The notes beneath the pieces are model-generated. The model made no database searches. It saw nothing but the letters and a program-made list of their open reading frames with translations, and was not told the DNA's origin. Both the position numbers and the translations under genes were made by a program. From Liolophura sinensis (Eukaryota; Mollusca; Polyplacophora; Chitonida; Chitonidae): DNA of 64,000 nucleotides. The stretch spans positions 3,408,001 to 3,472,000 of the forward strand of contig NC_088300.1 of NCBI RefSeq assembly GCF_032854445.1, in the 5' to 3' direction. Position 1 is the stretch's first letter. Each line of letters starts with the position of its first letter. Positions 1 through 64,000 of the stretch are shown here, one piece after another.

Positions 1-1554
1 GTTCTTGAATTTCTGCCAGAGTAAATATTTATGTGTCTACATTTGTTTGGCCCCATGAGGAACTGACTAGAACACTTATAATAATTGGTAAGATTAGCAA
101 TCTGTTCAAAAATATTATATAAATCTGTGAAAAGGTTTAACTTTATGAGTGGAAGATACTTGTGACCTATGATGAGTCTTTATAGGTAAACCCTCAATGT
201 CAAAGAAAAAACAACTCAAGGAATTCGTTCGTATTATCACAGAAGAACACATCATTTGGTGTTAGTCAAAATCAACTCTTCATAAGACCAAGAATAAAGT
301 TTTACACAAACATTACAGAAATAATGATAAGCTTGTGAACACAAGTGAGCTACCTGTATACGTACATGGTCATGTCTCAAAATTGACAGCTGTCCCCGCA
401 ACTGTCCCAAACAGCAAGAGGAATATGGTAATGGGAGATTCTTTCAGCATGAATATTTTTTAAAAATTTATACTATTGACTTTGTTTAAAATACACTGTA
501 TACTTTCCTTGTGAAAAATGCAAACAAGTTAGTAGATTTTTAAAAAAATATATCTGATTGGTGTTAACTGAAATTCCTGCTTTAATATATATATCTATAC
601 ATGTACAAACTTGTCTGAGAGCATGTACATAATCTCCACAAGCTCACAAGCAACCCCAACTGACTTTTCTCCAACGTATTAATCACAAATGCCAATAGCT
701 TCATCTCAGTTACAGGACAATATGAGCTGTTAATGTTTCAGATAACCAAACAGTTGTGTACATCATAACACCGTTACACAAGACAAGTATGTGCAGTTAA
801 GCTATAATTACAATTTCTATTTCAGCTAACTTGGTCTCACAAATGAGGTAAGGCACATGTATGTAATATAACTAGGATTGTTAATACTAGTACAAATTAT
901 TTTATTAATGAATTAATATCTGTAGCAGACTAAACACAACTTTTTGATAGCATAAAAGACATGAAACACTGTTATCAACAGTTCATTGTGATCATTGATA
1001 GTTAAACAGCTGGTTCTTTGCTCATTGTTCCATAATCAGATGTTGTATTTCAAGTCGTAACCTTACTGTTAAAACAGCAAATTCAGTGGTGAATAATCAT
1101 ATGCGGTGTTAAAAACCTGTTACAATAACATGTGACACTGTTGTGAGCAAAGAAAAGTAACCTGTCTCAACTGTCTTACCACTAACACAGCAATGCATAC
1201 ATATTTGGTGAGGTATCAGTTACAGCTACAAAGTATTTAAAACCAAAACATTACACACAGAATTCAATTCATTTATCTGATTTCCTTTAATGTCATACTC
1301 AAAGACTTTTTGGCTTACACAATGATGGCCAGATTTATGGCTGAAGAACTTTAAAGCACTAATTGAAATCATTCTTTTTTGACCATACATCATAAAAAAC
1401 TAGCCAAACTTGAAGAGTCAGCCATCTACAAACTGATTCCCAAGTTGACTTAAATACATGTAGCTTGCCATTCAGAGAATCTCTGCTACTTAATTCAAAT
1501 CATTCGTGACTCTGATGCTATATGTCCAGCATGCACAAAATCAACAGAGACTTC
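1..1554. other. AT-rich non-coding DNA
   Basis: No ORF of note, no recognisable exon, no tandem array. It could be intronic to the candidate minus-strand transcript. Confidence 0.4.
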
Positions 1555-1830
1555 CAGTCCAATACATACAGATGCCCATGCCGGCAAAGTCCTGCCGCCA
1601 CTGAAGTATCATGCCAACAACACCAGACATGACACCCCAATCAACACTCACATTGGGTTAACAAGTCCTGCTTCCTTGCTCTAACCTCTCGGTCCTGAGC
1701 ACTACAAGACAGCAACAAGTACCATTTTTAAAGTCTTTGGTATGACACAACCCGGGTTTGATCCCATGTCACGGACTTCGAGGCAGATGTTCCAACCATT
1801 AGGCCACCAAAGCAGTCTCAATAAACAGAG
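1555..1830 (-). mobile_element. tRNA-derived SINE, family B, copy 1
   Basis: Read on the minus strand it begins TGGTGGCCTAATGGTTGG (A-box-like), then GGGATCAAACCC (B-box-like), then a body shared with copies near 4.0-4.4 kb and 62.2-62.4 kb (TGGTACTTGTTGCTG, GGCATGATACTTCAGTGG). Confidence 0.7.
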
Positions 1831-2616
1831 GCAAAATAAGAGTTAGGTGGAGGGTTGACAATATTTCAACCATATCTTCGCATATGTAAACTAGTGTTGA
1901 CAGCATAGTTCTCTGAGCATGAGCAAATTTGAATAACGACAGAAAAAATAGATCATATAAGGCTGTATTACCCCAGAGAACATTGTATTCTTGACACTTT
2001 TGGCAGAATTATTTCACACCTAATACTACAATTGGGCATGCAATCCTGCACTTGAAACTTAATCAAAATACCTGCTGTTACTGCCTAGAAACTGGTTTGT
2101 GTCCTGTGACAGATAACACACTTAATTTCTATTTCATGCTGAATCTATCTCCATGTTTAAGCTCAGCCACATTTTAGATCTCGTAGATATAAATACCACA
2201 CACAAATCTGGTCGCATAATACCTCAGGATAGAACACAATCTGTTGCCATATATTGACAGAGATTTTCGAGTATGGTAAAGGATACTGTTGGTTCGAATA
2301 TTATTGATAAACCTTCATAAATCTACTACTAGAAACGTTTCCATACCGTGAGAGTATATAAATTGTTTGTAATAATCACCTGAATATAAATTTAAGGCGC
2401 GTAATAAAGAACATGCAACACCTAGAAATGGGCTGTCGTATAAAGAAACAGTGTGTATTATGCACAGATACATCGGTTACGCCCCCTGACAGAAAAACCC
2501 GGCACGGTCAGTATCTAAGGAATGTACGGTAATTATGAGATATATCAGGTATCCAACGCCAACATCACAGAAAACAGGAAAGAAAATGCACTTGAAACAT
2601 AATTCAAAAGTCATAC

Positions 2617-2690
2617 CTTGGCAAATGATGCCACAACCAAGTTGTTGCACACAGCGAAATTCCCGTCAGATTCACCAAAATGGCTGTCAC
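2617..2690 (-). other. Candidate first exon of a divergent minus-strand transcript
   Basis: Reading leftward from the CRE/YY1 cluster, non-repetitive sequence ends at CAAG|GTATGA (donor at 2616-2615). No downstream coding exon is recognisable in 1-2600, so the gene, if real, continues beyond the left edge. Confidence 0.25.
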
Positions 2691-2699
2691 GTGACGTCA
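2675..2699. promoter_or_regulatory. CRE / E-box / YY1-like cluster
   Basis: CCAAAATGGCTG (YY1-like on the opposite strand) is followed by CACGTG (2688-2693) overlapping TGACGTCA (2692-2699). Overlapping E-box and CRE next to a YY1 core is typical of TATA-less housekeeping promoters. Use as a promoter is inference. Confidence 0.45.
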
Positions 2700-3009
2700 C
2701 AATGCCATTCCGAGGCTCATTAATTTGGTCGGAAAACCTCAGCTATTTTAAGCAAAATAAACTCTGTCACCAATATACTTCATGTTTTGATTGTGGATCA
2801 TCTATGGGGATTTACAAATGTCAAATACGCTACCAAAGAAAAATGTGAAATAAACAAAACTTCCAATAAGCTATGCTATTTATTCCATATGTTTTAATCA
2901 TGTGTTTGTGAAGTTTAGTTTTTATTCTGAAGGCAGAGAATCACCAATCCGTCTGAACGAATGGAGATTTAAAAGGCTGAGCACATGAATTTTTGACGTC
3001 ATCACATAA

Positions 3010-3104
3010 CGTTCTACACAAATTTGAGGAAAAGCCCAGGGAAATTTGTCGATAAGCCTAATAGCACATGATGGCGAGTTCTAGAGATCTTGGAAACAAG
3101 CGTT
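3010..3104 (+). other. Candidate non-coding first exon of ZNF106
   Basis: A CRE-type TGACGTCA lies just upstream at 2994-3001, and a GATGGCG motif is followed by a perfect GTAAGT donor at 3105. Exon 1 needs an upstream exon, and this is the best-placed candidate. If joined, its own ATG (3068) would make a short upstream ORF ending at the TAA at the start of exon 1. The 5' limit is arbitrary. Confidence 0.35.
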
Positions 3105-3478
3105 GTAAGTATACAATGCGACTGAATACTAGATGCAAACATTTTATTCACGGTAGTCTGTGCATGACATATGCACAGACATTGTTTCTTGCAGTGAAAC
3201 ATGAACTGTTGTTGGTGAGACAGTGGTTTGACTGGACGAAGGCCCTAGCTGTGGATGTGCTAAAGCCCAAATTGATCATGTACATGTACTGAATGATGCA
3301 CGTCTACATAGTCCTACATTTGAAAGTTACAAAAGTGGTGTGAATTTACGGGAATGACTAGTAAAATTTAAGATTATTTATCATTACATACAAACAAGCT
3401 AGCCATTTGCATGGCTACAATGTAAATAGGTTTTAAAAATTGATATTGATTGATCGCCTCAAAGTTTAGTGCATCAAG

Positions 3479-3542
3479 ATGGACTCAGTGTGTTATTTTA
3501 AAGTTCTGAAGTTCATGATAACACTCATAACACTGAGTCCAT
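3479..3542. repeat. Inverted repeat / hairpin
   Basis: ATGGACTCAGTGT (3479-3491) and its complement ACACTGAGTCCAT (3530-3542), extended inward with a small bulge. It could be a small MITE remnant. The loop is too long for a convincing microRNA precursor. Confidence 0.6.
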
Positions 3543-4034
3543 TGCCGACTCTCAAACAAATTGACGCATATCTGCGCATGCCAACTCGATGGAGCCAATC
3601 TCAATGAGGTCCGCGCTCACGGCATCCAAACTTACCTGCACGAAAAATACGAGTTCTTTTTTATGCCTTTTTGGCAAGAAGGTTGAAGTTGTTCTGGGAG
3701 ACGGCAATCAAAATATAATAGTTTTCTTGAGGATTTTAATACCTAAACTCAGTTGCATTTCAAACCCAGAAGTAGGTCATGTCACACTTGAAAATGGCTG
3801 TCGACCTTGAGTCACATGGTACCGCCGAAGTTCTAGCAATAATGTGACCACCAATCAGCAAGTTAATTAGTTTCATAGGTGAGGAAAGTAAATTAATAGG
3901 TTTGTATTAGAGATTCCACCGTAAAAATTACATATAAATGAGGAGAGGAGGTTAGTTAGAGTGCCATAAGTGGGAGGAGATGGAGTTTGAAATCTGTGCC
4001 ATGTTTTTTGAGAGACGTTGAATGTCAGAATTTT

Positions 4035-4370
4035 AAAATATCGGACATCTAGATGGGCTACTCAAAGTCGGGAGACCTGGCATCAAACCCACATCAGATC
4101 GGGTCGGTTTGGGTCATACCAAAGGTTTTAAAATGGTACTTGTTGCTGGCTCACTTGGCACTCAGGACTGAGAGGTCAGAGTAAGGAAACTAGACTGGTT
4201 GGCATAGTGTCCGTATAATGTGATTGGTTTTGGTATCATAATCTGCTGTCTTCAGCATGATACTTAAGTGGAACTTAAGTGGTAAAACTTTGGTGGCATG
4301 GACTCGCCTGTCACAAGAAGACACAGTATATGTACTCACATCTGATGACTCGTCATCGTCGTATAACAGA
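4035..4370 (+). mobile_element. tRNA-derived SINE, family B, copy 2
   Basis: Contains GGCATCAAACCC (B-box-like), GGTCATACCAAAGG, TGGTACTTGTTGCTGG, CAGCATGATACTTAAGTGG and GGCATGGACTCGCCTGTCAC, in the same order as the other two copies. The 3' end (ATGACTCGTCATCGTCGTAT) is shared with copy 3. Confidence 0.7.
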
Positions 4371-4699
4371 AAAATTGTACAATGTTAAACCCTAAGGCAT
4401 ACTTACATACATACACATACAGATATTTATATCTAAAATTTAAACCTTTTGTGAAGACTTCCTGTAAACAGGTAGGCCCCAATCCCATTACACTGACTAG
4501 TAGTGTGTTGAGAAATATTTTGCATATATATTCACTCAACCTCTAGTCAGAGATCCCTCCTTTCGCTGATTGCAGGGCGAATAAGCATGCATTTTACATA
4601 CGGCGCCCAGTGGTAACATCTCCCATTCTCATTGTCACACACAACAAGCTGAATCAGCATTTCTTGTTTTTCTCATGAGTTCACACAGTTTTGAGGAGA

Positions 4700-4800
4700 C
4701 GGGCACTAATTTTTGGTACTTGCTAGACTGATTATATATCTTGCATAGTTGGGTCTGTTGGCTGAACGGTTGCCGTTGGTAGGTATTGTAAAATTAGCTA
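4700..4800 (+). repeat. Dispersed repeat D, copy 1
   Basis: Shares the series GGTACTTGCTAGACTGA, GTCTGTTGGC and ATTGTAAAAT with a copy at 20.5 kb in the same orientation. No coding or tRNA-like features seen. Confidence 0.55.
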
Positions 4801-5497
4801 GTATGTACCATCAGCCCATTAAACATTTTTGTATTTTAGGTGGTGCTTTCTCTGCAGGTATCACTCTCTTCTGCCAATGGCCAAGATTTGCTGCATGGAG
4901 TATTACTGAACATGCGCAGAAAGGACTGTGAAGTATGAGAATGTCAGTTAGACAGTGGTTGCAAGGCTGAGAAATTGGCCTTAGGTGTCTGTTGTACGAC
5001 AGCTTGTGTGACAGGTGATGATTTGAAAAGGACATTAAAATGTATTTTAGGGATACATTACGCATGCTTGAGGATGAGCAAATTTCTTAGGGTTAATACA
5101 GTAGGTCGTAGTTCTTGCTGACATAAGTGAGGTACACAGGGGCATATGCCTTCTGTGATTTCAGCATGTGCGCATCGCTCAATTGATCATTGATTGGTCT
5201 GTAAAAGGAAATTCTCCAGACACATATTCAACAGGGAACCACAAAAACTTGTCCAAAAGCGGTAGCAGGCACATTTCAAGAATCACTACCCGCCACCAAA
5301 GGGCTATGCTCTAACTCTAGTTCCTCTGCTGAGTACAGCTTGAAACAGCAGCCATCTCTTTTTGTAAAACTTAACTCTCAAATTATAACCATTTCTACAT
5401 AAACATGCACATGTATGTATTGCATTTACATGCAGCTTTCAATTTTCTGTAGATATTAATTTGCACCATTTCCTTTGTGACTTGTAGGTTAACTTGA

Positions 5498-5578
5498 ATG
5501 GCTTCAGGAATGGAGAAGACGAAAGACAAGAAGAAAATGAATGCAAATTGGTGTTCAAAACATTTCCTATCAAAAGAG
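5498..5578 (+). CDS. ZNF106: ZNF106 exon 1 (start codon, first half of zinc finger 1)
   Basis: Encodes aa 1-27, a lysine-rich start followed by WCSKHFLSKE. An acceptor (CTTGTAG) lies at 5481-5487, so a non-coding exon must precede it. TGA directly before the ATG fixes the start. The donor is GAG|GTGAGA, phase 0. The Cys at residue 19 lines up with the second Cys of the family finger; the partner Cys three residues earlier is Ala here. Confidence 0.8.
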
Positions 5579-8500
5579 GTGAGATAAAACTGCTATTGAT
5601 ATATCACTGCAAACTTTTAACATGTTTATTGAGCTGATGTCATAACAAACACATTTAATGTGAAACTTAACCCTGACAAGTCACTCAACCTGACAAGTCA
5701 TTTATCCTGAAAAGGCACTCATCCTGACAAGGCACTCCTCCTGACAAGTCACTTAACCTGACAAGTCACTCCTCCTGACAAGTCGTTTAACCTGACAAGT
5801 CACTCCCCTGCCAAGTCACTCCTCCTGCCAAGTCACTCAACCTGACAAGTCACTCCTCCTGACAAGTCACTCCTCCTAACAAGTCACTCAACCTGACAAG
5901 TCACTCATCCTGACAAGTCACACAACCTGACAAGTCACTTAACCTGACAAGTCATTCAACATGACAAGTCACTCCTCCTGCCAAGTCACTCAAGCTGACA
6001 AGTCACTCAAGCTGACCAAGTCACTCCTCCTGACAAGTCACTCAACCTGCCAAGTCACTCAACCTGACAAGTCACCCCTCCTGCCAAGTCACCCCATCTG
6101 CCAAGTCACTCAACCTGACAAGTCACTCCTCCTGCCAAGTCACTTATCCTGACAAGTCACTCAACCTGACAAGTCACTCAACCTGACAAGTCATTCAACC
6201 TGACAAGTCACTCCTCCTGGCAAGTCACTCCTCCTGACAAGTCACTCAACCTGCCAAGTCACTCCTTACAAGTCACCCCTCCTGCCAAGTCACCCCATCT
6301 GCCAAGTCACTCAGCCCGACAAGTCACTTCTCCTGCCAAGTCACTCAACCCGACAAGTCACTCGATCTGACAAGTCACTCCTCCTGACAAGTCACTTCTC
6401 CTACCAAGTCACTTCTCCTACCAAGTCACTCAACCCGACAAGTCACTTCTCCTGACAAGTCACTCAACCTGACAAGTCACTCTTCCTGAAAAGTCACTCC
6501 TCCTGCCAAGTCAGTCCTCCTAACAAATCACTCAACCTGACAAGACACTCAACCTGACAAGACACTCATCCTGAGAAGTCACTTGACCTGACAAGTCACT
6601 TGACCTGACAAGTCACTCCTCCTGACAAGTCACTTCTCCTGCCAAGTCACTCAACCCGACAAGTCACTTCTCCTGACAAGTCACTCTTCCTGACAAGTCA
6701 CTCCTCCTGCCAAGTCACTCCTCCTAACAAGTCACTCAACCTGACAAGACACTCAACCTGACAAGACACTCAACCTGACAAGACACTCAACCAAGCCAAG
6801 TCAGCCTAAGGTCATGAAAAATTTTTAGTATAAAGGTTTAAAGTTTTAAGCTTGATCCCTGCATGCTCACTGGATTTCTAAACACAGCCAGCCAGTCCCT
6901 AATCAATGTGTTTGCAAGTTCAAGTCAGTTCTTGCTGGTTGAGTGGAGGCTTTTAAAGGCAAGAGGTTTGCCTGGCACTTGACAAAGAGCAGGAATCTTA
7001 CAAATGGAATTGAACATCAATCAGATGGAGAAGTAGAAGAGTAGAATTGATTTGTTAATGGTGTAAAGGCTCTTCTTTACATGTAAACAACTCTCTGACA
7101 TACTCAAAGGTTCACATCTACGTATATTGGCATTAATGCTAGAAAACTGTTAGATATATTGGGTAAGATCAAGTTTTTGTATCACCTAATATTGACTCAA
7201 GACTGGATAGATTATCCTAACCAAAAGAGGATTATAGCCACTCTTGATAATACATGTACATGTTTGATGCGCGTGAGTAATTTCAGCCATTTTGTAACTC
7301 GGAAAAATAAACAGTTTTAAAAATTTTAATTTCAGTATTTCCTTGATTTCCTTGAAAATTATTTCCCGCAAACCCATCTTTGAAGTAAATCTGCAAAAAT
7401 AAATTAATAAATATTTCACCGTATATACCTCTGATCAGGATTAGCCTTGTCTTTTGTGATCGTAGGCCTAGGACAAGGCCTTATATATGTTTATTTTGTA
7501 TGTAATATTTGTTAGTTCTTTTCTTTCTTCTAATATTTATATTTAATGACCCACAACTGAGCATGCATGGTTTATTGCAGTTTCATTATATACCTCTGAG
7601 CAGGATAAGCCTTATCTCTGTATTTTGCACATGTTTACTTTTGATGTAATGTTTGTTAGCTCCTTTCTTTCCCTTAAGGTAACAACCAACAACTGAAGAT
7701 GAATCACTATGTTGATACTTGTACGTATGTATCAACAATAAAATCATGATCAGAAATGAACCTCAAATGAAATTAGACTTTCTCTCTCTCACACACATAT
7801 ATATAATATATATATCCGTATATCATTTATACTTTCACGTTCACGAAATTACCTTTCGCTAAGGTGAAATTAAACTCAATATTAGGTTTTGTCAGTCTTT
7901 AAATCATAAATAAGCGTGATCTGGACCAGAAAAGAACTCCGTTTCTGGTTGTTAAAATTTGGACTTCTGTGAATCCCTGGACCCTCTCCATTGTTTTTGG
8001 ACACTGTGTGCTTGGCATTTGATCTTTGCATTTTCCCTTTGCTGTGAAAAGTGAGTGGGGGCCTCCGTGGCTTAGTCGGTTAGCGCACTAGCACAGCGTA
8101 ATGACCCAGGAGCCTCTCACCAATGCGGTCGCTGTGAGTTCAAGTCCAGCTTATGCTGGCTTCCTCTCCGGCCGTAAGTGGGAAGGTATGCCAGCAACCT
8201 GCGGATGGTCGTGGGTTTCCCCCGGGCTGTGCCCGGTTTCCACCCACCATAATGCTGGCCGCCGTCGTATAAGTGAAATATTCTTGAGTACGGCGTAAAA
8301 CACCAATCAAAAAAAAAAAAAAAAAAAAGTGAGTGTAATAATGTAGCTGAAATGAGCTGAAAGTCCTAGTAGTGTAAATAAGATGAGTATTAATCACTGT
8401 GTGGCTGTATGTTTTGGAGAGGAACATACATACATGTTTGAATTTTACTCACTTTTCGTATTTCTTTTTGGACTTAGGACCTCAAAGAGCATTTCTGGTC

Positions 8501-11500
8501 CCTGTCACACCATAAAAAAGTGGAGGGAGTTAGCAAGTAAGTTGAATAGTTGTTTTGTGGGAACAGTATGCTATAAGCTTGGGTGTGGTTTGACTCAAAT
8601 TACAAATGTCATTTGTTGATTGATGATGTAGCGGATAATTTGAAGATTCTCATGGTCCATTCAGATTTTATTCTTAAAAATAATGGTTGTCTGCTGAATT
8701 GTTATATTCTTATTTGTATTCTGAGGGAAGTTGTAATGTTATTATGTTGTACCATGGTTTTAGTATTGCCACATTGTGTAAAGCCGTAATCAGCCTTTCA
8801 TGGTACATATTGTTCATCGCCATGATATGGCTGCTATGTAAGTCGTGTCAAGCCATAATCATGTATGAAACTGCAAACTGCACATCAGTGAATAAAGAGG
8901 TGTTTGTTATGTGTGTATATATATATATATATACATAACAAACACCATATATGCAGAATTGAGTGGACACAGCAAAATGGAATTCAGAAAATAAATACAC
9001 ACGTATGAATACTTTTAAGTGTGGAATGATTGAACGATTATGGATTTGAAGTCTGGACAAATTTTCCAAGAGACTATTACATGAAATGGCTGCAAATGGC
9101 ATGATGCCACAATTATTCATTTATTCATTCACTAAATGTTATTGTTCTACAGGAGCAGCCTCCACAACTGCACTGTGTGCTTCACATCATGTCACAGTCT
9201 AGAAGACTATGGGAAACACTTGGAGTCTGAGAAACATAATGCTGCTGTGACTAAGGAAAGGAAAGCTGCCCAAGAGAGAAAAGATAATCCTCATCAGCCG
9301 CCCCCTCTCCCTCCTCCACCCCTAGCCAAGTCACAAGCAGCCGTCAAGACACAACCCCTGAGCCACAAACCTCCTCCACTTTTGCCAAACTTGCATCCAC
9401 CCGCCACTCCTTACTGGGCAAAAAACAAGCAAAGGTGAGTGCAAGTACAATGTGTTATGCTCAAGTTCAAGAGAACCAAATAACTTCTGTCAGTTTCTGT
9501 GCAAGACGTGTTGGCTTTCAAACTAAGCTAATTCCAAAATTATTTTGAAGCTAGTATAAATAAACAGACGTTGAGGTCAGCACGGTTTTTGTGAAGTTTT
9601 ACATAGCATTCCTTACCAGAATAGCATTATGCAGTCATATGTCTCTGTGATGAGAAGGGGAATGATTGTTTGTTCAGGACAATAGTTCTAGATTAAAGCC
9701 TTTGGTTTCACCATAAAATCAGCATACTCCCTTCCAAAGTCAGACCTTTTCCGTAAACCAACGTCATGCAGTGCCCTTCTTGTACATGCACATCAAACAA
9801 AGAAAAATATGACCAGTAAAAAACAAAATGTCATTTTATGTATACTGGTGAATTCATGGGAAGGTTAATAACCACGAGTTTTGAACCAACATACACCTGT
9901 TTACCTGCTGAGTACATGTTGTAGGGCTATAAAGTATCCAAGTGGTTATGATCAGTCATGGCACAACAGTACCTCCAGCAAGTCTACACATCCAGCCACA
10001 CAGCCATGGCAAGGGGCTATCACAGATTTGCGGTACTCAGACACCTGTGGTAAATCGTGGGACAATAATGTCCAAGGGACACAGCCGTGGGAAGGTGTTT
10101 CCAGAAATGCTCAGAATGAATGGGTCAGCCAAGACTTCACAAGTGATGTTTATGACTTGGCATCTGGCAGTTGGCAGCAGTCCTTTTCTAATGGAGGACA
10201 AGTTTACGGCAATTATGTCAGTGGGTGGCATGGCTACAGTGGTGATTGGAACAACTACATGAGTGGATGGAATTGGAACAACTGGGATGTTAACACCCAC
10301 AACAACAGTAGGGGAGGTAGAGGTGGAAGGTCTGTACACAAGACACCTAACAACAACAAGCCTTTTCACAAGGGGAAGGGCTCAAGTGACAAAGGGAAAT
10401 GTAATCCCCAAAACAAAGGATGGCCAAAATCTGCCAAATCTGCCAAATCAAAAAAAAAGGCAAAGGCAATGGCCAAGAAAATGTCCATCAAAATGTCATC
10501 TAAGAAAAAACACAAGACAAAGACTGTTTCTTGCAAAAAATGGTTAGGATCTCAAAAATCACCAATTCAAGGCATGAAGATATCCAGTAAGAATATTGGC
10601 AGTAACCATACAGTTACGTTTGAAAGAAGTTGTGTTAAAAGAACTGTTTCTTTAGAGTCATTGAGACATTCAGGTTCATGGAATCAATCCAGGAGTACAA
10701 GTGCAACTCCAGTAGAAAGTTCAGGGCCGACAAGTGTATCCAGGAGTAAAAGTGCAACTCCAGTAGAAAGTTCAGGGCCGACCAGTGTATCCAGGAGTAC
10801 AAGTGCAACTCCAGTAGACAGTTCAGGGCCGACAAGTGTATCCAGGAGTAAAAGTGCAACTCCAGTAGACAGTTCAGGGCCGACAAGTGTATCCAGGAGT
10901 ACAAGAGGAACTCCAGTAGAAAGTTCAGGGCCAACAAGTGCATCCAGGAGTACAAGTGCAACCCCAGTAGAAAGCTCAGGGCGGACCAGTGTATCCAGGA
11001 GTACAAGTGCAACTCCAGTAGAAAGTTCAGGGCCGACAAGTGCATCCAGGAGTACAAGTGCAACTCCAGTAAAAAGTTCAGGGCTGACCAGTGTATCCAG
11101 GAGTACAAGAGGAACTCCAGTAGAAAGTTCAGGGCCGACCAGTGTATCCAGGAGTACAAGTGCAACTCCAGTAGACAGTTCAGGGCCGACCAGTGAATCC
11201 AGGAGTACAAGTGCAACTCCAGCTGAATGTTCAGGGCCGACAAGTGTATCCAGGAGTACAAGTGCAACTCCAGTAGAAAGTTCAGGGCCGACAAGTGTAT
11301 CCAGGAGTACAAGTGCAACTCCAGTAGAAAGTTCAGGGCCGACCAGTGAATCCAGGAGTACAAGTGCAGCTCCAGCTGAATGTTCAGGGCAGACGAGTGA
11401 AAAAGATTCCAGAAAAACTGATGAACATATTAGCAAGCCTGCAGCATTGACAAGCTCCAATAAACCAGTTGCTGCAAAGTTACCCAAGCTGAATGGTGAT

Positions 11501-14500
11501 ATGGTAAAGAAGGATAGCTTTGTTCAGATGGTGAAATCACCTCGGTCTTGGAGGGACAGACATAAGCTGGCAGAAATGATGCGAAAGCATGTCAAAACTG
11601 TCCCAAAACGACACGTTTCCATTTCTAATCTTCATCTGTCGGAGATGTTTGCGGATTTACCTGAGCCCACTGGTGAAGTACACCTGGAAAATTTGCCGTC
11701 ACAACTTCAGGTTAAGATTGCTGATCTGATTGAACCTAGCCAGGTGACGGAGTCATGTAGTAAGGATGTGGCAAGCTCATCTGCAGGATTAGATGAGTCG
11801 GCAAAGTCACTATTAAGCAATGACTCAGATTTGGACAGCGTGCTAAAAGCCATCAAGACAGAGCCAGGGCTAAACTCAGTGGACACTCATTTGCCTGTTG
11901 GCTCAGGTCTCAGTAGAAAAACAAGTTTGCAAAGTACTGTCACAGAAACTTCAAAGACTTCACAAAGCAACTTTTTGTCGTCAAAGAGGTCTTCTTTGGA
12001 ACCTAGATCTTGTAATGTTCCTGCTAGTGTTAGGTCAGAACCAATTCCAGATTCCAAGTTATCAGGCCATTTTCCTTATAGTACTACAGGTAAGCCTAAG
12101 ACATGTACAACGTCTCTGAGTTGTCCTGTAACAGGAGGGTTGGTCCAACACGTCTCTTTAAACCAGAAAACTTCTGGAGTGGCCAAGAACACAACAATAT
12201 ATATGACTCCATCAGTGATTCGTTCTTCATTGGCAGATGTTTTGAAATCAACAGCTCCCTCTCCAGTGAATTCCAGCAAATCAAACATGTTTTCAACCTT
12301 GCCATCCCCGTCATTGGTTACACCAGTGGTCTCTTCCCACATCTTACCAGTCCCTGCCCAGACAACGACGACAACATTACCAAGTGGGTCTGTGTCATCC
12401 TCTAGACAGCCTGTTTCTTCCACCATAACAGTCAGTGGTGCTTGTTTGGGAACAAACCGTATCACAAACTGTACGGTTTCAGAGTCTCAGCCTGTGAGTT
12501 CAGCCTCATCTTTTACAGCAAATGTAACCTCCACGGTAACAGCAGCATCAGGTACAAACTCCTCTTTAGTGTCAGCTACGTTAGCTTTGCCCAAACTGTC
12601 CAGTCCACAGACAAATGGTAGAGTAAGGAAGAAATCCCCAGCAGATCCTGGCAAAAGGGTAAGATTCTGTAGTTATACTTCTGCCGTGACTTCTCTCAGA
12701 AACATGTTTTAAGGTCATTTTAAGGAGCTTTTTACTCATTGAGTGTTGTTTTTTGGGGGGCTGATGATTTTGATTCATAAAATTCAGGATGGTAACAGTT
12801 TTGTGGTATGATGCTTGTTGTAATTTTTATGCTGTGAAGTTTACATTAATAGAATTTAAGTATGGTTATGATAAATAAAGTTGGTGTAAATTCTTTAATA
12901 TAAGAACCTTTTTTCGTCTGTTTCAGAAACAGACAAGTCATCACAATTCTCGTTCCTTAACTGAACATGAAGAAGAAGCTAGCGTTAAAAGTAAGTATCC
13001 CGGGGTTAATAATTCCCAGATTTCCAAATTCCCAGACTTCAGTTTTGTAGATTTCAAGCCGAAGGTCTCGTCTCTTATCACATGTAAATTAAGGCTTCAG
13101 TGTGATTAGTTTGTCTCAGGGTAGCTCCAGCAACAGATTGTTGAACAGTAATAGAATTTGTTTCAGATTCCTGCACCTCTGAGACGCTGAGTTATGTGAA
13201 CAGGGTGTTAGAGCTCAGCATGAAAGAGGAGGCACTGCGTGAAGACATCCAGGAAGTGAATAGCCAGATGGACATGGTGCACAGGCTGCTTCTCAATTAC
13301 CAGCTCCAGTTCACTACCCTTGATCGGAGAAGAAATCAGGTGATTTGGTCATACACACTGTGGATCAGGACTCTTTGCTCATGCTGTTAGCATATTACAG
13401 TTGGGACAGTTGATTGCAGTAGCAGAAACCAGGCAAACTGTTAAGATCAAACTGTGTTGAGACTAGAGATGGGGGAAAATCTGTCAAACGAAGTGTGAGG
13501 GATAGAATTTGGTGTGTATGCATGTCAGAGGGTGGAGGGTTTTTTTCTAAGGAAAATAACACAAATTCAGACACAATTTATACACTATGAGGGTAGATGC
13601 AATGATTATTAAAATAAAGTTTGGAGGGGAGAATGAAATATTTTTTTGGGCTTTTTATTATGTTTTAGTTATTGAAGGAGGAGGAATCCCTGAGAGCTGA
13701 AAGAATGAAGATTTTACAGGGTGAGTTTATGTGTGACTAGATTTCAATACTGCAAATAAACCTAACCTTTGGCCTGTAAAAATACACTTTGACAAACATG
13801 TGAAGGCCTTGATGCCAACACTTAATTTTTGTCTGATAAGAATTTTATTTATGTGTATGAATCAGTCAGAATCAAGCAAAAATGTGTCACTTGGAAAATT
13901 AAAAAAAACTTCACGTGAAATACAGTAGTCTTGGGTAACCAAGGGGAAATGAAGTTTCAGCAGTCTTGAGTGTAAAATTTGACTTCTGCAGTTTTTGGTT
14001 GTTATTTTTTTTTTCTCTTTGTGCTGTCGATCTTTCATAGAAGCTGTTTGGGAAGCGGGTCCAAGTCGTTCCTCCAGAGAAGTTCCCAAGAGGACCTCAG
14101 AGGTTGGAACTGAAGATATTGCTGGCTCAGCACAAGTGTCTAGAAATCACAGGCAGGTCAATGGAGGTCAGGAAAGTCATGGAGAGGGCAGAATAAGCTG
14201 TGCTGATCTATGGGAAAGGCGAGCTAGTCATGACGAGAATAGCAGGCTGCAGAGTGAAACCTGCGCCAGTCCTGCTGAACGAGTAACATCCACACTTACA
14301 TATAGTGTTGTACCTAACCATTCCTCTGGGAACTCCCTCACTCAGGAGTCTCGCATTGGAAATGTTACTTCTTCTTCAGGGACAACATGCATGAAAACAT
14401 CAGCTGAGAGAGCAAATGAAAGTGTCCGTCAACAGCCAAATCCAGAATGGCATAGTGTGTCGAGTGGACTTCCTGGTGTGGTAGTCAAGGTAGAACCATT

Positions 14501-17500
14501 GAGTGATACAGAAGATGTGGCTGAGGAGGCGTTTCCCCTAACAAATGGTACTGTATCATGCAAACGTACATTGAGCAGTCCCAGTCCTTTGGGTAATCCC
14601 AATCATTTGAGCATCCTCAAACCTTTGAATAACCCTGATTCAGAGCCACAGACAGGGGTAGTGTTTAATAAAAACCCTGTGCTAAGGGAAACATATGGCA
14701 ACAATGGCATAGAGAAGAACGGTGAGGGTAATCACAGTGACCCAGAAGTTGGTATGTTGCCCAGTAATAACACAGTATTATCAGACAGTGACACAAGAAA
14801 AGTGGAATCCATGGTAACCAGCTCAGTAGCCAGGGAATTGTCCCGTGATAGAACTATTATTGGATTTCACTGTGGACATCTCGGTGAAAACAAAGCATCT
14901 GTGGAATCACCTGGGAGCCAGCTTGCGCCAAATTTTCCTGCTATTACTGCCTCTCTCAGAATGGTTGATGATGCCTCAAATGGGACAAGTTTCCTGGCTG
15001 AGCAGTCGATTGGAAGTGAATCTGTTCTCAAAAAACCTAGAAAAAGTCAAAAGATTTCTGTACCAAAAACTAAGAAAAAGCCCCAGAGAAAAAAAGGTGC
15101 GAGCAAAATGGCTAAGGCGTCAGACAACAGAATACTGCAGGAGAAGCTGGGCTTGGTAAATACACAGCTGCCAGATTTCTGCATGCAGTACATGGGAACC
15201 TTGAAAGAGGGTGATGATAAAAGCACTATTATATCAAAATTAGCGTCCAATTTAATTGCGTCTCAGTTATCTGCAGTACAGTCCGAGCCGTGGGAAGTCC
15301 CTCTGCCTGAACCCAGTTGTTCCTCCGGTGCAACTGAACCAGTCACAAAGCCCTCTGACCACAGTACAACTTATCAACATGATGACCATCAGGCAAAGGA
15401 ATTGTTTTTCAGTCGTTTAAAAGAAACGTTTGATCAATCTATGACAGGACCTGCAGATAACGATGTAGAGAGTCTGCTTGATAAACCCAGGACCAATCTT
15501 CCAGACACAAAAGTTCCTGATGGCATTACGGTTCAGCAGAAATTTGGTGCAAAAGTTGGTTCGCAACATCAGACTGGGATAACTGTTGCTGAACATTCAG
15601 CCCATAAGGACTTCTCTCTTGCACTTATGTCCCCACCCGCTCACACCAAGACTAAGAAAGGAGATCGCATACGGAAAAAAAGAGTACAGCTGCTAAGAAA
15701 CCATACCATTGATGACTGTAGCTCTGACTCCACAACACAAGATGAAGAGACCAACACTTGCAGAAGACGAACGAAGCGGCGGCGGCTTGCTCACAAGAAG
15801 ACTTTTGCGTCTGTGTCGGCTAGCAGACCAGATAACTATGTTGTGTTGTCTAGCACAGACACAGAAAATGTCAGTGAGAGGGAAAGCAAAGTCAAAGCCA
15901 GTGATGTAAACTCCAATGATGAATCATTCAAGTAAGTATATATATATATATATATATATATTTATTTTCGCTCTTGTCTTCTTTTCGCTTTTGCCTTAAA
16001 AAGGTGTTTCATTTGAACAAATGTAAATCTGTGCTTGTCTCCTCAGTCTACAGTGGTTTTCTCGTCTTGATCTGGAAGAATATTTGAGCATGCCTTTATC
16101 GGCAAATGTTTGTGTACTTGGTGTGAAAAATGTTGTTCATAGGTGGAAAGTATACATTTTCAATTTTCTACAGCGAGACTGAGAAGGCAGATGTGGATAT
16201 GAGCCAGCTGAAGTGCAAAAAGTTTACTGGTCCAGATTGTAATGTGACTTGTGTGAAGGTGCACCAAAACCAGCTTTATGTCTGCTACAATGGATACTGT
16301 GCCAGGAAGTTTGATCTCAGTGTAAGTCTTTATGGCCATGGTTGAAAAAACAAGAAGAACTGTTTCTAAGAAACGTATTTAATTCATTGTTTGAAGAAAT
16401 AAATTAAATTTAAAAATTTATTAAATTAAATAAATAAATTTATTGAACATCTGTTGATCTATTTTTCCATTCGATTGTTTAACACCATCCTCTTGACTTC
16501 TGCCCTTATCAGTATGCTTACTCACTCAGGCCAGCAATTTTTACCTTACCAGTATACTTACTCACTTTGGCCAGGAATTTTACCTTACCAGTATGCTTAC
16601 TCACTTTGGCCAGGAATTTTACCTCTACCATTATGCTAACTCACTCAGGCCAGGAATTTTTCACCTACCAGTATGCTTACTCACCCAGTCCAGGAATTTT
16701 ACTCTTACCAGTATGCTTACTCACTCAGGCCAGGAATTTTACACTTACCAGGATGCTTACTCACTCAGGCCAGGAATTTTACACTTACCAGTATGCTTAC
16801 TCACTTAGGCTAGGAATTTTACACTTACCAGTATGCTTACTTGCTTCAGCCAGGAATTTTACTCCTACCAGTATGCTTACTCACTCAGGCCAGGAATTTT
16901 ACTCTTACCAGTATGCTTACTCACTTAGGCCAGGAATTTTACTCCTACCAGTATGCTTACTCACTCAGGCCAGGAATTTTTCACCTACCAGTATGCTTAC
17001 TCACTCAGGCCAGGAATTTTACTCTTACCACTATGCTTACTCACTTAGGCCAGGAATTTTTCACCTACCAGTATGCTTACTTACTCAGGCCAGGAATTTT
17101 ACTCTTACCAGTATGCTTACTCACTTAGGCCAGAAATTTTTCACCTACCAGTATGCTTGCTTACTCAGGCCAGGAATTTTACTCTTACCAGTATGCTTAC
17201 TCACTCAGGCCAGGAATTTTTCACCTACCAGTATGCTTACTCACTCAGGCCAGGAATTTTTCACCTACCAGTGTGCTTACTCACTCAGGCCAGGAATTTT
17301 ACTCCTACCAGTATTCTTACTCACTTAGGCCAGGAATTTTTCACCTACCAGTATGCTTACTCACTCAGGCCAGGAATTTTACTCATACGGGTATGCTTAC
17401 TCACTTATGCTAGGAATTTTTCACCTACAAGTATGCTTGCTTGCTCAGGTCAGGAATTTTACTCTTACCAGTATGCTTACTCACTCAGGCCAGGTATTTT

Positions 17501-20500
17501 TCACCTACCAGTATGCTTATTCACTTAGGCCAGGAATTTTACTCCTACCAGTATGCTTACTCACTTAGGCCAGGAATTTTACTCTTACCAGTATGCTTAC
17601 TCACTCAGGCCAGGTATTTTTCACCTACCAGTATGCTTACTCACTTAGGCCAGGAATTTTACTCTTACCAGTATGCTTACTCACTTAGGCCAGGAATTTT
17701 ACTCTTACCAGTATGCTTACTCACTCAGGCCAGGAATTTTTTTTACCTACCAGTATGCTTACTCACTCAGGTCAGGAATTTTTCACCTACCAGTAGGCTT
17801 ACTTGCTTACGCCAGGAATTTTACCCTTATAGGTATGCTTACTCTCTCAGGCCAGGAATTCAGCTACCAGTAGACTTACTTGCTTACGCCAGGAATTTTA
17901 TTCTTATAGGTGTGCTTACTCTCTCAGGCCAGGAATTTTATACTTACAAGTATGCTTACTCACTAATTTATCTATGTATATGATTGGTATTTTATGCCGT
18001 ACACAAGAATATTTCGCCAGCATTGTGGTGGGAGAAAACCAGGCATAACACAGGGGAAGCTTGCTCACTGGCCAGGTTTATTTGCTGTGGGAGCTGAATT
18101 AGAGGGAGTGACCAATGCCTTTGTCCAACGTTCTGACTTCATGTCTTTGAAGCCATTAAAACTTGCTTAGGAATCTGCCAGCTCATTTTAGTACATGTTT
18201 GTTGACCTTGCTGATTGCAGTTAGAAGGCAGTGGGTGTGTACAGGAGTATAGCACTGGGGACGTGCCCATTATGTGCATGGCTGTCACAAACAAGGGTCA
18301 CAGCACCAAGATGACTCGGGTGTTCCTCGCAGGTGATGGACAGGTCCTTTTCATTTTCAATGCAAAGGTAAAAGTCAAATCAAACCTTTTTTTAACTGTT
18401 TTTATGTTGATTATTTTTTTAAATAGTTGTTTCATGTTTGGCTCTGCCAGGGATGTGGCTGATCCACAAGCCTTTGACTTATGAGACTGGGTGTTGAAAA
18501 GTCCAGCTGCTTCTTGTTCAGGTATTGCATCAATGAAAATGAGAATTGTGGCTGAGGTATTAAGACGCCTAAGGCCAATTCCACAATGTGTTTGACTCAA
18601 AATTGGGAAATTGATTTGAACATTATTTTCGGAGCATTGATATTAATATTTTTAATATGTGAAAAGTGTTATGTTACAAAGACACCTGTATCCCAGTTTG
18701 GGGAATATTCTCTGGCTTGGTGACAGTAAACATTTGATAGCACTGGTATGGCAGTTGGTATGGGTGGTTTAACCAAGTTGGTGGAGGTCACTTGCCTTCC
18801 ATAAGTGTTAAATACATCTGTGCATGTACGTCATATTGCAAGCCAAATGCTGGTGATTTGCTGCAGTTTCCTGTAATCCATCCATGACACTGGCAGTTGT
18901 TGTACGAGATAAAATGTAAAGAGTACAACACTAAACTTAATCAAATAAGTACACACATGTAAACAAAATATTGCAATTTTGTTTGTGTTAAGATGCTACA
19001 AACTTTGTCAGGTGATACGACTGCCACCACCCACCAAAAATGTGGCCTCAGCATGTTTGTTTTATCTCCAGCCACAGACATTACTGAAAGACTTCGTTAA
19101 TGCACAAACAAACCCAACTGTCATCATAGAAGTTAAAAAAAAACAAACATAATAATGTATGAGGAAGAAGAAAATATGTACAATACAGGGCTAAACAGAA
19201 GATGTCTTTACAAACTGTTTGCTGTTGAGTGGCATACAAATTCCACTCCTCATGCATGTGTACTTCTATTCTTGTAGTTTCTATTCTTTTGTAGACTGGG
19301 GATCAAATAGACAAGCAAAATTTTGGAGACAAAATCCGATGTTTGCACTGCCGCTGGGGACACATGTTTATGGGCCTTAACAACGGTGCAGTGATGATAT
19401 ATGATCTGAAAGTAAGTTGTTTTAACATGGATTTTTCAGGTTTCTTCAGGGTAACGTGGTAAGTGGAAAACATGAACTGTATGCTAAAAGTATAACATGT
19501 TACGGGTCATTTTTAAAGTTTGTGTCCGTGTCTTGGCCAGTATATTACAAGTGCGATTCCAAAACACTCATTTGAGATTTCTTATGGGCTATTTTCTGTT
19601 TATTTTGTTCCTTTTTAAGCTAACGTCACAGATTTTGACATGTTAATATTTAAAGTTGGGTGGGTCTCTGGCTAAGGCTGTAAAAGTTTCCTTGGACACT
19701 TATGTTCTAGATGATGGGCCAAATTTCCTCTTAAATGTAGACCTATCATTATCATCGAGTTGGGATTTGAGCGTTTGCCCTGATTATGAATATAAGTTAC
19801 ATGTATGTGTTAAGTACATGTATGTGTTAAGTACATGTATGTGTTAAGTACATGTATGTGTTAAGTACGTGTATGTACATATTGTTGACAGTGAGTTTAT
19901 GTTGTGTACAGGAGAACAAATCTCTGGGGGCGTACCGATGTGCCTCTAAAGCCATAACTTGTGTCACCTCGGCCACGGAAGGTGTGCGCAAAATTATCTG
20001 TGTGGCATCACTGGATGCTTCAATAGGTGTGTTTGATGCAAGCTCAGGGGTGATGCTGCGGACGTTAGGGGGCCATACAGGTGTTCCCAATGCACTTCAG
20101 GTTAGCTAGCCTCTACATGCCTTGTCACAAAACTCACTGCCAAATGTGCCATTTCTTTAAACACAGCAACTCAGATTTATGAAGTGTAGACACCCAGCTT
20201 TTAACATGGGATGGTGTAGTTCCTTCAGTATATACATGTATTGGTGTAAAACCCTCTGTGGCCAAATAAATACCTTTCTGATCAATTAAAGGTGAATTGT
20301 GTGTGAAACATGGACTCTGAAATGGGACAGAGGGGATGTTTTAACACATAACAGAACTGTCAAAGATCATGTCTTGAAGAGTTCTTTTGTAACGTACTAA
20401 TTGTCTCCCACTGCTTTTGTCCAATTTACAGTGCAGCATAATAAGCCAGGTTGGCATTTCAGGGGTCCTGCGAGTTCACACAGGTATGGACAGGGTGGGG

Positions 20501-23500
20501 GCTCTTGCAGACTAACACAGTTAAAAGAGGAGATTATACGATACTTACTAGACTGAATATACATCTCACATAGCCGAGTCTGTTGGCCCAACAGCACCGA
20601 TAGCAGCTATTGTAAAATCAAGTCTGTTATCTGCCTTAAGTCAGGAGAACGCCCACCCTGTCTCGTCCAAACCTGCATGAACTTGAAAGAATTCCTGAAA
20701 TGCCGACTCGGCTTGTTGTCACTTTCAACTGTCATAGGGTTGAACATAATGATGTTTGATTGGAGTTTGGCAGGGTTTTAATTTCTTTAGGTTTTCATTT
20801 TCTATACAAAAGTTAGCTTCTAGAAATATTAACGGAGTTGTATTTTATAATGAGAACCTCCGTCTGGAAAGCAGTTGAAATGATGTGGTGCTTGACTAGT
20901 ATACCCATATCTGGATGATATGCTTGAGTATATTACAATCCAAAAGTTGTATCTCTTATCAGTTGATCAGTGATTTGAATATTTTCACAGATCTTTTTGT
21001 TTTTTAAGTTGACGAAAATGTGATAAAAACCTGCTTTTTCTTCAGACCTGGAACCATCAGCTGTTCAGTGTGAGTGGAGATGGACGTACTTTGGTACATG
21101 ATATATGTGTAAGTACATGTATAGAACTGGTAGTTGTGGACACTGAATATTGATACTTTTTTCTAAAGTGCCACATGTTTGCTTCTGATTTTTATGATTT
21201 ATACTTGTACAGTACTTCTATAATACAAGGACAGTTTTCTCTTGGGACAAGAAAAGGTGTAACAGATGTTGTCATGACCTAAACCAGGCATCCCTATGAC
21301 TATGTGACATGTTTTCCTCATGGACTTAACCAGGCATCCCTATGACATTATGACATTCTTTCCTCATAGACTTAACCAAGCATCCCTATGACATTATGAC
21401 ATGCTTTCCTGATGGACTTAACCAAGCATCCCTATGACAATGACATGTTTTCCTCATGGACTTAACCAAGCATCCCTATGACAATATGATATGTTTTCCT
21501 GAAGGACTTAACCAAGCATCCCTATGACATTATGATATGTTTTCCTCATGGACTTAACCAAGCATCCCTATGACAATATGACATGCTTTCCTTATGAACT
21601 TAACCAAGCATCCCTATGACAATATGACATGTTTTCCTCATGGACTTAACCACAAGCATCCCTATGACAATATGACATGTTTTCCTCATGGACTTAACCG
21701 GCCCGAATACCACAGTTGGTAGAATATCTGCTTCGCAGGGTTGGGGTTAATCTGCCGCTCATTCGGGTTACGCATGGGTCGCCGTCCGTCTAATTATGTG
21801 GAACATTTGGCCATTCGCCACGAGCTAAGGCTGAGATTCAAATATTTTCAAATTCACAGGGAAAAGGCCTTTAAAATCCGAACTGCAAGACATGTTTAAG
21901 TTGATTTACTCCGGCACTTAAATACTGTCAGCCTTTTGCTCGACAAGCAGCTCACGCTCATGGCAATCTATGTAGCATTTCGGGTATTAAACGTGCCTCC
22001 ACACTAAAGACTTCCATGTAACAATGCAAGCTGAAAGTCAGCCAAAATGGTCAGTTGATCTCCGGTGAAAATGTTGAAAAGTAAGGGGACATCTTCTGAG
22101 TCTGTCACAGAAAAAACATTTCTTTTGTGGGACTTTCACACGACTTTACATATGAAACGAGTATGGACAAACAGTTGACTAGACTCCAATGCAAAGTTTG
22201 TTTGGAACATATTTCCAAGATTTGAGGCAAGGCAAAGATTCGAGGCTTCAGTGGACAGTCACTGCAGTCCATCATAAGCCATGTGGACGGCATAACTTAC
22301 GTCCACAAATCCAATGTGACAAGATATGTCAAGTCCGGATCTTTGCATGATTGGACAAAGCGAAAAATTCTGTTCGGTTGCGCAACGAGAAACGTCAGCA
22401 ACAACATCCACTGTTTGCAGCACCAGTGGCGCTTAGTTAGTAACAACATATATTGAATGAATGGGTGGTAAACCATTTTTACAGTGGGTTACTGCACACT
22501 AAAGAGTGACAACCCGCAAACTGGCTACCATGACCGCAGCTAATTCCAACCCTGCCTCGAGAGGCTGTAGATCCAGGGTCAATCCTGGGTCCAGTCACAC
22601 CTAAGACCTTAAAAGAGGTCTTGTGTCTTTTGTCCTCGTGGCTTTCTACATGCACTGTCTAAGACACCCCAATCTGGTGCTCAGTATGTTGGCTGCAGTA
22701 CTATAACGGTCATATAATGAGGAAGAGATGTGTTTTTGTCTTAAATTTTGTGTTATACATATGTGATTACTCTGATTTGATCAGGATGTGTATATAAACT
22801 TTGCAGCGTCTCGGGCACCAGTTACACATGAGTACAGCTTGCCACACATCTTAACAATGAGCATTTCTGTTTCTGTTACAGACTGGAGCATTAGACCAGA
22901 TTCTGACGAGAGCAGGAAGCTATTTGTCAGCAGTCTTGCCCATTGATGTGGACAACGAGTTATTTGTGTTAACTGCAGGATATGACAAGTTCATCCGCTC
23001 CTACAACTTTGGAGTAAGTCTGCTTTTAAACATGGTGTGAAAGAAATGATACCCTGCATAGCATTAAAATGATCAAATGCATATTGTATCAGCTGTAAAA
23101 CCACACAGTGAGTTGTATTTCGCTCAAGTTTGGCCTGTGAAACCCTCTCTCAGAAGTAGATTAGGAAGTAAAATGGTATATATTTGTTGCCAACACTTCA
23201 TTTTTTCTGATAAGAAATTAAAGAAAGTTCACAAAAAAAAAAACTCTCTTAAATGGCTCTATGAGGTAAAAGAATCAATTAGAGTCAAGCAAAATGTTTC
23301 ACTTAAATAAAAAAAAATGCAAAACTTAAATGAAGTATTCTACACCGTTAAACAGACAGGAATCATGTATCATTAGATGCTTATATTTGTTTATTGCTTA
23401 AATAGTAGATTGTCAGTCTCAGTGCTTACTTTGTTTGTGGTTGCAGAGACAGAAGGTAGAACAGATGTATTACGGTGCTGGCTACGGTGTGCTCACTTGT

Positions 23501-26500
23501 ATGATAATGTACAACGGCATGGTCAGTGCTCAGTTTACTTACCACTGATACAGTCAACATTGGCTATGTCTCAAAAATGTGTCCATGTAGTTTGATATGA
23601 TAAATAGTTGAGGGTTCTTCTGGGCCGAGAGGGGGCCTCCGTGACTCCGTGAGCTGTGAGCTCAAGTCCAGCTCATGCTGCCTTTCTTTCTTTCATACCT
23701 GGGAAAGTCTTCTAGCCACTTGTGGATGAGCATGGGTTTCTCAAGGGCTCTGCCTCCCTCCACCATAATGCTTGATTTGCGTCTTGATGAAAACCTCAAG
23801 TTTAATTTTTGTGTTAATCATGTATGCTCATCAGTTTCAAAATTGTTTTCTATTTTAAGGAAAAACAGGACACTTTTCCAAGAAATCATTCGACTGCTGT
23901 TTTATAACAGCTATATACTACCTCGCATTTATTATTGCTTAAGCATTTGGGGGAACTGCTCTAAAGACCTTCTAAATCGAGTTTTCAAACTGCAGAAAAC
24001 TGCTGCCCGTCTTATGCTGAGTGTGGACAGACAGACCCCAACAACAGTTCTTTTCCAAAAGTTAAAATGGCTTACTGTTTATCAACTTGTAGACTACTGC
24101 AAGGTTATCAATGTATACAAATCCCTTAATGACTGTTTCCCAGCATATATGTCAGCTCTGTTCTCAATTTGAATTAAACCCTGCTATGAATTTAAGATCT
24201 ACTACTGCAGTTAAAGTAAAAACACCTTTCCCAAGAACTGAAACATATGAAAAATCTTTACGTTACTCAGGACCAGTTCTATGGAATGCTATGTAAAGAA
24301 ATTCAGTGTTCTTCCTCGGCTCAGTGTTTTAAGAACCGATATCTTCAAATGAAAATTCATTTTGAGAATGCCATCATAGCACACATGAGCTCATGTGCAG
24401 AAGAGAAAGGGATGGGAAAAGGCCATCACCCACATGTGAACATGTGTATCATGAGGTTCCAACTTCTGGAGGGGATAGGAACGGGTCGGTAATGGTCTGT
24501 CCCCCACTAACCTATCTCTTCCATTGGTTGGGGATAGTTATGGTGGCAAAATTCACACTTGCTTGTATTACTATCTCACTGGTTTAAGTACTTTGTGTTG
24601 ATTTAATTTGCCACTGTATATCTACATATATATTGTTTTCAAAATCTTGTTGCAACTGGTTTACACGATCCAAATTACCATGTTTTCCAATGCATATGTA
24701 ATGTAACATATTGTTTCAAATTTGTGTGTATCTGAGGGCCTCGGGGTAGATCAGCCCAGTGTTGACTGAGTATACTGATTGTATTTTACCCTTTTGAAAT
24801 AAAGCCATTATTATTAATGCGTGAAACACAAATCAAACAAACATTGGCCAAGAAAACAGTTGGGTTCCTCTGGACACCATTTGCCCTTTACCATTGAGGG
24901 TACTTGTTTGATACCAGCTGTTTGTGGTCCTGTGTCAACTTTTGTGGCTTCCATCATTAAGATAGATGTAATCATTATTAGAGTATTAGGGAGGTCAACA
25001 TTGCTTGAAATATACCCGAGAAGGGTTAATTCTTTGAATAGAAAGTTTAATGAGAAGAGTAATAACCTACCCATACATGTACTTAATAATGGCGTATTGC
25101 TTTTTTACAGTTTGAATTAAGTTTTTGTGACCAACCAGACACAGTATACATTTGTATTATCAAACTTTTTCTCCTGGGGAATAATCAGGATTTAGTAGTG
25201 AAATCTTTGTCAATCGAATTAATGCAGAACACTGGGTATTAGATGGCACTAGGAAGGATAACACAATGGTGTGAGGTGTCATGTTAGATGTCTTGTGCAT
25301 TACAAGAATCGAGGGATATCACTACACTTTATTTGACTGATAGCAGGAAATCGAGGCTAATTGTCTATTGGGTCTGAAAATTGTGTGGACTGTTTGACAG
25401 CTGAGCTTACTTAAAACACAATATTGAAAAAAGAGAAACCTTGTGCAGAAGGATATAATCTGAAATTTGTGTGGAAACCAGTGTCTCCTGGAATATATGA
25501 TGTGTTATTAAACAATCTCTTTAATTGTTGGTTGATAGCTTTTTACCGGGAACCGGGATGGACTGGTTGAAGTTTTGCCTTATAATCCACAAGTGTGCTG
25601 CCCCTGTGAGGTGAGTATGTTAGTGTGCTGTCGATGTGAAGTGCGTTTGTTAGTTTGCTGCCCATGTGAGGTCAGTTTTATATTAGTGTGCTGTCCATGG
25701 GAGTTGAGGTTTATATTAGCGTGCTCTCCATGCGAGCTTAGTACAGTATGTTAGCGTGCTGTCTATGTGAGGCGAGTTTATTTTAGTGTGCTACCCATGT
25801 GAGTTGAGTTTATATTAGTGTGCTGTTTTTGGCAAAAAAACACAAGTCAGATAAATAAATAAATAAATAGAGAGCTGTTTACAGTCTTTTGGTGAAGTAA
25901 TGGTAAAAAGTGTTGTCATTGTTGGTTTCCATGCCTATCAGACATTCTCTGCTTGAATTAGTACAAATATTTTAAAACTATAACACATTAAACTTGACCA
26001 ATGTCACATAAATACTGTGCTAAACCTTCGTCAAGAGACAGACCAATGTCACATAAATACTGTGCTAAACCTCCATCAAGAGACAGACCAATGTCACATA
26101 AATACTGTGCTAAACCTCCGTCAAGAGACAGACCAATGTCACATAAATACTGTGCTAAACCTCCGCCAGGAGGCAGACCAATGTCACATAAATACTGTGT
26201 TAAACCTCCGTCAAGAGACAGACCAATGTCACATAAATGCTGTGTTAAACCTCCGCCAAGAGACAGACCAATGTCACATAAATACTGTGCTAAACCTCCA
26301 TCAAGAGACGGACCAATGTCACATAAATGCTGTGTTAAACCTCCGCCAAGAGACAGACCAATGTCACATAAATACTGTGCTAAACCTCCGTCGAGAGACA
26401 GACCAATGTCACATAAATACTGTGTTAAACCTCCGCCAAGAGACAGACCAATGTCACATAAATACTGTGCTAAACCTCCATCAAGAGACGGACCAATGTC

Positions 26501-27677
26501 ACATAAATGCTGTGTTAAACCTCCGCCAAGAGACGGACCAATGTCACATAAATGCTGTGTTAAACCTCTGTCAAGAGACAGACCAATGTCACATAAATGC
26601 TGTGTTAAACCTCCGCCAAGAGACAGACCAATGTCACATAAATACTGTGCTAAACCTCCATCAAGAGACGGACCAATGTCACATAAATGCTGTGTTAAAC
26701 CTCCGCCAAGAGACGGACCAATGTCACATAAATACTGTGTTAAACCTCTGTCAAGAGACAGACCAATGTCACATAAATACTGTGCTAAACCTCCGTCACA
26801 TAACCAATGTCACATAAATACTGTGCTAAACCTCCATCAAGAGACGGACCAATGTCACATAAATGCTGTGTTAAACCTCCGCCAAGAGACAGACCAATGT
26901 CACATAAATACTGTGTTAAACCTCCGTCAAGAGACATGTATATTGCATGTATATACATGTGTATTTTGTCAAATCATGGAAATTTTGATGTATCCCCTCT
27001 AATAGTGCTTCCACTTTACTTTATATCTTGTCACTTTTACAGGCTGAGAAGTGTAAGTTTGTGTTTGGACTGTTTGAGCACAAGTTCTACCACATGAGAG
27101 TAGATCACCATTTAGTGTCCTGCTCATGGAAGTCTTGTGGCCAGTTACTATCCACAGCAGATGAGAAAGCAGTAAGTGGGTTGATAAATTAATGTGAAGG
27201 TGGAGATATTTGATTAAATCATTTGATATTCCTGCTGTGGCTCTGTTTTATTCATTTATATATGGAAACAAAATATGTAAAACACAGGCTTTGCCAAACA
27301 CTGTGATTCACCACAGGTTTCATGAGGGTTCCTCCAAGGAACAAGAAGCATTAGTATATCAAGGGGCATAATTCCATTTCCTAGTGTAAAATCTTGTGGT
27401 TCATATCATATATAGGTTAATAGGAAGGTTTCAAATTGAATTCTGTGTAAGTTATACAAAACCTGTATTGAAGAGAGTGCAAAATTTACAGTTATATCTG
27501 TTAAACTCAATATTGTTAATATCTTTCGTCAGTTGTTAAGCTGGTGTGTGTGATTGACCTATTTAAACTGAAGCTGTTTCACCTCTGATCTCCGGTACCT
27601 TAACTTCTTTCTCTGTCAGGTTCATGTTTGTGTTGTAGATTGATGATCACATGACCAGACATCTTCTGAAGTCCTGA
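5498..27677 (+). CDS. ZNF106: ZNF106-like zinc-finger and WD40 protein, 18 coding exons
   Basis: Coding exons: 5498-5578, 8478-8536, 9153-9434, 9925-12658, 12927-12990, 13167-13339, 13669-13720, 14041-15931, 16174-16321, 18221-18367, 19295-19411, 19912-20100, 21046-21108, 22882-23013, 23447-23521, 25539-25610, 27043-27171, 27639-27677. They sum to 6447 nt, every GT-AG phase agrees, and the product is 2148 aa (human ZNF106 is about 1.9 kb of residues). Domain order is that of ZNF106: N-terminal zinc-finger pair (aa 19-75), long disordered region, short helical module (about aa 1082-1149), WD40 propeller (about 1790-2085), and two CxxxxC zinc fingers (about 2091-2145). The vertebrate protein is a nuclear RNA-binding factor linked to splicing and neuromuscular maintenance; the same role here is inference. 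The start is the first ATG after an in-frame TGA at 5495. Introns hold many tandem arrays and repeats. Confidence 0.92.
5671..6808 (+). repeat. 17-bp minisatellite in ZNF106 intron 1
   Basis: Roughly 65 tandem copies of CCTGACAAGTCACTCAA and variants (CTCAA/CTCCT/TCATC tails, GACAAG/GCCAAG). It starts about 90 bp after the exon 1 donor. Each unit holds the imperfect palindrome TGAC-AA-GTCA. Confidence 0.95.
7422..7735 (+). repeat. Diverged direct duplication, about 166-bp period
   Basis: TATATACCTCTGATCAGGAT at 7422 recurs as TATATACCTCTGAGCAGGAT near 7588; both are followed by AGCCTT, TGTTTA, GTAATRTTTGTTAG and TTTCTTTC. An old two-copy duplication in intron 1. Confidence 0.65.
8058..8324 (+). 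mobile_element. tRNA-derived SINE, family A, full-length copy
   Basis: Head GGCCTCCGTGGCTTAGTCGG with A box (TGGCTTAGTCGGTTAGCGC), B box (GAGTTCAAGTCC), body ending TACGGCGTAAAACACCAATC and an A tail. The 11-bp target duplication AAAAGTGAGTG is perfect (8047-8057 and 8325-8335), so the insertion is recent. Located in ZNF106 intron 1. Confidence 0.95.
8478..8536 (+). CDS. ZNF106: ZNF106 exon 2 (second half of zinc finger 1)
   Basis: A 59-nt exon between TTAG and GTAAGT coding DLKEHFWSLSHHKKVEGVS. The spacing from Cys19 to the first His is 12 residues, as in the vertebrate finger, which is why this short exon is accepted. It ends in phase 2 and joins exon 3 exactly (AA|G). Confidence 0.85.
8899..8946. 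repeat. Long palindrome around (TA)n
   Basis: GGTGTTTGTTATGT at 8899-8912 and its exact complement ACATAACAAACACC at 8933-8946 flank an alternating TA/TG core. Perfect 14-bp arms; it could extrude as a cruciform or be an AT-rich MITE remnant. In ZNF106 intron 2. Confidence 0.85.
9153..9434 (+). CDS. ZNF106: ZNF106 exon 3 (zinc finger 2, proline-rich segment)
   Basis: Codes CTVCFTSCHSLEDYGKHLES, a C-x2-C-x12-H type finger with a following H in SEKH, then a charged helix (KERKAAQERK) and a proline-rich stretch. In the vertebrate protein this finger pair starts the polypeptide in the same arrangement. Acceptor CTACAG, donor AG|GTGAGT, phase 2. Confidence 0.92.
9925..12658 (+). CDS. ZNF106: ZNF106 exon 4 (2.7 kb, disordered region with coding minisatellite)
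   Basis: Encodes aa 141-1052. In order: a Trp/Gly/Asn-rich segment (QSWHN, QPWQG, SGWHGYSGDW), RGGRGG, a long Lys-rich basic tract, 14 copies of a 17-residue Ser/Thr repeat, then a segment with a VKSPRSWRDRHK basic helix and an IKTEP sumoylation-type motif. The Trp-rich start resembles the RNA-binding WG-rich region of vertebrate ZNF106. The exon opens at GTTGTAG|GGC in phase 2 and ends at AGG|GTAAGA in phase 0. If the intron were retained the frame runs on through RVRF to a stop at 12710-12712. Confidence 0.92.
10687..11400 (+). repeat. Coding minisatellite, 14 x 51 bp
   Basis: Consensus peptide SRSTSATPVESSGPTSV. Units differ by a few substitutions (STS/SKS/STR, VE/VD/VK/AE, final V/A/E). 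The first four units alternate STS and SKS, which suggests a 102-bp doubling step. Because 51 is a multiple of three, other frames and the antisense strand are also open through the array; those frames are not considered genes. Ser/Thr-Pro content suggests a disordered, phosphorylatable segment. Confidence 0.95.
12927..12990 (+). CDS. ZNF106: ZNF106 exon 5
   Basis: Short 64-nt exon after CTGTTTCAG coding KQTSHHNSRSLTEHEEEASVK, an acidic linker with no recognised fold. It begins in phase 0 and ends A|GTAAGT in phase 1, the only arrangement that connects exons 4 and 6 in frame. Confidence 0.85.
13167..13339 (+). CDS. ZNF106: ZNF106 exon 6 (helical module, first part)
   Basis: Codes VNRVLELSMKEEALREDIQE and on to LDRRRNQ. 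This matches the conserved helical element of vertebrate ZNF106 (LNISLREEEL...), likely a coiled coil used for protein contacts. The donor is GTGATT, weaker than the others, but the phase and family match support it. Confidence 0.92.
13669..13720 (+). CDS. ZNF106: ZNF106 exon 7 (helical module, end)
   Basis: A 52-nt exon coding LLKEEESLRAERMKILQ, completing the helix begun in exon 6; vertebrate ZNF106 has the same ...RIQILQ ending. Acceptor TTTTAG, donor G|GTGAGT. Confidence 0.92.
14041..15931 (+). CDS. ZNF106: ZNF106 exon 8 (1.9 kb, disordered linker to the WD40 domain)
   Basis: Encodes aa 1149-1779, mostly Ser/Asn/Thr-rich and probably unstructured. It contains a VVVKVEPLSDTED sumoylation-type site comparable with VQIKQEP in the vertebrate protein, and two basic clusters (KKPRKSQK...KKPQRKK and RRRTKRRR) that look like nuclear localisation signals. 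The donor AA|GTAAGT runs straight into a (TA)n tract (15937-15960). Confidence 0.92.
15937..15961. repeat. (TA)n microsatellite at the exon 8 donor
   Basis: The alternating TA tract begins right after GTAAGT, so length variation here sits within the region bound by U1/U6. Confidence 0.9.
16174..16321 (+). CDS. ZNF106: ZNF106 exon 9 (WD40 blade 1)
   Basis: Codes KKFTGPDCNVTCVKVHQNQ followed by LYVCYNGYCARKFDLS, a WD-type blade in which the usual W-D ending is K-F-D. Acceptor TTCTACAG, donor AGT|GTAAGT. Confidence 0.92.
16505..17968 (+). repeat. 40-bp minisatellite in ZNF106 intron 9
   Basis: About 36 copies of a 40-bp unit with core TCACTCAGGCCAGGAATTTT then ACTCTTACCAGTATGCTTAC. Variants alternate (TTCACCTACC versus ACTCYTACC), indicating higher-order copying. 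Long open frames through the array arise from the lack of stops in the unit, not from a gene. Confidence 0.95.
17975..18075 (-). mobile_element. SINE family A fragment (3' part)
   Basis: Minus-strand match to the family A tail and body: ATTGGTATTTTATGCCGTAC, CAAGAATATTTC, CAGCATTGTGGTGGGAGAAA. Old and truncated, directly after the 40-bp array. Confidence 0.7.
18221..18367 (+). CDS. ZNF106: ZNF106 exon 10 (WD40 blade 2)
   Basis: 49 codons, phase 0 at both ends: one blade ending in GDGQVLFIFNAK. The preceding intron carries the 40-bp minisatellite and a SINE remnant. Confidence 0.92.
19295..19411 (+). CDS. ZNF106: ZNF106 exon 11 (WD40 blade 3)
   Basis: 39 codons: DKIRCLHCRWGHMFMGLNNG then AVMIYDLK. 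The RxLCLHxRW signature is shared with the same blade of vertebrate ZNF106. Confidence 0.95.
19797..19871 (+). repeat. 17-bp direct repeat, 4-5 copies
   Basis: ACATGTATGTGTTAAGT repeated just upstream of the exon 12 acceptor in ZNF106. Confidence 0.85.
19912..20100 (+). CDS. ZNF106: ZNF106 exon 12 (WD40 blade 4)
   Basis: 63 codons: AITCVTSATEGVRKIICVAS, then DASIGVFDASSGVMLRTLGG and HTG. The EGxRK and GxxLRTLxGH signatures match vertebrate ZNF106 closely; this is the best-conserved exon of the gene. Confidence 0.96.
20528..20625 (+). repeat. Dispersed repeat D, copy 2 (ZNF106 intron 12)
   Basis: Diverged second copy: ATACTTACTAGACTGAATAT, GTCTGTTGGCCCAACAG, ATTGTAAAATCAAG. Family unidentified. 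Confidence 0.55.
21046..21108 (+). CDS. ZNF106: ZNF106 exon 13 (WD40 blade 5)
   Basis: Short 63-nt exon coding QLFSVSGDGRTLVHDIC, the outer strands of a blade. Acceptor TTCTTCAG, donor TGT|GTAAGT. Confidence 0.93.
21282..21695 (+). repeat. 46-bp minisatellite in ZNF106 intron 13
   Basis: About nine copies of GCATCCCTATGACAATATGA followed by CATGTTTTCCTCATGGACTTAACCAA, with small indels. Confidence 0.92.
21696..22480 (+). mobile_element. Decayed transposon-like insertion with zinc-finger ORF remnant
   Basis: From about 22066 a broken reading frame can be followed: MLKSKGTSSESV, FLLWDF, then after a frameshift TRLQCKVCLEHISK, a stop, SHVDGITYVHKSNVTRYVKS and LHDWTKRK. C-x2-C followed by a KSNVxRYxKSxxLHDW element resembles the N-terminal zinc finger of hAT/ZMYM-like transposase-derived proteins. 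The left part (21700-21770) has a weak tRNA-like AGTTGGTAGA motif. No terminal repeats were found; the family assignment is tentative. Confidence 0.35.
22882..23013 (+). CDS. ZNF106: ZNF106 exon 14 (WD40 blade 6)
   Basis: 44 codons, starting TGALDQILTRAG and ending LTAGYDKFIRSYNFG; the corresponding vertebrate blade ends TACLDKFVRVYEL. Confidence 0.95.
23447..23521 (+). CDS. ZNF106: ZNF106 exon 15 (WD40 blade 7, inner strands)
   Basis: 25 codons: RQKVEQMYYGAGYGVLTCMI then MYNGM. It matches the YGGHKDMIMCM segment of vertebrate ZNF106. Donor ATG|GTCAGT. Confidence 0.93.
23627..23782 (+). mobile_element. SINE family A, 5' part, interrupted by a LINE
   Basis: GGGGGCCTCCGTGACTCCGT, GAGCTCAAGTCCAGCTCATG and CACTTGTGGATGAGCATGGG follow the family A consensus as far as CCACCATAATGCT, where LINE sequence begins. 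A piece of family A tail (GCGTGAAACACAAATCAAAC) reappears at 24818 beyond the LINE. Confidence 0.75.
23783..24816 (+). mobile_element. 5'-truncated CR1/L2-type LINE, reverse transcriptase C-terminus
   Basis: Reading frame LDENLKFNFCVNHV, SVSKLFSILRKNRTLFQEII, LPRIYYCLSIWGNCSKDLLN, LQKTAARLMLSVDRQTPTTV, FQKLKWLTVYQLVDYCKVIN is the thumb/C-terminal part of a CR1/L2-clade reverse transcriptase. After a frameshift the usual RYSGPVLWN box follows (FKNRYLQ near the end). The 3' UTR ends AAATAAAGCCATTATTATTA, a typical LINE terminus. Non-functional. In ZNF106 intron 15. Confidence 0.85.
25539..25610 (+). CDS. ZNF106: ZNF106 exon 16 (end of propeller, start of zinc finger 3)
   Basis: 24 codons: LFTGNRDGLVEVLPYNPQVC then CPCE. 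The last Cys residues open zinc finger 3. Its 3' end and donor are the source of the tandem array that follows immediately. Confidence 0.94.
25591..25830 (+). repeat. Exon-edge minisatellite: exon 16 3' end plus 5' splice site
   Basis: The first unit is the real exon end and donor, AAGTGTGCTGCCCCTGTGAG then GTGAGTATGT. It is followed by about seven units starting at 25621, 25651, 25684, 25717, 25752, 25784 and 25816 (TAGTGTGCTGTCCATGTGAG-like then GTGAGTTTATAT-like), 30-35 bp each. The unit starting 25651 keeps GAG|GTCAGT, a usable-looking donor; others have lost the GT. Confidence 0.9.
25998..26937 (+). repeat. 45-bp minisatellite in ZNF106 intron 16
   Basis: About 21 copies of ATGTCACATAAATACTGTGC then TAAACCTCCGTCAAGAGACAGACCA. 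One frame reads MSHKYCAKPPSRDRP repeatedly for about 290 codons, a second is also open. It ends about 105 bp before the exon 17 acceptor. No acceptor at its left edge and no frame link to exon 17, so it is taken as intronic. Confidence 0.95.
27043..27171 (+). CDS. ZNF106: ZNF106 exon 17 (zinc fingers 3 and 4)
   Basis: 43 codons. Completes finger 3 (C-x4-C-x12-H-x4-H, using Cys from exon 16, KCKFVFGLFEHKFYHMRVDH) and starts finger 4 (CSWKSC). The same pair ends vertebrate ZNF106. If the donor AGCA|GTAAGT is skipped, the frame meets TAA within a few codons and finger 4 is lost. Confidence 0.94.
27639..27677 (+). CDS. ZNF106: ZNF106 exon 18 (last 12 codons and stop)
   Basis: After GTTGTAG the sequence codes IDDHMTRHLLKS and TGA. 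HMTRH provides the two zinc-binding histidines missing from finger 4 (C-x4-C-x14-H-x3-H), and the total length becomes divisible by three. These two facts are the evidence for such a small terminal exon. Confidence 0.88.
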   Translation: MDDHMTRHLLKS

Positions 27678-28400
27678 GGGGTAGACACAGTACAGGCGTA
27701 CATAGCGGGGAGTAACTCTCCAAGGGCTGTGTGCCAGTGTGCTGTTTTCTTCCTGTTTTTCACACCAAGAATATTTTGACATTCTTGCTGTTATTTTTTT
27801 AAAACAAAGCACTGCAGCAACGCAAGAGAGCAGTTTTGTGTTGTCAAATAGAGAGTATAACATGGGGTAAGATTATACCCCCTGATGCTCCAGACCAGCA
27901 GACACACAGTGTATTAAGAGGGTACTGTGACCACACATCTAAGCCAGCTGGAATGACCAGGCGACATGTGTATGCATCTGCTGGTCTAAACTTGTGATAC
28001 TAATGAAAACATGAGGCAGAAATTCTCTGTATTCAGGATATATTTAGCATAATCTGCCTGTATAATGAACATGTATGGAATTATTAAATAAGCGGTACAT
28101 GGACTAGTTTGATAGGGCTTCGAGACGACAGCACTGTTTGGCCTCCTAAAGCCTAGTAATCTCTGGATGAGGCACCCATGGATTTTCTTTGCACAGGTTT
28201 ATAAGGTGATCCTAAGCACTCGAGTGTTATTTATTTCATTTTTTGTATGAAAATAAACGCCATGTTTATTGGTGGTGCTTGATTTGAAATTTGATTTCAT
28301 TAACAAGCGCAAGTTGTGTATGAAGTCATGAAAAATAAATATTCTTGTTTATATACTCTATGGATTTGATCTTTGAATTACTGATTATTTATTGTAATAT
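27678..28400 (+). other. Probable 3' UTR of ZNF106
   Basis: Non-coding sequence after the stop. AATAAA signals occur at 28252-28257 and 28334-28339, each a plausible poly(A) site. Which is used cannot be decided without transcripts. Confidence 0.5.
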
Positions 28401-29029
28401 TTTTCTAGTTCGCTTGCTGAACCAGTCAATTTTCTACATCTGCTGCAATAAGGTTTGAATGCAAGTTCTACTAATTCACAGCATTTTGCCAGGGGTGAGG
28501 AGTGCAGTTCTGTGGCACCCTTTAGGCTTTGCAGTTCATTAATCACTTTTTATTTACTGATATTACTGGGCAGATCAAAGCAAACTAATTTCATTGACCA
28601 ATTGGTCACAGGTTCAAATCTAGGTACAGTTCATTCCACTCCATCTTTACATGTATGACAGGTAGTCACTTCACGCACCGGCTGAATCTCCCATGTTCTG
28701 CTCAGTTTGCTCCACCCATAAACCTGCCCACCATCATACTCATCAAAAGCAGTCAAGTATAAAGTTCAAAACCAACTAAAAAAAACATAATAGTACCATA
28801 GGGGAGAAAAGCTATGTTCTGAATGATTTAAACTCTAATACTTTGTCTATGTACCATGTTTGTTTTTTTGTGGGAAAAGGAACATATAAAGTACACCCCA
28901 ATGAAGGCTAATGTTTGCACTATTCTAACACAGTACATACAAGAGTTTCTGTCTAACCTGACGCTTGTGGTTATCTTCATTTTAAGAGATTTAACACCAC
29001 ACTTTTATACCCTCTGCAGGGAGACCTGG

Positions 29030-29290
29030 TGATGTCACTGTACACTTCACACCAGTAAATTAATTTGATAGGTGTTTTTATGCTGTCGCTGTAGAATTTT
29101 CCACTTTTATGAGGGCAGTGGGAGGATGAAAATGAGCGTGCCCAAAGTGAAGCACCGACCATGGACAAGTATTTGAGACAAGTCTCAGCTTAAAGTCACT
29201 CTTGAAACAGTGAGAGAAGAATTCAAACACACAACCTCATTGGGTATGGAAATCTGAACCATGTATGCTAGCAAGGTCCCCTCAGTTTCC
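29030..29290 (-). mobile_element. SINE family C, diverged copy
   Basis: GGCAGTGGGAGGATGAAAAT, GAGCGTGCCC and CACCGACCATGGACAAGT parallel the better copies, and a degenerate B-box (GTTTGAATTC on the minus strand) lies near 29220. Confidence 0.4.
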
Positions 29291-29802
29291 AAGAATTTGC
29301 AATGATCTAGAAAAGTTGCGTGACATGTACATTAGCAATGTGGTCTATAGTACATATCTTACAATATACAAATTTGACTACATTTTTTAAAAAAATCTAA
29401 AAAGAATAGTAAGGTAATTTCAGATAGCGTTTAAAAATTCTTCTACTGATGCTTACCACATTTATATACTTTCTTCATTTTAACTGAAATGATATATAAA
29501 TCCAAGAATTGTCATTTAACACATTTTTATTTCAAAACAATTCATTCTGCATAGTTTTTGTTCAATTAGAGATCACTGTACAGAGTCCTACGTCACAATG
29601 CTACAGAACATGTATCACTCATCTCAAAATATAATCTGTAGGAGACCCTGACCCCAGTTTCAGGAAGCTGTCAGTAGTCAAGACTTATTAGTATTTTGTG
29701 GAATTCTTCCTGAAGCTATACCCTAGTTTTAAGTTTTATATGAAAGTCAAGGAAAATGAAGGTAAGTTTTAGCGCAACAAACTCTTTTGAAGTTAAGGCT
29801 AA

Positions 29803-30115
29803 GTCTGACGGCTTCATGATCCTGGGGCCTAAGGTCATTACCCCCAACAGTGCTAAGTCTGATGGCTTCATGATCTTGGGGCCTAAGGTCATTATCCAAA
29901 CGGTGCCAAGTCTGACGGATTCATGATCTTGGGGCCTAAGGTCATTACCCAAAACGGTGCCAAGTCTGACGGCTTCATCATCGTGGGACCTAAGGTCATT
30001 ACCCAAACCGTGCTAAGTCTGACAGCTTCATCATCATGGGGCCTAAGGTCATTACCCAAACGATGCGAAGTCTGACGGCTTCATGATCCTGGGGCTAGGT
30101 CATCACACTAACAGT
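29803..30115 (+). repeat. 51-53-bp minisatellite, six copies
   Basis: Unit GCTAAGTCTGACGGCTTCAT then GATCCTGGGGCCTAAGGTCATTACCCAAACG with small variants; intergenic or in the PPP5C 3' UTR. Confidence 0.92.
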
Positions 30116-31261
30116 GCTATTAACAACATACGTTAACACAGGTCTTAGTGAAAGTGTTCACCAAACTAAGCAACGCTAACACATAGTGTGCGCTGATTAT
30201 CATGGCATATGGATGATACACAAATGTTCAACATACAGGTAAATTGCTCAAAGGAGGGGAAATTAATAATTACGAAATTTTGTATTTGTTAATGGTACAG
30301 TTTGGCATGGCAAACAGTATTCATGCCAACACACTGCAACGGATTAAAAGTCAGTGAGGATTCTGTGATCTCTTGTTCATAACAATTAAAGCATGCATAT
30401 ATTCAAATGCAAATTAATGACATTTACAGTAAAGATATGTCAAACACTCTCTTTTGTAACAAAGACAAAATACATAAAACAGTCGTTAGCCCTGAACTGG
30501 CCTCTAAGTAGGAGTGGATTTACAGTCCTGACAAACACGTTTAGGGTAAACATGTGCTTACATGTACTGACTAAGAATTTCATTTAAATGCTTTAAAGTT
30601 CATGATTGGAATACTGCAAAACATAAATAAAACAAAGAGCTATGAAAGGAAATAAAATCCATGACCGCATTACCCCATCATAATGGTCAGGACAAATCGG
30701 CCAATCTAACACACAAGTAAATGCACAAGTCAAACAATCCATTTTCACACAATATTATAGCACTTTTGTTTAAATATCATCAACATTCATATTGGACTGC
30801 AAAACCCTATCCTTCTGAAGTTGAACCTTAAGTTAAGAGTACTACTAGTATTAGTGTTAATAACTTAAGTTACAATCATCTAAATGTAAATAAACAAATA
30901 CCTGTTTAAAACTCGAGCAAGTTGCTGGCTGGTGGAAAAGCTACCCTATTTCTTCTAAAATTTGGGACACCTGGTCTGCTTTATTTAGTAAATATATATG
31001 CAATTCTAGCAGGAATATTTTGTTTCTTTTTTCTCACATGGTTAGACCATCTAATATACAACATACTCATATCTTTACTTTTCCAAAAGGCTGGTAAAGA
31101 AATTTACTATTTTACTTTCAACACTACTAATATGTGTCCCAAATTTTAGAAGAATTAGGGTACTTCCTGTACTTAAATACTTTCAGGTTATGACAAGACT
31201 TACCTGCACAGATACACAGGGTTTACTTATTTATTTGATTCTTAATGAAGAATACTGACAA

Positions 31262-31560
31262 TTTTTCAGTTAACGTACACGATGGCAGTCAGTGATTTGT
31301 GTGGAGGAAAATGGAGTGCCTAGGGGACCAATTTTCTCACCTGTGATGTAGGGACATGCACACCAACCTGTTGGAAGACAAGCAGTCTTCAACAAACAGC
31401 AACACAAGCACTGCTGACCACTTACTGACACCATGGCTTTACAAGCAGTGATAGCGAGAGAGACTAAATATTCCCAATCCAAGGCCAGATTTGAACCCAC
31501 ACCTTGCATGGTCTAGTGACTGAATAGCAAGAACCTTTTTACCTCAAGACCATGGCCCGC
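31262..31560 (-). mobile_element. tRNA-derived SINE, family C, best copy
   Basis: On the minus strand: GGGCCATGGTCTTGAGG, a B box GGGTTCAAATCTGGCC near 31488, then AGCCATGGTGTCAGTAAGTG, GAAGACTGCTTGTCTTCCAA, TGTCCCTACATCACAGGTG. The tail GGAGGAAAATGGAGTGCC recurs in three other places in the window. Confidence 0.65.
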
Positions 31561-32330
31561 CCCCTACATGTAGCTATATGCTTTTTAGCAATCAGATGCT
31601 ACATGTAACATTCACACATAATAATAAATGATGATATATCCCTCTTTTAAAGCAGTGTTTTACACTAACATTCCTCAGTGAATAATATCAGCACTATGAT
31701 TTGTTCTGAAGATCACATCCACCATGGAGTTTAAGTTTAACCTGGAACACAAGCCTCAACACACATGCTCCACATGGCATAAAGAGAGGCAAGCCATTCA
31801 AAATGAAATCAGTGCTGTATGGGTCCCTTGCCATCTTCTTGACTTTCCTTACAAAGCATGAAGCACAATTTCAATGACAATTTTTATTAACGCTGGGATC
31901 TACCTTGGAATTGGGAGAGCTTTGTAAGGCTGGTCCCAGTAAGCTGACATGAGCTTAGCACTATGTGAACAACAGCTACCAGACTGAAGACATTTAAGTA
32001 CATTGTGGTACACCTATTATTACTTGGCACAGATTCATTAATATTCTATTCTTACATCATAAAACATTATCACAAGTATAAAACTACCGGGTGTATGTAA
32101 GGTCCTCACATCAGCAGATTTGTGATTATAGTTTGAAGCTGACACTGATAGTTGGTCCCTTTGTTCCTGGTCATCTAGCTACTTCGTGATTTAAAGAATG
32201 CAAATATCAGCCTTGGGATTTAATTCCTTGCTGAATACATATATCCTTGATATTTGATTGCCTTAACTTCCGTAATAGAAATTTACTTGAAGGAACTGAA
32301 GGACAGCTTCGCTGTTTTGATAACATCCAA

Positions 32331-32350
32331 CAAAAAAAAAAAAAAAAAAC
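32331..32350. repeat. Poly-A tract
   Basis: About 19 uninterrupted A, possibly the tail of an old retroposon; no SINE body recognised next to it. Confidence 0.7.
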
Positions 32351-32696
32351 AGTTACAAGCTACGAGTGACATTCATATGAAAATACGTCGAGCAAGATTA
32401 AAATTACAGCCATGTAATTTGTGAACAGCTCCAAAAGGACTGTTCTTTGGTAGATGGAAGATGGTAACAATGGCATAGTGTTAACCTTAAATAAAGGCTT
32501 GACATGCTTTAATTACTGCATTATTTAATTGCTCAGTATTGAATATTTGCTTAAATAACCGTCACTGATTATGGCCATATATTGAGCATCATTAAACAGT
32601 ATTGAGAAATTTCCGCAATAAATTCTTCACATGGAAGACCTGCTCTCTTCTCATGCTGATCAGCTTATATTCGAGTGACATTTGGGTTGTATAGCC

Positions 32697-32895
32697 TGCC
32701 AGGATATGCAGCATTATGGTACAGGTGAAACAGTTATGTGACAGGATTGGACATTGTCGTATCTGCCAGGATATACAGCATTATGGGACAGGTGAAACAG
32801 TCATTTGACAGGATTGGACATTGTCGTATCTGTCAGGATATGCAGCATTATGGGACAGGTGAAACAGTCATTTGACAGGATTGGACATTTGTAAG
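32697..32895 (+). repeat. 67-bp direct repeat, three copies
   Basis: AGGATATGCAGCATTATGGG then ACAGGTGAAACAGTCATTTG and ACAGGATTGGACATTGTCGT; starts at 32701, 32768 and 32835, nearly identical. Confidence 0.92.
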
Positions 32896-33062
32896 GAATG
32901 TATCAGCACAGGTGGTTTAACACAAACAACCTTTTTTTCATGATCACTGTTCTTGACTAAAATTGTCTACCTATACTACACTTCACGTATTACCTCTGTC
33001 AAGGAAAACTGGTACTACCTTAGTATACTGTGTATCTGACCCACAAAGATGTGTAGAGATGA

Positions 33063-33375
33063 GAAAGAAAGTAAGAACATGAACATGTGTCAAAGTGTAA
33101 AGACCACATGAGAGAAAGATAAGAAGAACATGGAGATGTGACAAAGTGTAAAGACCACATGAGAGAAAGACAAGAACATGGAGATGTGACAAAGTGTAAA
33201 GACCACATGGGAGAAAGATAAGAAGAACATGAAGATGTGACAAAGTGTAAAGACCACATGAGAGAAAGATAAGAAAAACATGAAGATGTGACAAAGTGTA
33301 AAGACCACATGAGAGAAAGATAAGAAGAACATAAAGATGTGACACAGTGTGCAGATAACATGAGATAAGAGAAAG
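33063..33375 (+). repeat. 51-bp minisatellite, about six copies
   Basis: Unit CATGAGAGAAAGATAAGAAG then AACATGAAGATGTGACAAAG and TGTAAAGACCA. Three antisense frames stay open through it; none resembles a known protein. Confidence 0.92.
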
Positions 33376-33784
33376 ATAAGAACATGAAGTGACTACACAA
33401 ACACACTGTAGGACGAGACAGAATGTTAGAACTTGAAGATGTGACATCTATATGTGATATAGATAGAACCAGAGAAGAAGTGGTGCAATGCTGGTCACTT
33501 GTGGTATGCAACATATGAGTACAGGTCACATCACCAACTAAGGGTGAGGTGTTAACAAAACGGGACAAACCCCGTCACACAGTGCCTGTGACAAACAGGA
33601 CGTGCCCATGAAGACCTCTAACACAGGTACCCATGGTAACAACATATCACAATTATCTGTGACAACAAGCAAAAAACTGAGATTTCTCATCACAGAATGT
33701 GACCAACAACATAATCAAGAAAAAAACCAACACATGAAGTGAAAGCTTTAGTTCTAAAAAAAAACCCGAAAAAACCCGAAACAA

Positions 33785-34255
33785 TGTCAGTTTCAACTCA
33801 TCCATCTAAGAACCCGAGCAGCTAAATGAAGTATTATCCATTTATCTCGTGGTCTGAGCAGGGAGATGAAGATTCCTTGTTCATCTATGAATTTGAACAA
33901 TAACTCCAGTATTTTCGTTCATCTAGAGGTTTGAGCAGAAAGAATTTGATGATATATTTAGTCGTCTTGAGCAGGCTGCAATATTCTTCATTCATATAGA
34001 AGTTTGTACAGGAACTTAAGTATTCTGTTTATCTTGAATCTAAGAAAAAATCCATTATTCAAAAAGTTATTCCTCATTTTCCTGGAAATCTGAGCAAGGA
34101 CTTTCTTAAGTATTCTTCATTTGTCTAGAAATCTGAGCAAGCACTTTCTTAAGTATTCTTCATTTGTCTAGAAATCTGGGGCAAGTACTTTCTAAATTAT
34201 TCTTCATTTATCTAGATACTTGAAAAATTCTTCATTTATGTATAAATCTAAACAC
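33785..34255 (+). repeat. Diverged tandem repeat, about 45-48 bp
   Basis: Best copies are TATTCTTCATTTGTCTAGAA then ATCTGAGCAAGCACTTTCTTAAG (34060-34250); weaker copies with CATCTAGAGGTTTGAGCAG extend left to about 33785. Confidence 0.65.
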
Positions 34256-34743
34256 AGACTTAACTATGCTAATTGAAATTCTTCCTGAAACTGAGCCCAG
34301 GATTTACAGTTCAGGTTACAAAAAGCATCTGTCACAGTGTTACAGTCATCAATGATGAATCCCTATTCTCCTGGTGCTGTTGTTTGGTTTGTTGATACTA
34401 CTTTGTCTCTAATCCATGATTTACATCTATAGACAGCAACAAGAGTATGAAAAGACTGAACTGAGTGAGTTGCTTGTCTAGTTGAATGCCACTTGAGCAG
34501 TATGTCTACATTTTCCACTTGTTCGTATGGACAAATCTGATGTTGGTACATGCAGGTACATGTTGATATATGTTGGTACATTCTGGGACATGCTGGTACA
34601 TGAAGACTGGGATTACCAGGACCGAACTGCTGTGACTGGGGTCTATGTACTTTCCCTTTCCCTTTCACTTTCTCACAAAGGCAGATGTCCAACGTAGCAC
34701 TCTGAGGTTATTTTGGAGAACTCTCTATTGTCACATCACATCA

Positions 34744-34800
34744 TTAAAACAATCCAAACAAAGGGCTAGCATATGCCATTGGTTTCACATTCGGGTGTGG
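34744..34800 (-). CDS. PPP5C: PPP5C exon 14 (C-terminus and stop)
   Basis: Codes [18 protein letters not shown] and [14 protein letters not shown] is the conserved PP5 ending; the autoinhibitory C-terminal helix is two residues shorter than in human. Confidence 0.96.
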   Translation of the reverse strand, partial: PHPNVKPMAYASPLFGLF

Positions 34801-37800
34801 CTGGAAAGGAAAACATGACAAGATGTTAATATCTGGGGCTATTCTCCAAACATATCCACTTTATTTAACCATAATATAGCTTAACTATAATAACACCATA
34901 CTCACACAGGATGGCAGTCAGTTCTATAGGCAGTTCTAACTGGAGGGACATGGGTAATACACTGACCTTTGGCAAGGTATTGACAAACTTTTCCACAGGT
35001 GACATGTGCAGACTTGCAAGCCATGTTGGTGGAAGAGAAGTGGTCTTCAAACAATATAAGACTGTGTAACCAGCACACTATCACCTTAAACATTTTGTGT
35101 AACCAAGGCCATTAAAGTCACAACAAAGAAACGTGCCAGGACAAATTTCACAGATTGAACCCACACATCAACTTTGCTGCTGTTTTGGGTTAAAAACAGG
35201 TAAAATGACAAATACTACTGAACTTAACTAAAATTGCAACATTCTTTATCTGCATATTTGACACAGTGCAAAAGATCCCCTAAACTCTATATTCCAGTAT
35301 GTTCACACATTTTTTATTTAGTACTGTATCTTTTTATTTACATATTAATATTTATATTTCTGTTCCTCTCAAGATTAGGACAGGAGAGAAGATTCCCCCG
35401 CTGGTACTGAGTGACTACTCACCACAGCTTCATATGAGGTAAATTTTGGAGAGAGATCATCGCCTTTCAGATTGATAAATGCACCCTTGTTTCCCATAGT
35501 ATCACTGTAACAGGGCAGAAAATTACAATGACTCAACAAGTTCAATTGGAAAACCAGTCAAGAGCAGAATTCATGCCACAAAGTCACAACAGGGTAACAA
35601 CAAATACATGTACAGAGTAAATGACCCCAAATTTCAACTATGACAAAGTTGTGGCTGAATTCTTACAGTTATCACTGATCTTAGAAAGGTGATTTGAGGT
35701 TTCTTTGAAGGCATGATAATATCCTATTGGAAAAATGTAGGATTTAGCACCAGAAGTAACACTGTATCACTTTTATTTGCCTCTCAAAATGCACATTTCC
35801 GCAAGAAATCTGAGGTCGTACAACGATACCTATGAATGTTCTAGACAAAAACCACACAGAAGGTACTTTACTAAACTTCCCTAAAAAGTACATTTTTCAG
35901 GATGAAAAATTCCAGATACAAGCACCCTGTTACTGCATACTGCACAAGAAACTACAAATAAATGTACTACAAGATAAGCTATTATTTTCAAGAACTGAAT
36001 TTTCTAATTTGAAAATTGACCCTGCGTCAGGGTTGATTAGTACTCTTCATCTAAAAATGAAGGGCATTTGAATGGTTAGTTTAATTTTACGATGCCTCAA
36101 GCTGCACAGAGGCAGTGATATACTGTATGTATCAATATAAATAGAGTATGTTATTATACATAGGCTAAATCCCATGACACAGTACATTAACCAGAGATTT
36201 TATCCTTATGTCCACCTATTCCTACTGTACAAGAGGTGTTCCTCGTCTTGCATGACTTACCAGTAATTTGGAGCAGAGAAAACGGTCACACACTTCCTGT
36301 CATGACTGATCTCGTAGCCATCATTTTTAACCTCATGGCTGCGTATTATGTAATCCAGTTTATTTCTCTGCAGGAATGCCTTGGTAACATCTGGTCCAAA
36401 CTGAACACCTACCCCTCTCTTACTGGGTGATCTGCCACACTGAAACTGAGGGTCTGACCACAGCAACTCACACATGGGCCCTGAAAACAGATCACACACT
36501 CAACCATCATACTGCAATAAACATGTACATGACAATACTTACACATAGACAACTCCATACTTACTCCATCAAACATCACACACAATATTTGGTGCTACAT
36601 GTATTCTCCTGAGTAAATAATTTTCCTAAAAACTTTGCTACATCTCAGCACACATGAATAAGGAATGTGCAGTGAGTTAACTCATATGTATGACACTGGG
36701 AGCTATGGGCAGAATCAGTGTTTTTGTCTATGGTACACATTTACTCTATCGGAAAGCCTTTAAAAAAAAACAGGAAAATCATAAAAGAACATCATGATCA
36801 GACAAAATAAAAGGCAGATTGTTAATGTTATTTTTATTCCATTTTTGAATGTTGGTTCACCCATGAAACACAAAATAAAAGAGGTGTTACCTTAATAAGG
36901 TTGCACTAATCCTGACTGGCACAACACATATATCACACCCACACATTTATCCTTAGTTGTGAATCCAAAATGAAATAGATACACATTTTGTCTGAGAATA
37001 TGTGAAGTTGCTGGTCAACAAATAAAATTATTGTTGTTTAACACTATACTCAATAATTGTCCAGGGGCCTCTGTGGCTCAGTCAGTTAGCACGGCAGCGC
37101 AGGGTAATGACCCAAGAGTTTTCCACCAATGCAATCGCTGTGATTTCAAGTTAAGCTCATGCAGGCTTCCTCTCCGGCCATATGTGGGAAGGTCTGCCAG
37201 CAACCTGTGGATGGTTGTTTCCCCGGGGCTATGTTCGGTTTCCACCCACCCACCACAATGCTGGCCGCTGTTGCATAAGTGAAATATTCTTGAGTACGGC
37301 GTAACACACCAATCAAATAAATAATAATTGTCCATTAATATGATGATGGTAAGGTTTATCAGGAGAAGGTACCAGAGTGCCCGTAATTAACCCTCGACCT
37401 TTGGCAAGTCACTGATAGACTTTCCAAAGTGTCATGTACAAACAAATGGTTAAGCTGTGAACACACGAGTGCCATCAACCGTAAATTGTCACCAGGAACT
37501 TTGCTGAACAATGAGAGTGGGAAAATTCATGACTAGGCTGTGGTTGAAATCTTGTATGCTGGGTGCTGGGAGTCCTGCACCTGTCCACTGAGAGGTGTCA
37601 CGTTCTCAGATAAAATTTTGTGTCCCTTTTGTAAAGCCTTTCATACCACTGTTAAGTCCTACAGTACATTCGTAAACACGCTGTCCAGTCTGAGAAGTCT
37701 TCGATCTTATCGTAAAGTTGGCAAAGCCTTTGGTACATCTGTAACCATTTGAAAAGTCTTCAACATGTGATGTGCTATTCAACATTTATATTAAGCTCAC

Positions 37801-40800
37801 CTGAGTCTGGTGGTTGTTTGTTTCTTTCTATTTTCCTAATGTCATCTAATGTAACCGTGTCTTCTGAAAACAACCCACCATGCATTACCTGTAAACAACA
37901 ACACCACAATAGTTACTACAGACTATTGTATGAGAAGTAATTGTAGGAGGAAATAGCCTATTAACAAAGTTGACAACCCACGGTAACTGACAGGACTAAG
38001 TACATGTACAGTAGAAGCACATTATACCTGACAAGCAAACTGACATCAGAAGAACCACTGAATCTTCCATCATTGGTGGTGAACTACTGTAGTGCTGGCA
38101 ACAGTTGTTAAGCACAATAGTATTCATGTATTGGAGACCAGCTAGCCTATTCCATGTATGATGAAGCTCTGTAAAACCACCTTATCTGGATGCACTTTGT
38201 CATCCTGATTTGGTGCACGCGAATGGTCACATGGAAAATGGGTGCCCTTTGTCCAACTGATTTGGAACAGGCGACTGGTCACATGGAAACTGGGTGCACT
38301 TTGTCCTACTGATTTGGTGCACGCGCCTGGTCAAATGGAAACTGGGTGCACTTTGTCCTACTGATTTGGTGCATGTGACTGGTCAAATGGAAACTGGGTG
38401 CACTTTGTCCAACTGATTTGGTGCACACGAGTGGTCACATGGAAAATGGGTGCCCTTTGTCCAACCGATTTGGAACAGGCGACTGGTCACATGGAAACTG
38501 GGTGCACCTTGTCCTACTGATTTGGTGCACACGCCTGGTCAAATGGAAAATGGGTGCACTCTGTCGTACTGATCTGGTGCATGCGACTGGTCAAATGGAA
38601 ACTGGGTACACTTTGTCCTACTGATCCGGTGCATGTGACTGGTCAAATGGAAATTGGGTGCACTCTGTCGTACTGATCTGGTGCATGCGACTGGTCAAAT
38701 GGAAACTGGGTACACTTTGTCCTACTGATTTGGTGCATGCGACTGGTCAAATGGAAACTGGGTACACTTTGTCCTACTGATTTGGTGCATGCGCCTGGTC
38801 AAATGGTAACTGGGTGCACTTTGTCCTATAGATTTGGCGCATGCGACTGGTCAAGTGGAAACTGGGTGCAAATTGTCCTACTGATTTGGTGCATGTGACT
38901 GGTCAAAAGGAAACTGGGTGCACTTTGTCCTACTGATTTGGTGCATGCGACTGGTCAAATACAAATTGGGTGCACTTTGTCCTACTGATTTGGTGCATGC
39001 GACTGGTAAAATGGAAACTGGGTGCACTTTGTCCTACTGATTTGGTGCATGCGACTGGTCAAATGGAAACTGGGTGCACTTTGTCCTACTGATTTGGTGC
39101 ATGCGACTGGTCAAATGGAAACTGGGTGCACTTTGTCCTACTGATTTGGTGCATGCGACTGGTCAAAAGGAAACTGGGTGCACTTTGTCCTACTGATTTG
39201 GTGCACGCGAGTCATCACATGGAAACTGGGTGCCCTTTGTCCTTCTGATTTGGTGCACGCGACCGATCAAATGGAAACTGGGAGCCCTTTGTCCTACTGA
39301 TTTGGTGCATGTGACTGGTCAAGTGGAAACTGGGTGTACTTTGTCCTACTGGTTTGGTGCACACGAGTGGTCACATGGAAACTGGGTGCACTTTGTCCTG
39401 ATTTGGTGCGTGCGACTGGTCACATGGAAACTGGGTGCACCTTGTCCTACTGATTTGGTGCACACGCCTGGTCAAATGGAAAATGGGTGCACTCTGTCGT
39501 ACTGATCTGGTGCATGCGACTGGTCAAATGGAAACTGGGTACACTTTGTCCTACTGATCCGGTGCATGTGACTGGTCAAATGGAAATTGGGTGCACTCTG
39601 TCGTACTGATCTGGTGCATGCGACTGGTCAAATGGAAACTGGGTACACTTTGTCCTACTGATTTGGTGCATGCGACTGGTCAAATGGAAACTGGGTACAC
39701 TTTGTCCTACTGATTTGGTGCATGCGCCTGGTCAAATGGTAACTGGGTGCACTTTGTCCTATAGATTTGGCGCATGCGACTGGTCAAGTGGAAACTGGGT
39801 GCAAATTGTCCTACTGATTTGGTGCATGTGACTGGTCAAAAGGAAACTGGGTGCACTTTGTCCTACTGATTTGGTGCATGCGACTGGTCAAATACAAATT
39901 GGGTGCACTTTGTCCTACTGATTTGGTGCATGCGACTGGTAAAATGGAAACTGGGTGCACTTTGTCCTACTGATTTGGTGCATGCGACTGGTCAAATGGA
40001 AACTGGGTGCACTTTGTCCTACTGATTTGGTGCATGCGACTGGTCAAATGGAAACTGGGTGCACTTTGTCCTACTGATTTGGTGCATGCGACTGGTCAAA
40101 AGGAAACTGGGTGCACTTTGTCCTACTGATTTGGTGCACGCGAGTCATCACATGGAAACTGGGTGCCCTTTGTCCTTCTGATTTGGTGCACGCGACCGAT
40201 CAAATGGAAACTGGGAGCCCTTTGTCCTACTGATTTGGTGCATGTGACTGGTCAAGTGGAAACTGGGTGTACTTTGTCCTACTGGTTTGGTGCACACGAG
40301 TGGTCACATGGAAACTGGGTGCACTTTGTCCTGATTTGGTGCGTGCGACTGGTCAAATGGAAACTGGGGGCCCTTTGTCCTTCTAATTTGGTGCATGTGA
40401 CTGGTCAAATGGAAACTGGGTGCAAATTGTCCTCCAGATTTGATGCATGCGACTGGTCAAATGGAAACTGGGTGCACTTTGTCCTACTGATTTGGTGCAT
40501 GCTACTGGTAAAATGGAAACTGGGTGCACTTTGTCCTACTGATTTGGTGCATGCAACTGGTCAAATGGAAACTGGGTGAACTTTGTCCTACTGATTTGGT
40601 GCATGCGACTGGTTAAATGGAAACTGGGTGCACTTTGTCCTACTGATCCGGTGCATGCGACTGGTCAAAAGGAAACTGGGTGCACTTTGTCCTACTGATC
40701 CGGTGCATGTGACTGGTCAAATGGAAATTGGGTGCACTCTGTCGTACTGATCTGGTGCATGCGACTGGTCAAATGGAAACTGGGTACACTTTGTCCTACT

Positions 40801-43800
40801 GATTTGGTGCATGCGACTGGTCAAATGGAAACTGGGTACACTTTGTCCTACTGATTTGGTGCATGTGACTGGTCAAGTGGAAACTGGGTACACTTTGTCC
40901 TACTGATTTGGTGCATGCAACTGGTCAAAAGGAAACTGGGTGCACTTTGTCCTACTGATTTGGTGCACGCGACTGGTCAAATGGAAACTAGGTGCGCTTT
41001 ATACAAGTTTACATATGACCAAAATTTTATGAGAATTTATACATTTCGCTTTTGCTGATTTTTGCATGTTTTTACAACATAACAGATCTCGTGATCAGAA
41101 CGCTCAAAACCTTGACCAAAACGCAACCCTACTTCTCTAAAACAGAATTCACATTCAAAGGTTGAACATAAAATGACATGGAGTACTTACTAAAACTTTC
41201 TTATTTATACAATGTGCCAATGGTAGCCAGTTGAACACTTCCGTGAATAAATCTGCCATCTGCTGGGAATATGTGGGTTAAATGTCAAGGTCATCAAGAA
41301 CTTTAAATTGATAGCTAAGCATGTAAAAAATAAGAAATATAACAAAGAGAAAAACAGTTTTATATTACAGTAATTCTTCAACAACCTTTCGCAAATTTGC
41401 AAGATGTTTATGCAAGCACATTTTGAAGGCATTATTCTGTGTATACACATAAAATTATACCTCTCTTTAAGCTGTGACACTGACCAATGCAACTGATGGA
41501 GTCTCCAAAATCAAATTCAACATATGCATAAATTCCACTAAAAGTTGCTCTTACCCATGTCAAAAGGTTGAGGACTTATTATATTATGTAAGTGCTGAGC
41601 TTCTACGTGAAACCGCCTATTGCGTTGCTGTTACATTAACACAGCAGCTCAGCTTCTACGTGAAGCTGCCTGTTGCGTTGCTGTTACATTAACACAGCAG
41701 ATCAGCTTCTATGTGAAGCTGCCTGTTGTGTTGCTTTTACTTTAACACAGCAGCTCAGCTTCTACGTGAAGCTGCCTGTTGCGTTGCTGTTACACTAACA
41801 CAGCAACTCAGGTTCTACGTGAAGCTGCCTGTTGCATTGCTGTTTACATTAACACAGCAGCTCAGCTTCTACGTGAAGCTGCCTGTTGTGTTGCTGTTTA
41901 CATTAACACAGCAACCCAGCTTCTACGTGAAGTTGCCTGCTGCATTGCTGTTACTTTAACACAGCAACTGAGCTTCTATGTGAAGCTGCCTGTTGCATTG
42001 CTGTTTACATTAACACAGCTGCTCAGCTTTTACGTGAAGCTGCCTGTTGCATTGCTGTTACATTACACAACAGCTCAGCTTCTACGTGAAACTACCTGTT
42101 GCGTTGCTGTTACATTAACACAAGAGCTCAGCTTTTACATGAAACTGCCTGTTGTGTTGCTGTTTACATTAACACAACAGCTGAGCTTCTACATAAAACT
42201 GTCTGTTGACATTAATCACACAAGATCTGTAATATTCCACATATACCGAAAATGAGACTTTCTGAGTGACATGGTCCGTTTGGCTGAGAAACACCAATGG
42301 TTTGTTATTTGCCTTCAACACAAGAGTCTAAGACAGTTCAATTAATTATGGTTAAAGTTTACCACACATGCAAAAGGATATTTGCTCTTAACCTCTCCTT
42401 CAAAACCGTACATCTGGTTCATTGTCACACTTTCATGGTTTCCTGTAATTAACAGAAAAGTTTGGGTCACATGGCTTTTATGTGATATGTGATGTGACAA
42501 AGCATACAGCGTATTAACTTTTACCCACCTGACCATATACGGATCCACACAAGTAATATAACTGTATGAGAGAATATTTGTGATGTTGACCCCATAATCT
42601 GTCTTACAGTTTCAGCTGTACTGAAATATGAAAGATTTGAAGACAAGGCTCAGTAAATTCTACATTACAAATGCTACTGAGCGATCTCCTGTAGCACTGA
42701 AAGCATGAGGAGGAGATGAGTTTTTTCGTTATTTCCAAGAAAACACCATACAAGATCAGAAACTCACAAAAATGCTGCAGAGTATGTTTACATACCTCTA
42801 GCCATAAAGAAATGGTCTGGATAGAGCAGCTTGAAACCTAGCAGGGTGAAGATACACTCCACTGAGAAAGAGCCTCGGTCCACAAAGTCACCGTTAAACA
42901 GCTGGGTGGGTTGTCAAGGAGGATATACACTTACATATACAATTGTGTAATTCAGGTGAACAAAAAACACACGCACACACAACACACACAATGTATTAAC
43001 TGCAGGCCTCGACATAAGAAGCGATCGAACCGGCTGATCGCCTGTCGGTCTCCTAAATGTACATTCAGGGGAACAAATTTTCGATCACCACATAAACTCC
43101 AGGGGAATGATAATTTCCGTGTTGGCAAGTAGGTTACAAATAGCTAAATTTATTTTACTTACAGGAAAATCTGCACAAACTTTATGCCGGTTTAAAAAGA
43201 AAAAGAACTGACCACCTATGTCGGTAAAATGAAAATGGCTGCTTGCATCGGTAAGCGTAGACTCCTTATATTTAATGTGACCTATGATTGGCTCAGTGAA
43301 AATTGCGTGACCAATGAAATGTTTCGTTTAATAATCCCAAATACATGTTCGCATCTCTGAGGGGTTTGTGGACGTACATGGTTTGAAAAATGACTTAGAA
43401 ACAGAATATTGACTGTAATTTAATGATTAATATTTTAATTAAGGCTATTACCATGTTAAAATTGATCAATATCAATTATATTGAGAATATTATTAAAATC
43501 AATACATACCTATGACAATTCTCTGTATTAGTTTTCTTTCAAACACGATCAAACCTGATTCTTAAAATGAAGAAAACATATAGCTTGTATACTGGGGCCA
43601 ATTCTCTTCACACGGCCTTTCTGTAATCAGTTTGTGAAGCTAACATATGGGTTTGGGGTTCCCATACACCTTTCTAGAGAGTACGGTCCCCCTGATTACA
43701 GAAAAGTCGGCAAAAAGAACGCACAAGATTGAACGAACTGTGTAGGCTTAAGGTGATCAATCGAGGCGATCGACTGATGGGGAAGGGGTGACCAGAACTT

Positions 43801-46800
43801 AGATGTTCTGACTGAAAATCCAGGAGAACGATTTACCGATCCCCTCGTTCATCCTTAAGGCGAGGTGTTAATTGCAAAGATTCACCACAAGAATGCAGTA
43901 ATACAAATGTATAAAGCCCTGGCTAATACTGTATTATACAAAAACTTGCTCACACAATAACTTCACCATGAAAGTTACTGGACTGTTCGTCTATCTGTCA
44001 GAAGCTAGATAGAAAAAGTTATTCACAAATTCTGATAAAATTGTCTTCACAAGAGAACCTTGGTCTAAGGGCCAATCCGTTAAATTTTGGTTGTTGGCCA
44101 AATGTGGATTCAGGAATTTTTTTTTCAGGATATTACAAAATGTAGAGTATTTTACCTTTGTTTGTGCGGGAATTTAAACATTTAGATGTGACAAAGGTTT
44201 GCTCTTTAGAGAGCCTTCTAGCTTTCATTTCAAGGATACATAAGGGTTTACTTTAGATGGAAAGCCATTCAGTTCAAATATATTCATTAAATCATAAAAC
44301 TGTCCATGGATATCACCACACACTGTGAACTTCTCATTCTGAAATAGAAATAATACATCATAACACCATCCATGAATATACGCACACACTGTGAGCTTTT
44401 CATTCTGAAACAGAAATAATACATCTTAACACTGTCCATGGATATCACCACACACTGTGAGCTTCTCATTCTGAAACGGAAATAATACATCTTAACACTG
44501 TCCATGGATATCACCACACACTGTGAGATTCTCATTCTGAAACAGAAATAATACATCTCGACACTGTCCATGGATATCACCACACACTGTGAGCTTCTCA
44601 TTCTGAAACAGAAATAATACATCGTAACACTGTCCATGGATATCACCACACACTGTGAGCTTTTCATTCTGAAACAGAAATAATACATCGTGACACTGTC
44701 CATGGATATCACCACACACTGTGAGCTTTTCATTTTGAAGCAGAAATAATACATCTTAACACTGTCCATGGATATCACCACACACTGTGAATTTCTCATT
44801 TTGAAACAGAAATAAAGCAATATCGTACTTCTTGTAACTCAAAGACATGATGATACATGATAGAACTGTTCATGGATTTCAGCACACAGTATGAGCCTCT
44901 CATCCCGAAACAGAAATAATTGGCCACAAAGCAAATATGTGAGTGATTTCTTGCATTAACAAAGCATATGTCAAAAGGCAAAAGTTATCATCGGGTCTTT
45001 GAACAAAAACAGAATCAAGTGTATACTGACTGATGTCAGATACTAGCAAAACTTACCCCAGGGATTGTTATATCAACAAGAGAAGGCTGAGATGAAAAGA
45101 TTTCTTTGGCCTGGAGTAAAATCTGAAAACAGACACATTTTATATAATATACAAATAGAATTACATGCGGATACTAAAAAGATTTATTTATTTATTTGAT
45201 TGGTGTTTTCGCCGTACTCAAGAATATTTCACTTATACGACGGCGGTCAGCATTATGATGGGTGGAAACCGGGCAGAGCCTGGGGGAAACCCACGACCAT
45301 CCGCAGGTTGCTGACAGACCTTCCCACGTACGGCCAGAGAAGATACTAAAAAGAAAATTCTAGAAAAAAATTTTGCACCTGCATATGTTGTGTAGTGTAA
45401 TTTGGGAGATCATCCAGTGAGGAAGGCCCCAAAACCAAGAAATCCCTGTTGGCTGACCTGAAAATAATCCAGCCAATCTAAAAATGGTGTCCTGTGGCAT
45501 GGTATGTCACTTAATTATACATTTTAAATGTCTGTCAGCAACTTGTGTTACAATTTCCTTTGATAGCCAAAACATTGCGCTTGACGAAAATATAGTTGAT
45601 ACAAGACAAGTTACATGAGAGAGTACAAATGGGTCTTTAAGGAACTGTCCTGGAAACAGAGTTACATGAGAGAGTACAAATGGGTCTTTCTGAAACTGTC
45701 CTAGATACAGAGTTACATGAGATGGTAGAAATGGGTCTTTCTGGAACTGTCCTAGATACAGAGTTATATGAGAGAGTACAATGTACAAATGGGTCTTTCT
45801 GGAACTGTCCTAGATACAGTTACATGAGATAGTAGAAATGGGTCTTTCTGGAACTGTCCTAGATACAGAGTTATATGAGAGAGTACAATGTACAAATGGG
45901 TCTTTCTGGAACTGTCCTAGATACAGAGTTATATGAGAGAGTACAATGTACAAATGGGTCTTTCTGGAACTGTCCTAGATACAGAGTTATATGAGAGAGT
46001 ACAATGTACAAATGGGTCTTTCTGGAACTGTCCTAGATACAGTTACATGAGAGCGTACAAATGGGTCTTTCTGGAACCGTAGATACAGAGTTACATGAGA
46101 GAGTACAATGTACAAATGGGTCTTTCTGGAACTGTTCTAGATACAGAGTTACATGAGATGGTACAATGTACAAATGTTTTTTTCTGGAACTGTCCTAGAT
46201 ACAGAGTTATATGAGAGAGTACAATGTACAAATGGATCTTTCTGGAACTGTGCTAGATACAGTTACATGAGATGGTAGAAATAGGTCTTTCTGGAACTGT
46301 CCTAGATACAGAGTTATATGAGAGAGTACAATGTACAAATGGGTCTTTCTGGAACTGTCCTAGACACAGAGTTATATGAGAGAGTACAATGTACAAATGG
46401 ATCTTTCTGGAACTGTTCTAGATACAGAGTTACATGAGATGGTACAATGTACAAATGTTTTTTTCTGGAACTGTCCTAGATACAGAGTTACATGAGAGAG
46501 TACAATGTACAAATGGATCTTTCTGGAACTGTGCTAGATACAGTTACATGAGATGGTAGAAATAGGTCTTTCTGGAACTGTCCTAGACACAGAGTTATAT
46601 GAGAGAGTACAATGTACAAATGGATCTTTCTGGAACTGTCCTAGATACAGTTACATGAGATGGTAGAAATAGGTCTTTCTGGAACTGTCCTAGATACAGA
46701 GTTATATGAGAGAGTACAATGTACAAATGGATCTTTCTGGAACTGTGCTAGATACAGAGTGAAAGCTTATTTACTTAGGCACAAAACTTAGTTGCTCAAT

Positions 46801-49800
46801 CATCCTTTTTAAAGCTCTACCAATCTTGTTCAATTCAGTCTTCTGTTGCATTTCAAGGTCTAATTATCTTCTACAGCTTACATATGCCCTTAATATTTCC
46901 GCTCCGGGCACGGTACCCCTCTTGTTTTACCTTCTTACTGTTGAGCACAACTTTTTATGTGGCTTTGTGACAGCGATGAATTATTCAGAATCTGGCAAAA
47001 TTGAAAACTTGAAAACGGCTAATCTTCAGGCGAAATACAGTAAATTACTTGTACCCACCTGGTATGCATATTTTCGGTGTAATTTCTTTTGGTCTTTGAA
47101 AGTTAGCATAAGCTGTGTCATGAACTCTCCTGTGACTTTCCCACCTTCCTCCATCTCAGGGCCCTCATATTCATCTTCTATGGCTGAAACATGGGTGATA
47201 AAGTGACTGAGAAAATTTCTACTAGTCTCTTCCTATCATGATTTCTCACACATCCAGATTTCTCAAACATCCAGTCCCATACTACTTTAGACTAAAACTA
47301 CATTGGACTTAAATCTCAAGTGCAAGTACCCTAATTCCTCAACTTTCAGTGAAATTTGTGCAAATTTTAATTTGACTTTGGAGACAAAACTGCATAGGTT
47401 GGATTGACCAATTTCAGGGCTTTGCAATTGTATAATTTTATCAGTCTACACAAAATAATACCTTCAGAATATGCTTGAAAAACACCTTGCAAACAACTGA
47501 AAAGGTTGTAGAACTACAGTAAAACTAGAAATTGATACCAATTTGAGTTTGGAGGAAATGTTTTTTTGTCTCTTATAAGCAGAATACACTCATCACAAAA
47601 CAAAATGTAAAGTGCCTAGTGCTGTTTTACCCATGCTTTCCAAATCAATCTGCTCTGCTACTGACTTATCATCCACAGCAATGGCCTTCTCAAATGCTAT
47701 CCTCTTCACAATCTTATTACATTCATTATATTTGGCCCGGGCATCTTTGTCATTTGGCTTTGCTTTAGCCACCTAAAACACAAGGAATTAATATAGCAAA
47801 CGATCTCTATTTTCGATAAGGTAATATGGTCAGGGTTTCAAATTACTAATATACGTATATAATTAAAGGATACCTGAAAAGGTTACTGGTACCACAGCAC
47901 GCCAGCGCGGCGTAATGACCAAGGAGCTTCCTATCAATGCAGTAGCTGTGAGTTCAAGTCCAGCTCATGCTGGCTTCCTCTCCGGCCATATGTGGAAAGG
48001 TTTGCCACCAACCTGCGAATGGTCGTGGGATTCCCCTGGGCTCTGCCCGGTTTCGTCCCACCATGATGCTGACCGCTGTCATGTAAGTGAAATATTCTTA
48101 AGTACAGCGTAAAACACCAATTATATAAGCAAATGAAAAGGTGCTACAAAACCATGAGTATGGTTTTTAAAAATTTGAAGATAAATTTGCCAAAAATTAT
48201 ATATTTTTTTTTCACATTTTTAAGGCACAACCCTCTATTTTATACATATTTTTGGTCAAAGGTCAGATATATTTGGAAGTGACAACAATGACATGACTGA
48301 TGAACAACACTGAAGTGACGACATTGACATGATTGATGAACAATTCGGGCTACCCACCCAAACTAAGCTGATCTGATAGCTATCACTGTTGACCTCATCA
48401 CAGCAGGCTACTTAATTTTAAGAATGATGACTAAGGCCTTATAAAAACTGAAGCTCAAAGGCATTTTACTTCTCCCCATGAGGAAAGTTGAGAAGCCTTT
48501 TTGTACTTCTATATGTTAGGCCACATCATATACTCGCCATTAAAACCAAGAGCTTCATGTATCCTTCAAGCAAAATTTTTCATTCTTTGCACTGAAAAAA
48601 AGCAAAACGAAAAGAATCACTCTTGTAAACAAACACATATTTTAAAATACCAAATGGGAAGGACAGTTTTTCAAATATTTTCTCAATTCTCAATACTCAC
48701 AGCTTCAAAGTCTTTCAAGGCAAGTTTAAATTTGCCCAAGGCCATGTTAGCAGATGCTCTTCTGTAATATGCCTACAAAACACATATAAAGCTCATGACA
48801 CACCAAGGTTTTACACTGTGTTCAGCATATGTTACTTGCACCAGCAGCATTTAGACGCATAAACTATATACATAAAATATTTTCATTTCCACTTCTAAGC
48901 TTCACAAAATAGAGTGCTGTAGCAAGGCTAAATACTGAATCATGTACCACCTTCCATCAGTTTTTGGAGTTGCCACATAACAGCAAGGTGACTGGTCAGT
49001 TATGAGTTTATGAGAAAGAGCATTCCACCTTCATTACTATACCTTAACATATGTCTTGTCCAGCTCCAAGGCTTTGGATGCATCTGACAGTGCATAACCA
49101 AAGCACTCTGTACGGAGATAGGCCAAGCTACGGTTCCCATAGTATGCTGCTACAAAAGGATTCAGTTCTAATGCCTGAGAATAAAATGTTATAGCCTGGC
49201 TGTAGTCTTCCTCTGCAAAGTAATAATAAAAATATCAAAATTTAAATATTAAGATGGCCATCTCCCTTTTGATCTTTATGAATAGAAAAAAAAGAGTATA
49301 TATAGAGAACAGTTGATGAGATATGAGCTCAAGTTTTCAAAATGATTTATAAACATAAACCAAGTCAAAACAAATTTGGTGAAAACTTTAAGCACGTAAC
49401 ATTCACCATGTTTTAAGCTGATTTTCTGTCAGTAACTTCGCTCTGATAGGCTGCTCAATTGTCTTTATAGTTTCAGGGTGAAGAGAAACAGAATAAGTTC
49501 TGTACATAATCTCTGGCCTAAAGACTGCAACCTGGGAGAAGTGATGGCTGAGGGAGACCGAGACATTGCCATACATTAATATACAGACACCGCTGCCACC
49601 TATTTTTATTCTTCTCTCTCTGCAGAATCTGAAGGGTACAAGAGGCTAACTCAGTATGCTTGTGATTGTTAAAAGAAGATTGGTATTTTCTCAGTTGGCA
49701 GCCTTCTGATTTCAAAGAATGTTTTACGTTGAGTTTATAATTCTTCTGCTCATATTGGCAAACTTGTGCCATATTTCAATACTTTTTGTTAACATATTTT

Positions 49801-51314
49801 ATCCACAAATTCCTCACTCTCTCTCTACCTGGCCCATGTTTATTAACAATGACATTAAAGGGAGCGAGTGGGTGTGTTGGTGGAATGAGCACTTCAGCAC
49901 CTGAAATGGACTAAACTAAACATCCCTTTTGAATAAAGTTTTAGTTTCACACTGCTGGGATGTTGCAGGGGGTAGCCCAAGCCTGCAGGCCTCCACTCCG
50001 TAAACACAAAAGTACTCATCCTATTTAATTCCATGAGTAAAATTTTACTTACATGTAGCTCAACGGCGTGCCCTCATCCTTGTGTTTGGTATACACTAAA
50101 TCCCAAAATCATTTAAAGTGTCAAAACCGAAAGTGATAACCCCCACCCCTCTACCAATATTCTAGCCACTGAAACATTTCAACTTAAAAGTCATATCGAC
50201 ACATGCCATATTTCATACTCCAACCTCATGCAAATTACATGCTGGCGGTTTGAAAATTTTCTTTCAGAAAATTCTTCTCTGTCACTGAGAATTTGTTTTG
50301 TATTTTTGTTTTGCCTTCAAATATAAGAATATTGCAGTCGCTGGATTTTGTTGTCAACAGTCTATCTTTTAAACAGCCAACTTGTATATTTCCATAGGTC
50401 CTACTTCAAAAATATGGTGTGTGCTGGTTGTACGTGTTCAAATTAATTTTGAAAGTTTTAATGGCTGGATTACGGTTAAATTATGGTTTATGAACGCAGT
50501 ACTTGATACGTCCACTAGTCCGACACTGCTCTGATGTTAGGTTTGGCAAAAAGTTCGCTCCACCAAGGGTGGTCACAAACCATGCAACGTCAGAGCGCAC
50601 TCCATTTCTTGTCTTTGTCAAAACCAAGAAATATTGGGCCAACAACTGATCCATGTGTTCGTGATAAATTGACACACTGACACAAAAGGAACATAAGTGT
50701 CGGTAACTTCAGGACATATAGAGACGTATTTTAATGGGCAATTTTTATAAGGTTTTTAAATGGGGCGTACGACGTTGGTTTGGGCCATCCCTGGCTAAAC
50801 AACATTTTGCCAAACCTAACGTCGCTAACAATCTCGCATTAATTTCTACCAGCCAGATGCCTTGGGGGATCTAAAATTGTTCTCGATTTACAAAGTTGAG
50901 TCCTGTTCGCCTGGACTATGCATGGGAAGCTCTGTTCCGTATATTTTAACATTTTACCCCGGTTCTGCATTTGTCCAGTCTCATTCGTACTGCAATCTCC
51001 TGTCTTTTATTAGCTGTCAGACAAAGGGAATGTTCAGAGTTTGCAGACCTAAACTAATGATCAATACAAGTGTGGTGGCCATCGAAATTTGGGCCCTTGA
51101 TGATACCACTTTTACTGACCGATGCAGCTTTTATGACGCACCAGGCCTTCACACGACTTTATTGTTGCTTACTTTTGAAGAACTGATTGGCTTTTTCTTT
51201 GACTTCCTCCGCTTTAATTTTATCCTCCTCTGTTAGCGAATCTTTCGTCTTCAGGAGGGGCTTTCCAGAATTTTTTGGCGTGATTTCCTCGTTTATCGCC
51301 TCGCCGTCGGCCAT
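34744..51314 (-). CDS. PPP5C: Serine/threonine protein phosphatase 5 (PP5), 14 coding exons
   Basis: Exons in transcript order: 51314-51173, 49212-49043, 48772-48701, 47772-47631, 47183-47059, 45122-45057, 44338-44240, 42901-42796, 42442-42363, 41262-41191, 37888-37801, 36480-36261, 35504-35423, 34800-34744. Total 1521 nt, 506 aa; human PP5 has 499. N-terminal three-TPR domain (about aa 35-150) that binds Hsp90 and autoinhibits, then the PPP catalytic domain. Metal and catalytic residues are all present: D248 and H250 (GDIHGQ), D277 and R281 (GDFVDRG), N309 and H310 (GNHE), H361 (MHGG), R409, H436 (RSHEV), Y460 (SAPNY). The protein dephosphorylates Ser/Thr in Hsp90-client and stress pathways. 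The start is the only ATG giving the family N-terminus, within a YY1-like AAGATGGCC. Confidence 0.97.
34905..35085 (-). mobile_element. SINE family C tail fragment
   Basis: GGATGGCAGTCAGTTC, ACTGACCTTTGGCAAGGTAT, TTGACAAACTTTTCCACAGG and GGAAGAGAAGTGGTCTTCAA match the tail of the copy at 31.3 kb. It sits in the last PPP5C intron; no head is present. Confidence 0.6.
35423..35504 (-). CDS. PPP5C: PPP5C exon 13
   Basis: Codes [20 protein letters not shown] then FTSYEAV after completing the Cys of APNYC. Acceptor TGTTACAG, donor GTG|GTGAGT. Confidence 0.97.
36261..36480 (-). CDS. PPP5C: PPP5C exon 12 (RSHEV, SAPNY)
   Basis: The largest exon, aa 388-461: [59 protein letters not shown]409, H436 and Y460 complete the active site. 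Confidence 0.98.
37064..37322 (+). mobile_element. SINE family A, full-length copy in PPP5C intron 11
   Basis: Full head (GGGGCCTCTGTGGCTCAGTC), B-box-like GATTTCAAGTTAAGCTC (mutated), complete tail. Perfect 12-bp target duplication AATAATTGTCCA at 37052-37063 and 37323-37334. Antisense to PPP5C. Confidence 0.95.
37345..37455 (-). mobile_element. SINE family C tail fragment
   Basis: CTCGACCTTTGGCAAGTCAC then TGATAGACTTTCCAAAGTGT, similar to 34.97 kb. Short and diverged, directly after a family A SINE. Confidence 0.5.
37801..37888 (-). CDS. PPP5C: PPP5C exon 11 (MHGG motif)
   Basis: Codes [20 protein letters not shown] then [10 protein letters not shown]361 is a metal ligand. Acceptor TTTACAG, donor G|GTGAGC. 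Confidence 0.97.
38213..41005 (+). repeat. 52-bp minisatellite, about 53 copies, PPP5C intron 10
   Basis: Unit TGTCCTACTGATTTGGTGCA then TGCGACTGGTCAAATGGAAA and CTGGGTGCACTT. A 933-bp block is duplicated inside it. The array ends about 190 bp from exon 10. Open frames inside the array are by-products. Confidence 0.96.
38506..40371 (+). repeat. Two tandem 933-bp copies within the 52-bp array
   Basis: From 38506 and again from 39439 the same series of variant units occurs (ACACGCCTGG, then CTCTGTCGTACTGATCTGG, then GATCCGGTGCATGTG, a CTATAGATTTGGCGCATGCG unit, and so on) up to the TCACATGG/TCAAATGG difference near 39420/40353. Copies look identical by eye, so the duplication is recent. Confidence 0.85.
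41191..41262 (-). CDS. PPP5C: PPP5C exon 10
   Basis: 24 codons: [20 protein letters not shown] then KKVL. A family-typical segment between the GNHE and MHGG motifs. Acceptor TTCCCAG, donor TTA|GTAAGT. Confidence 0.96.
41590..42205 (+). repeat. 53-bp minisatellite, about 11 copies, PPP5C intron 9
   Basis: Unit TCAGCTTCTACGTGAAGCTG then CCTGTTGCGTTGCTGTTACA and TTAACACAGCAGC; units differ in 1-2-bp indels (TTACATT/TTTACATT). Confidence 0.94.
42363..42442 (-). CDS. PPP5C: PPP5C exon 9 (GNHE motif)
   Basis: Codes [20 protein letters not shown] then KYPFACV. N309 is a metal ligand and H310 the general acid. With donor GTG|GTAAAC the product has three more residues before QMADLF than human PP5; TGT|GTGGTA would give two. 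Confidence 0.9.
42796..42901 (-). CDS. PPP5C: PPP5C exon 8 (GDFVDRG motif)
   Basis: Codes [20 protein letters not shown] then [16 protein letters not shown]277 bridges the metals, R281 contacts phosphate. Confidence 0.98.
43003..43872. mobile_element. Possible DNA transposon or MITE, PPP5C intron 7
   Basis: Imperfect terminal inverted repeats: CCTCGACATAAG on the left, complement of CTTAAGGCGAGG on the right. Flanking TATTAACTGCAG and TGTTAATTGCAA look like a diverged target duplication. Both ends carry GATCG-rich sequence, and TTCTGTAATCAG / CTGATTACAGAA form an internal inverted repeat (43617-43702). No transposase seen. Confidence 0.35.
44240..44338 (-). CDS. PPP5C: PPP5C exon 7 (GDIHGQ metal-binding motif)
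   Basis: 33 codons: [20 protein letters not shown] then [14 protein letters not shown]248 and H250 bind the catalytic metals. Of nine related segments this is the only one followed by the full [12 protein letters not shown] sequence and a donor (TAT|GTATCC), so it is the functional exon. An alternative donor AAA|GTAAAC would drop the conserved VNPY. Confidence 0.95.
44339..44925 (-). repeat. Tandem partial copies of PPP5C exon 7 with its 3' splice site
   Basis: Seven 66-bp units (equivalent starts 44404, 44470, 44536, 44602, 44668, 44734, 44800) plus one older diverged copy (44850-44925). Each has TTATTTCTGTTTCAG, then 39 bp coding [13 protein letters not shown], then TGT-TAC/TAA/CGA/CAC-GATGTATTA. 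The AG is intact in the five units nearest the real exon and lost in the next ones. Unit 44404 codes AYIHGW instead of GDIHGQ. Some unit junctions carry TAA stops. Confidence 0.93.
45057..45122 (-). CDS. PPP5C: PPP5C exon 6
   Basis: 22 codons, [20 protein letters not shown] then PG, leading into the GDxHG exon. Donor GGG|GTAAGT. Confidence 0.95.
45182..45341 (-). mobile_element. SINE family A, 5'-truncated copy, PPP5C intron 5
   Basis: Minus-strand tail and body (TTGATTGGTGTTTTCGCCGT, CAGCATTATGATGGGTGGAA), cut off at TACGGCCAGAGA. Perfect 12-bp target duplication GATACTAAAAAG at 45170-45181 and 45342-45353. Confidence 0.95.
45600..46765 (+). repeat. 58-bp minisatellite, about 20 copies, PPP5C intron 5
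   Basis: Unit CTAGATACAGAGTTATATGA then GAGAGTACAATGTACAAATG and GGTCTTTCTGGAACTGTC. Shorter variants lack the GTACAAT duplication or the GAG. Ends about 290 bp from exon 5. Confidence 0.95.
47059..47183 (-). CDS. PPP5C: PPP5C exon 5 (start of catalytic domain)
   Basis: Codes [20 protein letters not shown] then [21 protein letters not shown], the conserved [13 protein letters not shown] segment. Confidence 0.97.
47631..47772 (-). CDS. PPP5C: PPP5C exon 4 (TPR 3 and linker)
   Basis: Codes [40 protein letters not shown] and QIDLESM, the third TPR and the helix leading to the catalytic domain. Donor G|GTAAAA. Confidence 0.97.
47884..48133 (+). mobile_element. SINE family A, 5'-truncated copy, PPP5C intron 3
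   Basis: Begins inside the tRNA-like head (CAGCACGCCAGCGCGGCGTA), with B box GAGTTCAAGTCC and a near-consensus tail. Probable 9-bp target duplication TGAAAAGGT at 47875-47883 and 48134-48142. Confidence 0.88.
48701..48772 (-). CDS. PPP5C: PPP5C exon 3 (TPR 2-3)
   Basis: 24 codons, [20 protein letters not shown] then DFEA; the YYRRAxxNMALGKF block is a PP5 hallmark. Includes an Arg used for Hsp90 tail binding in the family. Confidence 0.98.
49043..49212 (-). CDS. PPP5C: PPP5C exon 2 (TPR 1-2)
   Basis: Codes [40 protein letters not shown] and [16 protein letters not shown], two TPR motifs with the usual NRSxAYL and A-xx-ALELD positions. Confidence 0.98.
50532..50823. mobile_element. MITE-like inverted repeat, PPP5C intron 1
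   Basis: GATGTTAGGTTTGGCAAAA at 50532-50550 and its complement (one mismatch) at 50805-50823, 292 bp apart. No ORF within. The arms extend weakly outward. Confidence 0.5.
51173..51314 (-). CDS. PPP5C: PPP5C exon 1
   Basis: Codes [20 protein letters not shown] and on to [14 protein letters not shown], an acidic N-terminus then the first TPR helix. Donor A|GTAAGC, phase 1. Confidence 0.95.
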
Positions 51315-51358
51315 CTTGACGATGGAACTGCTGCCGAAAAGCGAGCGATATGATTGGT
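51309..51358 (-). promoter_or_regulatory. PPP5C: PPP5C promoter-proximal elements
   Basis: On the minus strand a CCAAT box (TTAACCAATCA, 51353-51357 core) lies about 40 bp before the ATG, and a YY1-like AAGATGGCC overlaps the start codon. No TATA box seen. This fits a housekeeping TATA-less promoter with a very short 5' UTR. Confidence 0.45.
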
Positions 51359-51399
51359 TAATAATTGCCCAAATGTAAGTGGCAACTTAATTTTATAAT

Positions 51400-54117
51400 A
51401 AATGTACTTTTAACCACATACATGTAGGCCTACAGCGTTCTTGATATTTTTCAGTATAGTCATATGTCGTACTCGACACAGGCGTGTCAACAAATGGTTA
51501 TTTCACCATCATACGCCAGTATCGTATATGCCTGTGAGATGTATGTTATACCGATAGCTGAAGTTTTGGTTCGAGTATCCGGGAGTCTCAGACCTAAGCC
51601 CTATATATTTAGTGAAATGGTAGCCTACAGAATATTGATTGATCCACGTAAAGGATAGTCTAGGCCTAGTCTTGTCAAAATACAAGCCGAAAAAAATATT
51701 AAAAACACGTGTAGGCCTTCAGTGATCATCAATTAAATTGATGGAGATTTTGAAATATTTAGTCGTATTATCGACTGAGTTCGTAAGGAAGAATCCATGT
51801 GCTTAGCTATATCATAGCGCCTAGGCCTACATACCAGGACGAAAGGTAGGTTCCGAAAAATATTGATCAGCGGAGAGAAATAGAAAGGGGATGAATGTAA
51901 ATTATTGGTTGAATGACACTCAGTTTTAATGGCGTGAATTATGGAAACTAAAACTAGCGATTTCACCGGCACCACAGTTTTACTGAGCTGTAAAAGTGAT
52001 ATGGTGGGAAAAAATTTTGAAAGAAAATAAAATCAAAAAACAATTACATGGTGAAAATGAAAATTTCTTTGGAAGAGAATTTTGTTAACCCCTGAATTTA
52101 CAAGTCGGAGCCCCGATCGAGCTGACAAGTCGGGGAACCGAGTTTAAAAGGCCCCAACATAATTGACCAATCATAATGGTCACGCTAAAGGCTAATAAGG
52201 AGTGACTGTCTGGTCGTCAGTGCCACTATGTTTTTGCAAATTAACTTTTGTCGCTTGCAAATTATGCTTTCTCAAAATGTCCCAAAATGTTCTTTTAGAC
52301 GACAAGGGAAGCCAACACGATTTGTAGCAACAATCTGGGATTATTATCAATAAAGTAAATACTCAACCAAAGAATATGATATGATTAAGACTTATATCAG
52401 CCGTCTTGAGACATGTATGTGACATACAAAGTTAAGGCCTATGGCCCTAACGTGAATGTAGCTTGCCTTAGCTCCACCCTGGCTGGATTAACAGTAATTT
52501 TTGTGGGACCGCTATGGGCTTTGCTACTAAACCATTTCAGTAAAGTCATGTAGTCATGTATTTCAGTGGTTTACGCAACGCACATAACCCATTTACAGTG
52601 AGTAGAAATATAAACAGTAGACAAAACATCAGGTGGTCGGATCGGGCCTCTGCTGTGATTGACGGGTCTCCTAAGCTATGATGAAACTTCAAAGACTATA
52701 CCGACAGTTGTGCAAAAGACTGGGATCAGCCATGATATCAATACAACTCAGCCGTTTATATTTGAATACTCAATAGGTTATAGTTTGGCACCTCCTCATC
52801 CCAAATTTCCATGTAGGCCTACTGAATGAGATTGTTAGATCATCGAGGCCTACACCGGGTAAGGTGTGATCACGAGTTCTAATACCTAATCGCGGTAAGA
52901 CGGAGCAGTGAAGTGTTGTATTTATATTTGTAAATTAGCTTATAAAATGCATAGGGATATTTATTTACTTTATGCTAGATACATATTCGTCAAATGGTGA
53001 TGTTATGAAAGACCTGTACGCTTATCAATGTCGGCCTATTTCTTACAGAACCATGCACGGTCTAACCTCAAACCGCCGGTTTTGCCACAACGTACTCTCG
53101 CAGACCACACGTTAAACATGCAGTCTGGTAGAAAATATGTAGAGATGGTGCTAGCAACATTTTGTTGCTCACTGAAGCGCTTTTGCACGACTCACTCAGC
53201 ACGCCATACGTGAGGCGTGCATTCTGGCAGTAGCTGTGTAATGATTCTATTAGAGCATGTTCTGAGAAGCGTGTCCATGTACTAGGAATCACAAGTGGAC
53301 ACAAGGAATCATGGGATACACTTCTTAAAATCATCGGCCAAACTCTATGTGATAGAGTTGGACTCGGTAAAAATCGTTTAAAAAATGTCTGGACCCAGAT
53401 ACAGAACATATAATGGATCCGTTGGTGCTTAGACCTATCTATACTAAAGGCTGAATGGTGAAAAAATGTCATCAAAATCAAATTGAATGCATGTATCTTT
53501 TTTCCGTACACTTCCTGACACCAAGAGACAGACTTAGCGCACCAGAACAGAATCGTTTAAATAATTCTTCCACCTGGATGAGCACTATATACTATGGGAT
53601 GGGTTTGTACAGAAGTCCATTAATTGATTTCTGGCTAACACCTGTAACAAGTCCAGGCTGTGCAAGGAGATTTATCAAAATCTATGGCTAATTTTTTCCG
53701 TAAATTAAGTTGCTGACAGACATATCATATCCTGGTTAGCACGGGGATTTAATGGATCGCTACGTTGTAACACAGCCAGACTATGCACAAAGCGGTTTAT
53801 CACAATTCGTGCATATCTTTTTCACGACGTCTGCATGATAATGGTGAAGAATCGTGTGAATTTAAAACATTTCTAAACGCAGATCCAGATCTAGCTCTGT
53901 GTCAATTGGGCCATAGGAAGGCGGAGCATAAAGTGAACAAATAAACTCCGGCAAACATAATCTCCTTTGGCGGAGGCCATACATTCATATACATATTCTT
54001 GTCCTGTTGCAAAAGTGAATTATGCTCTTGTGTAAGCGAAGAAGACACGTTTTAGAAGCGAGAAAACTAATTACTAAATAGTTCGTTATTGAAAACGTAA
54101 GTATTCATGTAGTTATG
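51400..54117. other. No gene recognised
   Basis: Upstream flank of PPP5C. AT-rich with several short ORFs on both strands, none resembling a known family. A local CCAAT (GACCAATCATAATGG, about 52163) and a short direct repeat of CAAGTCGG are the only motifs seen. Confidence 0.4.
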
Positions 54118-54188
54118 TAGTTTATAGATCTCTTCTTTCAGAGGCATTTAGGAGCTGGGGTGTTATAGAGTGACAGAGGCAGTACTTA

Positions 54189-54645
54189 TGGATAACCGAT
54201 GAGATCCCCCATTATCACCGCTTATCTCCGAAATCTACATGACAGAATTTGAGAACAAAGCCTTAGCTGCAAGCCCCATCAAACCTTTGTGTTGGTTCTG
54301 TAAGGTAGATGACACATTTGTAGCACTGAACAAGGTTGACAACTCCCAGTCCCTACTTGACCACCTCAACACCCAGGACCCAAACCATACCGTTTCTGGA
54401 TGTACTTATCAGCAAGAAGAACGGCAAACTTCTCACTTAAGTATTCCGCAAACCCTACGCTCTCAGACCAATACGTGAATTACCAATCTAACCAACCTAA
54501 TCAGATCAAGAGAGGAGTAATATCTACCCTGACGAAACGAGCCATACAGATATCCAGCATCAACCTCCAAGAAGAAATAAATCACCTCAAAACAGCCTTC
54601 GCCACCCAAAACCGATATCTCCCCCCCTCCCAACCAAACAATTAG
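54189..54645 (+). pseudogene. Penelope-like reverse transcriptase, C-terminal part, frameshifted
   Basis: Begins at the PLSPLISEIYM block (fourth conserved RT motif) and passes VDDT. It then shifts frame near 54400 to ANFSLKYSANPTLSDQYVNY and NLQEEINHLKTAFATQ, stopping at 54645. The usual Y in YVDD is K here. Upstream RT motifs are missing, so it cannot be active. Confidence 0.85.
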
Positions 54646-54719
54646 TGGAGAGAACTATCAGTAAAACCCTCAATCCAGCTAACAGGACGAGAGCAACGAG
54701 ACCCGACCACCCCAACCTA

Positions 54720-56350
54720 CACTGTTGCCCAAAATGATGGAATAAAATATTTTGTACCAGATTTTCCCAAATTTGCACCAGATTTCCCCCAAGATTTTGG
54801 GCTACCAAGAAAATTTTAGACATTTACCATCTTCGGTTAAAGGTGGAACCATTTGCAATGTTACAATGTCCAGAGAATGCAAAATGGTGAAAGGAATACA
54901 AAACCAGAAGATTTAGCTTCAATTGTTGAGATTTAATGTGACCATAAGATCCAAATGAAAACAAATGAATCGATGAACTTGCCAAATGGGAATGCACAAA
55001 TAAAGTCTCAGCAACAGATTAAAAGTCTCTAGTAACATGTGTGACCACCTATGGCACGAATGAGGGCAAGGAGACGCCGCGGCATACTATCTACGAGGTT
55101 GTTGATGACGTCAACGTGCATAGCGTCCCACTCTTCCCTCAGAGCCTGTGCCAGTTCTTGCAGGGTTTGAGGTGAATTGTCCCGGTCCTTGATCGTACGG
55201 CCAAGGACATCCCAGGCATGCTCGATGGAGTTCATGTCAGGCGCACAAGCTGGCCATGGGAGCTGCTCCACACCCTCATCCCAAAGAAATTGTCAGACGA
55301 CGTTGGCCCTGTGTGGCCTGGCGTTGTCGTCTTGAAGCCGAAAGTTGTTGCCGTCGACTTGTCTTGCATGTGGGAAGCATTGTTCCTGTAAAATATTCAG
55401 ACACATGGCGGCGTTGATGTTTCCTTCCGTCACGAAAACCTCTGTTTTGCCACCATGATGAATGCCACCCCACACCATCATTGAACCGCCACCACCTTGA
55501 GGGTACTCCCGGACAAAGTCATCATGGAGGTTCTCGCCACGCAATCTCCGAACCCTTTGTCGTCCATCTTGTCGGTCAAGGATGTATCTGCTTTCGTCAG
55601 TGAAGACGACATGACGCCAATGGCCGACCTATAACGCCCGGTTCCCCCCTAACCCAAAGCAGTCGTGCAACACGATGCGGAGCAGTCAGACGTGGACATG
55701 TGACCATCCGTCTTGCTCAATGCCCTGAATCAATAAGTTGTCGATTCACGGTTTGGCGTGAAACACGAACCCCATAGTGTTGCCTCCACAAGAAACGGAG
55801 AAGGCTGACGGGCATTCTGCGGTTTGTTCGACACAGGTGTATCAGTCTCCTGTCTTGTCGTCTTGTGGTCGAACGTGGACGCCCTGTTGACTTTCCTGGC
55901 GTTAACTGATGTACCTCTCTGACGCGTTTCAGAATCTTAGAGACCGCACTTTGTGATATCCCTGCAAAAGTGGCGATATTGGCCTGTTTAAACCCTTTCC
56001 GTCTTAGGACAACCACCTTCCGTCGAATCGCTAGTGGCGTAGGAGCAGGCATGACACTGTGAACTTCTATGCCAAAATTTGCGTCCATGAAATCAGAGAT
56101 GGCCTAAACAGAAGGCCTGTTTATATAGGGGTGCAGCCGGAGAGAAAGTACGAAACTTAAATTGTGTCGCTTTACATGGCTCTCAACCTAAGGCCCTTCC
56201 ACGTAACTAAATTTTTGGCTTCCACTTACATAAAGGGTCCTTCGTATAATAGTTAGGAAGAGCCAAGTGTATTGCAGGGAGGACCAAATACTAGTATTTT
56301 CCAGAAGCATAACCTGAATTAATCTTATTCCATTATTTTGGGCATCAGTG
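54720..56350 (-). mobile_element. Tc1-like DD34E transposon nested in the Penelope element
   Basis: Terminal inverted repeats CACTGTTGCCCAAAATGATG (left) and CACTGATGCCCAAAATAATG (right, minus strand) extend further as GAATAARAT. TA is duplicated on both sides (54718-54719, 56351-56352). Length 1631 bp. The transposase is on the minus strand with frameshift and stop, so the copy is non-autonomous now. Confidence 0.94.
55029..56088 (-). pseudogene. Tc1-like transposase, frameshifted
   Basis: N-terminal part (56088-55717): MDANFGIEVHSVMPAP, a helix-turn-helix (IATFAGISQSAVSKILKRV) and a GRPRSTTRRQDR hook. After a frameshift the catalytic part reads FTDESRY (first Asp), MVWGGIHHGGKT, DDNARPH (second Asp) and NSIEHAWDVLGR (Glu). 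Exactly 34 positions separate the second Asp and Glu, counting an in-frame TGA at about 55293. Ends IGGHTCY and stop. Confidence 0.92.
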
Positions 56351-56352
56351 TA

Positions 56353-56850
56353 TATATAACCATTCCATATATAGGCACCCCAAGCTACCAGATAAGAAGA
56401 CTCCTGCATGACAAACTGAACATACAAACCACGTTTACCTCTGTCTCTAACCTAAAAACCCGACTCAAAGCAAATGGAAAGAAACAGCCAACCCATAGGG
56501 AAGAACCCAAAGGATCTGTCTACAGCATTCATTGTAACTGTCAACGGCAATACATTGGAGAAACCGGTACACCACTCAGTATCAGGATTGCAGAGCACAA
56601 GGCCTCAGTAGAAAAATTAGATGGAAAATCAGCACTCAGTGATCACATCAGAACCCATCCAGAACACCAACTCCAATGTAACACAGTTCACACCCTACAG
56701 AACAACCAGCCAGACTACAAAAGAAGGAAACTGCTGGAACCCATCATGATCCGACCACACAATCCACAGCTTAACGGGGACAGCGGGTACCACCTACCGA
56801 ACGCCTACAATGACCTCATCAGATTAGACAGTGACCGCCTTAAACCCTGA
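56353..56850 (+). pseudogene. Penelope-like GIY-YIG endonuclease domain
   Basis: Frame PYIGTPSYQIRRLLHDKLNI, then GSVYSIHCNCQRQYIGETGT and PLSIRIAEHKASVEK. VYSI and YIGET are the GIY and YIG strands; the Arg of SIRIAEH is the expected catalytic Arg. Open to a TGA at 56848, but separated from its RT by the Tc1 insertion. Confidence 0.88.
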
Positions 56851-56945
56851 AGCCATTATCTATAGTTACATTGTTGCCTGTTCTTGACACCACTCACTCT
56901 CTTACTGTACGTATGTTGTCTTGTATCTCTGTATTTTCATATGGT

Positions 56946-56978
56946 TTGATAACGATGTAAGAACCTACATCGAAACGT
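56946..56978 (+). other. Possible degenerate hammerhead-ribozyme core in the Penelope 3' region
   Basis: TTGATAAC, a GATGTA...TACATC hairpin, then GAAACGTC. This resembles the CUGAUGA-stem II-GAAA core of hammerhead motifs reported in Penelope-like elements, with two core changes that would impair cleavage. Recognition is by eye. Confidence 0.3.
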
Positions 56979-57045
56979 CACCAAGACAATAAATCCAGGA
57001 GTCGTTATCCATAAGTAATGCCTCTGTCACTCTAGTTTATAGATC

Positions 57046-57399
57046 ACTACTATAGAAGCTATGGATGGTAAATGTAAAGGAGGGCTCCTGTGAGGCTTGA
57101 ATCTCTATTGAAATCGTTACGACTACTCTTATTATTATGATATATTTTGTGAGAAAACGACAAAATGGTACGTTCTTGAAACTTCAGTATGTTTTAGAAA
57201 AAGGTCTGAAGTTATGTGTTTTAGCTTTTAGAAATATTTCGGATATTGGAATTTCGGACTTGGCCGGAAGTGATATACCGGTGCTCAAAAGGGGAAGTGG
57301 GTATATCTCTTTTACCGATGAAGACACAATCTTAAGGCCTAACATCATCAAATGGCAAGGAGAAAAATCCTCTCAGGCCATTGCAGGTGATACTTGCTG
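57046..57399. other. No gene recognised; one small ORF
   Basis: A 90-codon plus-strand frame (57137-57409) has no recognised motif and runs into the following array. Confidence 0.3.
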
Positions 57400-58290
57400 C
57401 AATGGGTGAGATAAGGCAACTGATTCGGGGTGGGGAAAAGTACATTATTACAAGGGAGATAAGATATAATCATAGGTGAGATCAGGTAGATAATCACATG
57501 TGAGATCAGACATAATCATAGGTGAGAAAAGGTACATAATTATATGTGAGATGAGACATAATCACATGTGGATCAGGTACACAATCACTTGAGATGAGAC
57601 AGTCATAGGTGAGATAAGATACATAATCACGTACGAGATGAGACATAATCATCAATGAAGTTAGGTACATAATTGCATGTGAGATGAGATATGATCATAG
57701 GTGAGATCAGGTGGATAATCTCATGTTAAATGAGACATCATCATATGTGAGACAAGGTACACAATCACGTACGCGATGAGACATCATCATAGGTGAGATA
57801 AGATACATAATCACGTACGAGATGAGACATAATCATCAATGAGGTTAGGTGCATAATTACATGTGAGGTGAGACATAATCATAGGTGAGATCAGGTGGAT
57901 AATCTCATGTTAAATGAGACATGGTCATACGTGAGACAAGGTACACAATCATGTACGCGATGAGACATCATCATAGGTGAGATGAGACATCATCATAGGT
58001 GAGATGAGACATCATCATAGGTGAGATGAGACATAATCATAGGTGAGATGAGACATAATCATCAATGAGGTTAGGGACATAATTACATGTGAGATGAGAC
58101 ATGATCATAGGTGAGATCAGGTGGATAATCTCATGTTAAATGAGACATGATCATACGTTAGACAAGGTACACAATCACGTGTAAAATGAGACATCATCAC
58201 GTGTGAGGTGAGACATAATCATAGGTGACATCAGGTATAAATCACATGTGAGGAGAGGCGTATAATGATAGGTGAGATCAAGTATATTAC
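57400..58290 (+). repeat. 46-bp-type minisatellite with higher-order structure
   Basis: Units built of GAGATGAGACATAATCATAG and GTGAGATCAGGTACATAATCACATGT; a larger block (CATCAATGAGGTTAGG ... GGATAATCTCATGTTAAATG) recurs about three times. Each unit has GGTGAGAT, a donor-like motif. Confidence 0.92.
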
Positions 58291-58541
58291 TAGACCGGTC
58301 ATGTTGAAAGGCCATATATCAAAGTCACTGAAATAAGTTGTCTCTAATTAGGTCATGTTACAAGTATTGTTTATCGCTTGTTGTCCCTCTTCTTGCAGAG
58401 TCCTTTTTATTTTATTTTCGTTATAATTTTTTAATTGCAGTGCAGTGCGCGTCAAGGTTAACGTGGACTTTTAGAGACTAATAGGACCTTTGTGTCATTT
58501 GTTTCTAACCGGTGACAGTCTGGAAAACCCCCTTTGTTTAA

Positions 58542-58937
58542 TCAGCTTGAGCAGTGATCAATACACATCAATATGAAAACAGGCATCTTGATTTGTGATA
58601 TTGCCGTAGAATGGCACCAGTCACACGTATTGATTGCCACAGTAGTCACGTGACTCTTTGTGTCTCGCTCGTCTCTATGTGAACGATTCTCTCTGGATCC
58701 ATGATCATCTCGCGCAGCGAAATCTGGTTGGTTCTTGAGGTACAGGCGCTTGCGCGGTTGCGCTTTCATTTCGCCAACTGCGTGTGTACAATAGCCACGC
58801 TTTATGAGTTCCAAATTACTTACAAAGGTCTGGTCAACGGTCTTGTCAAACTGAATTAGCAATGATTCCATGAGGCTGGCTTGTGTGAATTGCCTCAGTG
58901 ACCTGTGATTAGATGAAAAAACCATTATGACTACCAT
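58542..58937 (-). CDS. Unassigned 131-codon ORF
   Basis: Locally GC-richer than its surroundings. Contains RRGYCTHAVGE-like and KAQPRKRLYLKNQPDFAARD segments and a CDWC motif. No family recognised, no flanking exon found. It could be a chance frame or a single exon of an unseen minus-strand gene. Confidence 0.15.
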   Translation of the reverse strand: MVVIMVFSSNHRSLRQFTQASLMESLLIQFDKTVDQTFVSNLELIKRGYCTHAVGEMKAQPRKRLYLKNQPDFAARDDHGSRENRSHRDERDTKSHVTTVAINTCDWCHSTAISQIKMPVFILMCIDHCSS

Positions 58938-58939
58938 CC

Positions 58940-59479
58940 CCTGTCTCGTGTAACAGATTGTCTACAAGAACGGATAACAGTATGGCTCGTCATTTTCTTC
59001 TGTATTTTGGTAAGTTTATTCCCTGGCAACAGATGTTTACCTTGCGCTTTCAAAGAACCTACGAAGCTCACATTTAATGGAAATAAGCAAAGGTATTGAG
59101 AACAATCAAGGTGAAATACATGGAAAGTAATTTATCATGTCGTCACATGTATGTCTTCGTACTCAAAACTCACATGGATTCACCTTGTACAAAGCGGAGC
59201 ATGCTATCTATGGCATACATACCTGTAATTTGTATATGATTATAAACAGTCCACGCATGCTATTATAGGCCGATGTCAGTACGAACATCTGTGCTGCATT
59301 GTGAGCAATACCTCATTGATATGGTTATAACCGCTTATTCAATTGTTCACCATTTAAAGGTTTTATAACAAGTTTGAATGAAACAACTCGTTCATCAACA
59401 GACAATTTATAGCTCAGATTTAGGGGACAAATCATAAACAATTGATACCGTTATATAAACGACGGAGTATAGGTACGTT
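58940..59479. other. No gene recognised
   Basis: AT-rich, no ORF or repeat of note. Confidence 0.4.
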
Positions 59480-59490
59480 TAAAAGAAGCA

Positions 59491-59761
59491 GAGGCCTCCG
59501 TGGCTCAGTCGGTTAGCGCGCTAGCGCAGCGTAAAGACCCAGTAGCCTCTCACCAATGCGGTCGCTGTGAGTTCAAGTCCAGCTCATGCTGGCTTCCTCT
59601 CCGGCCGTAAGTGGGAAGGTCTCTCAGCAACCTGCGGATGGTCGTGGGTTTCCCCCGGGCTCTGCCCGGTTTCCACCCACCATAATGCTGACCGCCGTCG
59701 TATAAGTGAAATATTCTTGAGTACGGCGTAAAACACCAATCAAATAAATAAATAAAATAAA
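59491..59761 (+). mobile_element. SINE family A, full-length copy near consensus
   Basis: The cleanest copy: A box TGGCTCAGTCGGTTAGCGC, B box GAGTTCAAGTCC, tail with ATAA repeats. Perfect 11-bp target duplication TAAAAGAAGCA (59480-59490 and 59762-59772). Recent. Confidence 0.96.
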
Positions 59762-60424
59762 TAAAAGAAGCAATATTAGGCTAATGTGCTGACTACTAGT
59801 GTTTCGCTTGACAAACACTGTCCCTATTATAATATAAAGATGACATACTGGAATAATCACAGTCCATTCACCAGTCGAACATCCCCCTCAGCAAGCGATC
59901 TTTTTATCTGAACAGTTTATGCACTAAACATGACGCGAACGGTTACATTTGGAACAAATGAAATGACACGTAGTGCTTAAAAAATAGTACCTTCTGGAAA
60001 CAGAAACAGTGATTTAGAGACAGGTAAAAATCTGTATTTATGACAAAACTGGTCATGTTATGGATTGACTTTTTTACGTGTACGTGTGACAGGGGCCGTC
60101 TTTTGTATCATTGACTTCATGTTTCACACAATTCTTCGGTATCGTAATTTAGTACTGTAAAAGAACAAAAAATAAAGAAAAAACCCGTCAATCCAGATGG
60201 AATCACCTAATAACGGTTTCGTTCGTCAAGACACACGCTGGTTCCTATTTTTCATAATTGGTTTATGTAGGGTTACTTTGAAGGCGCTTGAGCTTTTTGG
60301 TACTCCGGTGAAGTCTAATCATGTGTTACAGGCTTAGTCGACGGTAACTTGTCTCACATGCGCGTAATGATGTCTGTCTTGGGGCGTTTGTCAGACTTTT
60401 TGGTCTGTTGCGATGCCCTTTATG

Positions 60425-60655
60425 TACATTAACGATGGCCACCTAACCTGTCACCAATGCGGTCGCTGTGAGCTCAAGTCCAACTCTTGCTGGCTTCCTG
60501 TCCGGCCGTACGTGGGAAGGTCTGCAGCAATCTGCGGATAGTCGTTGGTTCCCCCTGGCCCTGCCCTTTTTTCTCCCACCACAGTGCTGTCCGACTTCGT
60601 ATAAGTGAAATATTATAAAGTACGGCGTAAAACATCAATCAAATAAATAAATATA
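60425..60655 (+). mobile_element. SINE family A, 5'-truncated diverged copy
   Basis: Starts near CTAACCTGTCACCAATGCGG, keeps GAGCTCAAGTCC, CCGGCCGTACGTGGGAAGG and GTACGGCGTAAAACATCAAT. No clear target duplication. Confidence 0.85.
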
Positions 60656-60659
60656 CAAT

Positions 60660-62199
60660 AACGGCTACATGTACTCATAGACTTTGGCATTATCGGCATG
60701 TCAGTGTTGGAAATATATATGATGAAAACGGCATGTTCTTTAGAATCAATTCGTCCAACTCGTCAGTTCGTGGATTTACGGTTATGAACATTATCTTGGT
60801 GGAAGACCAATAACGCAGACGGAAAATTCTGTACAAAGCAGGGTTTGAATCCATTTCTCGAGTATTTTGGCGACTGAAAGGACACCAACTGGCCGCTACG
60901 CGCTCCCTGGAGGCCCATAAGGTGAAATGATCTGGTAACTACTTTGAATATTTATGGGTAGGTTAAAAGTGTGACACATAGATCACTGAACATGGCTTTG
61001 TCTGTTAGCACGGCGCCGTACTACGTGTTGTATCAAATGTGAATATTTCAGGTGTTAATATACCATTAGCTAATATTGAGACATTTACCTAACAGAGCAG
61101 GTGTGTTTAGCACTCCGAGTAATCAAGCATGACAATGGGCTGCCGATGGTGTTGACCATTTGCCACAGGTGTGGAGTGTGGACCATTCAGGCTCACTGGA
61201 TATATAGCCTTGGGCAAAGTCAAGTACCATTCGGGAGACGCATAGGTAATCGAAATATCTTTAACAATGTACCCCGGGTAGCGTACCTCAGAACAATTGT
61301 CAGGGTTTAGAGCTATCCAGTTACAATACAAAAATAAATGACCCCGTGGACGTATGCTTATATGGTTCTATACCACATCTGACGTGTCTTGTGGTTCATA
61401 CACGTTGTCTTTGTAATACTGCAAGCGGTTATCCACTTCTGTTTCTGATAATTGTAATTTTAGTGGCTAGCTCAGCATCGGGGGCCGATTCCAGAAAACC
61501 ATTTCTGACTTAAATCAAAAGTTAAAAACCTTCTCACAATGCTTTTAAATTTTTGGTTTGCAATAGGATAGCATTTATAAGGTGGACATACTTAGGAATT
61601 TCTGGTATACGGCAGGCATTATTTGATGAAAATGATATGCTTTATTTACCAAATCAGTTACATACAATGTATAGCATTTCTGTTGAGGATAACTGTCTGT
61701 GTTATCGTAATTTACGGTACGCTGTTCTGTGTATCGCAGGATTTTTTCTCTCTTTATTAAAGGTAAAGTTTGCAAGGTTTTACAGTTAAAATGTGAAAAC
61801 TTATATTGGCATCTAGTTACAAAACTTGCTAAAGAGCCAGCTGGGTTCAGTATTTTGCAGAATGAACTCTTGAAGACTGTCTTACTGACAAACATCTGTG
61901 TGTTTTTTTAACAAAACTTCTAAAGTTTGCAAACTTAGGACTTTTCACTTCAAGCTATCGTATATTACCATGCAAGAAATTTCTGTTTATGATTAATCAG
62001 GTTGATAGCCCATTTTGTACGAAATGATGTGATACAGAAACTGACAATTGTCCAATAAAATGCATATTTTGGAAAAAAAATTGAGGAATGGTGGAAAACT
62101 GACATAGAAGAGATAGACTGTATAAATAAATGCACTCGTATACTGGGGACCGCACTATCCCAAGAAATTCCCTTTTAAATTATTGTATATCAATAAAGA
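60660..62199. other. No gene recognised
   Basis: Several 60-106-codon frames on both strands overlap each other around 61.1 and 61.6-61.9 kb. None has a recognisable motif or splice context. Confidence 0.4.
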
Positions 62200-62440
62200 C
62201 TTTAACAGTGGTACTTGTTGCTGTTTCGCTTGGCGCTCAGCACTGAGAGGTTAGTGGAGGGAAACAGGACTGGTTGGCCTCGCGTCAGTATAGTGTTAAT
62301 GAGTGGTGTGTTGTGCCTGGTGTCTTTGGAATGATACTTCAGTGGCGTCAGCACTTTGGCAGCATGGACTCGCCCTGCCACAAGGATACACAGTATATGC
62401 ACACACACCTAATGACTCTTCGTCGTCATATGACTGAAAC
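62200..62440 (+). mobile_element. tRNA-derived SINE, family B, copy 3 (head truncated)
   Basis: Starts at GTGGTACTTGTTGCTG and lacks the tRNA-like head. The body through GGCATGATACTTCAGTGG-like sequence and ATGACTCTTCGTCGTCATAT parallels copy 2. Confidence 0.7.
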
Positions 62441-64000
62441 AATTTTAAGTACGACTTTTAACCCCAAGCATACATATATTTTCAAATCTGTTCTAGACGA
62501 AGTAAAAAATAATCCATCAAATATACCTTTAAAAGCATAAGTGTATGAAAAATAATGGAAATTTTGAAGAAAAATGTGCTCAATTATGTACATCACTTGA
62601 AACCAGACTTCCTTTACAATAAGGATTAGTCATTTGATGTTTTTTCAACGTCTATTATAAGTTTCTGGATTCTGCACACGTTGATATTTCACTTCAAATT
62701 TCATGTCTGTTATAAACATGCTGATTTCACGCCCATACACATATATCCTTCGATGGCCACCACACCTGGTGACCTATAAAATGTAAAAGCCAATGAAGAT
62801 CAGGTTGTGAACAAAAATTAAAAGGTGCTCATTTATGACCTGTAATTTTTAGTGCCCAAAATTAAGCTCTAGAATAGTATTTTAATTTTGACTTTAGTCA
62901 CAGTGCTAATTAGACTTTGTCCACCAAAGCTACTGACTTTAACTCTTTTACCCCTGACTTTGAAAACACCATCTTCTTTAACTAGCCTATTCATTCAGAT
63001 AGATTATTCAAGAATAACAAAGAATGCTACATTCAATAAAATCACATCAGTCAGATGTCACATACAACATACAAGATACTACTGGGCGGGCTTTGGATCA
63101 AAGCACCTGATAGCTAGAGCTTGCCCCTCCCGAATAATTGCGACACAATACCGTAATAGCAGAATAAATTTAGGACTTTGCAAACTGATTTAACACTATC
63201 TTTCGTCAATCTGACATTTTATAAATGTTACATTCTGCAAATCCACCATTAACGGCGTAACATGTGAAGACGCTGGTACTCGTATTTACAGCATTTTATA
63301 TGTTTCATGATTATGTAACTCTTGGAAAATTGTTGCATGTTAACATTCATGAGTCAGTGTTAGTTGAACTTTATGGGAGAGCCTCGCCATGTCATGTCAG
63401 TTTCATATCAGCGCCCTTCTTCCTTGTTGTGTACATGGGGGGGGGGTATAAACTCTACCATTTTCATCGTTGCTTGAAAAAAAAGTTTAAAAAAGTATCA
63501 CGCTGCTACAACTGGAAAGATATCAAATTACCATGGCAGGCATCTGCGGTAATTTTTCTCCAAGTTTCCCAACTGCTTATACTGACTGACATTGTTTATA
63601 TTTGAAAATGAATACCTTTAATGTCCCAGCCCACGTATTGTTTGAAGCACGTGTTGTTGGGACCACGTATTGTTGGGACCACTTAGTCTTCCGACAAAAC
63701 AACAAACTACCGCTGTCAAATGCTGTCATGATTTTTATCCTGTGTTAACAGAAAATTTACATGATTATATACACAATAAGTTTCTAGCTGCATCTATGCT
63801 ATAATAGGCCTATTTTCCTCTCCGTCGCTACCACTTCCGCTGTGAAAAAGGCGTGAGTCTGTGTCGGATTCATGAAAGTATCTTCGTTTGTATATCTGTT
63901 GAAATCATATTGTTTCCACCATCTTCGCAGGTTTGTATAATTTCATTAAGATAAGAAACTTTGTAATTGGATTTGATTAGCGTTCTCTCAGGAAAGGATA
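62441..64000. other. No gene recognised
   Basis: AT-rich to the window edge. A run of ten G (63437-63446) and short ORFs only. Confidence 0.4.

Follow-up and report, generated by a model that had tools for sequence, protein, structure and literature searches.

Rows of near-identical splice sites formed by tandem duplication across an intron/exon boundary have been described as mirages in amphioxus (PMC3087553), with PGBD5 and troponin C as further amphioxus cases in the excerpted part of PMC3902484. One amphioxus mirage has 6 units on one haplotype and 3 on the other, mirages have been proposed as a source of new introns, and Adh3 data together with RT-PCR of globin transcripts suggest that regular splicing is left undisturbed (PMC3087553). 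In human segmental duplications, tandem repeats over exon boundaries can alter splicing and give rise to new introns, as far as the excerpt of PMC2812944 goes. Among the top-ranked literature matches no report of mirages in molluscs was found; those on boundary minisatellites concerned amphioxus and human duplicated genes.

Here we describe such a row at exon 7 of PPP5C in the chiton Liolophura sinensis, within a window of 64,000 nucleotides (contig NC_088300.1, positions 3,408,001–3,472,000; positions below are those of the window unless another locus is named). The repeat unit spans the intron/exon boundary, and the copies lie on the intron side, beside an intact authentic exon. The array resembles amphioxus BflGb6 in joining the 3' end of an intron to the 5' part of the next exon in several units (PMC3087553; PMC3902484, excerpted part), many of them with intact splice signals. 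It differs from the amphioxus mirages in belonging to a mollusc, in a unit length that is a multiple of three (66 bp, against 150–160 bp in BflGb6 and 10–72 bp in Adh3) and in showing divergence of the edge units only in part; it is known from the sequence of one haplotype, whereas the amphioxus mirages come with RT-PCR and a second haplotype. The human repeats are likewise minisatellites over exon–intron boundaries, with 27 intron modifications given in the passages of PMC2812944 used here, but they came to light where paralogues differ, and in the transcripts splicing is altered and new introns appear. UBC also has a tandem row of near-identical splice sites within one gene; in the excerpt of PMC10809524, however, its AGGT serves as both donor and acceptor and yields random isoforms, whereas in PPP5C it is an acceptor that has been copied.

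The PPP5C gene is otherwise intact. Its 14 exons lie on the minus strand of the window (coding span 34744–51314, from the gene model and alignment to phosphatase 5 structures), and when joined they form a 503-residue open frame which, with the acceptor at 44338, can be aligned over residues 34–500 with serine/threonine phosphatase 5 chains from the Protein Data Bank, at up to 777 bits. Exon 7 of the gene model (44240–44338, minus strand; 33 codons) encodes the metal-binding GDIHGQ and follows intron 6 (44339–45056, minus strand; GT–AG, phase 0), and the array lies within the 3' part of that intron. Directly 3' of exon 7, intron 7 (42902–44239, minus strand) has ends that we take to be U12-type (gtatccttga ... 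ccttgac ... cag, that is, gtatccttga ... ccttgacaacccacccag), and intron 9 (41273–42381, minus strand) is presumably also U12-type, in the AT–AC form (atatcctttt ... ccttgacatttaacccac). Two minor-type-looking introns thus stand near each other in this gene, the first of them immediately after the exon with the array.

Tandem Repeats Finder delimited the array at 44291–44815 (period 66, 8.0 copies, 92% matches, no indels, score 873); counting exon 7 itself and an older copy at 44850–44920, the repeat finder gave nine copies. The boundary that opens exon 7 (44338, minus strand) recurs at 44404, 44470, 44536, 44602, 44668, 44734 and 44800, spaced exactly 66 bp apart at the end of intron 6 and immediately upstream of the exon. 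The older copy, U0 (44854–44920, minus strand), aligned to the exon boundary (44920–44854 against 44354–44288) with a score of 69, which was reached by none of 1000 dinucleotide shuffles (mean 18.2, maximum 32). The repeat finding and the shuffle-tested alignment thus bear out the seven 66-bp units and the older copy that an earlier note on this DNA had placed directly upstream of exon 7. In a search of the 609-Mb assembly (609,464,459 bases, 632 contigs), which can miss repeats, the 66-bp unit had 8 matches, all to the array or the exon. A Pfam Metallophos profile search did not detect the array itself.

Five of the seven units keep an AG at the boundary (five of eight if U0, whose acceptor position reads GG, is counted). 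These are the five nearest the exon, U3–U7, and the two farthest, U1 and U2, read AA, so that the boundary sequences agree with what had been claimed for them. All units are on the minus strand. In the nearest decoy, U7 (44339–44404; AG at 44406–44405), AYIHGW replaces GDIHGQ and the frame stays open. U6 (44405–44470) and U5 (44471–44536) combine a decoy AG with an in-frame TAA (44428–44426 and 44494–44492, respectively), while U4 (44537–44602) and U3 (44603–44668) have a decoy AG and are themselves open. The acceptor is lost (CAA) in U2 (44669–44734) and U1 (44735–44800), and U1 contains an in-frame TAA at 44758–44756.

The unit was previously thought to consist of 27 bp of intron and 39 bp of exon; the acceptor joined to the exon start holds, but the exon part is probably longer. 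Exon nt 40–51 match the seven units at 7 to 10 of 12 positions (10/12 in U7), and beyond nt 51 the resemblance falls to 6–8 of 15 (8/15 in U7). Because the resemblance to the exon runs through nt 51 and then drops, the founding duplication probably took in about 51 bp of the exon and about 15 bp of the intron end. The weak protein resemblance once noted between the non-exon part of the unit and the exon sequence that follows is accordingly in part DNA homology with exon nt 40–51, with the shared YD as its trace.

The units differ in how far they have diverged. U2–U6 differ from each other at 2–6 of 66 positions, and U7 differs from them at 8–10. U1 differs from U2–U6 at 11–12 positions, 9–10 of them in the tract (flanking sequence) and 2–3 in the 39 positions of the exon-like part; since this exon-like part has barely diverged, the pattern expected of a mirage, homogenised interior units with diverged edges, holds only partly. 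At exon nt 10 both U1 and the real exon 7 have T, and U2–U7 differ there. The GDIHGQ region is identical to exon 7 in U1–U6 and changed in U7 alone (44339–44404), where six changes (an adjacent GTG to CGT and three more) leave the frame intact. Variable positions over U2–U8 numbered 9/39 in the exon-like part and 7/27 in the tract, and no claim about selection within the array is drawn from them.

Splicing to the nearest decoy at 44404 would give a full 525-residue frame, 22 residues longer than the normal one, exactly as foreseen. The other four decoys with AG lead to stops at codons 254, 254, 276 and 298; the prediction that they would truncate PP5 stands, and the TAA codons are those listed above for U6, U5 and U1 rather than ones near 44416 and 44482. 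The earlier note's reading of an exon-seeded minisatellite is thereby supported, and its gene, acceptors and coding consequences were correct. On an acceptor matrix built from ten U2-type acceptors of PPP5C, which are few, the real acceptor at 44338 scored 8.44, four decoys 10.11 and one 9.76. The decoys thus stand 1.3–1.7 bits above the real acceptor on this small, ten-site matrix, the lower score of the latter being due to an A at −7 where the decoys have G. Site strength does not favour the real acceptor, nor would it explain the decoys being ignored. Within the last 42 nt, a URAY motif (TGAT, beginning at −22) was present only before the real acceptor, a single observation that may have arisen by chance.

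Comparable arrangements were found at other exons of the genome. A tandem duplication across an exon end was present in 5 of 71 other exon matches: 0/24 kinase, 2/15 metallophosphatase and 3/32 CCT. With PPP5C (1 of its 14 exons) the total is 6/85 in a small, non-random sample that includes donor-side and acceptor-side cases. The kinase sample consisted of the best 24 of 138 listed matches, many of which span most of the domain in one frame and hence represent loci with few introns. The metallophosphatase sample comprised 15 of 29 listed matches, chosen before any duplication test and taken together with roughly 130 to 760 bp of flanking sequence, and the CCT sample 32 of 57 listed matches, picked as compact gene stretches. 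The self-duplication scan covered the whole locus for kinases and metallophosphatases, and 1 kb on either side for CCT, PPP5C and random segments. Among the positive cases, an exon of an rdgC-like phosphatase (L049) has its array on the donor side, and a PP2A-type exon (L046) has a degenerate duplicate on the acceptor side, detected by self-comparison (76% over 117 bp) and not by Tandem Repeats Finder. The other three are donor-side arrays, two of them belonging to CCT gamma (L058) and the third to CCT epsilon (L056). Among the kinase matches, a 29-bp internal Tandem Repeats Finder match in L035 was not counted as a boundary array, and L025 and L027 had short arrays within 300 bp. A unit length divisible by three was considered as a sign of function and rejected: it is not a rule, because the other boundary arrays have periods of 45, 66/88, 109 and 47–107.

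One CCT gamma array (L058 1458–1918, minus strand) is made of 66-bp units through six of which the frame is open (VCRLVISLLVPGGGATEMALAQ-like), followed by 88-bp units, and it keeps GT in 10 of 11 decoy donors. The CCT gamma array (exon at L058 1872–2063) and the CCT epsilon array (exon at L056 3030–3179) lie in the same region of the two paralogues, at the GGGA-E stretch close to where the exon ends; this may be chance or may reflect G-rich, recombination-prone sequence.

The surrounding genome is rich in tandem repeats. Arrays of period at least 10 account for 19.0% of the window and for 11.2% of 150 kb drawn as fifteen 10-kb samples. Coverage among the samples was uneven (0 to 58.5% each; 7.8% overall without L007), and over 38 exon-centred kinase and metallophosphatase loci it was 1.8%. 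In L007, a single merged tandem array (5–5858) occupies more than half of the 10-kb sample. Of 300 random 270-bp segments from the fifteen samples, 70 were duplicated on the same strand no more than 1 kb away, and in 61 of these the duplicate was at least 40 bp long. Within PPP5C itself 31% of the gene span consists of tandem arrays, and much of intron 10 is taken up by 54 copies of a 52-bp minisatellite (38186–41000).

Array placement relative to exons was compared with random placement in five CCT stretches and PPP5C, where most exon ends are profile-match or first-pass ends and not final ones. One exon edge was held by 4 of 10 arrays against 2.2 expected (P 0.14), or against 2.9 when the swallowing of exons was disallowed (P 0.33), so that targeting of exon edges was not significant in this set. 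Contact with any exon was seen for 4 of 10 arrays, where 5.6 were expected (P 0.20 for 4 or fewer). Random placement would have 3.9 arrays swallow an exon, and none did (P 0.0008), a deficit of the kind that purifying selection produces. Over six arrays, the GT or AG of decoys was intact in 29 of 34 (counted by eye, without a formal test, from an ungapped scan whose identity cut-off favours intact copies and may miss lost or shifted ones). This is roughly the retention to be expected of such similar copies without selection.

Taken together, we think it quite probable that the array is a boundary-spanning minisatellite close to neutrality, and that the exon-proximal acceptor at 44338 is the one normally used. 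By this account, the stretch over the intron 6/exon 7 boundary (the 15 bp of intron and 51 bp of exon estimated above) would have been duplicated in tandem, and the duplicated boundary would then have multiplied as a minisatellite, leaving near-identical acceptors in a row, a mirage. The acceptor at 44338 would be chosen because it alone directly borders the exon body and the downstream donor, and the decoys, mostly ignored, would be near neutral. Selection might come from exon definition through the donor of intron 7, or from the URAY-type branch motif that begins at −22 of the real acceptor. The presence of comparable arrays in unrelated genes argues for a general mutational cause, and the PPP5C array has probably arisen as a side effect of the abundance of repeats in this genome. 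Against this reading count the higher scores of the decoys, the human boundary repeats that affect splicing (PMC2812944), the unevenness of array coverage and the slight divergence of U1 in its exon-like part.

Overlapping with this account is unregulated leakage, in which more than 1% of splicing would go to the decoys, their transcripts being degraded or giving a little of the +22-residue protein, at a mild cost tolerated by drift. We regard this as possible but somewhat doubtful. The acceptors are near-identical and the decoys outscore the real site, which makes leakage plausible, and used but unannotated sites are hidden in introns of higher eukaryotes according to the excerpt of PMC10809524; against this, published accounts hold that no aberrant mRNAs come from the mirages of amphioxus.

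The same five intact decoys and their scores would also suit a functional array, whose regulated use would yield the +22-residue PP5 from the nearest site and, from the farther ones with their stops at codons 254–298, truncated messages that lower PP5 dosage. In the part of PMC8034651 drawn on here, components of the minor spliceosome help to define the upstream U2-type acceptor. By analogy, definition of exon 7 could be sensitive, given the U12-like donor 3' of it. However, in the by-eye count decoy signals are kept no more often than neutrality would roughly predict, AG is lost in two of the seven units and the metal-binding motif in the nearest one, similar arrays occur in unrelated genes, and the amphioxus data suggest regular splicing, a conclusion carried over from another phylum. 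We therefore consider a functional array improbable. For the proposal of the earlier note that the array may tune PP5 dosage or make isoforms, the one observation that would speak is that the decoys are intact and score at or above the real acceptor.

An assembly artefact is very improbable. Tandem arrays are prone to mis-assembly, and an aberrantly assembled mirage has been met in a draft genome (PMC3087553). The present assembly, however, was built from PacBio HiFi reads with a mean length of 8,347 bp (PMC11068029, excerpted part), far longer than the roughly 530-bp array, so that single reads should span it; moreover, the units differ from each other, and an older diverged copy flanks them. 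The copy number of the array in the assembly could nevertheless be wrong. Tandem exon duplication leading to mutually exclusive or cassette exons can practically be dismissed: each unit does hold an acceptor, coding sequence and weak donor-like GTGTG words in its exon part, but the copy ends at about nt 51 of 99, without the 3' end or donor of the exon, the space for any intron between units is very short, and a test of U0 for exon sequence past nt 39 gave no significant match, its score being equalled or exceeded in 847 of 1000 shuffles.

Rows of the PPP5C type offer a natural competition experiment, in which near-identical sites differ mainly in their distance from the exon body, and they bear on how the spliceosome chooses among equals (by proximity, exon definition, order of transcription or branch site). 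Taken alone, the PPP5C array is rather ordinary, and what is new is the apparent recurrence of mirages in a mollusc; several cases in a small sample of chiton exons suggest that such arrays may arise wherever minisatellites are abundant. A wider proposition, which we hold to be rather unlikely, is that boundary minisatellites are pervasive in the chiton, with near-identical splice-site rows at thousands of exons and measurable use of decoys. Were it true, such rows, some of them in frame (66 bp in both PPP5C and CCT gamma), would give length-variant proteins or degraded messages that differ among individuals, and the use of decoys would feed exon extension and intron gain. Heterozygosity in Liolophura japonica is about 1.2% (PMC11068029, excerpted part). 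The frequency of decoy use could be read from public RNA-seq data of five chiton tissues, namely digestive gland, foot, gill, gonad and heart (PMC11068029; for example SAMN35319765–SAMN35319768).

Other repeats in the window were recorded alongside the array. An open frame of 946 codons (9872–12712, plus strand) holds an in-frame 51-bp minisatellite (array at 10687–11399) with 14 copies of 17 residues each, SATPVESSGPTSVSRST-like. Stretches at 45160–45335, 37078–37386, 47934–48143 and 59550–59887, one of them in PPP5C intron 5, appear by eye to be copies of one dispersed repeat and resemble a mollusc SINE. Broken open frames at 55029–56103 (minus strand) resemble a Tc1/mariner-type transposase.
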